Source of the DNA: a virus
Virus record (IMG/VR): IMGVR_UViG_3300023175_001523
Coordinates: 1 to 37,093 of that record
Length of the DNA stretch: 37,093 bases
Reading direction: 5' to 3' (one strand)
The position numbers and the translations under genes are program-made. Numbering within the stretch: the first letter of the stretch is position 1; every line of letters starts with the position of its first letter. Below the pieces are notes generated by a model. That model saw nothing but the letters and a program-made list of their open reading frames with translations. It ran no database searches and was not told where the DNA came from. Below, one piece after another: positions 1 through 37,093 of this stretch.

Positions 1-1117
1 CAAATCCTAAGTCAGTTAGGTATTGTTGTAGTTCTTTAATAGCATCTACTTCGTCTGCATCATTAGCAAGACCGCCTTTACCTGAACTAGCAAATGCTTC
101 TAGGCTACCTGCTGTTTCGCCGCCTTCATCGCCGCCTTCTTCGCCGCCTTCTTCGCCGCCTTCTTCGCCACCTTCTTCACCAGCTTCACTTGGTGGACGC
201 TCAACACCTACACCACCAACTGTGCCATAAGTAACATTATTTGGAATCTTACTCCAGTCTGGATTACCGTCGGCGTCTAGATATTCTTCAGGAATTTCAT
301 CACCGTTGTTGATTTGCGGTAAGTTTCCTTCTTCACCAGGTGCGTCTGCACTGTCAGTTCCTGTTGCAGTTGCGCCAGCAGCGGGAAGATCTGGAGCATT
401 TCTAATTGCTTGTCTTGCTGCCGCAGTGTTTGGTTCACTTAAAATGTTTCCGTCTATAAGTGCATTAATGTCTGCTATTACATTTCTTAATTCTTCTTGT
501 TCTGCTGCTGATAACGCTTCAGAAACAAATGCTTCTAATAGGTTGTATTCTTTTAAATAACCACGTAATGATGTTGGAACACTTTCGTTCATTCTTCCAA
601 TTAGGTCATTATATTTACGAATAAGTTCATCTAATTTTTGTGCGGCTGCATTACGATCTTGTTCGTTTGCTACTTCAAGTTCTGTGCCGTCACTTAATCT
701 AATCTTTCCGTCGTCGGTTGGAGTAGGCTCTGATGTATTTCTATTGTCTGGAGCTGCTGCTGTTGTAGCGCCACCATCTGCATCAGTGTTAGCCATGTAA
801 CTTGCATCACCTTGATCTTCTTCATCTGGATCGTACGGATTACCGTCAGCGTCTACTTCTTGAGCTCCACGTCCGTCACTGTGAGCAAGGAATGCTTGCA
901 AACGATCATCGTTCATGTAGTAAACTTTTACAACATCGTCTCTGCTATAGTTGTCACCACCGTTGCGTAAACCTGTAAAAAGTTTAAATGAATCGTCTCT
1001 TTTAATATTAAAATTAGTTAACGAACCAGTGTCTTGTACTCTACGTTCAGCTTTAATTTCAACTGCTTCGTTTAATTGTACACTGTCAAGTGTGTTTAGT
1101 AGTTTTCTAAAATCCAT
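1..1117 (-). CDS. Candidate packaged virion protein with acidic Gly/Glu linker (C-terminus outside window)
   Basis: The reading frame starts at an ATG at 1117-1115 behind a GGAGG ribosome site and runs off the left edge, so only the first ~372 residues are seen. The N-terminus is MDFRKLLNTLDSVQLNE followed by Ala, which contains the L-x-E cleavage tripeptide of T4-type prohead proteases. The middle is low-complexity and rich in Asp, Ala and Pro. A run of GGEE repeats (12-base DNA repeats) follows, and the last visible residues (DAIKELQQYLTDLGF) resemble the start of a peptidoglycan-binding repeat. The start overlaps the stop of the upstream gene (TGATG), so it belongs to the operon extending to 6458. 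Function unknown. A virion-associated, possibly cell-wall-binding protein is an inference from the leader and the final helix. Confidence 0.75.
   Translation of the reverse strand, partial: MDFRKLLNTLDSVQLNEAVEIKAERRVQDTGSLTNFNIKRDDSFKLFTGLRNGGDNYSRDDVVKVYYMNDDRLQAFLAHSDGRGAQEVDADGNPYDPDEEDQGDASYMANTDADGGATTAAAPDNRNTSEPTPTDDGKIRLSDGTELEVANEQDRNAAAQKLDELIRKYNDLIGRMNESVPTSLRGYLKEYNLLEAFVSEALSAAEQEELRNVIADINALIDGNILSEPNTAAARQAIRNAPDLPAAGATATGTDSADAPGEEGNLPQINNGDEIPEEYLDADGNPDWSKIPNNVTYGTVGGVGVERPPSEAGEEGGEEGGEEGGEEGGDEGGETAGSLEAFASSGKGGLANDADEVDAIKELQQYLTDLGF
119..178. repeat. Five tandem 12-base repeats encoding Gly-Gly-Glu-Glu linker
   Basis: Five consecutive 12-base units of the form gccgccttcttc, the first and last with one mismatch, lie inside the partial gene at the left edge. 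On the coding strand they encode GGEE or GGDE units, which form a flexible acidic linker. They are much more GC-rich than their surroundings. Copy number in such arrays can change by slippage. Confidence 0.85.
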
Positions 1118-1470
1118 CACTTACCTCCGGTAACTTTTTGAAGTTTGTGTGTTAGACCTTCTTTGTAAGCAACCATATCGTCTGGAGTAATTTGCGCCTC
1201 TGGTTGATCACTAAATTTTGTTTCGTAGTCTAAATGATGATATACTGAACTAACATAGTCACCTGCTTTGGTAATCTTTGATTGTACCCAACCTTCTAAG
1301 CCTTCTTGTTCGGATACATTTTTAAGCATATCGTGCAGTTTAATAGCATATTTTGCTATTTTGTATAGCTCTGCACGAGCCATCTGTACTTCGTGATCTG
1401 CTTCGGCTCTACCTGCTAGGTCTGCAAGGCCTTCGTTGACACGAGAATTTTTGAATTCTGATTTGCGCAT
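1117..1470 (-). CDS. Small helical phage protein of unknown function, candidate packaged protein
   Basis: A 117-residue, mostly helical, charged protein with no membrane segment. It starts MRKSEFKNSRVNE followed by Gly, close to the leader pattern of its operon neighbours but with Val in place of Leu/Ile before x-E. The core (about residues 28-95) includes ARAELYKIAKYAIKLHDML and EGLEGWVQSKITKAGDYV. From memory, similar helical segments occur in other T4-like marine phages, sometimes inside larger structural proteins, but I cannot name a family. A late promoter (1508-1514) lies 38 bases upstream of the ATG and a GGAG ribosome site precedes it, so this is the first gene of a late sub-operon that continues into the left-edge gene. 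Confidence 0.8.
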   Translation of the reverse strand: MRKSEFKNSRVNEGLADLAGRAEADHEVQMARAELYKIAKYAIKLHDMLKNVSEQEGLEGWVQSKITKAGDYVSSVYHHLDYETKFSDQPEAQITPDDMVAYKEGLTHKLQKVTGGK

Positions 1471-1507
1471 TAATTTACTCCAAATTAAGTTATAACTTTA
1501 TTTGTAG

Positions 1508-1514
1508 TATTTAT
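1508..1514 (-). promoter_or_regulatory. T4-like late promoter core ATAAATA
   Basis: The minus strand reads GATAAATAC inside the 3' end of the preceding gene. By T4 late-promoter spacing, transcription would start near 1502 and give a 32-base leader before the ATG at 1470. Confidence 0.6.
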
Positions 1515-1915
1515 CTCTTAATCGTCTTACCGCCCATTAAATTGTCATCAACATCTAATGCGTTTGCGGCAGTTCCGTCTGCGTTTTTATGTTGTGGTGC
1601 TACAGGAATACCATTTTTATCTTTTTTGATTTTTTGTTTTGCTGCTGGAGGATTAGCAACTGAAGCAATATTACCTGCACTTGTGCCGCCTGCTGATGCA
1701 TCTTCATTAATACCTGCTTGCACCATTGTTATTGCTTGTTTAATATAACGTGGTCTTACGTGTAGTTCTTGTTCAACTTTAGAAATAATTTCATCTTCAG
1801 GCATACCTTGTTTTAGTAATTCCTTAACCATTGGTATAACATCGTTTTTCATATCTGCTGGTTTGTCTGAACTAAACCAATCTAAAAAGCCTTCATCTAA
1901 TTCTTGTATTTTCAT
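1511..1915 (-). CDS. Small protein with LxE leader, candidate packaged protein
   Basis: A 134-residue protein starting MKIQELDE followed by GFLDWFSS. The leader carries two overlapping candidate protease sites (I-Q-E at 3-5, L-D-E at 6-8). Residues ~22-70 are predicted helical (MVKELLKQGMPEDEIISKV and RPRYIKQAITMVQAG), like a small helix-turn-helix or UBA-like bundle. The C-terminal half is low-complexity, rich in Ala, Asn and Lys. The ATG overlaps the stop of the 553-residue gene by ATGA, so translation is probably coupled. No enzymatic motif is visible. Function unknown. Packaging into the head is inferred from the leader shared with its neighbours. Confidence 0.8.
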   Translation of the reverse strand: MKIQELDEGFLDWFSSDKPADMKNDVIPMVKELLKQGMPEDEIISKVEQELHVRPRYIKQAITMVQAGINEDASAGGTSAGNIASVANPPAAKQKIKKDKNGIPVAPQHKNADGTAANALDVDDNLMGGKTIKR

Positions 1916-3573
1916 TTGTTTCTCCCTGCTTTCATATTAGCGCACCAGTGATACATTTTAGCACGTTCGCCGCTGCTATTACTTGCCTTTTTCCTTAGTT
2001 CACTTACACTTCCATCACAACTAGCACCTGAACGGGCTACACGCCCTGGACGACTGTTACCACTAACTTTACCGTCAGCAAAGTTTTCGCTTATCATTGC
2101 TAGGAATTCTTTGTGTTTAGATCTAAAGTATTTCTTTGCTTTCTCTGGATCTTCTTTATACATTCTATACCATGCTTTGAATTGAGGATCGCTGTTAAGA
2201 GCTGTCTTAACCCAATCAATAATTGATTCGTCTACTGGCTCTTGCATGTGCTGTTGTATGTTTTTAGCAGTACGTTCAAATTTATGATCTTTGTGTTTAA
2301 AGCCATAACCGCCTGCTGCTTCCCAACTGTTAATATTTACACCATAATCGTCAATTAGTATGTTTGGTGTACCATCTTGTTGTGTAGCATACTTTGCTTT
2401 ATCGTGTGTAATAATAACATCATCTGGTGGAAAGAAACTAAGATTTTTTTCAACCCATTCTCTTTTATGAGGTTCTGAATTAGGATCGTCAGGCAGAGGT
2501 GAACTAAGAATTTTGTATGATCCTTTTACTTCTTTAATTAAATTAAGTAATTGTTTAGCATTATTTGTTAATGGTAAGTTAAGCCAAAAATCTTCAGTTT
2601 GTCTTATTTTGTCAAGTGCCTGCGGAATTTGTTCTTTGCCAATATCGGACCAGTGATCTACATTCATTAGTTTAGCCCAAGAGCCAAAGAAATCTGCAAG
2701 TACACCATCCATATCAACATAGATTTCTGTAGCACTTGCTATTTCGCCTAATGCTTCTTTGATTTCTACAAACTTTAAATGATCATAGTATAATGGATCT
2801 TCTTTGATATGATCCATAGCAATTTTTAATGCTAGTTTACGATCATTAGTGTGTTCCATTTCTACTTCAACACCCATTGCTAATTGTCTTTGTAGTTCAC
2901 TGTCACTAATACTTTCGTTTTTATTGCGTCCTTGACAGTGGGCACGTTGACTAAAGCCTCTTGGGTTATTACAGTTAATAGAGCGTTTATATTTTTCACT
3001 CCATTTCTCGTCAATTATTTGTACAGACTCTGCAAACAACTGCGGATTTTTATCAGCCCAACGTCTTAATAAAACGCCTGCCATTGCATTTGCTTCATTC
3101 TCGTCTGGACTTCCGTCTGAACCGTCTAATTCTTCCTTTTCTTCACGCTGTTTACAATGTACTAATTCGTGTGCAAGTGTACGCATTGTGTCCATTTGAT
3201 GCCTACGGTCGTAACTTACAGTAATGCTTTCATCGTATGTATCAAAGTATCCAAACGTTCTGTCAAGCTCTTTGCCTGTCATCGTAATTTTAGGAAACTT
3301 TTGTATACCTAATGTGTCTACACAAAAACGTGCAAATTGATTATAGTTGTCTCTAGTTCTTTGATCAACACTTTCTTCAAGAACGCCTAAGTTAAACAAT
3401 ACGTTTGTGCTTTTGCCTTTGACTTTAGTGCTTAGTGTAGGAGGATGTCCATCTTTATCTACATTAAAACCAAACTTTTTTGCTTCAATAGGAATTTGTC
3501 CTACACCTACATCAACTGTAGTGTTAACACCTTTTACTATGCGACCATCTTCGTTTAGTTCATGTAATCTCAT
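1912..3573 (-). CDS. Multidomain HExxH metallopeptidase - Cys module - HAD 5'(3')-nucleotidase fusion, candidate packaged enzyme
   Basis: A 553-residue modular protein. The leader MRLHELNE contains L-H-E and L-N-E. An N-terminal domain of unknown function (~10-65) is followed by a zinc peptidase-like domain (~70-180) with HELVH at 135-139 and a downstream ENEANAMAG as the likely third ligand region. A Cys module (C201 and C213, pattern CNNPRGFSQRAHC) follows. A helical segment ~225-270 (MGVEVEMEHT, ALKIAMDH) resembles a small phage domain I recall as DUF5661. Next is a HAD-type domain (~282-440) starting VDMDGVLADF, as in 5'(3')-deoxyribonucleotidases, with LIDDYGVNINSW as the later acidic motif. 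The last module has C519 and C544 (SGASCDGSV, YHWCANMKAGR). Several L/I-x-E tripeptides fall at domain borders (LEE ~65-67, IDE ~187-189, LGE ~275-277). Both neighbours overlap by ATGA. Domain calls are motif-based; substrates are unknown. Confidence 0.8.
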   Translation of the reverse strand: MRLHELNEDGRIVKGVNTTVDVGVGQIPIEAKKFGFNVDKDGHPPTLSTKVKGKSTNVLFNLGVLEESVDQRTRDNYNQFARFCVDTLGIQKFPKITMTGKELDRTFGYFDTYDESITVSYDRRHQMDTMRTLAHELVHCKQREEKEELDGSDGSPDENEANAMAGVLLRRWADKNPQLFAESVQIIDEKWSEKYKRSINCNNPRGFSQRAHCQGRNKNESISDSELQRQLAMGVEVEMEHTNDRKLALKIAMDHIKEDPLYYDHLKFVEIKEALGEIASATEIYVDMDGVLADFFGSWAKLMNVDHWSDIGKEQIPQALDKIRQTEDFWLNLPLTNNAKQLLNLIKEVKGSYKILSSPLPDDPNSEPHKREWVEKNLSFFPPDDVIITHDKAKYATQQDGTPNILIDDYGVNINSWEAAGGYGFKHKDHKFERTAKNIQQHMQEPVDESIIDWVKTALNSDPQFKAWYRMYKEDPEKAKKYFRSKHKEFLAMISENFADGKVSGNSRPGRVARSGASCDGSVSELRKKASNSSGERAKMYHWCANMKAGRNK

Positions 3574-3863
3574 CTGTTTCTTCTAAATCTATTTCTAAGT
3601 CTCGGATTTTGAGTTTGCATACTTTTTTGTATGTCTTTGTTTACTTGGTTTGGATCTATTCCTGCGGCTCTACTTAAACTGTCGGCATCGGCTTGGGTTT
3701 GATCAACCTTGTCCTGCATACCTTTGCCTACAACATTCATTCTGTCTACCATACCTGAATCAGTTGTTTTACTTTTTAGCAATGCGGCTTGTTGTTGTTT
3801 TCTTAGAGCTACCTGTCTAGCTGTCATTGTAGGTGCATCTTCTAATATTTCATACATTTTCAT
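3570..3863 (-). CDS. Small basic Gln-rich protein with LxE leader
   Basis: A 97-residue protein beginning MKMYEILE then DAP, where I-L-E fits a T4-type prohead protease site after residue 8. The remainder is hydrophilic, rich in Gln, Lys and Asp, probably helical (RQVALRKQQQAALLKSK), and ends in a strongly basic tail (RLRNRFRRNR) that could contact DNA. It overlaps both neighbouring genes by ATGA. No known family recognised. In size, charge and leader it resembles T4-style internal head proteins, but there is no obvious sequence similarity to them. Confidence 0.75.
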   Translation of the reverse strand: MKMYEILEDAPTMTARQVALRKQQQAALLKSKTTDSGMVDRMNVVGKGMQDKVDQTQADADSLSRAAGIDPNQVNKDIQKSMQTQNPRLRNRFRRNR

Positions 3864-4072
3864 TTCTTGCGTCCTCTAAACTGCTCTGGAAAGCCTAACC
3901 AATATGGACGACTAAACCAAAGTTCGAACCATTCTTTATCACCTGCTCTAATATTGCGAGCCTTTTCAATTTCTCTTTTTTCTGTACCAGTGTGCGAAAT
4001 GTTTTCTTGGTACGGTGTAAGACCTTTGAACTCGTTAATACCTGCAAGTCTGCGTAAATCGTCTAGGTCCAT
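3860..4072 (-). CDS. Small protein with LxE leader and aromatic C-terminal motif
   Basis: A 70-residue protein starting MDLDDLRRLAGINE then FKG, with I-N-E as candidate protease site at 12-14. The C-terminal part has a dense aromatic stretch (KEWFELWFSRPYWLGFPEQF). I recall similar EWF-LWFS-PY stretches in other marine phages, but no function. There is no membrane segment. The ATG sits two bases after the TAA of the nucleotidyltransferase gene. Function unknown. Confidence 0.7.
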   Translation of the reverse strand: MDLDDLRRLAGINEFKGLTPYQENISHTGTEKREIEKARNIRAGDKEWFELWFSRPYWLGFPEQFRGRKK

Positions 4073-4073
4073 A

Positions 4074-5561
4074 TTAACCTCTAGATTGATTTAAACTAGC
4101 CATAATGTCAGCTGGAACTTCATTTGCACTTACTTCAACACGATCAGTTCTGCTATTATGTTTCCAATAAGTTTCTTTGGATTGTCCATTTGCGTCTTTA
4201 GTAACTTCTAACTTATATATACCGGCAGTGTAAACATCTTTTGTAGAACCGTCTGCGTTTTTACTTCTATTAACATCGCCAAAACCGTATTGCGCATCGC
4301 CAGCATCTAACGAGTTGCCATCCTTGTCAAAACGCTTTGTAACTTTTAATCCGCCGTTATTATATTTTACTGTAATAACTCCGGTCTTAAGATTATGTGT
4401 TTGCGATATACCGCCCATCGCAGGTGAACGCCATTGCGAAGGCTTACCGGCAGCGTCCCATAAAAATGTACCGTCGGCGTTACTAAGAGTCATTCCTAGT
4501 TTTGTTTGTCTTGCTATAGCACCATCACCTAAATCGCCTTCTTGCTGCGGCATCTCTGGAAACTGTGGAACTGGCACCGGGTCAATCTTTTCAGGACCTG
4601 CATCTGCCTCACGCATTTTCTTTCTTTTGCTTTTACACGCTTCTAATGCATGTACAATATGTTCGCTTGAGATTTGGAAACGGCTTCCTCTTGCAGTAAG
4701 TTCCTTGCCTACAATCATTTTAAGCCATTCTGCAAGTTGATCAATATCGTCAGTTGCAGCAATCTTATCAGCAATTAAACTAATAATGTGCGAGCGTAAA
4801 CGTCCCTGATCTATAACTAAATTGCTTTCGTTAGTTTTGTTATTATGTTGTTTCCAGGCAGTAGCATATAATACTTCTTCCCAGTCAGCACCATAACGCT
4901 TTTTAAATTCTTCTTTGCGATCTTTAATCCACTTCTCCATACCAGGAGGTGCGTCTTCTGCGACCACTTCTTCTTTATCTTTGATTCCCATACCTTGTCT
5001 AACTGCTGCAAACATTTCCTCAGCAACTTCTGGGCGAGGTACACCGTTAGTAAATGATTCTAGATCATTGTCAGCAGCCGCTTGACGCATTTTACTTGCA
5101 CTCATACCTTCTGCACCATCTGCATCTGGATCACGCTCGCCTGCACTTACAACTTCAATTGAATCAAAAGTATAGCCAATCTTGCCTGACTTATCTGGCT
5201 TACCATTATAATCGTTAAATAATTTTTTAAAGCCTTCTACTCTATCACTTCCTGCTACATAGATAATATCAGTATAACCTAGATTTTGTAGCATAACCAT
5301 CATGTCCATTGGTGTACGAACGTCTGGATGACCTATAGTAATTTCAGGAAAGAAGAATTTTGCATAGCGCAATTTATCAGTAAAGGGTAAAGGATCTGTT
5401 TTAGGTTTTTGTGACTGACTAAGAAACACATAGTGATCACCGTTGTGTGACTTTAGTGCTTCCACTAACTTTTGGTGACCTATAGTAGGAGGATTCATAC
5501 GTCCAAATGCTACTACTGCTGTTCGCTTCTGTGGCGCTTCAAAGAGTTGTCTAAGTTTCAC
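4074..5561 (-). CDS. Cytidylyltransferase/NMN-adenylyltransferase-like fusion protein, candidate packaged enzyme
   Basis: A 495-residue protein starting at GTG (5561-5559) overlapping the upstream stop as GTGA, with an AAGGGG ribosome site. After the leader MKLRQLFE (L-F-E, then Ala), residues ~12-190 form a nucleotidyltransferase fold. GRMNPPTIGH (20-29) carries the HxGH-type nucleotide-binding motif in the form TIGH, and SASKMR (154-159) matches the second phosphate-binding motif. This family joins a nucleotide to a phosphorylated substrate such as NMN, but the substrate cannot be read here. A linker ~203-245 (PPGMEKWIKDRKEEFKKRYG, then WEEVLYATAWK) looks like a separate small phage module. 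Helical residues ~250-325 and a repetitive beta-rich C-terminus (~340-490, many DANG/NADGS turns) follow. The first His of HxGH is Thr, as in some NMNAT-like and phage members. Confidence 0.8.
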   Translation of the reverse strand: MKLRQLFEAPQKRTAVVAFGRMNPPTIGHQKLVEALKSHNGDHYVFLSQSQKPKTDPLPFTDKLRYAKFFFPEITIGHPDVRTPMDMMVMLQNLGYTDIIYVAGSDRVEGFKKLFNDYNGKPDKSGKIGYTFDSIEVVSAGERDPDADGAEGMSASKMRQAAADNDLESFTNGVPRPEVAEEMFAAVRQGMGIKDKEEVVAEDAPPGMEKWIKDRKEEFKKRYGADWEEVLYATAWKQHNNKTNESNLVIDQGRLRSHIISLIADKIAATDDIDQLAEWLKMIVGKELTARGSRFQISSEHIVHALEACKSKRKKMREADAGPEKIDPVPVPQFPEMPQQEGDLGDGAIARQTKLGMTLSNADGTFLWDAAGKPSQWRSPAMGGISQTHNLKTGVITVKYNNGGLKVTKRFDKDGNSLDAGDAQYGFGDVNRSKNADGSTKDVYTAGIYKLEVTKDANGQSKETYWKHNSRTDRVEVSANEVPADIMASLNQSRG

Positions 5562-5893
5562 TTATATTCCCCTTTTTTAATTTCTTCTAATTCTTCTGTA
5601 GTAATTCTGTTTAGAATATTTACTCTATCATCGCTAGTATAAAGCTCTGATGGTGCTCTTGCAATATTAAATTTTGTACAGTAACCTTCCATTGCTTGAT
5701 CAACTACAGAACCTAACAATGATTCTGGGTCAACGTTGCCACCATTACGGTGTGTGTCAGCCATCTTTGCAATAGCCGGAAAGTATTTTTTACGATAAAA
5801 TATAGGGTCATTGCGCATGTATACAATAGTATCATCTACAATGTCAAAGTTTGTAAGACTGTCGTTATGTTGTGTAAATTCATTTATCTTCAT
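5558..5893 (-). CDS. Conserved-looking hypothetical protein starting MKINEF
   Basis: A 111-residue protein. The frame is open further upstream, but that extension overlaps the conserved Cys-rich end of the 187-residue gene in another frame. The ATG at 5893-5891, one base after that gene's stop, gives MKINEFTQHN, which again contains an I-x-E tripeptide at residues 3-5. The core (VYMRNDPIFYRKKYFPAIAK, residues ~27-46) is rich in aromatic and basic residues, and the C-terminal half is helical and charged. No enzyme motif recognised. It overlaps the following nucleotidyltransferase gene by GTGA. Confidence 0.78.
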   Translation of the reverse strand: MKINEFTQHNDSLTNFDIVDDTIVYMRNDPIFYRKKYFPAIAKMADTHRNGGNVDPESLLGSVVDQAMEGYCTKFNIARAPSELYTSDDRVNILNRITTEELEEIKKGEYK

Positions 5894-5894
5894 A

Positions 5895-6458
5895 TTACCA
5901 CTTCCTACATGACCAGTAACGTGCCTTCCAACGAGGTCCCGGATTATCGCAATTATGTCTTGCTCTAAAACTTCTACGTCTTGCTGGATTAGATTTTTTA
6001 ATACGCATTTTTTTGTCACCAAAGTTTACTTTAACAACATTACCGTTTGGCTTGCGTACATATACTTTAAACTTTTTAACATCGCCTCTTGTAGGTTTGC
6101 CTAGTTTAACTTTACGACCACGGTATTCTGCTTCGTCTAGTTCGTCATCTTCGTTAAACCACATAACTCCATATTCTTCAAAGAAGTCGTCACCGTCATA
6201 TGTTTCTTCATCTATTTCTTCTAAGTCAGTTGATACTTCGATATCAAAATCTTCATAACCTTCGTTAAACATATGATCTGCTAAACGATTTACAAATTCA
6301 CTTACAATATCTTCGCCAAGTGCTTGTGGTAACGGAATGTGTATAACAGTAGCATCTTGCTCTGTTTCAAAAATTTCATGATTTGGAAAGACACTTTCGT
6401 TTAAGCCTTCGCTCAATACATCTTGTTTTTCCATTACTATTCTTACAAAATGTTCCAT
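5895..6458 (-). CDS. Acidic protein with C-terminal paired-Cys module
   Basis: A 187-residue protein with an AGGA ribosome site before the ATG. The N-terminus is longer than in its neighbours but includes VLSEGLNE (two L-x-E tripeptides, ~residues 14-21). The centre is very acidic (EEIDEETYDGDDFFEEYG). Residues ~128-187 form a basic module: a beta-rich stretch KFKVYVRKPNGNVVKVNFGD, then RRRSFRARHNC and a terminal ARYWSCRKW, with the Cys pair at 170 and 184. From memory this module is widespread as a C-terminal add-on in T4-like phages and some large viruses. I do not know a demonstrated function; metal or nucleic-acid binding is a guess. First gene of the leader-bearing operon. Confidence 0.8.
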   Translation of the reverse strand: MEHFVRIVMEKQDVLSEGLNESVFPNHEIFETEQDATVIHIPLPQALGEDIVSEFVNRLADHMFNEGYEDFDIEVSTDLEEIDEETYDGDDFFEEYGVMWFNEDDELDEAEYRGRKVKLGKPTRGDVKKFKVYVRKPNGNVVKVNFGDKKMRIKKSNPARRRSFRARHNCDNPGPRWKARYWSCRKW

Positions 6459-6459
6459 G

Positions 6460-7134
6460 TTAAATTCCTGTATTACCGTTTAATGCGTATATTGCTGCTG
6501 CAATTCTATCTAGTGCATCATTAATATTTGTTGGGTCTGGATCAGCCCAGTGATTGCTATCGTTTGGTGTATAAGCAATGTTTGTTAGTGCAGACGCATC
6601 TGCTTTAGCAGCCAATGCTGAACTAACTGTTTGATAAAAGTTTGGATCGTCGTTGATTGCTGCGGCAAGTTCATTTAAACTGTCTAATGAACCTGGAGTA
6701 CCAACACGTAAGTCATCGTCTAATGCTTGAACAGCCGCAGTCACATCTGCTGTTGTTGCGTATCCGTCTATGTTAGCAACTAGTGTTGCTGTAGTACCGT
6801 CGCCTTTAAGTAAACTAACTTTAACACCAGCACCGCCGACTTCTTGGTCTTGTAGTGCAAATGAGTTGTTTATCCATAATTTAGTAGCATATACATCGTT
6901 CCAGTTTTTGCCTGGACTACCTAAGTCTCTTGCATCATCTTGATCAGGTAAAACATTAACACCAATTTGTGTTAAGTCTGTATCTGGTTTGTTTGTTAGA
7001 TCATTGTAGTCGCCAGTAAATGCACTAGTATACACATCTGTGAAATTTGCTTCAATTTTTTCAAATGCTGAACGTAAGCTCTCACCGTCGCCTGTTAATT
7101 CACCTGTACCTAAATTAATATTCTGTTGCGCCAT
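6460..7134 (-). CDS. Tail-fibre-like virion protein with fibre-anchor module
   Basis: A 224-residue protein. Its first ~35 residues (INLGTGELTGDGESLRSAFE, then KIEANFTDVY) match the N-terminal module of the 236- and 2808-residue fibre proteins at 25154-25864 and 27091-35517. Residues ~40-48 carry the GDYNDLTNKP motif common in phage fibres, also present twice in the 399-residue protein. The rest is polar and beta-rich with Ala-rich helices near ~125-175. It lacks the C-terminal fibre domain of the giant protein. Probably a short fibre, adaptor or baseplate decoration. Confidence 0.75.
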   Translation of the reverse strand: MAQQNINLGTGELTGDGESLRSAFEKIEANFTDVYTSAFTGDYNDLTNKPDTDLTQIGVNVLPDQDDARDLGSPGKNWNDVYATKLWINNSFALQDQEVGGAGVKVSLLKGDGTTATLVANIDGYATTADVTAAVQALDDDLRVGTPGSLDSLNELAAAINDDPNFYQTVSSALAAKADASALTNIAYTPNDSNHWADPDPTNINDALDRIAAAIYALNGNTGI

Positions 7135-7143
7135 CGTTCTTTC

Positions 7144-7551
7144 CTAGTGATTCAGTAATATACTGTTTACTGTGCCATCTGTCCAATCATACACATGTGC
7201 TCTAACCCATACATAGTTTCCTGTAAAGTTATAAGACTTTGTATTAGTAGTTGATTCTGTATATTCAACAAATGTAATATTTTCTTCTCTAATTACACCT
7301 GTTGTATCTACAGTTTGTGAACCAGTTCCTAGTTCAACTGTAAACCAATCTTCAGTTTGCGGATCTATTGCTAAGGTTGCTTGCATTTCAACCTTACCTA
7401 AAAATCCATCTAGGTCTATTTGTACAGTGTGTAAGCCATCGCTACGACCGTAGTATCCATCGCCGCGGTACTTATCACCCGTGTGAGTTTGCGTAGAACT
7501 ATCGCCTACGTGTGTTTGTTGTGTTAAAATTGTTGTACTATTACTTGGCAT
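7144..7551 (-). CDS. Small beta-rich virion-like protein, predicted leaderless start
   Basis: The chosen ATG at 7551-7549 gives 135 residues (MPSNSTTILTQQTH...). A GTG at 7581 would add ten residues inside the upstream gene, and neither start has a clear ribosome site. The protein is beta-rich and aromatic: DKYRGDGYYGRSDGLHTVQI and GFLGKVEMQATLAIDP, then DWFTVELG. This resembles small galactose-binding or jelly-roll domains in phage structural proteins. There is no signal peptide or membrane segment. A late-promoter core (7557-7563) sits so close that the T4-spaced transcription start falls on the A of the ATG. A virion or fibre-accessory role is inferred. Confidence 0.65.
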   Translation of the reverse strand: MPSNSTTILTQQTHVGDSSTQTHTGDKYRGDGYYGRSDGLHTVQIDLDGFLGKVEMQATLAIDPQTEDWFTVELGTGSQTVDTTGVIREENITFVEYTESTTNTKSYNFTGNYVWVRAHVYDWTDGTVNSILLNH

Positions 7552-7556
7552 ACATG

Positions 7557-7563
7557 TATTTAT
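7557..7563 (-). promoter_or_regulatory. T4-like late promoter core ATAAATA overlapping gene end
   Basis: The minus strand reads GCATAAATACATGTATG. With T4 late spacing the start point would be 7551, exactly the first base of the ATG. It overlaps the stop of the upstream gene, so chance occurrence is possible. Confidence 0.4.
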
Positions 7564-8225
7564 GCATTCTTGTTCAGACACACAACTTTATTAATTGAGC
7601 GTATATTGTCAACCATTAGTAGTCTTAACAATGTAATAACCCTGTCGGATTTAGCATAAAAGTACAAATCATCCAATCGTGTCATGCCTTCATTTAAATA
7701 TTCTTCAAGTGTATTACCTAATTTAACGTGTTCCCCGTTATGTGCTAATAACCATTGTGCTGCATCTAAAGGCAATTTGCCACGCAAATACACTCTATAT
7801 TCATAATCTATAGGTCTTTTTAAATATGCATACCCTGGTTCTAAAGGATTTAATCTTTCTTCTGGTTCCCACCATTCGAGTGACTGTCTTAGTCTAGTTG
7901 AAAGATCGTATAACCAAGGTTTATAGGTTGAGTATATTGTTAATTGTTTAAATTGTACTCTTAATCTATATATTCTATGCTTTTTAAGTTCATTGTATAT
8001 TACCTTAGCATCTTCAAAACTTGCTTGACTAATACTCATAGTCCTAAATCTGTGAAGTTGTAAAGGTTCACCGTTTTCGTAAGAAAGCTGAAGGCCATCC
8101 AGCAACTTTCCTACGTGATGTAAACGATTATTTCTGAACTCATTTGCTAAGTCATTTCTACATAATAATTTGTAGGCATACTTATTGTAAAAGAGTTTTT
8201 CAGTTGTTTGCTTCCTCAAATGCAT
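7560..8225 (-). CDS. Hypothetical basic/aromatic phage protein
   Basis: A 221-residue protein from the ATG at 8225 (MHLRKQTTEKLFYNKYAYKL), which follows an AAAGGA purine run. A TTG five codons upstream is less likely. It is rich in Arg, Leu, Tyr and Trp with no membrane segment or catalytic motif. Segments such as YLKRPIDYEYRVYLRGKLPL and a central WWEPEERLNPLEPGY look compact and globular. It overlaps the 3' end of the ClpA-like gene by 26 bases, so its translation is probably coupled to it. I do not recognise the family. Confidence 0.75.
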   Translation of the reverse strand: MHLRKQTTEKLFYNKYAYKLLCRNDLANEFRNNRLHHVGKLLDGLQLSYENGEPLQLHRFRTMSISQASFEDAKVIYNELKKHRIYRLRVQFKQLTIYSTYKPWLYDLSTRLRQSLEWWEPEERLNPLEPGYAYLKRPIDYEYRVYLRGKLPLDAAQWLLAHNGEHVKLGNTLEEYLNEGMTRLDDLYFYAKSDRVITLLRLLMVDNIRSINKVVCLNKNA

Positions 8226-10449
8226 TTTCCTTTGCTTCAACTATTAGATCGTTGTCTACAATTTTGATCTTAACGTGACCACCATTTTTAAGACTACCAA
8301 ATAGTAATTCTTTAGACAAAGGACGTTTAATTTCATTATCAATTACACGTTGCAAAGGACGAGCCCCCATCTTGCTGTCAAAGCCTTTTTCTACTAAGTA
8401 ATCAATGGCACTGTCATCAATTTCAAACTTAACACTACGATCTTTGATCATCGATTTAAGTTCAACTAAGAACTTGCCCACAATCTTGATCATTACTTCT
8501 TTACTTAGTTTTGCAAAAGTAATAGTTGCATCTAGCCTGTTACGGAATTCTGGAGCAAAAAAGTTTTTAAGGTCTGTATCTTCGTAATCTTTTTCGTTAT
8601 CTTCATCAAAGCCAATGCTATTTTTCTCTGCTTCTTTTGCGCCTAAGTTTGTTGTAAGGATAAGAACACTGTTACGTGCATCTGCTTCCTTACCATTTGA
8701 TCCTGTAATCTTACCATTGTCCATAATTTGTAGTAAGATTTGAGAAACATCTGGATGTGCTTTTTCAATCTCATCTAATAGCAATACACACCCTGGATTT
8801 TCTTGTAATTTTTCAATTAGTAAACCACTAGTATCTTCGTGTCCTACGTATCCCGGAGGAGAACCAATCAACTTAGCAACTGAATGCTTCTCTTGATATT
8901 CACTCATATCAAAACGCACAAGTTTTACACCAAGTTCGTTTGCTAGTTGTTTTGCTGTTTCTGTTTTACCTGTACCTGTTGGACCCATAAACACAAAACT
9001 ACCAATCGGTTTAGTTTCATCTTTAAGTCCTGCTTGTGCAATTAAAATCTTATCAACAAGTTTTTCAATTGCTTCGTCTTGTCCAAACACAACACCTTTT
9101 AGGTTATGTTCAAGGTCTTTAAGTCCTGCTGATTCTTTTTGTGCAATCTTATCTACTGGCAGATTTACACTTCTTGCAAGCTCAAACTGAATGTTATCTA
9201 CATCAACAACACGTTCTTCTGCATCTGTGTCTTTCAATTTAAATCTTGCACACGCCTGATCAACTAGATCAATTGCTTTATCAGGAAGTTTTTTATCTGC
9301 TTGATACTTAACACTTAGATCTACTGCTGATTCAATTGCGTCACTTGTAATTTTTGCACCGTGATATGTTTCATAATATTTTGCAATACCTTTTAGGATA
9401 TCAATACTTACATCTCTGCTAGGCTCGTCAACTGTAATACGTTGGAATCGACGCATAAGGGCACGATCCTTTTCAAAGTGTTTACGGTATTCTTCCCAAG
9501 TAGTTGAAGCAACTACTTTAATGTCACCTTTACTTAATGCTGGCTTTAACATATTAGCAAGGTCGTTTGAGTTACTGCCACCGCCTGCACCAGCACCGTT
9601 CATCATGTGTGCTTCGTCAATAAACATAATTGCTTTGCCTTTTTTCTTAAGAGCTGCAATAACTAACTTTAAACGTTCTTCAAAGTCACCACGGTATTTA
9701 GATCCAGCAAGCATGCCGCCGATATCTAGATTAAACACTTCGTACTCTTGTAGAAATTTAGGAACATTATTATTAACAATATTCCATGCAAGTCCTTCTG
9801 CAATAGCAGTTTTACCTACACCTGGATCACCAACAAGGATAGCATTGTTTTTATTGCGTCGGCCTAATGCTAGTGCAATGTTTTCTAGTTCGGTACTACG
9901 TCCAATTACAGGATCAATTTTATTACGTTTTACTTCGTCATTTAGATTGTCTGTAAATGCACGAAGTGCTTTAAGTGCTGCGCCACTAATTTCTTCTTCT
10001 TCGTATGCTGCATCTAGTTCATTGTTAACATAGTCTGCAAAAGAGTCTTTGTTAACGTTTGCTTCTTCTAAGTAGTAGTATGCATAGGATTTTAGTTCAG
10101 CTAAAATACTTAATAGCACATCTGATAATTCAATCTCAGGACGACCTGCAAATAGTACTTGTGTAAATGCTCGATTTAATACACGTTCTACTGCTTGTGT
10201 CTTTTTAGGTTTATATTTGCCGTCTGTTTCAATTACAAGATCAGTACACTTGTCTTTAAGATAATGTTCTAAATTCTTTTTAATAAAATCAGGATCTACG
10301 CCATAACCTTTTAACAAATTGTAAAAAGGTTCAGAACAGAGCATAGCAAATAACAAATGCTCAACGGTCACGTATTCGTGCTTTAGTCTTTTAGCATCCT
10401 TAATTGATTTTTCGAATACTGCCTGTAGTTCTTTGCTTGGTTCAACCAT
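8200..10449 (-). CDS. clpA: ClpA-type AAA+ unfoldase
   Basis: A 749-residue class I Clp ATPase, close to the usual ClpA length (E. coli ~758). An N domain (~1-145, the ClpS/adaptor-binding region in ClpA) is followed by the first AAA+ module with Walker A GDPGVGKT (207-214) and Walker B MFIDEAH (~275-281). The second has Walker A GPTGTGKT (489-496), Walker B LLLDEIEKAH, pore-loop GYVG (~533-536) and arginine-finger region FAPEFRNRLD. Residues 612-614 read IGF, preceded by KNS, at the position of the ClpP-docking IGL/IGF loop of ClpA/ClpX. No long ClpB-type middle domain is present. The protein should unfold substrates and could feed them to host ClpP; no clpP or clpS is in the window. It overlaps the deformylase gene by 8 bases. 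The reading frame is intact. Confidence 0.93.
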   Translation of the reverse strand: MVEPSKELQAVFEKSIKDAKRLKHEYVTVEHLLFAMLCSEPFYNLLKGYGVDPDFIKKNLEHYLKDKCTDLVIETDGKYKPKKTQAVERVLNRAFTQVLFAGRPEIELSDVLLSILAELKSYAYYYLEEANVNKDSFADYVNNELDAAYEEEEISGAALKALRAFTDNLNDEVKRNKIDPVIGRSTELENIALALGRRNKNNAILVGDPGVGKTAIAEGLAWNIVNNNVPKFLQEYEVFNLDIGGMLAGSKYRGDFEERLKLVIAALKKKGKAIMFIDEAHMMNGAGAGGGSNSNDLANMLKPALSKGDIKVVASTTWEEYRKHFEKDRALMRRFQRITVDEPSRDVSIDILKGIAKYYETYHGAKITSDAIESAVDLSVKYQADKKLPDKAIDLVDQACARFKLKDTDAEERVVDVDNIQFELARSVNLPVDKIAQKESAGLKDLEHNLKGVVFGQDEAIEKLVDKILIAQAGLKDETKPIGSFVFMGPTGTGKTETAKQLANELGVKLVRFDMSEYQEKHSVAKLIGSPPGYVGHEDTSGLLIEKLQENPGCVLLLDEIEKAHPDVSQILLQIMDNGKITGSNGKEADARNSVLILTTNLGAKEAEKNSIGFDEDNEKDYEDTDLKNFFAPEFRNRLDATITFAKLSKEVMIKIVGKFLVELKSMIKDRSVKFEIDDSAIDYLVEKGFDSKMGARPLQRVIDNEIKRPLSKELLFGSLKNGGHVKIKIVDNDLIVEAKENAFEEANN

Positions 10450-10942
10450 GTACTAATTTCCTCTTTTTTAGTTTTTTCTTTGCCATATCTAGTTTAAGTC
10501 TACTTACTCTATCAGTAAACTCAATTCCCTGCAGATGATCATACTCGTGCAGGAAACATCTCGCATCTATATCATATAACTCTATTGTACATTCTTTAGC
10601 AGAAATGTCAAGATATTTGGCAACCAACCCTTTTGGTCTTGATATGTTTAAAAACAGTCCAGGATGACTTAAACAGCCTTCTGGCATTAATTCTTTATCT
10701 TCTGTAACTTTTTCAATTACAGGATTAATAACTGCAAATGGTGTTTTATCAGATAATAGGAAAGGTTTCATAACAAAAATTTGTGCATCTAATCCTATTT
10801 GATTTGCACTAAGTCCAATGCCACCTTCAACAAGCATTAAGCCAATCATTTCTTTAGAAATAAAGTCCGCATCTAGTTTGTCAAAATTAAATTTACTTAC
10901 TTGCTTTTGTAACCACGGATCTGGCGACTTAACTAATTTCAT
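10442..10942 (-). CDS. def: Peptide deformylase
   Basis: A 166-residue deformylase of usual length. All three signature motifs are visible: GIGLSANQIG (motif 1, with Ser for the common Ala), EGCLS (motif 2, with the metal-binding Cys) and LHEYDHLQG (motif 3, HExxH). The enzyme removes the N-formyl group from nascent proteins; phage versions are known from marine myoviruses. The active-site residues look intact. The C-terminus is a basic helix (LDMAKKKLKKRK). It overlaps the upstream dnaJ-like gene by 14 bases and the downstream clpA by 8, giving a coupled dnaJ-def-clpA order. Confidence 0.95.
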   Translation of the reverse strand: MKLVKSPDPWLQKQVSKFNFDKLDADFISKEMIGLMLVEGGIGLSANQIGLDAQIFVMKPFLLSDKTPFAVINPVIEKVTEDKELMPEGCLSHPGLFLNISRPKGLVAKYLDISAKECTIELYDIDARCFLHEYDHLQGIEFTDRVSRLKLDMAKKKLKKRKLVHG

Positions 10943-11747
10943 CTCTTATTTCCTTTATCCTTTTTATTTGGTTGTCATTTAACTTTGGTGTATCAAGTTT
11001 AATTTCAACTAACAGCGATCCACCGTTTATTCCTTCATCGGTAACTCTTAACTTTGTTCCATTTTTAATACCTGCCGGAATGCTTAACATTATACTTTTT
11101 CCCGACAATGTAATAATTTCATGTCTAGTACCTATTATAGCATCTAGACTGTTTAAGAGCAAGACACAACTTAAATCATTATGATGTCTTTTAAACCTTT
11201 TATGTGGCTTAACATGTACTGTTACATATAAATTTCCTGCTGGCAAATTCTTATTTGAATTATCTCCTAAGCCTTTAAATGAAACTTGCTGTCCACTTTC
11301 AATCCCATTAGGTATACGTATATCTGCTACCTTTTCGTCGCCGCTTGGTAACTTATACATTAATCTTTTTTCAATTACACCTAGTACTTCTTCTAGTTCT
11401 ATATGTAGGTTTAAATTAATATCTCTATTTCTTTGCGCTCGGCGATTTCTATATACTCGCTGACCATTCATAAACAAGTCTTCAAAACCTGGAGGAAATC
11501 CAAATCCTTCAAAAGGATTGCCACCATCAAAACTTGCACTATTAAAATTAAATTGTGGTTGTGGATTATCATACTCCGCACGTTTTTGCGGATCTTTTAA
11601 GGTGCTATACGCTTCGTTAATTTTTTTAAATTCTTCTTCATTACCGCCCCTGTCAGGATGGTGTCGCATACTTTGTTTTTTATATGCTTTGCGAATATCT
11701 GCATCTGATGCAGATTTATTAACACCTAGAATAGAATAATAGTCCAT
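10929..11747 (-). CDS. DnaJ/CbpA-like J-domain co-chaperone
   Basis: A 272-residue type II J-protein. The J domain occupies ~1-65 with MRHHPDRGG (the HPD that stimulates Hsp70 ATPase). A Gly/Phe-rich segment (~70-100: FNFNSASFDGGNPFEGFGF) follows, then two C-terminal substrate-binding domains (~115-272, with LPAGNLYVTVHVKPHKRFKR typical of CTD-I). The zinc-finger repeats of classical DnaJ are absent, as in CbpA/DnaJB. It probably recruits host DnaK, since no hsp70 is seen here. First gene of the dnaJ-def-clpA block. Confidence 0.93.
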   Translation of the reverse strand: MDYYSILGVNKSASDADIRKAYKKQSMRHHPDRGGNEEEFKKINEAYSTLKDPQKRAEYDNPQPQFNFNSASFDGGNPFEGFGFPPGFEDLFMNGQRVYRNRRAQRNRDINLNLHIELEEVLGVIEKRLMYKLPSGDEKVADIRIPNGIESGQQVSFKGLGDNSNKNLPAGNLYVTVHVKPHKRFKRHHNDLSCVLLLNSLDAIIGTRHEIITLSGKSIMLSIPAGIKNGTKLRVTDEGINGGSLLVEIKLDTPKLNDNQIKRIKEIRDEIS

Positions 11748-11793
11748 ACAATTACTTATCGTACGGACTATGGGTTTTTAACAGTAGTGATTA

Positions 11794-12138
11794 CTACTTT
11801 TTCTTTTCAGTATATGCGTTACCACCAATGAACGCCATTACGATTGCTGCCACTGAAACAAAGTAAGTAGCTGCCATATCGCCTAAGATTTTACTTGCAC
11901 CGTCTAGCCCAATTAACATTGCTAGTACAACTGCAAATGGATATAGTAGCATACCAAATAATGCAAACCAAGCCATGTTACGCATTGCATCTCTACGTGC
12001 ATCAGCGTCTTCAAATGCTTTACGTTTGAACTCTAGTTCCATTGCTGCTTCTTCTGCACTAATATGGCCATCGCCATTAGTGTCCATTCTTGCTAATGCT
12101 TCGTCATCAATTGTAACTGTTTTCTTTTCTTCTGCCAT
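11794..12138 (-). CDS. EF-hand membrane protein in lysis cassette (holin candidate)
   Basis: A 114-residue protein from the ATG at 12138; a GTG one codon earlier is less likely because GAGGGG is well spaced from the ATG. Residues ~17-28 form a textbook EF-hand loop, DTNGDGHISAEE, with D, N, D, S and E at calcium-ligand positions 1, 3, 5, 9 and 12. A charged helix (~29-49) leads into two hydrophobic segments (~51-72 NMAWFALFGMLLYPFAVVLA, ~84-107 MAATYFVSVAAIVMAFIGG) and a short basic tail. Only one EF-hand is present. Its position after endolysin and spanins, small size and two membrane segments suggest a holin or lysis regulator. The start overlaps the stop of the 93-residue gene. Calcium binding is well supported by the motif; the holin role is inference. 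Confidence 0.82.
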   Translation of the reverse strand: MAEEKKTVTIDDEALARMDTNGDGHISAEEAAMELEFKRKAFEDADARRDAMRNMAWFALFGMLLYPFAVVLAMLIGLDGASKILGDMAATYFVSVAAIVMAFIGGNAYTEKKK

Positions 12139-12419
12139 CACTTTTTCCCCTCTAGTTTAGCAATACGAGCTTCGAGCTCATCTATCTTAGAAGTTATTTT
12201 AGGATACTTTACACGCCAAGCATTTGGATCGTTTTGGAGCCAGGTCCAGCCCCAACGTATTGCTAGATATTCTAGTGTGCGATCAAATTTGCCCACTGCC
12301 CATATTGCCATCTTTGTATCTTTGAACCAAAACAAAAATGCAGCGCCGAATAAAGATCCGACAATGCCTGTATAGATCCAAAGGCGATCACTCGCCATGT
12401 TTTGTATCATTTCCCACAT
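12138..12419 (-). CDS. Small membrane protein with C-terminal coiled coil
   Basis: A 93-residue protein with one membrane segment at ~15-32 (YTGIVGSLFGAAFLFWF). An amphipathic, Trp-rich segment follows (YLAIRWGWTWLQNDPNAW), then a short C-terminal coiled coil (ITSKIDELEARIAKLEGKK). A GAGGGAG-type ribosome site precedes the ATG, and a late promoter core lies at 12446-12452. It sits between the o-spanin and the EF-hand protein, so a lysis or membrane-associated role (holin or antiholin) is plausible. No family recognised. Confidence 0.75.
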   Translation of the reverse strand: MWEMIQNMASDRLWIYTGIVGSLFGAAFLFWFKDTKMAIWAVGKFDRTLEYLAIRWGWTWLQNDPNAWRVKYPKITSKIDELEARIAKLEGKK

Positions 12420-12445
12420 AATAACTCCCTCGTTGTTACTATGTG

Positions 12446-12452
12446 TATTTAT
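12446..12452 (-). promoter_or_regulatory. T4-like late promoter core ATAAATA
   Basis: The minus strand reads AATAAATACAC in the gap after the o-spanin gene. The T4-spaced start is near 12440, giving a 21-base leader with ribosome site before the ATG at 12419. It would drive the two small membrane proteins independently of the endolysin. Confidence 0.65.
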
Positions 12453-12838
12453 TATTTTGCGGGGGTAGTTTCTTCTACGGGCTCGTAGTATTCGCGATAC
12501 TTATCAATGATAAGTTGCTGTTGGATCATATATGCACGGATTTGTGCAAAGTTTTTAGCAAGTGTTTCGTAGTCGTCATCGCTTAAACCAAACAGCACAG
12601 GATCTTTACCTTGCTCTTTCATTTTAGCAAACACTTCTTCTGCGTTTTCGCTATGGATAATAATGAACTTTAGTTCTTCCATTTTAGGAGTTGCAGGGTT
12701 CTGTAAGTTAAGCGGCTCTCGCTTAACCTCTGTGCTAAACACCTGTAATTCCTTAACTGTGCTACAACTAGTAAGGAACGTAGTTAGGGTTAGCAAGACT
12801 AGGACACTCTGAATTGATCTCAGACTTCTTAGTTGCAT
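12452..12838 (-). CDS. o-spanin-like outer-membrane lipoprotein (Rz1 type)
   Basis: A 128-residue protein with a signal peptide and lipobox: a basic N-terminus, hydrophobic VLVLLTLTTFLTSC with the lipidated Cys near residue 25, then STVKEL. The mature part holds a Pro-containing stretch (EPLNLQNPATPKMEEL) and a C-terminal helix (FAQIRAYMIQQQLIIDKYRE). It is longer than Rz1 of lambda (60 residues) but starts inside the 3' end of the i-spanin gene in another frame (71-base overlap), the classic nested Rz/Rz1 arrangement. It would link the outer membrane to the i-spanin in the final lysis step. Confidence 0.82.
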   Translation of the reverse strand: MQLRSLRSIQSVLVLLTLTTFLTSCSTVKELQVFSTEVKREPLNLQNPATPKMEELKFIIIHSENAEEVFAKMKEQGKDPVLFGLSDDDYETLAKNFAQIRAYMIQQQLIIDKYREYYEPVEETTPAK

Positions 12839-13253
12839 TTCTTTCTGCCTCCGTTAATGGTGAGCCCATTGCGATTTCCACGCACCTCATTGCCTTTTTA
12901 CTGGCATTGTTAATAACACGTTCTACTGAACGATCTCTTTCAATAGCAAGTTTACCAATGTCACGTACTTCGCCCTGTGCATTGATTTTATTAAAACGAT
13001 CATCTAGTGCTTTCATTTCATTTTGAAGCGTTTGATTTGCTGCTATTAATTGATCGTTTGCTTCTCTAATAGCAGTAAAGTCTTTGCGTTGCTGTTCTAT
13101 TACTGCTTGTTGTTCAGCGTGTGCTTGTTCTAGTTTTACTTGATTTAATTTTGCTATTTCTAAATCACTCTTAAGAGTTTTTACATACATGAAGCCGCCA
13201 CCCATTGTTGCTAGAGTGACGACAATCATTGCAATTTTAATTGAACCAAACAT
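12768..13253 (-). CDS. i-spanin-like inner-membrane protein (Rz type)
   Basis: A 161-residue protein with an N-terminal membrane anchor (~6-26, IAMIVVTLATMGGGFMYV). A long coiled coil follows (~28-95, rich in Gln, Glu and Lys: EQAHAEQQAVIEQQRKDF), then a periplasmic C-terminal part with Cys residues (MRCVEIAMG, NSECPSL). This is the i-spanin layout. It starts 10 bases after the endolysin stop, and its 3' end contains the start of the o-spanin. Length is close to lambda Rz (153). Confidence 0.85.
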   Translation of the reverse strand: MFGSIKIAMIVVTLATMGGGFMYVKTLKSDLEIAKLNQVKLEQAHAEQQAVIEQQRKDFTAIREANDQLIAANQTLQNEMKALDDRFNKINAQGEVRDIGKLAIERDRSVERVINNASKKAMRCVEIAMGSPLTEAERNATKKSEINSECPSLANPNYVPY

Positions 13254-13263
13254 AGTATTCTAT

Positions 13264-14127
13264 TTAGTCTAATAGTTTCCCTAATGTAGCAGGTCCGGCT
13301 ATACCATCTGCAACCAGTCCGTTAGCCGCTTGCCATTCTTTAAGAGCACGTTCTGTACCTGGGCCAAAGTCGCCATCTGCGCCAATGCCTAATGCTTCTT
13401 GCATCAGTTTAACACCTTCGCCTTTAGCACCTCTGCGTAGTACACCAATTTCATCTAGGTCAAATGAATCATCTTCGTCATCTTCATCAACTTGATGATT
13501 TTCAACTTCTGCACCTAGAGCTTTTAGTGCTTCTTCCCAGTGATGAATACGATCCTCTAGTCCAATGTAACCACCGTTAATACGCTTGGTAAGAGTTTTA
13601 ATATCTCCTGCATCTGAGTATTTGTTTAGGTTATTTGTATCCCAGTAAAATAGTGCTGACTTAAGAGCAACTTCTTTATCTTCTGAAACAATGTCTGGAT
13701 TCTCTAACACTTCTGGTAAATCTGCCCAATCAGCAAATTTAGTATAGTTGTGTCTACCAGTTAATTGAATAGGGCCACGACCCCTAAAACGCCAACCATC
13801 ACCGCTGTCGGTATCACCGTTGTCCATACGATTTGCGTATACCACGTTTGCAATCTTTTCAGGTTGTCTGTGGTATTCTTCTGCATCGCGTCCTGCTCTT
13901 GCAAAGTACTTTCCAAAGACTGCGTTAAGAGCCTTTGCACTATAGTTAAGATTTTCACTGAACACTCTCCATCCACCTGATTCGTGTCCACACTGCGCAA
14001 TAAATGCTGCAATACGCTGTGGAGTGTTAATTTCGTATTCTGGGAATACTTCGTTCATTGCGTCCACCCATCCGTCAGGGTCCGCACAGCGAGGGAACAA
14101 CTCGCTAAATTGATTTGCTGTTAGCAT
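13264..14127 (-). CDS. Endolysin: GH19 glycosidase with C-terminal peptidoglycan-binding domain
   Basis: A 287-residue protein. Residues ~1-205 match the GH19 (chitinase-like) lysozyme fold: AQCGHESGGWRVFSENLNYS carries the likely catalytic Glu residues E49 and E58, and the family motif FRGRGPIQLTGRHNY follows at ~113-127. An acidic linker (~212-226, QVDEDDEDDSFDLDE) leads to a peptidoglycan-binding domain (~228-287) with LRRGAKGEGVKLMQEALG and ADGDFGPGTERALKEWQ. No signal peptide is visible, so export probably depends on a holin. It is followed by spanins and small membrane proteins, forming a complete lysis cassette. Confidence 0.93.
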   Translation of the reverse strand: MLTANQFSELFPRCADPDGWVDAMNEVFPEYEINTPQRIAAFIAQCGHESGGWRVFSENLNYSAKALNAVFGKYFARAGRDAEEYHRQPEKIANVVYANRMDNGDTDSGDGWRFRGRGPIQLTGRHNYTKFADWADLPEVLENPDIVSEDKEVALKSALFYWDTNNLNKYSDAGDIKTLTKRINGGYIGLEDRIHHWEEALKALGAEVENHQVDEDDEDDSFDLDEIGVLRRGAKGEGVKLMQEALGIGADGDFGPGTERALKEWQAANGLVADGIAGPATLGKLLD

Positions 14128-14128
14128 A

Positions 14129-14845
14129 TTACTTCCTTTTGATTACGAGGGCCTTGCCCTGATTTTCAAAGACTAATTTGTCTCCATACTTACTTATATT
14201 GTAATCGCCAATATACTTAGTTAAAAAGAGTATTTCTGGATATGATTCCATTAAGTCAAATTTGCCTTCAATGTTGTCTTTGATGTTTAATACATCACCA
14301 AAATCTATAAATTCAAATACTAAAGAGTCTGCCCATTTTTTCTTTAATGTTAGGGTATTTTCTTTAAGATCAATTAATTCAATAAAACTTTTATTAAAAA
14401 ATTCTTTGTAATTTTCCATTCTAGTTTCATTAACTTTTAAACCATAATCTTCTGGTTTAACAGGAATAGCTGATTCTAAATTTTCTAATGTTGCTTCTTT
14501 TGATCTAAAGTTTTTATAGTATCTAAATTTAAATCTGTCATTACCTGTTAGTTTAGATAATCCGTCAACAATTTCAGTAATTTGACTAGCAATTTTTCTG
14601 TTGCGTTCAATCTCTACAAAAACTCTATATGCGCCGTCACTTTGTTCACCTGCTGTAACATCACTATCTAAGATAAATGCATAACCTCTTTCTAAGAATC
14701 CACTAAGATCTTCGGCTGCTTTCTTATCATTTAGTGTAAAGCTCAGTGTAACAATATCTTCATCTTCACCCATCTTTGATTGATAAGAATCAATTTCAAA
14801 AATATGGTCAACCATGTGTTTTAAATCTTCTGCGTGTAAACTCAT
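14129..14845 (-). CDS. Conserved-looking phage protein of unknown function
   Basis: A 238-residue soluble protein with no membrane segment. Its first half is alpha/beta (MVDHIFEIDSYQSKMGEDED, DIVTLSFTLN, GYAFILDSDVTAGEQSDGAY). The second half is strand-rich and acidic, with FRYYKNFRSKEATLENLESA in the centre and EILFLTKYIGDYNISKYGDK near the end. From memory, similar proteins occur in many T4-like cyanophages without assigned function. The ATG overlaps the stop of the upstream gene (TAATG), and the endolysin starts two bases after this gene ends, so it is probably late. Confidence 0.8.
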   Translation of the reverse strand: MSLHAEDLKHMVDHIFEIDSYQSKMGEDEDIVTLSFTLNDKKAAEDLSGFLERGYAFILDSDVTAGEQSDGAYRVFVEIERNRKIASQITEIVDGLSKLTGNDRFKFRYYKNFRSKEATLENLESAIPVKPEDYGLKVNETRMENYKEFFNKSFIELIDLKENTLTLKKKWADSLVFEFIDFGDVLNIKDNIEGKFDLMESYPEILFLTKYIGDYNISKYGDKLVFENQGKALVIKRK

Positions 14846-15402
14846 TATATTGTCATTCCTTCACCGCCTGCTGCTGCTGGTGCTGCTGCTGCTGGTGCTC
14901 CACCTGCTGCTAAATCATCTGCTGGTTGTGCATCAGTTGGTGCTGCTCCATCTTCTGTTGCTGCTGTAACATCAACATCACGTTGCTCTTGATAGCCTGT
15001 ATAGATATCGACTATAAGTGCTTTAGGCATCATAATTTCTACTAACCAAATTGGAAATCTATCTAACTTACCTTTTTTAGTACCAGGACGGATATCATCA
15101 GCTTTACGGATTTTTCTTGGTTTTAATAAATGTGTTTTTTCAAAGGTTATCTTGCAATCGTAATCTAGCAATCTTTTACCACCCGCAGGGTCTGGCATCT
15201 TATCACGTGGCCACATAAAGGCGCAAGTAACCCAATGTCTGTCAATTACTGGTCCTTTTGCTAATTCGCCATCTTCCCAGTTCTTGTAAACATATAGGTC
15301 TAGTTCGTCTAAAACACGTTCAAAGTCTTTTAAAACTTGGAAACTTGAGTTGTCATCATAGAGTTGCTCTATGTTACTAATAATATCTAATACATCTTGC
15401 AT
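14845..15402 (-). CDS. Hypothetical protein with Ala/Pro/Gly-rich tail
   Basis: A 185-residue protein from the ATG at 15402 (MQDVLDIISNIEQLY), chosen because AGGA lies eight bases upstream. A GTG at 15426 lies at the predicted late transcription start and is unlikely. Residues ~1-140 form a globular part with GPVIDRHWVTCAFMWPRDKM and a positively charged patch (KTHLLKPRKIRKADDIRP). The last ~40 residues are low-complexity Ala/Pro/Gly/Asp. No catalytic motif is evident. A late promoter (15430-15436) gives a ~22-base leader. Confidence 0.8.
   Translation of the reverse strand: MQDVLDIISNIEQLYDDNSSFQVLKDFERVLDELDLYVYKNWEDGELAKGPVIDRHWVTCAFMWPRDKMPDPAGGKRLLDYDCKITFEKTHLLKPRKIRKADDIRPGTKKGKLDRFPIWLVEIMMPKALIVDIYTGYQEQRDVDVTAATEDGAAPTDAQPADDLAAGGAPAAAAPAAAGGEGMTI
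14867..14911. repeat. GCT/GGT trinucleotide low-complexity tract
   Basis: Repeated gctgctgctggt units encode the Ala/Gly/Pro tail of the 185-residue protein. The tract is slippage-prone and may vary between relatives. Confidence 0.75.
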
Positions 15403-15429
15403 TTTATAAGTCCTGTACTTGTACACACT

Positions 15430-15436
15430 TATTTAT
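15430..15436 (-). promoter_or_regulatory. T4-like late promoter core ATAAATA
   Basis: The minus strand reads GCGATAAATAAGTG in the divergent gap before PhoH. The predicted start is near 15424. It would drive the two unknown genes and then the lysis cassette. Confidence 0.65.
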
Positions 15437-15491
15437 CGCTATTTAGATATAACTTACTAGTTTTTGTTTCTGTCTTAGTGGTAAATACTTT

Positions 15492-15527
15492 TGTAGGGCA
15501 AAAGCCCAACAAGGCACAAGTCCTACA
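15492..15527 (+). promoter_or_regulatory. Possible structured leader before phoH-like gene
   Basis: TGTAGG (15492-15497) can pair with CCTACA (15522-15527), while GGGC (15496-15499) can pair with GCCC (15504-15507) around an AAAA loop. The two helices share two G bases and so are partly exclusive. The element lies ~30 bases before the phoH-like start. No known riboswitch was recognised. Confidence 0.3.
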
Positions 15528-15556
15528 TTATTCCATAACTCATAGGAGGACACTTA

Positions 15557-16276
15557 ATGGGTGCTAAAAGGAAACAGCGCAATCGCGCAAATCCAGGCTA
15601 CGACAATGTAGTAAATTTTAACTCTTTTCAAAAGAAACAATCAGTTACAATACTTCCAAGAAACAGACACCAAGAAGAATACGTAGTAAAACTATTAGAC
15701 GATACTAAAGATATTGTATTCGGTGTAGGTCCTGCAGGTACAGGTAAAACGCTATTAGCAGTACAGGTAGCAGTGAAATTGTTTAAAGAAGGCAAAATAG
15801 ACAAAATTATTGTAACAAGGCCGGCAGTTAGTGTAGACGAAGAACTAGGCTTTTTACCAGGAACGCTAGAACAAAAAATGGCGCCTTGGACAAGACCTAT
15901 TTTTGACGTACTACGTGAGTATTTTGATGCTCGTCAAATAGAAGGCATGATTGAAGAAGGCATTATTGAAATTGCTCCACTAGCATATATGCGTGGGCGA
16001 ACATTTAAAGATGCATTTATACTAGCAGACGAAATGCAAAATGCAACACCTAACCAAATGAAGATGCTTCTAACACGATTAGGCGAAGGCTCAATGATGG
16101 CAGTCACAGGCGATCTTGCACAAGCAGATAGGCTTAAGGACAACGGTTTAATTGACTTCACTAAACTGTTAGAAACTAGTAAAACATCACGTTTGGACGT
16201 AGTCCGATTTGAACAAGGAGATATTGAAAGACACGAGGCAGTTAAGGAGGTGTTACAAGTTTACGGCGACGAATAG
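15557..16276 (+). CDS. phoH: PhoH-like P-loop ATPase
   Basis: A 239-residue PhoH-family protein with Walker A GPAGTGKTLLAVQ (~residues 57-69) and Walker B-type ILADEMQNATPNQMK (~154-168), plus the family stretch RPAVSVDEELGFLPG. TAGGAGGAC is a strong ribosome site before the ATG. PhoH is an ATPase/putative RNA helicase-like protein very common in marine phages, with unproven function. It is the only long plus-strand gene between 1 and 35517. It ends exactly beside the convergent dCMP deaminase, and the two stop codons lie in a short palindrome. Confidence 0.95.
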   Translation: MGAKRKQRNRANPGYDNVVNFNSFQKKQSVTILPRNRHQEEYVVKLLDDTKDIVFGVGPAGTGKTLLAVQVAVKLFKEGKIDKIIVTRPAVSVDEELGFLPGTLEQKMAPWTRPIFDVLREYFDARQIEGMIEEGIIEIAPLAYMRGRTFKDAFILADEMQNATPNQMKMLLTRLGEGSMMAVTGDLAQADRLKDNGLIDFTKLLETSKTSRLDVVRFEQGDIERHEAVKEVLQVYGDE

Positions 16277-16289
16277 TTAAACTTTAACT
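16273..16289. terminator. Palindrome at convergent gene ends, possible weak bidirectional terminator
   Basis: TAGTTAAACTTTAACTA spans both stop codons of the convergent phoH-like and dCMP deaminase genes. It is an AT-rich 8-bp palindrome without a flanking U tract, so terminator function is uncertain. Confidence 0.3.
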
Positions 16290-16705
16290 ACTTCAATATC
16301 AGACTTATTTAAAAACTCAATGCCCTGTGTACTACGATAATCATTCTTGTAGTACACAGTGGCTATACCTGACTGGTAAATTAGTTTTGCACAGTCTATA
16401 CAAGGTGAGTGTGTAATAAAGATACTTGCACCTTCACCGCTTTCAGGCGAACGTGCTAGTTTAGCGATTGCGTTAGACTCGGCGTGTAATACTTCTGGTT
16501 TAGATTTTAAGACACCGCTTCCTCCTCCGTCGTGAATAATTTCTTCACAACAGTTGTCCCAACCAGTAGGCATACCATTGTAGCCAATACTAATAATACG
16601 ATCATCCTTTACAACAATCGCCCCTACTTGTAAACGAGTTGCTGAACTTAATTGTGCGAAGCGTTCAGCAACGTCCATATAAGCATCTACAAACTTCTGT
16701 TTCAA
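16277..16705 (-). CDS. dCMP deaminase (deoxycytidylate deaminase)
   Basis: A 142-residue zinc deaminase. HAESNAIAKLA carries the zinc His and catalytic Glu, and SPCIDCAKLIYQSGI the two zinc Cys residues; GYNGMPTGWDNCCEE is typical of dCMP deaminases. It converts dCMP to dUMP, feeding ThyX encoded immediately upstream. Length is slightly short of T4 cd (193). Its ATG overlaps the thyX stop by 4 bases. Assignment as dCMP rather than a related deaminase rests on the motif set and the ThyX context. Confidence 0.92.
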   Translation of the reverse strand: MKQKFVDAYMDVAERFAQLSSATRLQVGAIVVKDDRIISIGYNGMPTGWDNCCEEIIHDGGGSGVLKSKPEVLHAESNAIAKLARSPESGEGASIFITHSPCIDCAKLIYQSGIATVYYKNDYRSTQGIEFLNKSDIEVVKV

Positions 16706-17391
16706 TCAGTTAGTTCTCCTGCAAGTGGAAATACTTCAGCAATTACCTTTGCACATGCTTTTGCAATTTCCATGTGTTCTTTTTGTGTTCCGTTTGCACT
16801 GCGTAATTCAATATAGTGAATCCAACTACGCAACGAACCGTTCATATACAAACGTGTTTTAGTAAGTCCTTCGGGAAGTACTTTACGAGCAACTTCTTTA
16901 GCGATACCTTTGCTTATAGCCCAATCATATGCACGACCGGCAGCAAAGATTACATCTTGTTGTTTTTCTTCCCATTGTAGAACTAGCTCAGCCATTCCTT
17001 CTTCAGCCATGTCAAGTTCAATACTGTTTTGTCTATTTTTAGTATCTTGTAAACGTGCTTCGCTTGTAACAAATACTTCTTCGCCCATTTCGCCAGGCTC
17101 TGCATAACGCTGACTAAATTCTTGAAATGCAAAACTACGATGACGTACAATTTGATGAGCAATGTCGCGAGTTGTATCAATTTCAATACAAGCATTAACC
17201 ATTTCTAATGGTGACCAATGTTGATGTTTAATCAAATACTTTACAAGTTTTTCACTTGTTTCGCTGTTAATTTGATTTGCAGGATTACTTACTCTTGCAC
17301 AAAACGCAACAAGATCTAATAGATCGTTGTCTTTAATTCCTTGTTCTGCAAATTCTTCCGTTACTCTACTATAACTTACTAGTCTTGTCAT
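16702..17391 (-). CDS. thyX: Flavin-dependent thymidylate synthase ThyX
   Basis: A 229-residue ThyX with the signature [14 protein letters not shown] (RHRx7S plus the following RY). It methylates dUMP to dTMP using FAD, NADPH and methylene-tetrahydrofolate. A full-length family member with C-terminal [20 protein letters not shown], the substrate-binding region. It overlaps the ferredoxin gene upstream by 4 bases and the dCMP deaminase downstream by 4, forming a pyrimidine unit. Marine phages and SAR11 commonly use ThyX rather than ThyA. Confidence 0.96.
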
Positions 17392-17735
17392 TCTATTTCC
17401 TTTATTGGTATAATTCCGTACTTTTCGTACTTGTTAGGTTCTCCGTCGTACTTCTCAGCATCAGGCAACGGGTCTTTGCTTTCTGTAATATTTGGCCAAA
17501 CCAACGATGCTTCCTCGTTAATCTTCCACCATTTATTACGTTCTTCTAATTCTAATTCCGTGTCTTGTACAATAGCATCTGCTGGACACTCGGGTTCACA
17601 CACTCCGCAATCGATACATTCTTCAGGATTAATAGCAAGAAAGTTTTCACCTTCGTAAAAACAATCTACAGGACATACGTCTACACAAGTTGTATGCTTA
17701 CATTTGATACAATTATCAATTACTAAGTAACTCAT
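17388..17735 (-). CDS. FdxA-type 7Fe ferredoxin
   Basis: A 115-residue ferredoxin. The N-terminal part has [20 protein letters not shown] and [16 protein letters not shown], the Cys pattern of FdxA proteins with one [3Fe-4S] and one [4Fe-4S] cluster. A ~55-residue C-terminal extension ([18 protein letters not shown]) is also typical of alphaproteobacterial FdxA. It carries electrons, but its phage partner is unknown. The neighbours are ThyX (a flavoenzyme) and a 2OG-Fe(II) oxygenase, so redox supply to nucleotide synthesis or to the oxygenase is possible. It is probably host-derived. Overlaps on both sides place it in the early operon. Confidence 0.93.
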
Positions 17736-18364
17736 TAATTTCCTCTCAGTGCGTACTCTACGTTGAAAGCCATATTAATTCGTTGTCTGTCGCTTGGGTT
17801 TGGTTCAACATGGTGTGCTAGGTGACTAGGAAATAAAAGTAAATCTCCATCCTCAGGTGCATACCTTGATGTTCCGTAATACGGCGAACAAGCGTGTAAA
17901 GTATTATATAAGTAATTTTGAGTATAGAATTCAATATTTCCAGTGCCAGTGCCTTGGAAGTATAAAACACCACTCATATAAAACCCTGTATGTGTATGCG
18001 ATATGTTTGCACCACCTTTATCATTAACATTAAACCAAGCGTGTAAAATTACATTCTCGGTATCAAATCTGTCAATCATATGTGGAACATTTGCAAATTG
18101 TACAGGTCTAGTCTGTGTGTCGTCAAACAACGATCTTGCGTCTGCAATAACTTTTCTTAATAAATCATTTTCTTCGTCATTAAAACCGTTAGGACCTAAA
18201 TGAGGATTACCTCTCCAGCAACTAGGATTTGTTCCTTCTGTCGTAAGATTTTTTTCTTTATAATCTAAGATCTTATCGACATATTTTTGAATAGTTTCAG
18301 GTGCAATGACGTTTTTTACATGTACTATGTTTGTTTGTTCTATAGTGTTTACTTTAACTTTCAT
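17735..18364 (-). CDS. Putative 2OG-Fe(II) dioxygenase
   Basis: A 209-residue protein resembling the phage/marine 2OG-Fe(II) oxygenase family. [16 protein letters not shown] (iron His region and SGVLY) lies at ~119-134, and [15 protein letters not shown] with later RINMAFN supplies the distal His and the Arg that binds 2-oxoglutarate (~174-200). It would hydroxylate an unknown substrate (protein, nucleotide or small molecule). Phage members are common in cyano- and pelagiphages with mostly unknown substrates. The ATG overlaps the clamp-loader stop by one base. Confidence 0.85.
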
Positions 18365-19269
18365 TACATCCTCGCAAGCCTAATTAATACTGCGGCTAAG
18401 TTAATCTCTGGATCTACAACTAGTGTATGATCAACTAACCCTTGTTTAATAATTAGCACTGCTTGGTCTGGATCGCTAAACAATTCGATATTGTCATACA
18501 ACCAACGATACACTTCTTCCATTTCTTCTGGACGAATTGCACCACACAATAGTTTACGTGCTTCTTGGATCTTACCTGCCTTAAACAATTCAACCATTTC
18601 CAGTTTCCAGTCGCTTTCGCCAGTGTCACCTTCATTGGGTTTGTTTAACACACCTTCTGTACTATTCATTTGTACAGTGTTGATACACTTACGCAAATCT
18701 GGGTAGGTAGCCTTTACGTATGTATCTAAGACATCCAAGTCCGGCGTAACACCTTCCGTAATGAGGATCTCTGCAACTCTAGCCGTAAACTCAGTTTGGT
18801 CAATCTTAGCAATGTGGAAGCCTTGACAACGACTGTGAATAGCAGGAATAATCCTATTTGGATAGTTACAAGTAAGAATGAACCTAGCAGTAGTATGGTA
18901 TTCTTCCATAACGCCACGGAGTGCGGCTTGTGCGTTAGGTGAAAGATAGTCCGCCTCATCTAATAATACAACCTTGAAGTCCCCAAATGGAATCATCTGT
19001 ACGAAGTTTACAATTTTATCACGAACATCATCTACTGAGTTTGTTCGCGATGCGTTAATTTCTAATATGTCTAAATCATTTACTTCAAGCTCGTTAAATA
19101 GTAACTTAGCAAGAGTAGTTTTGCCAATCCCAGCATTGCCACTAAAAAGCAAGTGCGGAATAGTCTTGTCTTTAATCCACGTCTTTACCTGTGATTTTTG
19201 TGCTTCATCTCTAAACACATAACCATCTACAGTTTTAGGACGATACTTTTCTACCCATAATTCTTTCAT
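18364..19269 (-). CDS. 44: Sliding-clamp loader ATPase (T4 gp44 / RFC small subunit-like)
   Basis: A 301-residue AAA+ clamp loader. MKELWVEKYRPKTVDGYVF is the standard RFC N-terminus; Walker A is GNAGIGKTTLAK (~44-55), Walker B VVLLDEADYLS (~99-109), and a SRCQG arginine-finger motif lies near 147. It loads the gp45-type clamp on primed DNA. In T4 its partner gp62 follows directly; here the next gene is the 2OG oxygenase, and no gp62 is recognisable in the window. The start overlaps the stop of a 56-residue gene (ATGA). Confidence 0.95.
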   Translation of the reverse strand: MKELWVEKYRPKTVDGYVFRDEAQKSQVKTWIKDKTIPHLLFSGNAGIGKTTLAKLLFNELEVNDLDILEINASRTNSVDDVRDKIVNFVQMIPFGDFKVVLLDEADYLSPNAQAALRGVMEEYHTTARFILTCNYPNRIIPAIHSRCQGFHIAKIDQTEFTARVAEILITEGVTPDLDVLDTYVKATYPDLRKCINTVQMNSTEGVLNKPNEGDTGESDWKLEMVELFKAGKIQEARKLLCGAIRPEEMEEVYRWLYDNIELFSDPDQAVLIIKQGLVDHTLVVDPEINLAAVLIRLARM

Positions 19270-19436
19270 TCTTTTGCCTCTGTTGTTTTCTTTTTACGTT
19301 TATAATAGCCGCCTTTAATATCTATATCTTCTGATCGCTGACCTGGAGGACAATATGTAATTTTGCCGCCTTTTGCTAGATATTCGTCTATTGCTTTTTG
19401 TGTTTCGTCGTCGTTTTCTCTTGGTACTGGATTCAA
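19266..19436 (-). CDS. 56-residue hypothetical protein, TTG start
   Basis: A small frame filling the gap between exonuclease and clamp loader. It starts at TTG (19436-19434) overlapping the exonuclease stop, with GGAG eight bases upstream, and ends by ATGA overlap with the clamp-loader start. The product is polar: NPVPRENDDETQKAIDEYLA, then KGGKITYCPPGQR and a basic tail YYKRKKK. The even fit at both ends and the compact KGGKITYCPPG motif support a real gene. I recall similar small proteins in cyanophages, function unknown. Confidence 0.72.
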   Translation of the reverse strand: MNPVPRENDDETQKAIDEYLAKGGKITYCPPGQRSEDIDIKGGYYKRKKKTTEAKE

Positions 19437-19969
19437 CGTGTTGCTCCTAACTCTTTATATGCCATTTGAATTGCCTTTGATTGATAATATGCATCTGCTA
19501 ATGCGTTATGCAAATCATTTTGAATCTTCTTACGAGGATCTTCTTTACATACACTAAACAATGTACGACTATCACGTACTTGCCAGAAGTTGTATGGAAT
19601 AGGTTTGCCTAAACTACGATACATATCTTCTAAAATAGTATAGTCAAATCCGTAACCTTGACCCCATAGAACATCTACACCAACAACAAACTTATTAATT
19701 TTACTTAGTGCTTCTTCTACAGTAATAGCACCTTCTTGGTCAAATGCCTCTTCCATAATCTTTGGATCTTGCTTTGTCCACCATTCAATAGTATCGTCAC
19801 TTGCTGTACGACCTAAACGATCTTGATCGTCAATTTGTATTTTAAAATACATTTCTGAATGTGGTTCGCTATCATCAAACGGATTAAATTTAACACCGCC
19901 CAAACTCAATACAGTAGATTGAGGACGAGTGTCAATTGTTTCTAAGTCAATTGTTGCGTGAATGGCCAA
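19433..19969 (-). CDS. DEDD-family 3'-5' exonuclease
   Basis: A 178-residue protein with TTG as likely start (19969-19967; GGAG eight bases upstream). The exonuclease motifs are ATIDLETI (ExoI, D and E), WGQGYGFDYTILEDMY (ExoII region) and HNALADAYYQSKA (ExoIII, DEDDh type). It probably degrades or trims RNA or single-stranded DNA; relatives in T4-like marine phages are often annotated only as exonuclease. It heads the clamp-loader operon and sits behind a near-consensus sigma70 promoter embedded in an inverted repeat. Confidence 0.88.
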   Translation of the reverse strand: MAIHATIDLETIDTRPQSTVLSLGGVKFNPFDDSEPHSEMYFKIQIDDQDRLGRTASDDTIEWWTKQDPKIMEEAFDQEGAITVEEALSKINKFVVGVDVLWGQGYGFDYTILEDMYRSLGKPIPYNFWQVRDSRTLFSVCKEDPRKKIQNDLHNALADAYYQSKAIQMAYKELGATR

Positions 19970-19975
19970 AATAAA

Positions 19976-20019
19976 ACTCCTTTAGTTTCTTACATTATAG
20001 CGTAAAACACTAAAGGAGT
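19976..20019. repeat. 11-bp perfect inverted repeat flanking the exonuclease promoter
   Basis: ACTCCTTTAGT (19976-19986) and ACTAAAGGAGT (20009-20019) are exact inverted copies 22 bases apart. On the minus strand the proximal arm holds the exonuclease ribosome site (AAAGGAG), and the distal arm overlaps the -35 box and spacer. It could be an operator or an RNA hairpin hiding the ribosome site in read-through transcripts. Confidence 0.85.
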
Positions 20020-20022
20020 CAA
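19994..20022 (-). promoter_or_regulatory. Host-type sigma70 promoter for exonuclease/clamp-loader operon
   Basis: Minus-strand TTGACT (20022-20017), a 17-base spacer and TATAAT (19999-19994) are an almost perfect sigma70 promoter. The predicted start near 19987 would leave a leader of about 18 bases that keeps the ribosome site but lacks the upstream repeat arm. Confidence 0.8.
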
Positions 20023-20025
20023 GTA

Positions 20026-20085
20026 TTATTTTTGGGGAACTGTCCAAAGATTAATTGGAGGTAACCAAAACTCTGGCCAATTTAT
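20026..20085 (-). CDS. Possible 19-codon mini-ORF with non-standard start
   Basis: Directly after the MazG-like gene, in the -1 frame, lies an ATA codon overlapping the MazG stop (ATAA). It is followed by NWPEFWLPPINLWTVPQK and TAA. The Trp/Pro-rich sequence looks constrained rather than random, but there is no ATG, GTG or TTG and no ribosome site. It could be a minipeptide with a rare start, a -1 frameshift extension of the MazG-like protein, or chance. Confidence 0.25.
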   Translation of the reverse strand: MNWPEFWLPPINLWTVPQK

Positions 20086-20438
20086 TTGATGAACTGTGCT
20101 AATTGTGGCGCCTGCCAGCCTTCTGGCTTCAATACCTTGCCGTCTTCTCTTTTGCGTACTTTGCCTGTCTCTGGATCTATTTTGGCAAAGTTGGTCTTCA
20201 TTACTTCGTTCCATGCCGCTTCTCCGTCCCAGCCTGCTGTTCTAATAGCACCCATAGTAACGACTAGGATGTCTACTAAGGCGTCAAGTTGTTCTACTTT
20301 ATCACCTGCTTCGATTGCTTCTTGGAGTTCATTAAATTCTTCTTCAATAAGACCTAGATACATTGTGTAGTTTGCACAATTTGCTTCTTGGTCGCAGGCT
20401 TCTTGAAATGTGTTAATATCTGCAAATGGATTTGTCAT
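20082..20438 (-). CDS. MazG-like nucleotide pyrophosphohydrolase
   Basis: A 118-residue all-alpha protein. EEEFNELQEAIEAGDKVEQL followed by DALVDILVVTMG gives the ExxE...ExxD-type metal-binding pattern of the MazG/PRA-PH superfamily. The C-terminal part carries NEVMKTNFAKIDPETGKVRK, seen in phage members. It hydrolyses NTP or dNTP-like substrates to the monophosphate; the natural substrate is unknown. It overlaps the GroES-like gene by one base (TAATG). Confidence 0.85.
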   Translation of the reverse strand: MTNPFADINTFQEACDQEANCANYTMYLGLIEEEFNELQEAIEAGDKVEQLDALVDILVVTMGAIRTAGWDGEAAWNEVMKTNFAKIDPETGKVRKREDGKVLKPEGWQAPQLAQFIK

Positions 20439-20839
20439 TATTTCCTCACGAATGCTGATGGATCAATATCTACAGGGCCGTCTGAATGTTCAGCACCTAT
20501 TCTTAAGTCGTCTGGTTTTTCATCTGAATAGGCTAAGATAGATTCTGTTTCTACCATTCGAACTTCCATTTCGCCTTCGCCTGTATCAATATTCATACCG
20601 CGTGTCCAGCGACCGTGTTCTATTAAGATCCATTGGCCTATTTCATATGGATCTTTATTTTTTGGGCCTTTAGAATAAACTTTTGCCCAGCGGGGATAAA
20701 TTCCACGTTCCTTACCATTGTCACTTGAAATAATAAGCCCGCTTGCAGTTGTTTGCTCTCCAAAGTGCATATCTGTAACGAGAACTCTGTTACCTATAGC
20801 ACGAGGTTTGCCTTTAATGGTGTTAATGTTTGTAGCCAT
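20438..20839 (-). CDS. GroES-like co-chaperonin (T4 gp31 analogue)
   Basis: A 133-residue protein with the GroES beta-barrel pattern: AIGNRVLVTDMHFGEQTTASGL includes the mobile-loop region, followed by IYPRWAKVYSKGP and GQWILIEHGRW. An extra C-terminal tail (~105-133, acidic) extends beyond GroES (~97). T4 gp31 replaces host GroES to fold the major capsid protein inside GroEL; the same role is inferred. It overlaps both neighbours by one base. Confidence 0.88.
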   Translation of the reverse strand: MATNINTIKGKPRAIGNRVLVTDMHFGEQTTASGLIISSDNGKERGIYPRWAKVYSKGPKNKDPYEIGQWILIEHGRWTRGMNIDTGEGEMEVRMVETESILAYSDEKPDDLRIGAEHSDGPVDIDPSAFVRK

Positions 20840-21234
20840 TACTCGCCTTTTTTAACAAAATTGCCGTCGTCGTCTTCTACCCATTCGTCTTCAGCAACTT
20901 CTACTTCAACGCTAGGTTCTTCTTTTTTAACAGTTGTCTTTTTAGCCTTAACTGTATTAGTTGCTGGTGCTGGCTCTTCCCAATCATCTGTTAAATCTTT
21001 TTTCTTTGTTGTGATTTCGTCAGCTTTTGGTGCGTTTGACTTGTAATGTTCTTTCATTACATCTTCACGTTTCTTAATGATCTGTCCGCCAGCGCCTAGT
21101 TCATCACCACGTGCATTTACACGAGCGTTACCTACGGCTGGAGTAAGTTCATTACGTTGGCGTAGTAAATCCATATCAATGGTTTTACCTTGCATTGTTT
21201 TATAGACTTTACGTCCTGTTTGTTTCATTGCCAT
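20839..21234 (-). CDS. Basic/acidic hypothetical protein of T4-like marine phages
   Basis: A 131-residue hydrophilic protein. The N-terminal half is basic and looks conserved (GRKVYKTMQGKTIDMDLLRQ, VGNARVNARGDELGAGGQI); the C-terminal half is low-complexity with Lys/Glu/Val and an acidic end (EDEWVEDDDGNFVKKGE). From memory, similar proteins are common in cyanophages but without a reliable name. GGAG precedes the ATG. A weak sigma70-like promoter (TTGGCA, 17 bases, TACATA) lies just upstream near 21264-21292. Confidence 0.78.
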   Translation of the reverse strand: MAMKQTGRKVYKTMQGKTIDMDLLRQRNELTPAVGNARVNARGDELGAGGQIIKKREDVMKEHYKSNAPKADEITTKKKDLTDDWEEPAPATNTVKAKKTTVKKEEPSVEVEVAEDEWVEDDDGNFVKKGE

Positions 21235-21262
21235 AAAACTTCTCCTAAAGTTATATATGTAC

Positions 21263-21820
21263 TTATCTCAAGAACTCGTGCCAATCTAGGTCATATTGGA
21301 TTGAATTAATTCTATGTACACCAATAATATATAGCACATAACTGGCTACACTAGAACCCCTTCCGACTCCCCATACAATATCGTTCTCACGCATAAAATC
21401 TACTAGATATATCATATACTGAAGTAATGGTAACATACCTCGTACCTCGTACTCATCTAGTTCTTCCATACAACGATACCAGTTCTTACTGGCTTGTGCT
21501 GCTGCTCTACTTTTAAAGCCTTCTACTTCGTGTAGTTTAGATAATACTATAGAGCGTACATCCATATTCTTGTATTTTTCAGGCATAAACCATTCACCCT
21601 GACATACACCGTCAAAAGTCTTTTGATCTACATCTAATGGAATATACTTTTGTAATGCAGGAAGTCCTTGTTCTTCCATTGCACTATTAAACTTGTCTAC
21701 ATCATCGTTTTCGTCACATAATACCACATGAACTTTATCCGCATGACCACTATAGATCATATCGATAAGATCACGGTTAGAGAATCGTGGTATTCCTAGA
21801 TCGTCTGTTCTCATAAGCAT
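21263..21820 (-). CDS. DnaE-like fragment (DNA polymerase III alpha-related, lacks catalytic aspartates)
   Basis: A 185-residue protein whose end, IVWGVGRGSSVASYVLYIIG followed by VHRINSIQYDLDWHEFLR, aligns by eye with the conserved GPGRGSGAGSLVAY...DPLEFDLLFERFL block of bacterial DnaE. In DnaE the catalytic PDFDxDF motif comes next; here the protein stops at EFLR, so the active-site aspartates are missing. The N-terminal part (LGIPRFSNRDLIDMIYSGH, WFMPEKYKNMDVRSIVLSKL) looks like DnaE sequence preceding that block. I recall similar stand-alone proteins in cyanophages, which suggests a maintained gene, not recent debris. No good ribosome site precedes either ATG (codons 1 and 3). A non-catalytic role at the fork is speculation. 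Confidence 0.8.
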   Translation of the reverse strand: MLMRTDDLGIPRFSNRDLIDMIYSGHADKVHVVLCDENDDVDKFNSAMEEQGLPALQKYIPLDVDQKTFDGVCQGEWFMPEKYKNMDVRSIVLSKLHEVEGFKSRAAAQASKNWYRCMEELDEYEVRGMLPLLQYMIYLVDFMRENDIVWGVGRGSSVASYVLYIIGVHRINSIQYDLDWHEFLR

Positions 21821-21829
21821 TAATGTATT

Positions 21830-22066
21830 TTAACTGATATTAATCAGATTGTCAAGCCCTGATTCGCCATTTTGCTCTTTTTGTGCTTGGGCTGCTTTAG
21901 CTCGTCTTGTGTACATTTCTTCTTTATACATTTCTAGTATAACAGAAACTTGTTGTTGTAATTGTGGGTTTTTTGTTTGGAAATATTTACGACTAAGTTC
22001 GGAGATCTTTTGATCAATCTCCGAATCTTCTAAACTGTCAAAACTATCTACTAATGGGTTAAACAT
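21830..22066 (-). CDS. Small helical hypothetical protein
   Basis: A 78-residue protein from the ATG at 22066 (MFNPLVDSFDSLEDSEIDQK). Upstream in-frame codons overlap the fibre gene and contain no good start. It is helical with SRKYFQTKNPQLQQQVSVIL and EMYKEEMYTRRAKAAQAQ. From memory, small proteins with this pattern are frequent in T4-like cyanophages near tail genes; function unknown. The start overlaps the previous stop as TAATG, so it is co-expressed with the late fibre gene, and it may be a chaperone or assembly factor. Confidence 0.75.
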   Translation of the reverse strand: MFNPLVDSFDSLEDSEIDQKISELSRKYFQTKNPQLQQQVSVILEMYKEEMYTRRAKAAQAQKEQNGESGLDNLINIS

Positions 22067-22641
22067 TATGCAGCAAATGTTCCAATAAAGTGAGCATATA
22101 CTACGCCTGCATTTGGACCATCTGATGCCCAAAACTCTACAATTTTAGGTTCAGTGTCTGATGTGATTTCAAATGGATCAGGGAAGTTAGAATCGTAACG
22201 AATAGTTTTACCGCCTGTTGATGCAAATACAATAGGTGTTGTATTTGTGCCATCACCTGTAATTACTACTCTTAGTTTACCTAATTTACCACTTTCAGGC
22301 CAGCCAGTTAGTGTAAGTGTAATACTGTTTGTACCAGTTACACCTAGTATTTGATAGTGTCCGTTTTCAAAGTCTACGTTTTGACTTGCACTAATATTAC
22401 CACCTTGATATGATTCTTCTGTATTAGCAATCATATTAGCACCAGTAATCTGGTTGCCATTAAAATCGTTATCAGCGTTAGTTTTTGCTGTATCGTTTTG
22501 CAAAGTAGTTATTTCTGTTTTTGCAAAATTTAGGTTGTCTTTAATATTACCAAAGTTATCTCTAAATCCTTGCGAATCATTATCTGTACCTGCTACAGGA
22601 TACTGAGCATCTAAACTGTCTGTGTTAATTGAACTTGCCAT
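22066..22641 (-). CDS. Fibre/virion structural protein with fibre-anchor-like N-terminus
   Basis: A 191-residue protein. Residues ~20-45 (DNDSQGFRDNFGNIKDNLNF) are a diverged version of the anchor module in the other fibres (RExFxKVNxNF). A short helical repeat (TEITTLQNDTAKTN) follows, then a beta-rich C-terminal part with NSITLTLTGWPESGKLGKLR and AHFIGTFAA. A late promoter (22659-22665) gives a 12-base leader with GGAG. Probably a small fibre or baseplate protein. Confidence 0.75.
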   Translation of the reverse strand: MASSINTDSLDAQYPVAGTDNDSQGFRDNFGNIKDNLNFAKTEITTLQNDTAKTNADNDFNGNQITGANMIANTEESYQGGNISASQNVDFENGHYQILGVTGTNSITLTLTGWPESGKLGKLRVVITGDGTNTTPIVFASTGGKTIRYDSNFPDPFEITSDTEPKIVEFWASDGPNAGVVYAHFIGTFAA

Positions 22642-22658
22642 ATTTTAATCTCCAACAA

Positions 22659-22665
22659 TATTTAT
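22659..22665 (-). promoter_or_regulatory. T4-like late promoter core ATAAATA
   Basis: The minus strand reads GATAAATATTG in the gap upstream of the 191-residue gene. Predicted start near 22653, with the GGAG ribosome site right at the RNA 5' end. Confidence 0.65.
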
Positions 22666-25151
22666 CATATATTGAATTCGTAATTTGCAAAAAGAATATA
22701 TTGTTCTTGTGAATTGCCAGTTGTACTGTCTATTATAAATCTATCAACATCTAATTCAAACTGTCTATAGTCAAATTCACTAAAACGTATTGCTGCTGCA
22801 ATAGTTTCTGAAGTGCCAGGTTTACAATAGCAAATAGGTATTGATAATGTATAGCCTAACTCTTGGATACTATCTTCTTGTGCCGTACGCATCCATAAAG
22901 GTAAAAAGTTTCTTTCTGTTTTACCTATATCTCTTAGGTTATCTCTAATGTTAGTAATGTTTGAGAAATATCTTACATTACTATTAGGATCACTTACAAC
23001 GATAGCATCGCTATCTACTGTAATTGTATTTTCTGGTACAGGTCTTTGATCAAGATTAGTACTTGACCCTCTAAGATAACCAACTTGTATAGGATCGCCT
23101 GCTCGCGATGTAATGTACAAGTCAGTACCAAAGTACCATCTAACAGTGCCATCTCTAGTTACACATTCAACGTAGTCGTCAAAGTATTTGTTATTGTCGC
23201 CACCGTTTCTAGTTCCGCATACTAAACTGCTTTGATTAGCAATATCATATAAAGGATCTCCAGGCTCTGCTCTTACACTGTTTATTAATATTTTGTTGTT
23301 GTTTTTAATTTTAATTTTGTTTGCTGCTTGACCTTTTGTATCATATGGATCAGTTACGTTCAAATAAACTACTTCGTATAATACATTTTGTGTGCCTGGC
23401 TCTTTTGCTACTGCTGTTTTTAAATCGCCAATTTTTAAGAACTTACGTCTTGCTGTTTTTGCTGCGGCTGCAACATAACGATTTGCAGTTACAGTTTCAA
23501 TACCACTATATACTAACATTTTAATATCTTTTTGTATTCCAAATCTAGGATCGTTTGGTCTATAGATATTTTCTGGTTTAAATATATCAGGATCGCTTAT
23601 AAATTTTTTGTATACATTTCTTTGTTCTAGTTTTAACAACGGTTTGTAATACAGATTACTGTATAGTTTATCATCTGGATCGCCTACAACTATAACAAAC
23701 TCGCGCTCAATAGCACTAAAGCCAAATTGATCCCTTGCTTTAATTGTAAATTTAAACTGTCTATCAATTGATGTAGTAGCACCATCTAGTGTAAATGTAT
23801 CAGTATCAAATACTGTTAAGCCTGGATTGTCAACAGTTCCAAAACTGTTAATTTTACCAATTATTTCGCCATCATAACTCAAACGTAAACCCGGAGGTAA
23901 ACGTCCACTTTCTAGTGTATACAATAGTGTAGCATTTGGTACTGAAGTTTGAGCCTTAACACTTAAAGTAGAAATATAGTTACTAGGAATATTTCCCAAG
24001 TCTGCTGCTGTTAACCAGTTAATAGTACTTTCAATTTCGCCTAATAATCTAACAGTAAATGTCTTTTCACTTTCAGCAATTTCTGAGGTTGTACTAGTAT
24101 AACGTGATGCTCTTATCGTAAACGTATACTGTGTAGTAACAGCAGGTTGATAAGGAACTCTACCGTATATTTCACCACTTGTTTGATCTAAGTTTGTGCC
24201 AGGCGGAAGTTGGCCATCAACTAATTGATAAGCAACATTACCAACTAAACTGTTTGGATCAATTACATCTAAGAACAATGTAATGTAGTTGTTTGCTCTA
24301 CGATAACCTAAGTCATTAGGTGTTAACCAAATTGGTGTTCTAATATGAGTATTGTCTGCTGTAAACACACCTGTGCCTACTTGCATAATAGTATTATCTA
24401 CACGTAAGAAATCATCGCCTACAAGATAAATTTGAAATGCTCTTTTTGCTGTTGTATCACCGTCAGATACAGTTACTCTAAATTGATAGTATCTATTAAG
24501 TTTACGTGGAGAGCGTGTTGGAACTTGTTCGTCATAACGAGTAATATCATAATAAAAACTATCCCAACCTTGAGCACTTATTACTGTAAAGTCATATGGA
24601 TAGCGATCATAGTTATTTTCGTCATATGCGCCTCTGCCTGAACGTTTATCTAATGCAAGAACAGGATCAACAATACCTACAAGTCTACCATCTTCTGTAA
24701 GTGTAATACCTGGAGGTAATTCTCCATCTTTATTACCAATGTAATATTTTAACGTCTGTCCTGATGTAGTATCTGTATCTCTTGCTAACAGTTGAAAGTC
24801 TACTGGTGCGCTATCAAGTATATAATATACATCGTTGTTGCCAACTGGAAGTAATCCTTCAGGCGTAATCCATTCAGGAGCATCCGGTCCACGAACTTGA
24901 ATATTATATGTTCTATCTTCAATAGTTGTTCCGTCGTTAGCCCTAAGAACAAATCGATATATTGTATCTCTAGGTACTTCAAACGGTGTGCCTATTAATT
25001 GACCGTTGTTTAATCTTAGACCTTTAGGAAGTTCACCGCCTATAACGGTAATAGGAGTTGCTGGATCAACTAAAGGAAGAGTTACACTTGTTGTAATTCT
25101 TTCTTCTAATATTGCTAGTTGTGTTCCAGATCTTGCGGTCCATAGTGCCAT
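22665..25151 (-). CDS. Large virion protein with four Ig/cadherin-like repeats
   Basis: An 828-residue protein. The first ~490 residues contain four copies of a putative Ig-like (He_PIG/CADG-type) repeat. Each has GxLPxGxxL, a G-x-I/L-x-G turn and a closing YxFTVxAxD strand: GGELPKGLRLNNGQLIG, DGELPPGITLTEDGRLVG, DGQLPPGTNLDQTSGEIYG and SGRLPPGLRLSYDGEIIG. The remaining ~340 residues have no recognised motif (NLYYKPLLKLEQRNVYKKF and an Asp-rich C-terminus). There is no signal peptide. Such repeats mediate surface adhesion, so a host-binding fibre or decoration is likely. It lies in the fibre operon three bases downstream of the 236-residue gene. Confidence 0.88.
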   Translation of the reverse strand: MALWTARSGTQLAILEERITTSVTLPLVDPATPITVIGGELPKGLRLNNGQLIGTPFEVPRDTIYRFVLRANDGTTIEDRTYNIQVRGPDAPEWITPEGLLPVGNNDVYYILDSAPVDFQLLARDTDTTSGQTLKYYIGNKDGELPPGITLTEDGRLVGIVDPVLALDKRSGRGAYDENNYDRYPYDFTVISAQGWDSFYYDITRYDEQVPTRSPRKLNRYYQFRVTVSDGDTTAKRAFQIYLVGDDFLRVDNTIMQVGTGVFTADNTHIRTPIWLTPNDLGYRRANNYITLFLDVIDPNSLVGNVAYQLVDGQLPPGTNLDQTSGEIYGRVPYQPAVTTQYTFTIRASRYTSTTSEIAESEKTFTVRLLGEIESTINWLTAADLGNIPSNYISTLSVKAQTSVPNATLLYTLESGRLPPGLRLSYDGEIIGKINSFGTVDNPGLTVFDTDTFTLDGATTSIDRQFKFTIKARDQFGFSAIEREFVIVVGDPDDKLYSNLYYKPLLKLEQRNVYKKFISDPDIFKPENIYRPNDPRFGIQKDIKMLVYSGIETVTANRYVAAAAKTARRKFLKIGDLKTAVAKEPGTQNVLYEVVYLNVTDPYDTKGQAANKIKIKNNNKILINSVRAEPGDPLYDIANQSSLVCGTRNGGDNNKYFDDYVECVTRDGTVRWYFGTDLYITSRAGDPIQVGYLRGSSTNLDQRPVPENTITVDSDAIVVSDPNSNVRYFSNITNIRDNLRDIGKTERNFLPLWMRTAQEDSIQELGYTLSIPICYCKPGTSETIAAAIRFSEFDYRQFELDVDRFIIDSTTGNSQEQYILFANYEFNI

Positions 25152-25153
25152 AC

Positions 25154-25864
25154 TTAAATTCGTCCTAGATCAATATCAAATTCTACTACACCACTGCCTA
25201 CCATATCTCCTAAATCAACATCTTGTTGTTTAACTAAGTAGTCAATAATTGAATCATATGTTCCTGGAAGTATAGTTCCAAAATCCCAATAGTCGGTAAA
25301 ATATTCGTTTAGATCTCTTACATCAATTCCATAAACCGTGCCAGTTAAATTACCTACAAATGTAGCCGCTGAAATTGTTGTAGCATTTTGTATATTTTTA
25401 GTATTTGCGTTTAGATTAGCACTTAGCGTTGGTGCTATATCATGACTTAGAATTCCTGTATTTTGTAATTCTACAAAAACACTTGATCCGTCACTTCTTA
25501 CTTGTGCTGGTGCAGTTGCACTTATACTTAAAGGTTTTGCAGGAGTAACAGTCATTGACCCGTTATCAGTTAATACTAGAACGTTGTCAAGGCCTCCTCT
25601 TGCTTCAAGTGTAATGCTCGACCCATCTGAACTAACAGTTACGTTTTGACTGCCTACAATACTTTTAAATTGTAATGTATCGTCAACTTTTTGTGCAAAA
25701 ATACCTTCGCCTGTTGTTCCTAAATTTTCTGCTTGTGTTGGAACAGCATTTACTCTAGTATCTACATCTGTAAAGTTTTGATTAACTTTTACAAACGCTT
25801 CGCGGAGATCATCACCGGTTCCATCGTTTGGAATGTTTCCTACGTTAATTGTTTGTATAGCCAT
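25154..25864 (-). CDS. Tail fibre protein with DGTGD-type anchor module
   Basis: A 236-residue protein starting MAIQTINVGNIPNDGTGDDL, then REAFVKVNQNFTDV. This N-terminal module is shared with the 2808-, 224- and (diverged) 191-residue proteins. The remainder is beta-rich with repeats such as LDNVLVLTDNGSMTVTPAKP and LSANLNANTKNIQNATTISA. It ends with acidic VGSGVVEFDIDLGRI. A late promoter sits at 25886-25892. Probably a short fibre or fibre adaptor. Confidence 0.8.
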   Translation of the reverse strand: MAIQTINVGNIPNDGTGDDLREAFVKVNQNFTDVDTRVNAVPTQAENLGTTGEGIFAQKVDDTLQFKSIVGSQNVTVSSDGSSITLEARGGLDNVLVLTDNGSMTVTPAKPLSISATAPAQVRSDGSSVFVELQNTGILSHDIAPTLSANLNANTKNIQNATTISAATFVGNLTGTVYGIDVRDLNEYFTDYWDFGTILPGTYDSIIDYLVKQQDVDLGDMVGSGVVEFDIDLGRI

Positions 25865-25885
25865 TAAAAGTATCTCCGTTTACTA

Positions 25886-25892
25886 TATTTAT
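25886..25892 (-). promoter_or_regulatory. T4-like late promoter core ATAAATA
   Basis: The minus strand reads TAATAAATATAG between the 399- and 236-residue genes. Predicted start near 25880, with a leader of about 16 bases. Confidence 0.62.
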
Positions 25893-27091
25893 TACCAGTT
25901 GTTAGTCATTGCTACTCTATACCAAATTGCACTTACGCCATCGTAATCTGCTGTACAGTGATACAAATATCTAGTAGATGCAGTATCTGTAAGTCCAATT
26001 CTTAGTTCTCCAGCAGTATCACCTTGTGAACCAATTGGTGATGTAGGATCTTGTGCTAGTTGAATATTTAATGATCCTGATAATGCAAGATTACTAAATT
26101 GTGCTTCTTCAGTACTTGTATTAACTAATACAGTTTCGTCTAAGTTATTTGCAATAACGTTACCTTTAAACGCCGGTGCTTCAACTGTATCAATAAAATT
26201 TAAGTTAGTTACTTGTGCTTGATTAAAATCTACCTGACCAGTAAATTGTAAAACAGTATCATCTCTAATAGTTGTACCGCTGCCACCGTCTGTGATATGA
26301 AGACCTAGTCCTGTTATTTCTAGGTCACCGTTTTGTGCTGTAAGCAATAATGCCCCGTCTCCAATAATTTGTACAGTTCCTGATATTACATCAAAACTTC
26401 CGCCTGCTGATTCGCCAGTGTTATTAACAAAAAAGTTTCCTAAGAAATCATTACGTCTAGAGAATACATTAAGTCCATCAAATGATGTATCAACACCAAT
26501 TACTAAAGGATCTCCTTGTAATAGATCTGATAAACCTATATAACCTGCATCATTAACAAACTGTGTTACATTTACAGGTTTGTTTAATATTTCGCTATAG
26601 TTAATATTACTAGGACGCCAAGCACCTGATTGGTACTTTAAGTATTTTAATTCTGTAGCACCTGTAGTAATTACATCTTGTAATGCGTTAATACTGGTTT
26701 GTGAAAGATCAACATCTGTTTGGTCTGTTGGTTCGTATCTACCTGCCTCAGCATTAAACACTAGTATCTGTCCATCTTCTGGATCTAAATTAGATACATC
26801 AGTAAGACCTTTACTTGTTGTTGGTATAGTTGGTTTGTTTGTTAAGTCGTTATAACTACCACTAAATGATATTGGTACATTATCTAGATCGTTGTAATCA
26901 CCTGTAACTGCAACAGTTGATAAGTTCTGTTGGTTTACAGTTAGACTTAAAACATCTAAGTTACCTTGTACTTGTATAGAACTAGCATTAACAATGCCAC
27001 TTCCTTGTAAGTTTAAATTATCGCCAACTGGTAGTTCTTTAAATTTATTACCGTCGTCGGTATCGATAATAAGTGGAAATCTATTTGCCAT
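25892..27091 (-). CDS. Tail fibre protein with YNDLxNKP motifs
   Basis: A 399-residue beta-rich protein. It lacks the DGTGD anchor and starts MANRFPLIIDTDDGNKFKEL. It has GDYNDLDNVP and SGSYNDLTNKPTIP (~65-90), motifs common in long fibres, and repeats of LTVNQQNLS/ITGLGLHITDG type. The C-terminus (DTASTRYLYHCTADYDGVSA, then WYRV) resembles C-terminal fibre caps. The start overlaps the stop of the 2808-residue gene by one base. Probably a distal fibre or fibre tip. Confidence 0.82.
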   Translation of the reverse strand: MANRFPLIIDTDDGNKFKELPVGDNLNLQGSGIVNASSIQVQGNLDVLSLTVNQQNLSTVAVTGDYNDLDNVPISFSGSYNDLTNKPTIPTTSKGLTDVSNLDPEDGQILVFNAEAGRYEPTDQTDVDLSQTSINALQDVITTGATELKYLKYQSGAWRPSNINYSEILNKPVNVTQFVNDAGYIGLSDLLQGDPLVIGVDTSFDGLNVFSRRNDFLGNFFVNNTGESAGGSFDVISGTVQIIGDGALLLTAQNGDLEITGLGLHITDGGSGTTIRDDTVLQFTGQVDFNQAQVTNLNFIDTVEAPAFKGNVIANNLDETVLVNTSTEEAQFSNLALSGSLNIQLAQDPTSPIGSQGDTAGELRIGLTDTASTRYLYHCTADYDGVSAIWYRVAMTNNW

Positions 27092-30000
27092 TATACTCTT
27101 CCTACAACTATTTCAATGACGCCTTTATCGGCATCTGGTTTATTTTCTAATGCTTTACCAATAACTTGTCCATATCCTGGTTGGTTATTAACAATAGCAT
27201 ATCCTGGGATTGCACTAGTTACTAGCAAGTCACCTTTTTCAACTTTACCAATGACTTTACATGGAACACGACCTGTTAGTGCTACGCCTATTACATTGTC
27301 GCCTTCTAATGCACTGTTCATTAAGTGTGCTGGATTTGTTGTTACAACACCTGCAACTCTATGATCACCTTTTTTGCTTGTTAGTGTTACTTCAAACTCT
27401 CCACCAAATACTAGTACCGTACCTGGATCGTAAGGTGCATCACCTAAGTAGTTCTCTGCTAAGTCAGCGTATTGTGCTTGTGTAGCAGTACCATTAAACA
27501 CGTTTGCATAGATTGTGTTAAATCTTGCTGTGTTGCTACCTAGTGAATGTGTGCCGTTACCATCTGGTAAGAAGCCACTGTCTAATCTACCATTAACACC
27601 AAAACTTAGTCCACCGTTAATAGTTAAGTTATCAGTTGCTTGATCAGCAAATGTCATATTGCCGTTAACTGTTAAGTTTCCTGTAACTGTTAAATCAGTA
27701 CCAACTGACATACTAGTACCAGCAGTAATACTTCCAGTAGCAGAGATGTTACCATTTTGCTCTAGTGCAGTGTTTGTTACTTTAGTTCTTACGCCACCAC
27801 CTGTTACAAGTAGAATAGTGTCTGCGCCTGCATCAGTAAATCCACTGTTGTAGTTCGCATCACCACCAATACTAATACCAGTTGTTGCAGTAGCATCGCC
27901 TTGTGATTCAATTACACTTTCAATAAAGTTTGTGTACATCCAAGGTGCAGCAACAAATCCTTTTGTAACCCATTCTGAAATAAATTCAGTTGCACCACTC
28001 TGAGCATTACTTTCAATAAACTCGTCTAGGCTACCTGATCCGCCATCGTTGTTTAATTGTCCATTAACATTAATACTACCTGGGAATTCTGCTTGTACAT
28101 CAGCAGTACCTGCAGAACTGAATATAGTTCCGCCACCTGGTGTTTTAACTGATATAGTAGTACTTGCTAGTGTAAGGGCATCATATCCGCCAATCTTATA
28201 ACCAGCAGCATCAATTTCGCCGTCACTGTTTCTTCTAGCAATAGTGTTACCGCCAGTACCGGTTGAAACTTGTGTAGTAGCATATACACTACCATCTACT
28301 TCAACTTTAATTAATGCATAACCTTCAAATGTATCATTACTTACTGATGTTGGAACACTGTTTGCTCCAAGGTCAACGCCATCTGTTGCGTTAATTAAAT
28401 TTGAACCTTGTGCAAATGTTCCTGTAACATTTGTTAGATACAATGTATTACTTAAATACACATCACCTTGTACAGTACCAGTTGCTGCACCTTGTGTAAT
28501 ACTTTTACCATCTTCAATAGTAATTGGTCCAGTTGTTACAATCTTTGTACATGCAGTTGTTGTCCATTCTGCATTGTTAAAGTCTTTATCTTCTAAACCT
28601 TCACCATACTTAACTACGTCACTGTAGTCAACTGCTTCAGGATCGCCTGTTCCTGTAGTTTGTCTACCGTATACTTGATATTGATCAACGTCTTGCATTT
28701 CTGCAAATACTAAGCCGTTGTCTACAATCCTAATGTAACCATTTTTAGCTTCAAAGTTTTCGTCACTAAATTTAGCGAGACCTAATGCAGATTGTACTTG
28801 CCAAGCAGGGCTTGCTATTGTCCCCCAACCTGATGTACCACTGTCTTCGTCAAATGTATCTGCATTTTGCATTGCAAGTTTTGACTGTGAAATAGCCGCT
28901 GCTGAATTAACATCAGCATTCATAATAGTGTCGTCTTCGTATTGGAAGTCTACAGTTGTGCCTGCCGCAGTTCTGTTTACAGTCCAGTTAATAACACTAC
29001 TTGTTGCTTCAGAAGCGTTTGCAATTTCATCAATAGGTCCATCAATTACTGTAGCACTTGCTGATTCACCTGGCTTATCATATAGTGTTTCGCCTATATT
29101 AAATGTTCCACTAGTAGCAGTGTATGTTACTACTTGAATGTTACCTTCAATTGGATCGACAATACTTTCGATATCAACAATAGTTCCTGTTTTAGTTCCT
29201 GGTGCTGCGTTACCAATAGTATCGCCTACACTCCAAGTGCCGCCCGAAACTAATGTTGTATACAATCTCTTCTGTCCAGTAAACACAATTAGATCATCTG
29301 CCGCTGGATTATTGAGTTCAACGTTTCTTAAATTCTCTAGTTCATCGTATGAAGAAACTTGTGTGTCTACATAGTTTTTGTTTGTTGCCGCAGTACCATC
29401 ACTACCTGGAAGTGCCAAGTTAGTGATCTGGTTTGACCCCATATCAATATCTGCTTCCATAGCACTTGCACCATCTAATGGAAGGAAGCCTGGGCCAATT
29501 CTGTTACCGCTAGGCGATGCTAAAATTTGAGATCCGCCAGTAATGCTATAACCTAATACACGGTTAATATAGCCACTTACTGCTTTTTCTGTTGGTACTG
29601 CTTGTGCAGAGTTATCACTAAATGAATCGTCTGCTGAGAATTCATTAATTGTAACACCACGTTTAAAGCCTAATGAGTTAGCATTTGTTAAACCAATTTC
29701 ACCTGCGAATTCAATATCACCTGTTGCCTGGTCAACACTAAAATACTTACCAACTCTAAAGAAACCAAATTGGTCAGTACTTGCCCAGAACACACGCCCC
29801 TTACGTCTTTCCCAAACTTGAGCTGCTGTTGCTGTTGGAGCATCTGTATATGATTCTGCTAATGGTAATTCTGGATCACCTAAAATAACGTTTGGATAGT
29901 TACTAGTATTAAATCCACCTGTACCAATTTGTGTAAAGTCATGCCCTGTTGCACGACATAGTGAAATAGCAATGGTAATTTCAGCAGTTGCACCTGATTG

Positions 30001-33000
30001 TAGACCTGCAAAAATTTCTCTATCGTCTGTAATGCCTGCGTTTAGGCCTGCGCCTCCACCTGTAATGTCTGTTGCTGCAACATCTGAAATAGTAATGTAT
30101 GCAAATGCACCACTGTTATCGTAATCAATTACTTGATGAGTTTTACCAGCATGTACAAATTGCATACCGCCTGCATATCCTGCATCACCAGGTTGTAAAC
30201 CTGCAATATCTCTAGTTACACGTTCTGCTGCATTGTCCGATAAAGGTTCAATAGCGATATTAGTATCACCAATTGCTGTACCATAACCACTTCCGCTATT
30301 AGCACTGTCAACAGTTAGTACAACATATTCAAATCCTGCATCTTGACTTGCAAGAATTTCGTTAGGACCTAATGGTTGTGCAAGAGAGTCTTCAGCAGCA
30401 AATGCTAGTGTACGATATGTAACTAAGTCGCTTTCGTCAAAGTTAATTGCAGTTGACGGGCGTGTTACAAGTCTTTCTGGAGCAGCAACACCATTAAATT
30501 GATATGCAAAGTTATCACGATATTCAACTAGTGTACCGTCAGTAAGGCCTTCTCTTAATGTACCAAAGAAATCTTCTGCACTAACATCATCAGCACGTAG
30601 ATCTAACTTGTAGATTCTATTACTGTATACACCGCCTGTTGCTAATTCGTCATCTACATCCTCACCGTCAGTACCGTCTTGGTCAGTGTCTGACATGTTT
30701 TGTACGTTTGAAATAATATAATTCAAACGACCTGCTGTTGGGTGATCAATTGTTACCAAACTGTTTACGTTTGGCGCACGTTTAAAGTCTGTAACGTACA
30801 TAGACGCTTCATCTAGTGCGTTAGTGAATGTAGCGTTAGTAATTACTTTACCAGGCATCACCATACTTTCTTTTAGTGTAACCTGGTCTGGAATTTCGTT
30901 AGGATCAGCACCTTCTGATACTAGACCAAAGAAACCATAACCATTAGATCCGTTAAGTGATCTAATCTCCGAACCGTTGTTTGCATAGTATGCTGCCTGA
31001 GTATAGTATGTGAACATAGATACCATTTCAGAGAACGCACCGTTGTTAGTAACAAGACCGTAACCTAAGTCGTTGATCTGTGTAAAGTCGTTTCCGAGCA
31101 TACTTCTGTTACCAGCTGTTTGTAAGAAGATGTTTTGTGGAGTACTTCCTGTGTAACCATTTCCGTCAGCTGAACCCGGATCCATATAAATTCTTACAGT
31201 ACCGTTTCCTGAGTCATAATCTGATATAGCATTAACTTGGTAACGAATACCTCCTAAGTAGAATGGACATGGTAGCTCAGGCGGTCTAATAAACAGACCT
31301 TGTCCTACTGGACTTTCTAAGTCTAACGTAAATGCATCTACTACGTTTGTAATTGTTGCAGGAATATTACCAACAAATGCGTCAACATACATTCCTCCTC
31401 TAAATTTCTTAACATTGTCACTCTTACTAAATGATGAACCAGTTTGGATATATGGTGATTTAGTTAGAATTTGTCCTTCTGGATCAAGTACAACCATGAA
31501 GCCACCATGACCTTGTACTGTACAGTTACGTACAATAGTAGCATCACTCATCATAAACACATCCATACCGTCTGCATCGTTGCGTTTAGGTGGATTGTAT
31601 GCTGGATCAAATGCAAATGTAATAACATTAATCAAGTTACCAACAATAGCAGTTGTTCCTGTTTCTCCTACACCACCTGAGATATCAGGTTCAACTGTGC
31701 TGTTTTGTATAGGAGCGTTACCTGCTAATAATGTTGCTGCTATTGTAGAAATATAACTAATTGCTGCACTAGTAATTGTTGCTTGTCCACCAAATCCTGC
31801 ACCGTTATATTGATTAATATAGTTACTATGATAATTTCCTTGTGCTTCTAAAGTAAACTCTTGTCCACCTCTTTCTAAGTCAAGTGCAATAGCATCTACA
31901 ATTAATCCTACATCTCTACCACATTTTGCTTGATCATATATAAATGCAATGTTGTTGTCTAAGTATGTAAGTGTATCAGTTGCCCAAGTGTCTCTGTTAG
32001 TAATGATTGCTTGTGCCGCTGTGTTTTGTGCTTGAGCTGTAATAGTTGGATATGTAATTGCAGGTAGTCCACTAATAGTACCGTCAGTAATTACATCTTC
32101 AATAATTTGTACAAGACCGTCTAATGCTGTGCCTTCAGTAGCAGTTGCATTATTACCTGTTGTATCTTGTGTTTCGCTATTACCAGTTGATGGTGTAATT
32201 GCAACACCTTGAACAACATCACTAACAACACTTGCTAAATGATCATATGATTGTGCTGTTGCAGTTGTTTCACCTGCTCCTAATTGGCTAACTGCTCCGT
32301 CAAAGTAACTCTTAGCAGATGTAATAGTTGCACTATTACCGCCATAGTAAATATCGTAACTTAGTGCATCAACAATGTAACCAACATCTCTTTCACACTT
32401 GGCTACATTGTAGTCAAGTAGAGGATAGTTAACATTGATCCAAGCAGTAATTTCAGCAATAATAAATGTTCTGTTATTACGAAGTCTTGTGTGAGCATCG
32501 TCAGCATCTGTTGTTGGTAATGCTGCTGGTGCTGGGAACGACAATGCATCTGGCGTATTATTTTGAATAATATCAATAATTTCATCAAATCCTGCGTTTG
32601 CACGACCTAATGCAGTTGCATCGCCACTAACTGTAGCATCTGCGGCTACTGTTGACTTTAAGTAGTTTATTGCTAATAGTGTATTAGTTTGTTCATAATT
32701 CAAGTTATAAGCATTATTAGCACGTTGATATGCATTACCTGCTGTTACTTGATTAAAGTTAGTTCCTAAAGCAACATCATACGCAATCGCATCTAAAATT
32801 AATTGCGAATCTCTTTCACATGTTGCTTTATCATATAAAAGTTCAGTATAGTTATTATCAATATAATACAATACTTCCTTCTGCATAAACTCTTTATTAA
32901 GTTTTAGAATATTTGCAGCCTTATTGTAGTCACCAGCATTGTTTACTGTTGCACCTACATTAACATCTCTTTCGTTATCAGTTAAGTAATGACGTCCAAA

Positions 33001-35517
33001 GTATCCTTGTAGTTCGCCTGTTTGATTATAGAATGGTTCACCAGTTGATAATAGTGGAATATCGTCAAACTCTTTATCTCTATAGAAATACATATTTGCC
33101 CATGGAGATTGTGATACACGATTCTTAGGACGAATAATTACACGTCTAAATTCATCACCTTTTAATGAAACGTTGTTAGCAAGTTTAATTGGTAAATCTT
33201 CTTCGTATGTCCCTGACTCAACAAGTATTGAAACTTGCTTCTGTTTAACAAAGTTACCGTATTTTACTTCCTCGCCAACTTCAAAATCTACACCATTTAA
33301 CTGAACAAGTTGTAGTGTATCATTGTTACTTTCAGTACCGTCATTGCTTGTTAAAGTAACAACACGACCTCTTGCACCTGATCTTTGACCAACTACAATT
33401 TTACCTGGAAGAATATCAATGTTGTCTGGATCACCTTGGTCAACAAATGTTCTTGCACCATTGTCTAATACAACTTTGTATGTGCTACCATAAACAACAT
33501 CACCGCCTGCGTCAACACCATTTTCAATAATGTTTACAATTAAATCAAACTTACCGCCAAGTCCTGTAATAGCATTTCTTGCTGCTGTTGCACCGTCTGG
33601 ATCATCAAATGTTTGATCAATTTTAATACTTTCAAATTGTTCGTTACGATCTTGGAATACCTTACCAACCAAGCCGCCTACAGTAAATGGAGTATAAGAA
33701 CTTAAATTCCAAAGAGTAAATAAATCTTCATCTTCATATAGTTCAAATGTAACATTAGAAATTTCTCTAACATATGCAGTTTGCCCTTCTAATTCTAGCA
33801 TACCGCCAATATCTTTAAAGAACACATGATCGCCGTCTACAAATCCATGGTTAGTGTTTGTAGTAACTCTTGTTCTTCCTGTAGTGCCATCAACTGTAAT
33901 TGCTGTAATTTCTTTTTCAAGATACAGTTTGTTTTGTAGGATAGCATCTACTAAGCCTTTAGTAAATTCTATTGCTGCGACTGTTTCTGTTTTTTGTTGT
34001 GTAATAGCATAGCGTCCGCTAGTGCTTGAATAATATCTTTCTGCTGCCTGTCTTGTTAGATAGTTAGCAGTTAAACCTCTGTTAATATCAAATGCAATAG
34101 CATCTAGGATAAGTCCTACATCTCTAAAGCATGTATCGATATCGTAAATAAAATCTGGGTATGTATATTTTAGGAAACCAACAACTTCTCGTTGTATGTA
34201 ATCTCTGTTAGAATCAATAAGAGCTCTTGTTTGTTCATATTGAGGACTGTTAACATCTGCACTTACAATTGGTGCATACGAGGCGCCTGCATTTTTAGTA
34301 ATTGTTTGGAAATATGGACCTGGTTCTGCTGGCGCAGTTTTAATAATTTCTGCTGCTCTTTGTGCTGCGGCGTTAATAGTACGGAACGCATAGTTTAATG
34401 CTGAACCTTCTCTACCTGGCGGAACACCGATCATTCTATCGTCGCCGTCTGTGCTAACAAATAAGTTAACAGTTGACGAATAACCACTGTTGTCTACATA
34501 AAATTTAGTTGCTGCTTGTAAATCGTCTTTGCCGTTAACAACACCAAACCCTGCTAAGTCGCCTGGGTGATCGTGTAGTGTTAACGCACCAGTCATTTCG
34601 TCGCCTTGTCTACGGACAACACTCGTACGTGGCATAGCAACATCACTTAGGAAGTTACCTTGTAGTGTAGTATCTAATCCTGCATCAACCATAGTATGAA
34701 CATCGTCTTGTTCAATGGTTCCTGACACAAATATTTTGTTTGCTTCTGCTTCAGTGTTATCTACAACTTGAGCACCGTCTTTTGTAGTAAACACACTTAA
34801 CTGATCGTCAGATACATAACGTAGATAGTATGTTGTTCCTGATGTTAAGTTTGAAGGATTATCGTAGATTACGTTAAATTCAAATGCTGTACCGTTAATT
34901 CCAGTATCGTAACCGTGATTAAGAACTTCTATGTTACCGCCAATGTATCTTGAAATTGTTAGTTTAAACGCATCTGTATTTGCTGGCTCTGCTGCAACAC
35001 GAATTGGTAAACCCGATGAAATATAACGTCTATCAGCATAACCTTTTGTAATAACAAGATCATCAATAGTTAATGCAGTATTATGTCTATCGTTAAAATC
35101 ATCTATAGCACTTTGTGAAATAGCAACATTAGCAACAGCGTTTCCGCCTACGTTTAAAGGTCCACCTAGTAAAGGTTTTTGGTCATCTGATAGTTTTGTA
35201 AATGCTGTACTAATAACAAGTTTACCTGGAACAGTGGTGTTAAATGTAATAGTATCAATAGCATTAGGATCAATAGCACTGTTAGATGCTAGTGTAACTA
35301 ATTGCATAGTTGTACCACTATCATCAACTAACGGAATTGTATTTGGTAATAGTGTGTCCGGTGTATCGCCTAACGATGTAAAGTCAATACTGCCGCCTTG
35401 ACCAAAAATTGCATATATTTCTGAGAAATTTTCGTTTACTTTACGAAACGATTCGCGAATGCTATCACCGGTTCCGTCATTACCTTCTACGCCGATGTCT
35501 ATGTCTTGTCTACTCAT
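27091..35517 (-). CDS. Giant tail fibre / virion structural protein
   Basis: A 2808-residue protein. The N-terminal anchor (IDIGVEGNDGTGDSIRESFR, then KVNENFSEIY) matches the other fibres. Four copies of a helical repeat with conserved CxRDxxLIxDAIxxD lie near residues 462, 899, 1041 and 1198 (for example CFRDVGLILDAIAFD, CERDSQLILDAIAYD, CERDVGYIVDALSYD, CGRDVGLIVDAIALD). A pectate-lyase-like beta-helix lies near 755-800 (VESGTYEEDLPIKLANNVSL) and a domain near 1465-1530 (GNRSMLGNDFTQINDLGYG), known to me from large cyanophage structural proteins. The C-terminal ~130 residues (AENYLGDAPYDPGTVLVFGG) form a cap domain common in marine phage fibres. It likely binds host receptors. The frame is open throughout, with a late promoter at 35566-35572. 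Confidence 0.9.
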   Translation of the reverse strand: MSRQDIDIGVEGNDGTGDSIRESFRKVNENFSEIYAIFGQGGSIDFTSLGDTPDTLLPNTIPLVDDSGTTMQLVTLASNSAIDPNAIDTITFNTTVPGKLVISTAFTKLSDDQKPLLGGPLNVGGNAVANVAISQSAIDDFNDRHNTALTIDDLVITKGYADRRYISSGLPIRVAAEPANTDAFKLTISRYIGGNIEVLNHGYDTGINGTAFEFNVIYDNPSNLTSGTTYYLRYVSDDQLSVFTTKDGAQVVDNTEAEANKIFVSGTIEQDDVHTMVDAGLDTTLQGNFLSDVAMPRTSVVRRQGDEMTGALTLHDHPGDLAGFGVVNGKDDLQAATKFYVDNSGYSSTVNLFVSTDGDDRMIGVPPGREGSALNYAFRTINAAAQRAAEIIKTAPAEPGPYFQTITKNAGASYAPIVSADVNSPQYEQTRALIDSNRDYIQREVVGFLKYTYPDFIYDIDTCFRDVGLILDAIAFDINRGLTANYLTRQAAERYYSSTSGRYAITQQKTETVAAIEFTKGLVDAILQNKLYLEKEITAITVDGTTGRTRVTTNTNHGFVDGDHVFFKDIGGMLELEGQTAYVREISNVTFELYEDEDLFTLWNLSSYTPFTVGGLVGKVFQDRNEQFESIKIDQTFDDPDGATAARNAITGLGGKFDLIVNIIENGVDAGGDVVYGSTYKVVLDNGARTFVDQGDPDNIDILPGKIVVGQRSGARGRVVTLTSNDGTESNNDTLQLVQLNGVDFEVGEEVKYGNFVKQKQVSILVESGTYEEDLPIKLANNVSLKGDEFRRVIIRPKNRVSQSPWANMYFYRDKEFDDIPLLSTGEPFYNQTGELQGYFGRHYLTDNERDVNVGATVNNAGDYNKAANILKLNKEFMQKEVLYYIDNNYTELLYDKATCERDSQLILDAIAYDVALGTNFNQVTAGNAYQRANNAYNLNYEQTNTLLAINYLKSTVAADATVSGDATALGRANAGFDEIIDIIQNNTPDALSFPAPAALPTTDADDAHTRLRNNRTFIIAEITAWINVNYPLLDYNVAKCERDVGYIVDALSYDIYYGGNSATITSAKSYFDGAVSQLGAGETTATAQSYDHLASVVSDVVQGVAITPSTGNSETQDTTGNNATATEGTALDGLVQIIEDVITDGTISGLPAITYPTITAQAQNTAAQAIITNRDTWATDTLTYLDNNIAFIYDQAKCGRDVGLIVDAIALDLERGGQEFTLEAQGNYHSNYINQYNGAGFGGQATITSAAISYISTIAATLLAGNAPIQNSTVEPDISGGVGETGTTAIVGNLINVITFAFDPAYNPPKRNDADGMDVFMMSDATIVRNCTVQGHGGFMVVLDPEGQILTKSPYIQTGSSFSKSDNVKKFRGGMYVDAFVGNIPATITNVVDAFTLDLESPVGQGLFIRPPELPCPFYLGGIRYQVNAISDYDSGNGTVRIYMDPGSADGNGYTGSTPQNIFLQTAGNRSMLGNDFTQINDLGYGLVTNNGAFSEMVSMFTYYTQAAYYANNGSEIRSLNGSNGYGFFGLVSEGADPNEIPDQVTLKESMVMPGKVITNATFTNALDEASMYVTDFKRAPNVNSLVTIDHPTAGRLNYIISNVQNMSDTDQDGTDGEDVDDELATGGVYSNRIYKLDLRADDVSAEDFFGTLREGLTDGTLVEYRDNFAYQFNGVAAPERLVTRPSTAINFDESDLVTYRTLAFAAEDSLAQPLGPNEILASQDAGFEYVVLTVDSANSGSGYGTAIGDTNIAIEPLSDNAAERVTRDIAGLQPGDAGYAGGMQFVHAGKTHQVIDYDNSGAFAYITISDVAATDITGGGAGLNAGITDDREIFAGLQSGATAEITIAISLCRATGHDFTQIGTGGFNTSNYPNVILGDPELPLAESYTDAPTATAAQVWERRKGRVFWASTDQFGFFRVGKYFSVDQATGDIEFAGEIGLTNANSLGFKRGVTINEFSADDSFSDNSAQAVPTEKAVSGYINRVLGYSITGGSQILASPSGNRIGPGFLPLDGASAMEADIDMGSNQITNLALPGSDGTAATNKNYVDTQVSSYDELENLRNVELNNPAADDLIVFTGQKRLYTTLVSGGTWSVGDTIGNAAPGTKTGTIVDIESIVDPIEGNIQVVTYTATSGTFNIGETLYDKPGESASATVIDGPIDEIANASEATSSVINWTVNRTAAGTTVDFQYEDDTIMNADVNSAAAISQSKLAMQNADTFDEDSGTSGWGTIASPAWQVQSALGLAKFSDENFEAKNGYIRIVDNGLVFAEMQDVDQYQVYGRQTTGTGDPEAVDYSDVVKYGEGLEDKDFNNAEWTTTACTKIVTTGPITIEDGKSITQGAATGTVQGDVYLSNTLYLTNVTGTFAQGSNLINATDGVDLGANSVPTSVSNDTFEGYALIKVEVDGSVYATTQVSTGTGGNTIARRNSDGEIDAAGYKIGGYDALTLASTTISVKTPGGGTIFSSAGTADVQAEFPGSINVNGQLNNDGGSGSLDEFIESNAQSGATEFISEWVTKGFVAAPWMYTNFIESVIESQGDATATTGISIGGDANYNSGFTDAGADTILLVTGGGVRTKVTNTALEQNGNISATGSITAGTSMSVGTDLTVTGNLTVNGNMTFADQATDNLTINGGLSFGVNGRLDSGFLPDGNGTHSLGSNTARFNTIYANVFNGTATQAQYADLAENYLGDAPYDPGTVLVFGGEFEVTLTSKKGDHRVAGVVTTNPAHLMNSALEGDNVIGVALTGRVPCKVIGKVEKGDLLVTSAIPGYAIVNNQPGYGQVIGKALENKPDADKGVIEIVVGRV

Positions 35518-35554
35518 TTACTGTGCTCCAGATAGATTTTTCAGGATATTTCCT

Positions 35555-35592
35555 TATCTTGCAAGTATTTATCAGTTAATTTTATAATCTTA
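35555..35592 (+). promoter_or_regulatory. Possible sigma70 promoter for zinc-ribbon gene
   Basis: TTGCAA, an 18-base spacer and TATAAT precede the plus-strand gene starting at 35607. The spacing is one base long and the short leader has no clear ribosome site. Confidence 0.45.
35566..35572 (-). promoter_or_regulatory. T4-like late promoter core ATAAATA for the giant fibre
   Basis: The minus strand reads CTGATAAATACTTGC. Predicted start near 35560, with a 43-base leader before the ATG at 35517. It overlaps the plus-strand promoter for the small zinc-ribbon gene. Confidence 0.65.
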
Positions 35593-35606
35593 ATGTAAAT
35601 AGTATT

Positions 35607-35894
35607 ATGTTCATTCGAGAATACACTCTTAAAAAACTATACGAAAGACCTAGTAAATTAGGCAAAATGCATACATATTACCGTGATGTTACTATGGTTA
35701 TGCTACGTTGTGATAATTGTAATAGTGAATTTGAAAGATCAAGAGGTAGCATGGATCCAAAACGTCTTAGCAATAACTATTTTCATGTATGTAGTAACTG
35801 TGATGCTAAAGTGTTTGCGCAAAAAAGGGGAGTAGAACGTAAAAAAGTTTGGGATCTTTCCGCAAGTTCTGACATCCCCATTAGCAAACTATAA
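35607..35894 (+). CDS. Small zinc-ribbon protein
   Basis: A 95-residue protein with two CxxC knuckles, RCDNCNSEF (~residue 34-42) and HVCSNCDAK (~60-68), which should hold one zinc ion. A basic helix (QKRGVERKKVW) follows. The spacing suits a zinc ribbon or a treble-clef finger of phage HNH/DNA-binding proteins, but no HNH histidines are evident. I recall similar proteins in T4-like marine phages; function unknown. The ATG lacks a strong ribosome site. It ends base-to-base with the convergent 56-residue membrane protein gene. Confidence 0.8.
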   Translation: MFIREYTLKKLYERPSKLGKMHTYYRDVTMVMLRCDNCNSEFERSRGSMDPKRLSNNYFHVCSNCDAKVFAQKRGVERKKVWDLSASSDIPISKL

Positions 35895-36065
35895 TTATTC
35901 AGACTTCCAAATAGTCCAAGCACCGTATGCGATAGCACCATAAGCCATAAGTGCCGCAATTGGTTTGAAGATTAAGAATGAAACGCCTGCTACTACTAGA
36001 ATAACACCGTCTAATGTTGTACGCTCTTTTAGGCGAGCATTAATCCATTTATTAAGTAAACTCAT
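35895..36065 (-). CDS. 56-residue two-helix membrane protein
   Basis: A small frame starting at the ATG 36065-36063 (GGAGACAG ribosome site) and ending next to the zinc-ribbon gene. Sequence start is MSLLNKWINARLKERTTLDG; hydrophobic segments at ~20-37 (GVILVVAGVSFLIFKPIAAL) and ~36-52 (ALMAYGAIAYGAWTIW) predict two membrane helices. A late promoter core lies 22 bases upstream (36087-36093). The size fits a small holin-like or membrane-remodelling protein, but it is far from the lysis cassette. Family not recognised. Confidence 0.72.
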   Translation of the reverse strand: MSLLNKWINARLKERTTLDGVILVVAGVSFLIFKPIAALMAYGAIAYGAWTIWKSE

Positions 36066-36084
36066 TTCTGTCTCCTGTTGTTAG

Positions 36085-36101
36085 CATATTTATTAAATAT
36101 G
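36085..36101. promoter_or_regulatory. Palindromic late-promoter region between divergent small genes
   Basis: CATATTTATTAAATATG is an 8-bp-arm palindrome. The minus strand contains AATAAATATG (late core at 36087-36093) for the 56-residue gene; the plus strand contains a weaker TTAAATAT toward the SAP-like gene at 36122. It could be a bidirectional late promoter. Confidence 0.5.
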
Positions 36102-36121
36102 TATTCCTATAGGAGAATATT

Positions 36122-36379
36122 ATGATTAAATGGTTAAAATCATTATTTGGGTTTGAAGCACCTTTAGAGCCTACATTACAGGCAGATAAAGATACTGTTG
36201 AAACAAAAACAGTAGCTAAACCTAAAAAGACTAAGAAGGCTGCGACAAAAAAGCCAGCAAAAGTAGACCTAAGCGGTATGTCAAAGAATGATCTACTTGC
36301 TCATGCTAAAAAGAATGGTGTAAAAGCTAATGCTAGTATGAATAAGGCTGCTATCTTAGAAGCAATTAAGAACGGCTAA
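36122..36379 (+). CDS. Lys/Ala-rich protein with SAP/HeH-like C-terminal domain
   Basis: An 85-residue protein with a strong TAGGAG ribosome site. The N-terminus is amphipathic (MIKWLKSLFGFEAPLEP), the middle a histone-like Lys/Ala stretch (KPKKTKKAATKKPAK). The C-terminal ~35 residues (MSKNDLLAHAKKNGVKANAS, then KAAILEAI) fit a SAP/HeH/Rho-N-type helix-extended-loop-helix fold that often binds DNA or RNA. It overlaps the convergent 94-residue gene by 14 bases. Nucleic-acid binding is inferred. Confidence 0.75.
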   Translation: MIKWLKSLFGFEAPLEPTLQADKDTVETKTVAKPKKTKKAATKKPAKVDLSGMSKNDLLAHAKKNGVKANASMNKAAILEAIKNG

Positions 36380-36650
36380 GTCTAGCACTTAACTGATCAA
36401 TTGCAGTTTCACAGCGAGTGAGCTTACGTTCTAGAACAGTAATAGCCGCTCGCTGTTTTTTTGACTGTTCTTCCAGCGAACGAACGTATTCTACAGTAGG
36501 AACTTCGTGATTAGAACCATCTTCGGCAATCATTGTAAAACGGTCTACACCTTGTGCCTTTAAACCACCAGTTACACGATTTGGATTTTTATCAGTAGAC
36601 GGCGCAGTGTTCTTGGATTGACGACCGTACATTTTGTTCAAATAGCTCAT
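36366..36650 (-). CDS. Coiled-coil hypothetical protein
   Basis: A 94-residue protein. The ATG at 36650 (MSYLNKMYGRQSKNTAPSTD) is chosen over an upstream start because AAAGGAAG lies just before it and a late promoter core at 36671-36677 predicts transcription starting near 36665. A charged N-terminus is followed by VDRFTMIAEDGSNHEVPTVE and a C-terminal coiled coil (SLEEQSKKQRAAITVLERKL). It overlaps the end of the UvsE-like gene by 59 bases. Function unknown. Confidence 0.7.
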   Translation of the reverse strand: MSYLNKMYGRQSKNTAPSTDKNPNRVTGGLKAQGVDRFTMIAEDGSNHEVPTVEYVRSLEEQSKKQRAAITVLERKLTRCETAIDQLSARLSRS

Positions 36651-37093
36651 AATCTTCCTTTGCTTTTTTATATTTATACAAGTCAATGCTTGCTAAATTC
36701 TTACATTTAGACTCTACCATAATATCTGCATAGTCATTAAACTCTAATGCCCAGTCATTAACAGCATTGTTCCACATCATATCAGAGTGGGCACGTAGTT
36801 TTTGTTTCTTAAAGCCATTCATAAGCAAGAACTCCATGTCAGGTAGTTCGTTGTCAGGCCATTCTGCAAGTAAATCTTCTTTGCTTACGCTGTAATGTAT
36901 AACAGGACGCACACCACGCCATGATTCAATTACACGATCAAATCTACGGTCGGTTGGCTGAATGTATTCTCCTGTACGCACCCAGTGATGGTGTATGTCA
37001 AGAACGAGGGCAACGTGTTTTTCAAGTTCGAGGCTTGCGTCGAGTCCCCACGACATTTCGTCGTTTTCGATCGTGATAGTGTTTCTTGCTTCG
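36592..37093 (-). CDS. uvsE: UV damage endonuclease UvsE/UVDE-like (5' end outside window)
   Basis: The frame is open to the right edge, so the N-terminal part is missing; the visible 166 residues are the C-terminal portion. TITIENDEMSWGLDASLELE, then VALVLDIHHHWV, matches the TIM-barrel core of UvsE/UVDE (the LENDD metal-binding stretch and the D-x-HHH segment). The end has VIHYSVSK, KLRAHSDMM and ADIMVESKCKN, all typical of the family. The enzyme nicks DNA 5' to UV photoproducts. An internal ATG at 37056 is not the true start because conserved sequence continues before it. Confidence 0.85.
   Translation of the reverse strand, partial: EARNTITIENDEMSWGLDASLELEKHVALVLDIHHHWVRTGEYIQPTDRRFDRVIESWRGVRPVIHYSVSKEDLLAEWPDNELPDMEFLLMNGFKKQKLRAHSDMMWNNAVNDWALEFNDYADIMVESKCKNLASIDLYKYKKAKEDYELFEQNVRSSIQEHCAVY
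36671..36677 (-). promoter_or_regulatory. T4-like late promoter core ATAAATA inside uvsE-like gene
   Basis: The minus strand reads TATAAATATAAAA, the closest match in the window to the full T4 TATAAATA. It lies in the 3' coding part of the UvsE-like gene and predicts a 15-base leader for the 94-residue coiled-coil gene. Confidence 0.6.

Follow-up and report, generated by a model that had tools for sequence, protein, structure and literature searches.

A nine-gene operon with candidate capsid-targeting leaders and leader-type signals at module joints in a T4-like phage genome fragment

RESULTS

The window, by which we mean the whole 37-kb viral fragment analysed here (G000; 37,093 nucleotides), carries on its minus strand nine consecutive genes (positions 2-6458), joined mostly by 4-nt overlaps (ATGA) or gaps of 1-2 nt, the single wider junction being a 40 nt gap at 1471-1510. 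Nine consecutive, tightly packed genes had been described in an earlier, sequence-only reading, which was borne out in this respect, with the leaders read exactly as it listed them. A candidate T4-like late promoter before gene 8 (GATAAATAC, 1507-1514) was rejected, as the number of matches equalled the chance expectation. The genes are listed below, with a slash marking the predicted cut.

Gene 1, 5895..6458, minus: 187 aa, transcribed first; leader MEHFVRIVMEKQDVLSEGLNE/ or, from the second ATG, MEKQDVLSEGLNE/
Gene 1 modules, 5895..6458, minus: inner EEIDE/ETYDGDDFF module; C-terminal module basic and Cys-containing
Gene 2, 5558..5893, minus: 111 aa; starts MKINEF, with INE at residues 3-5
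Gene 3, 4074..5561, minus: 495 aa, GTG start; leader MKLRQLFE/, HIGH-type nucleotidyltransferase (cytidylyltransferase/NMNAT-like), then more modules
Gene 3 leader MKLRQLFE, 5538..5561, minus: predicted cut after E8
Gene 4, 3860..4072, minus: 70 aa; leader MDLDDLRRLAGINE/FKG, containing the RRLAGIN stretch
Gene 5, 3570..3863, minus: 97 aa; leader MKMYEILE/
Gene 6, 1912..3573, minus: 553 aa, candidate polyprotein; leader MRLHELNE/
Gene 7, 1511..1915, minus: 134 aa; leader MKIQELDE/; internal AGINE/DASAGG site before the C-terminal module
Gene 8, 1117..1470, minus: 117 aa; leader MRKSEFKNSRVNE/GLADLAG; carries the GLAD/DHEVQMAR module
Gene 9, 2..1120, minus: at least 373 aa, extending beyond the window; leader MDFRKLLNTLDSVQLNE/

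The gene content and order of the window match those of three related contigs, G002 (165 kb), G003 (146 kb) and G004 (135 kb), and the genes around the operon that they have in common reach identities of up to 67-89%; no near DNA match of the window to catalogued phages was found. Gene 1 has homologues in G003 and G004 and matches PHROG 7595 (E=4e-11), whose function is annotated as unknown. The weakest leader of the operon is that of gene 2, whose homologues G002_32343 and G004_110777 start with MRLNEF and MVKINEF, respectively. The sequence-only reading had placed a peptidase/nucleotidase and a nucleotidyltransferase among the products, and the searches agreed with it: in gene 6, DUF5661 and the 5'-nucleotidase domain NT5C scored above the Pfam cut-off and Peptidase_M78 below it, and gene 3 matched PHROG 3041 (E=6e-51). 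The predicted fold of gene 3 resembles PPAT/NadD structures in a structure match, and in an alignment of 26 nucleotidyltransferase homologues both M1 and E8 are among the positions conserved in at least 90%.

To quantify the leaders, we counted [LI]xE within residues 2-18. The motif occurs in 8/9 operon proteins, matching the claim that nearly all of them have it early, and in 4/34 other proteins of the window (Fisher p=2.8e-5); with [LIVM]xE the counts are 9/9 and 7/34. The further claim that window genes outside the operon are free of the pattern did not hold, as those at 14129, 19266, 22665 and 35895 have it, which corresponds to the background rate. When the window was pooled with G002, G003 and G004, in which the operon limits were set by synteny, the motif was present in 34/42 operon proteins and 76/466 others (p=8e-18), so that in related phages, too, the pattern is not equally frequent outside the operon. 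With homologous families counted once, the figures were 15/17 and 43/204 (p=4e-8). The excess is confined to the first 17 residues (0.81 per 17-residue bin, and 0.19, 0.21 and 0.16 in later bins), and the E lies at residue 8 in 15/42 operon proteins compared with 3/466 others. Among all fetched loci, the commonest leader has eight residues, M-[KR]-[ILV]-x-[EDQ]-[LIV]-x-E.

Such a pattern might also arise without any role in packaging, from starts rich in E and L or from coupled translation: the overlaps between the genes are tight, and their starts are often made up of E, K, L and I. We regard this as extremely unlikely, since shuffling the first 17 residues with composition preserved gave a mean of 10.5 against the 34 observed (0/2000 reached 34), the peak falls on a single position, E8, internal joints, which have no start codon, bear the same signal, and homologues are present in virions (see below).

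The gp21-type protease that the sequence-only reading called for was not found within the 37-kb window, which holds no protease or capsid gene, and is encoded by relatives: G002 and G003, both carrying the operon, have an S77 (T4-type) protease in a T4-like head gene order of portal, core protein, S77 protease, gp22-like scaffold and gp23. gp21 cleaves by an L/I-X-E rule, and the first ten residues of T4 IPIII target the capsid (PMC9026906); the T4 record gives SFLTE/AE for gp23, MLKEQLIAE for gp22 and MAKINELLRE for gp24. The same kind of site is present in gp23 of G002 and G003 (YLAE/, YLSE/), where that reading had suggested looking, and relatives yielded 26 distinct gp23 sequences, whose expected maturation site takes the form YLAE/, YLSE/, WLNE/, YINE/ and similar, preceding the conserved shell domain. 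No S77 or Gp23 match was seen in the 135-kb G004, which as a fragment proves nothing; G001 matched neither S77 or Gp23 nor the lineage profiles of core, gp21, gp22 and gp23, and Peptidase_S78 was found in none of seven related contigs, G001 among them.

The 553-residue product of gene 6 (PHROG 2643, E=1e-22) is composed of a leader, a GRIVKG module, an M78/IrrE-like metallopeptidase region, a CQGR motif with DUF5661, the 5'-nucleotidase, a helical stretch and an NFADGK/MYHWCANM module. Its AlphaFold model (mean pLDDT 73.6, pTM 0.42) is confident at about 70-200 and 283-440 and in a smaller part near 511-549, with weak stretches between, and the nucleotidase part matched human and mouse deoxyribonucleotidases in Foldseek. 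There are thirteen [LIVM]xE sites, of which E8, E67, E273/277, E445/449 and E496 are conserved in the majority of homologues, and these signals fall at the predicted module joints.

Predicted cut after E8 (HELNE/DGRI), 3550..3552, minus: E in 34/40 aligned homologues
Predicted cut after E67 (GVLEE/SVDQ), 3373..3375, minus: E in 29/30 homologues
Predicted cut after E277 (EALGE/IASATEIYVDMDG), 2743..2745, minus: upstream of the nucleotidase; E in 34/41 homologues
Predicted cut after E449 (EPVDE/SIID), 2227..2229, minus: behind the nucleotidase; E in 21/34 homologues
Predicted cut after E496 (AMISE/NFADGK), 2086..2088, minus: before the C-terminal module; E in 45/45 homologues

The E67 site lies between the GRIVKG module and the metallopeptidase region and borders a low-confidence stretch of the model; E273 (E in 29/39 homologues) and E445 (25/39) are alternatives to E277 and E449, respectively. 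E348 and E525, inside confidently modelled parts, are E in 2/44 and 6/43 homologues. It is very improbable that the joints are cut by the metallopeptidase region of gene 6 itself (HELVH) instead of the prohead protease. Such a region is present in the protein, albeit below the Pfam cut-off, and autoproteolysis has been proposed for DdrB of phage P1 (PMC5512222), but the sites have the gp21 form (P1 E, P3 L/I/V), as in the gp23 of relatives, and are kept in related proteins without the region, such as G004_107390 and G003_14859.

The modules alternate between a free form, consisting of leader and module, and the interior of fused proteins, with the cut signal kept. The NFADGK/MYHWCANM module occurs free behind MRIFELVE/, MLVSEITE/ and MRLRELIKIQE/, and where it is internal, P1 is E in 110/110 distinct contexts. 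In 63 nonredundant, unrelated internal contexts P3 is L/I/V/M in 70%, compared with 13-33% in columns further upstream, and it is not hydrophobic in about a quarter. The GLAD/DHEVQMAR module of gene 8 is internal in G004, after AVTE/, and a hydrophobic-x-E signal directly precedes this module in 7/7 internal contexts. The C-terminal module of gene 7 is free in G004 behind MKIKDVIVNE/ and internal in the window (AGINE/) and in G003 (SIGE/). At junctions of homology between N-terminal and internal forms, the signal was present in 240/390 (95 expected) when the free form had a leader and in 77/304 (66 expected) when it had none, a comparison that is partly biased because a site passes between the two forms through homology alone. 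We also discarded a strict register test of the sites in these alignments, which was uninformative and biased by construction, because a matching E would be pulled into the alignment.

An unlikely but more serious alternative is that the leaders are genuine and cut, with the fused proteins staying whole in the manner of polyvalent proteins and the joint signals being fusion leftovers of leader-bearing genes. Gene fusion would carry a site along by homology alone, and polyvalent proteins, N4 vRNAP for example, are packaged intact (PMC5512222). Against this, P1 is invariably E before NFADGK despite unrelated upstream sequence, while the signals at E348 and E525 of the same family are unconserved; a leftover would be expected to decay. 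Because the leader-type signal also stands at the joints, the protease probably separates the modules as well.

In gene 4, the leader (MDLDDLRRLAGINE, with its RRLAGIN stretch) is similar to the tail at the C terminus of the gp22 scaffold of relatives (NVVDIRRLAGLN). Among 3420 predicted proteins, the 7-residue pattern was found in 34 distinct leaders, all of the gene 4 family, in 47 gp22 tails and at four internal positions, of which two or more belong to operon proteins; a tail of this type was not seen in T4 gp22. The resemblance is suggestive of a leader that gains entry by imitating the scaffold, and we grade it no higher because the motif was defined after being seen.

Cultured phages provide evidence from virions. 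In CsCl-purified S-CREM2 particles, mass spectrometry detected a cytidylyltransferase, a SAM hydrolase, an APH/ChoK-like kinase, a Cas9-like nuclease and unknown proteins (PMC10665884). When we translated the genes, leaders were present in the cytidylyltransferase (MKNFSSFLTE/A), the SAM hydrolase (MKDFDSFLEE/F) and the APH kinase (VKRFDAFLTE/E); the virion-detected gp13 starts with MKDLHSFLTE/Q and gp136 with MQTFSMFFSE/D, the Cas9-like protein has RFASFMAE/A at residue 25, and S-CREM2 gp23 has LLTE/A. The NMNAT of S-SCSM1, likewise detected in purified particles by mass spectrometry (PMC9602691), starts with MKSFLQFLKE/A and sits within a five-gene run annotated as virion proteins. Both this NMNAT and the S-CREM2 cytidylyltransferase are homologues of the nucleotidyltransferase of the window. 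The authors of both papers note that abundant cell proteins may have co-purified (PMC10665884, PMC9602691). Used to predict which proteins are in virions, plain [LI]xE proved weak or non-significant in these phages: among non-structural virion proteins it occurs in 9/28 compared with 24/165 in S-CREM2 (p=0.03; p=0.13 with [LIVM]xE) and in 5/19 compared with 37/227 in S-SCSM1 (p=0.2). A tighter T4-like pattern, devised after seeing the data, was excluded as a test.

A comparable operon (12203-19789) is present in the cultured Methylophilales phage Melnitz (Kyanoviridae), with leaders MQGFKTFLSE/, LINFSKYITE/, MKKFSEIIE/ (nucleotidyltransferase) and MKSIVEVTSINE/ (nucleotidase). A second Melnitz nucleotidase outside the operon (66627-67154) has no leader and begins directly at the domain, MMKKERVKMTIYLDMDG.

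DISCUSSION

We consider that the operon codes for proteins carried in the head of a marine T4-like myovirus, with capsid-targeting leaders and polyproteins cut by the prohead protease, at a probability of roughly 75%. The leader (about 5-21 residues, mostly 8-17) would act as a capsid-targeting sequence through which the protein enters the prohead core, and the S77 prohead protease would remove this leader after [L/I/V]-x-E. Several products combine modules in one chain (nucleotidase, metallopeptidase-like, nucleotidyltransferase, small basic Cys-containing) with the same signal at the joints, where the protease probably also separates them within the prohead, and the separated pieces would go into the host together with the DNA. 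Packaging in the virus of the window, to which the homologues lend support, is highly probable, and removal of the leaders is very likely; injection into the host appears likely, and cutting at the joints, a well-supported prediction, is somewhat favoured. Loading into the prohead had been proposed in the sequence-only reading, and the leader enrichment, the S77 protease and gp23 site in relatives and the nucleotidyltransferase homologues in virions speak for it.

At base, this is a kind already known from the capsid-targeted internal proteins of T4. As in T4 IPI-IPIII and Alt, which are cut by gp21 (PMC9026906, PMC3012670), a short leader ends in [L/I]-x-E, similar leaders precede unrelated mature parts, and an S77 protease and a matching gp23 site occur, here in relatives. 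The Pfam and PHROGs matches include none that relates the mature parts to IPI-IPIII or Alt, which is not defining because T-even internal proteins have little in common beyond the leader (PMC3012670). Unlike in T4, there is a nine-gene operon, the commonest leader has 8 residues instead of the 10 of IPIII, fused modular products repeat the signal at their joints, and one leader resembles the scaffold C-terminal tail of its own lineage, a feature not seen in T4 gp22. This modular, operon-scale form goes beyond the known kind and was not found in the literature searched; for cyanophages and capsid targeting, the open-access literature searched yielded only T4 and giant-phage reviews and studies.

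Three other systems are comparable in part. Iyer et al. 2017 (PMC5512222) describe the polyvalent proteins of phages and conjugative elements, which are likewise multidomain cargo with metallopeptidase and nucleotide-active domains and are believed to work soon after entry into a new host, and gene 6 shows this type of layout in its several unrelated domains (metallopeptidase-like region, DUF5661, NT5C, C-terminal module); the text consulted mentions neither prohead-protease signals at joints nor a common leader, nor cyanophages. Head ejection proteins of the giant phages SPN3US and phiKZ (PMC10052503) are likewise carried in the head and cleaved behind an E by a relative of gp21, at A-x-E in SPN3US, but their propeptides mostly have 111-254 residues, and the text consulted shows no similar shuffling of domains around the sites. 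The virion NMNAT/cytidylyltransferase of S-CREM2 and S-SCSM1 resembles gene 3 as a homologous enzyme with a leader in purified particles, and the consulted portions of those papers (PMC10665884, PMC9602691) are silent on leaders, on a cleavage rule and on any pattern across an operon.

More broadly, it is an even call whether marine T4-like phages package modular polyproteins, with the prohead protease doubling as processor and at least one leader type copying the scaffold tail. In such an arrangement a single protease would strip the entry tag and free several enzymes per chain inside the head, and modules could be swapped freely between genes because leader and joint are the same signal. If this is true, the leader rule would identify head-carried proteins of marine T4-like phages, mostly labelled hypothetical, and would give a reason for nucleotidyltransferases in cyanophage particles, and head-packaged polyprotein processing would become testable in cultured Melnitz, S-CREM2 and S-SCSM1. 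Both the modular, polyprotein-like layout and the likeness between leader and scaffold tail had been missed by the sequence-only reading.

Leader-like sequences in cyanophage virion proteins

The Cas9-like nuclease of cyanophage S-CREM2 (gp12) has been found in virions (PMC10665884), and the sequence RFASFMAE|A (the bar marks the predicted cut) was located at about residue 25 of this protein. This sequence resembles the leaders on other virion cargo. The last residues of gp93 of cyanophage S-SCSM1 are KRTFKEFLEYIE; this stretch has the look of a C-terminal targeting sequence.

S-CREM2 gp12, Cas9-like nuclease, L291:7704-10313
S-SCSM1 gp93, 69 residues, annotated as virion protein, L299:41626-41835

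Probable cargo genes in other phages

The cultured Methylophilales phage Melnitz encodes two nucleotidase paralogues: the copy within the cargo operon carries a leader, and the copy located elsewhere has none.

Melnitz nucleotidase with leader, L130:19277-19789
Melnitz nucleotidase without leader, L305:2471-2998
G001, related phage contig, 204,772 bases, L112-L122
Gly-Glu repeat EEGGEEGGEEGG in operon gene 9, window:100-190

G001 also carries the NFADGK module and leaders built like those of the operon (MRLRNLFE, MKIFEVTE, and MKIHDILE), and the first 41 residues of its protein at 164954-165451 matched the PHROG 'internal head protein'. Peptidase_S77, Gp23, and Peptidase_S78 had no match in this contig.

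The Gly-Glu repeat of gene 9 lies close to the gene's end within the window. In G003, a 146-kb relative with the same operon, consecutive genes at ~56000-66500 (L106-L107) carried CxxxCxxC-like motifs at the N-terminus, suggesting several candidate radical-SAM proteins within one phage contig.

What the first reader, a model, noticed from the sequence alone, without database searches (positions are those of the whole stretch)
1912..3573. Five-module protein joining an HExxH peptidase, a HAD nucleotidase and two Cys modules, with LxE at joints
Seen: HELVH at ~135-139, VDMDGVLADF at ~285-294, paired Cys at 201/213 and 519/544, and LEE, IDE and LGE tripeptides at three domain borders. Inference: the protein may be a polyprotein separated by the prohead protease or by its own peptidase, releasing several effectors in one virion.
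Basis: partly seen in the sequence, partly recalled or inferred. Interest (0 to 1): 0.7.

Follow-up and report, generated by a model that had tools for sequence, protein, structure and literature searches.

The report
Phage cargo polyprotein with protease sites
A marine T4-like phage encodes one protein made of several unrelated parts joined by short protease-site motifs; comparison with relatives suggests it is packed into the virus head, cut into separate proteins there and injected into the host.

Summary
The ORF is real: window 1912-3573, minus strand, 553 aa. These bound an N-terminal targeting-like peptide, a 58-aa module, a HELVH zincin, a Cys+DUF5661 piece, an NT5C-type 5'(3')-deoxyribonucleotidase, a helical piece and a basic Cys tail. 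In 64 dereplicated relatives the modules are reshuffled, yet the joints keep [LIV]xE (HAD is followed by 22 different partners, 19 with the motif), while HAD cores are nearly free of it (10 seen, 85 expected; free-standing homologues 23 versus 18.6). Modules split off as separate genes gain their own M[KR]...LxE start. AlphaFold puts all these sites in low-confidence linkers. T4 gp21 cuts after L/I-x-E; two relatives' records encode gp21 and gp23. In cultured cyanophage S-CREM2, published virion mass spectrometry detected proteins of the same LxE-start type, including an LxE-delimited multi-module protein and a cytidylyltransferase homologous to the target's neighbour. Best reading: a gp21-processed, head-packaged effector polyprotein. 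Cleavage itself is not shown. Self-cutting by the zincin is unlikely to be general: only 6 of 64 relatives carry it.

The parts
1912..3573 (-). Whole gene, 553 aa modular protein (stop at 1912-1914)
3550..3573 (-). Residues 1-8 MRLHELNE: capsid-targeting-like start ending in LNE
   Evidence: Glu8 kept in 40 of 41 aligned relatives; LxE before the N core in 38 of 44
3376..3549 (-). Residues 9-66: N module (GRIVKG...NVLFNLG), unknown function, ends VLE66 (LEE67 overlaps, 3373-3381)
   Evidence: no Pfam family over this stretch
3007..3375 (-). Residues 67-189: HELVH zincin-like peptidase module, ends IDE189
   Evidence: AlphaFold of the module alone pLDDT 87.5; fold neighbours IrrE, Wss1/SprT-type, selecase, Z 7-8; HExxH and a downstream Glu invariant in 6 of 6
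2743..3006 (-). Residues 190-277: Cys module (Cys201/213) plus DUF5661, ends LGE277
   Evidence: DUF5661 38.1 bits; Cys module alone in cyanophage proteins
2227..2742 (-). Residues 278-449: HAD 5'(3')-deoxyribonucleotidase module (NT5C), ends VDE449
   Evidence: structural match spans 279-445, Z about 15 to deoxyribonucleotidases
2086..2226 (-). Residues 450-496: short helical module, ends ISE496
   Evidence: also found right after the N module in L003 and L005
1915..2085 (-). Residues 497-553: basic C-terminal Cys module NFADG...MYHWCANM (Cys519/544)
   Evidence: stand-alone 66-68 aa ORFs with their own LxE start in L024, L072, L074
3550..3558 (-). LNE8 site
3373..3384 (-). VLE66 / LEE67 site
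3007..3015 (-). IDE189 site
   Evidence: Glu in 7 of 8 aligned relatives
2743..2751 (-). LGE277 site
   Evidence: Glu in 40 of 50
2227..2235 (-). VDE449 site (V at P3, outside the strict L/I rule)
   Evidence: Glu in 37 of 52
2086..2094 (-). ISE496 site
   Evidence: Glu in 58 of 62
2..1120 (-). Island neighbour, start MDFRKLLNTLDSVQLNE (runs off the window)
1117..1470 (-). Island neighbour, start MRKSEFKNSRVNE; holds the DHE..MAR..WVQSKITKA module that sits inside multi-module cyanophage proteins
1511..1915 (-). Island neighbour, start MKIQELDE; holds INE followed by DASAGGTSAGNIASV, like the gp23 N-terminus after its likely cut
3570..3863 (-). Island neighbour, start MKMYEILE
3860..4072 (-). 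Island neighbour, start MDLDDLRRLAGINE
4074..5561 (-). Island neighbour, cytidylyltransferase-type, start (GTG) ...KLRQLFE; homologue of virion-detected S-CREM2 gp154
5895..6458 (-). Island neighbour; its C-terminal module follows LDE and matches HTVC008M gp131, where it follows LEE

Best explanation
The protein is a cargo polyprotein of the phage head. Its first eight residues act as a capsid-targeting sequence that takes it into the prohead core (inferred from sequence). The phage's gp21-type prohead protease then cuts after (L/I/V)-x-E at the linkers, removing the targeting peptide and separating about six pieces: N module, zincin, Cys+DUF5661, 5'(3')-deoxyribonucleotidase, helical piece and basic Cys tail (inferred; sites and linkers shown, cutting not shown). 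The pieces are ejected with the DNA and act early on host nucleotides, proteins or nucleic acids (inferred). Related phages reshuffle modules between such genes, the LxE motif being the fixed joint (shown by comparison).
For: Joints: [LIV]xE within 12 aa before N 38/44 (shuffle 10.6), after N 38/45 (19.0), before HAD 48/53 (24.6), after HAD 43/53 (19.6), before zincin 6/6, before the Cys1 module 5/5, before the tail 34/52 (18.4). Flanks pooled 258 versus 96.2 expected; [LIV]xD 0.77x, [LIV]xK 0.57x, [AGST]xE 0.56x. HAD interior 10 versus 85.1, with [LIV]xD 1.85x and [FYWM]xE 1.32x; 10 free-standing NT5C homologues 23 versus 18.6. Partners: HAD followed by 22 types, 19 with the motif; N followed by 12, 11; HAD preceded by 11, 10; tail preceded by 22, 14. 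Split genes carry their own LxE start. Model: all border sites in segments under pLDDT 50; 10 of 12 LxE Glu there against 8 of 31 other Glu. Neighbour ORFs with M[KR]..[LIVM]xE starts: 79 of 393 within 2.5 kb, 11 of 546 farther. gp21 and gp23 genes in 2 of 12 relatives' records. T4 gp21 cuts after L/I-X-E, and a 10-aa targeting sequence suffices (PMC9026906 passages). S-CREM2 virion proteins gp6, 13, 14, 154, 156 begin this way; gp160 is LxE-delimited and multi-module; S-SM1 virions hold a cytidylyltransferase (PMC3037559).
Against: No peptide or cleavage data exist for this protein. The target has an LxE inside the HAD (IKE346-348; Glu in 2 of 66 relatives) in a confident helix, which must be protected if the enzyme is to survive. 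Only 34 of 52 tail joints have [LIV] at P3, and VDE449 lies outside the strict L/I rule. The S-CREM2 genome-wide association of LxE starts with virion detection is modest (7 of 26 detected versus 16 of 161 undetected non-structural CDS, P=0.023). gp21 and gp23 were not found in 10 of 12 records searched, including one of 204,772 bases, and the window is a fragment in which I found neither. None of the target's own modules is in S-CREM2. The relatives are related, so counts over them are not independent events.
Confidence: 0.75

Rival explanations
1. The protein is packaged but stays whole; the LxE joints are scars of fused genes that each once had an LxE-ended targeting start.
For: Split genes do carry such starts, so fusions would leave LxE at joints; gp21 needs accessible sites and nothing shows cutting.
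Against: The joint Glu is kept while the residues around it and the partner change, and HAD interiors are purged of LxE; both suggest selection for cutting at joints and against cutting inside.
Confidence: 0.12
2. The protein is cut by its own HELVH zincin, as proposed for polyvalent proteins.
For: A compact zincin-like fold with HExxH is present; PMC5512222 proposes autoprocessing by such domains.
Against: The module is in 6 of 64 relatives, yet LxE joints are general; it also occurs as a separate gene with its own LxE start in phage B23. T4 gp21 is the enzyme known to cut after L/I-x-E.
Confidence: 0.06
3. An ordinary cytosolic multi-enzyme fusion made during infection; LxE is just common in charged helical linkers.
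For: NT5C-type nucleotidases occur as free-standing phage enzymes; the linkers are charged.
Against: [LIV]xE exceeds shuffles of the same flanks 2.7-fold while [LIV]xD, [LIV]xK and [AGST]xE do not; LxE starts cluster around the gene; the class is seen in virions of a cultured phage.
Confidence: 0.05

Closest known systems
T4 internal proteins (IPI-III, Alt) with capsid targeting sequence, cut by gp21 after L/I-X-E
   Same: Short N-terminal peptide ending in LxE; packaged cargo; variable cargo behind a conserved start (PMC9026906, PMC3012670 passages)
   Different: T4 cargo proteins are single units trimmed at their ends; here one gene holds several domains with a site at each joint, and modules are exchanged between genes
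Polyvalent proteins of phages and conjugative elements (Iyer et al. 2017, PMC5512222)
   Same: Several unrelated activities in one polypeptide, predicted to be injected with DNA; zincin domains; GNAT domains also named for polyvalent proteins
   Different: There release is ascribed mainly to embedded zincins; here the sites fit the prohead protease acting from outside, and most relatives lack the zincin
T4 core proteins cut into fragments by gp21 (gp22, gp67); long propeptides of giant phages (SPN3US, phiKZ)
   Same: Many cuts in one head protein by the prohead protease
   Different: Those fragments are scaffold or propeptide, mostly lost from the head; here the pieces are folded domains
NT5C 5'(3')-deoxyribonucleotidase (HAD superfamily)
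   Same: Pfam over cut-off, fold Z about 15, DMDGVLADF motif
   Different: The ten phage homologues read are mostly small free-standing proteins; here it is a module between LxE sites with an interior almost free of LxE

Membership tests
T4-type capsid-targeted internal protein | N-terminal targeting peptide of about 10 aa ending in L/I-x-E | tested here: met
   MRLHELNE; Glu8 in 40 of 41 relatives. Sequence criterion only
T4-type capsid-targeted internal protein | Found inside the virion | not testable with these tools
   No virion data for this phage; the class is seen in S-CREM2 virions
T4-type capsid-targeted internal protein | Cut by gp21 | not testable with these tools
   Needs an experiment
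T4-type capsid-targeted internal protein | Phage encodes an S77 (gp21-type) prohead protease | tested here: inconclusive
   Found in 2 of 12 relatives' records; the window is a 37-kb fragment
Polyvalent protein (Iyer 2017) | Two or more domains of disparate biochemical activity in one polypeptide | tested here: met
   Nucleotidase and zincin-like peptidase, with DUF5661 and Cys modules
Polyvalent protein (Iyer 2017) | Injected with the DNA | not testable with these tools
   Needs an experiment
Polyvalent protein (Iyer 2017) | Contains domains from the catalogue of 131 | not tested
   The catalogue was not compared domain by domain
NT5C nucleotidase | Pfam NT5C above gathering score | tested here: met
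   32.4 bits, cut-off 24.8
NT5C nucleotidase | HAD fold of 5'(3')-deoxyribonucleotidases | tested here: met
   Z about 15, rmsd 2.6-3.1 A over 151-156 residues
NT5C nucleotidase | Enzyme activity on dNMPs | not testable with these tools
   Motif I and LIDD present; no assay
Peptidase M78 / IrrE-like zincin | Pfam M78 above gathering score | tested here: not met
   14.8 bits, cut-off 22
Peptidase M78 / IrrE-like zincin | HExxH plus downstream Glu | tested here: met
   Invariant in 6 of 6 relatives
Peptidase M78 / IrrE-like zincin | IrrE-like fold | tested here: inconclusive
   Z 7.8 to IrrE among other zincins up to 8.4

The most novel reading that the evidence does not exclude
Marine T4-like phages run a combinatorial cargo system: effector modules (nucleotidase, zincin, CCA/polyA-polymerase type, GNAT, basic Cys tails that may bind DNA) are cassettes bounded by gp21 sites, freely joined into one gene or split with their own targeting start, kept free of internal sites by selection, cut apart only inside the prohead and injected together. 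Some cargo also carries a copy of its own phage's mature gp23 N-terminus, perhaps to seat it on the inner shell.
Probability: 0.55. Interest if true: 0.85.

Novelty: new variant of a known kind. Interest (0 to 1): 0.75.

Why it matters
It would show how abundant ocean phages deliver several early-acting enzymes per gene, give a simple sequence rule (LxE start, LxE joints, LxE-free cores) to predict virion cargo among many 'hypothetical' proteins, and offer a natural design for loading several proteins into a T4-like head. My searches of the paper library listed no paper that, by title and abstract start, describes it; subscription journals and preprints are mostly not held.

Tried and rejected
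Own-zincin processing: rejected as the general mechanism (6 of 64 relatives). LxE count alone: weak (P=0.05). First BLAST-edge profile: blurred enrichment; replaced by core-based tests. Edge test with a control set of non-family ORFs: family 3.63x (1289 of 3342 edge positions), but the control also gave 2.40x (47 of 117). On inspection of the 25 control ORFs with most edges, many are neighbours of the same island carrying the same kinds of modules, so it is no clean control and I do not lean on it. First alignment for folding (A1) seemed to put fragments out of register (low identities) and was dropped for A2. PDB sequence search of the zincin found nothing useful. Association in S-CREM2: the window E6-25 gave 12 of 26 detected versus 40 of 161 undetected (P=0.025); controls at E30-36 (3 of 26 versus 21 of 161) and [LIVM]xD (1 of 26 versus 16 of 161) gave no association. 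In one search, 213 CDS of S-CREM2 were read; the record has 221 features, two of them tRNAs, and gp1-5 and gp18 were not read.

Full report
What is there. The ORF at 1912-3573 lies on the minus strand and encodes 553 aa. It sits in a run of minus-strand genes of a T4-like marine phage fragment: ClpA-type ATPase, clamp loader, tail-fibre-type genes, with PhoH on the plus strand. The record holding it is just the 37,093-base window. Named phages that share modules and whose regions I fetched are Kyanoviridae: S-SRM01, B23, S-CAM9, S-SM2, HTVC008M, Melnitz; in no record of that collection does one place cover 80% of it.

Anatomy. From homology edges, Pfam and models, the pieces are: 1-8 targeting-like peptide; 9-66 N module; 67-189 HELVH module; 190-277 Cys+DUF5661; 278-449 nucleotidase; 450-496 helical; 497-553 basic Cys tail. 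The nucleotidase matches 5'(3')-deoxyribonucleotidases at Z about 15 over residues 279-445, so the LxE sites at 275-277 and 447-449 lie just outside the fold. The HELVH module alone folds at pLDDT 87.5 into a compact zincin-like form; the best matches (Z 7-8.4) include IrrE, Wss1/SprT-type and selecase structures, a middling level. In the viral structure library the same fold is found stand-alone and inside proteins of 800-1,150 aa, among them a cytidyltransferase-like one.

The joints. Relatives were fetched from viral contigs (80 loci) and their ORFs cut into modules. Sixteen module orders appear, for example N-HAD-tail, N-zincin-HAD-tail, N-zincin-tail, HAD-Cys1-tail, N-DUF5661-HAD. In 64 dereplicated ORFs, [LIV]xE lies within 12 aa before N in 38 of 44, after N in 38 of 45, before HAD in 48 of 53, after HAD in 43 of 53, and before the tail in 34 of 52; shuffled flanks give 10.6, 19.0, 24.6, 19.6 and 18.4. 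For L/I alone the pooled flank ratio is 2.71 (184 versus 67.9), with V 2.68. The T4 rule in the literature is L/I-x-E; V, and M in some counts, is my extension. The joint does not depend on the neighbour: HAD is followed by 22 different partner segments, 19 with the motif.

Interiors. The HAD core shows 10 [LIV]xE against 85.1 expected in 54 copies, while [LIV]xD, [FYWM]xE and [KRDENQ]xE are not depleted. Ten free-standing NT5C homologues of other phages show 23 against 18.6. The N core shows 2 against 9.8, but there [LIV]xD is low too; the tail core is not depleted for [LIV]xE (11 against 3.7). In the target, joint Glu residues are kept in relatives (40/41, 32/47, 7/8, 40/50, 37/52, 58/62), whereas in-domain ones are not (IKE348 2/66, VSE525 12/67, IKE258 12/28); IKE273, four residues from LGE277, is kept in 42/55.

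Split genes. Where the gene is split, each part starts with its own short LxE-ended peptide: tail-only ORFs of 66-68 aa in L024, L072 and L074; HAD-first ORFs in L046, L051, L056, L059 and L060. Phage B23 has the zincin alone behind MNYKQFLRE. The LxE before NFADG in a fusion corresponds to the LxE of the start peptide in the separate gene.

Island. In the window, 8 of 9 ORFs between 2 and 6458 have an LxE ending between residues 6 and 18, against 6 of the other 33 listed ORFs. In the contigs, M[KR]...[LIVM]xE starts are found in 79 of 393 non-family ORFs within 2.5 kb of a family ORF and 11 of 546 farther away. ORFs there are mechanical calls, so noise is expected on both sides.

Protease. 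Two long relatives' records (165,479 and 145,946 bases) carry S77 gp21 and gp23; ten others, one of 204,772 bases, gave no match. Their gp23 proteins have LSE or LAE right before AAGTGATSAGNIAT or NATAGATSAGNVAT, the likely cut.

Virion evidence from a cultured phage. The published S-CREM2 virion proteome (PMC10665884, section 18 read) lists non-structural or hypothetical proteins. Read from the genome, gp6, gp13, gp14, gp154 and gp156 begin MK...LxE or MK..ISE; gp12, gp15 and gp155 have an LxE or MxE end a little later; gp160 (7 peptides) is an LxE-delimited multi-module Cys protein whose modules, compared by eye, also occur in S-SM2 SSM2_109 and S-SRM01 gp206. S-SRM01 gp206 carries the target's Cys1 and DUF5661 modules next to them. 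Detected gp136, gp165, gp174 and gp176 do not begin this way. Genome-wide, LxE at 6-12 is found in 7 of 26 detected and 16 of 161 undetected non-structural CDS (P=0.023); with M[KR] and all CDS, 7 of 52 versus 3 of 161 (P=0.0024). The cytidylyltransferase gp154 is a homologue of the target's neighbour (30% identity, E 3e-16), but none of the target's own modules is in S-CREM2. S-SM1 and S-SCSM1 virions also hold a cytidylyltransferase or NMNAT-like protein (PMC3037559 section 26; PMC9602691 passages).

Cargo in relatives includes PolyA_pol/CCA-type (L071, L036, L053), GNAT (L025) and cytidylyltransferase-like (L078) domains. Repair of tRNA or removal of nucleotide signals right at entry would fit, but that is inference.

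Judgement. Packaging and cutting by gp21 is the best explanation (0.75). What is shown: motifs, joints, linkers, split-gene starts, virion presence of the class in another phage. What is inferred: targeting, cutting and injection of this protein. It is a new variant of a known kind, between T4 internal proteins and polyvalent proteins.

Noticed in passing
window 1511-1915; L107, L092, L102, L084, L085: Cargo-type proteins carry, right after or close behind an LxE, a copy of their phage's mature gp23 N-terminus: S-SM2 gp23 PTNAVGNGGYTSSGGQTVAGFDP versus SSM2_108 PTNSVGNGGYTSAGGQTVAGYD; S-CREM2 gp23 GFTGAAAPGGPNAGFDP versus gp160 GFTGAAAPEGPVAGYDP; relatives' gp23 NATAGATSAGNVAT versus window DASAGGTSAGNIAS. 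The copy changes with the clade.
   Followed up: partly
L071, L036, L053: CCA-adding/polyA-polymerase-type domain joined to the HAD and Cys-tail modules by LxE, one protein of 1184 aa.
   Followed up: partly
L092:5141-7267, L093:4782-6872, L090:5995-7824, L102:1150-2622: In cultured cyanophages the gene slot between gp16 and gp17 holds a 490-708 aa multi-module protein, mostly Cys-rich, with LxE joints.
   Followed up: partly
window 8200-10449: ClpA/B-type ATPase (phrog_4871, E 7.5e-249) with deformylase-like (10442-10942) and J-domain-like (10929-11747) ORFs read beside it by eye: a chaperone-like set.
   Followed up: no
L103:4005-6614: S-CREM2 gp12, annotated Cas9/Csn1 and detected in virions, has a LRFASFMAE end near residue 25, so it may be head cargo too.
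   Followed up: no
window 27091-35517: A 2808-aa minus-strand ORF beside tail-fibre-type genes, not analysed.
   Followed up: no
G001 (L036 record, 204772 bases): Carries the family but gave no match to gp21 (PF03420) or gp23 (PF07068) models; incomplete record or divergent head genes.
   Followed up: no
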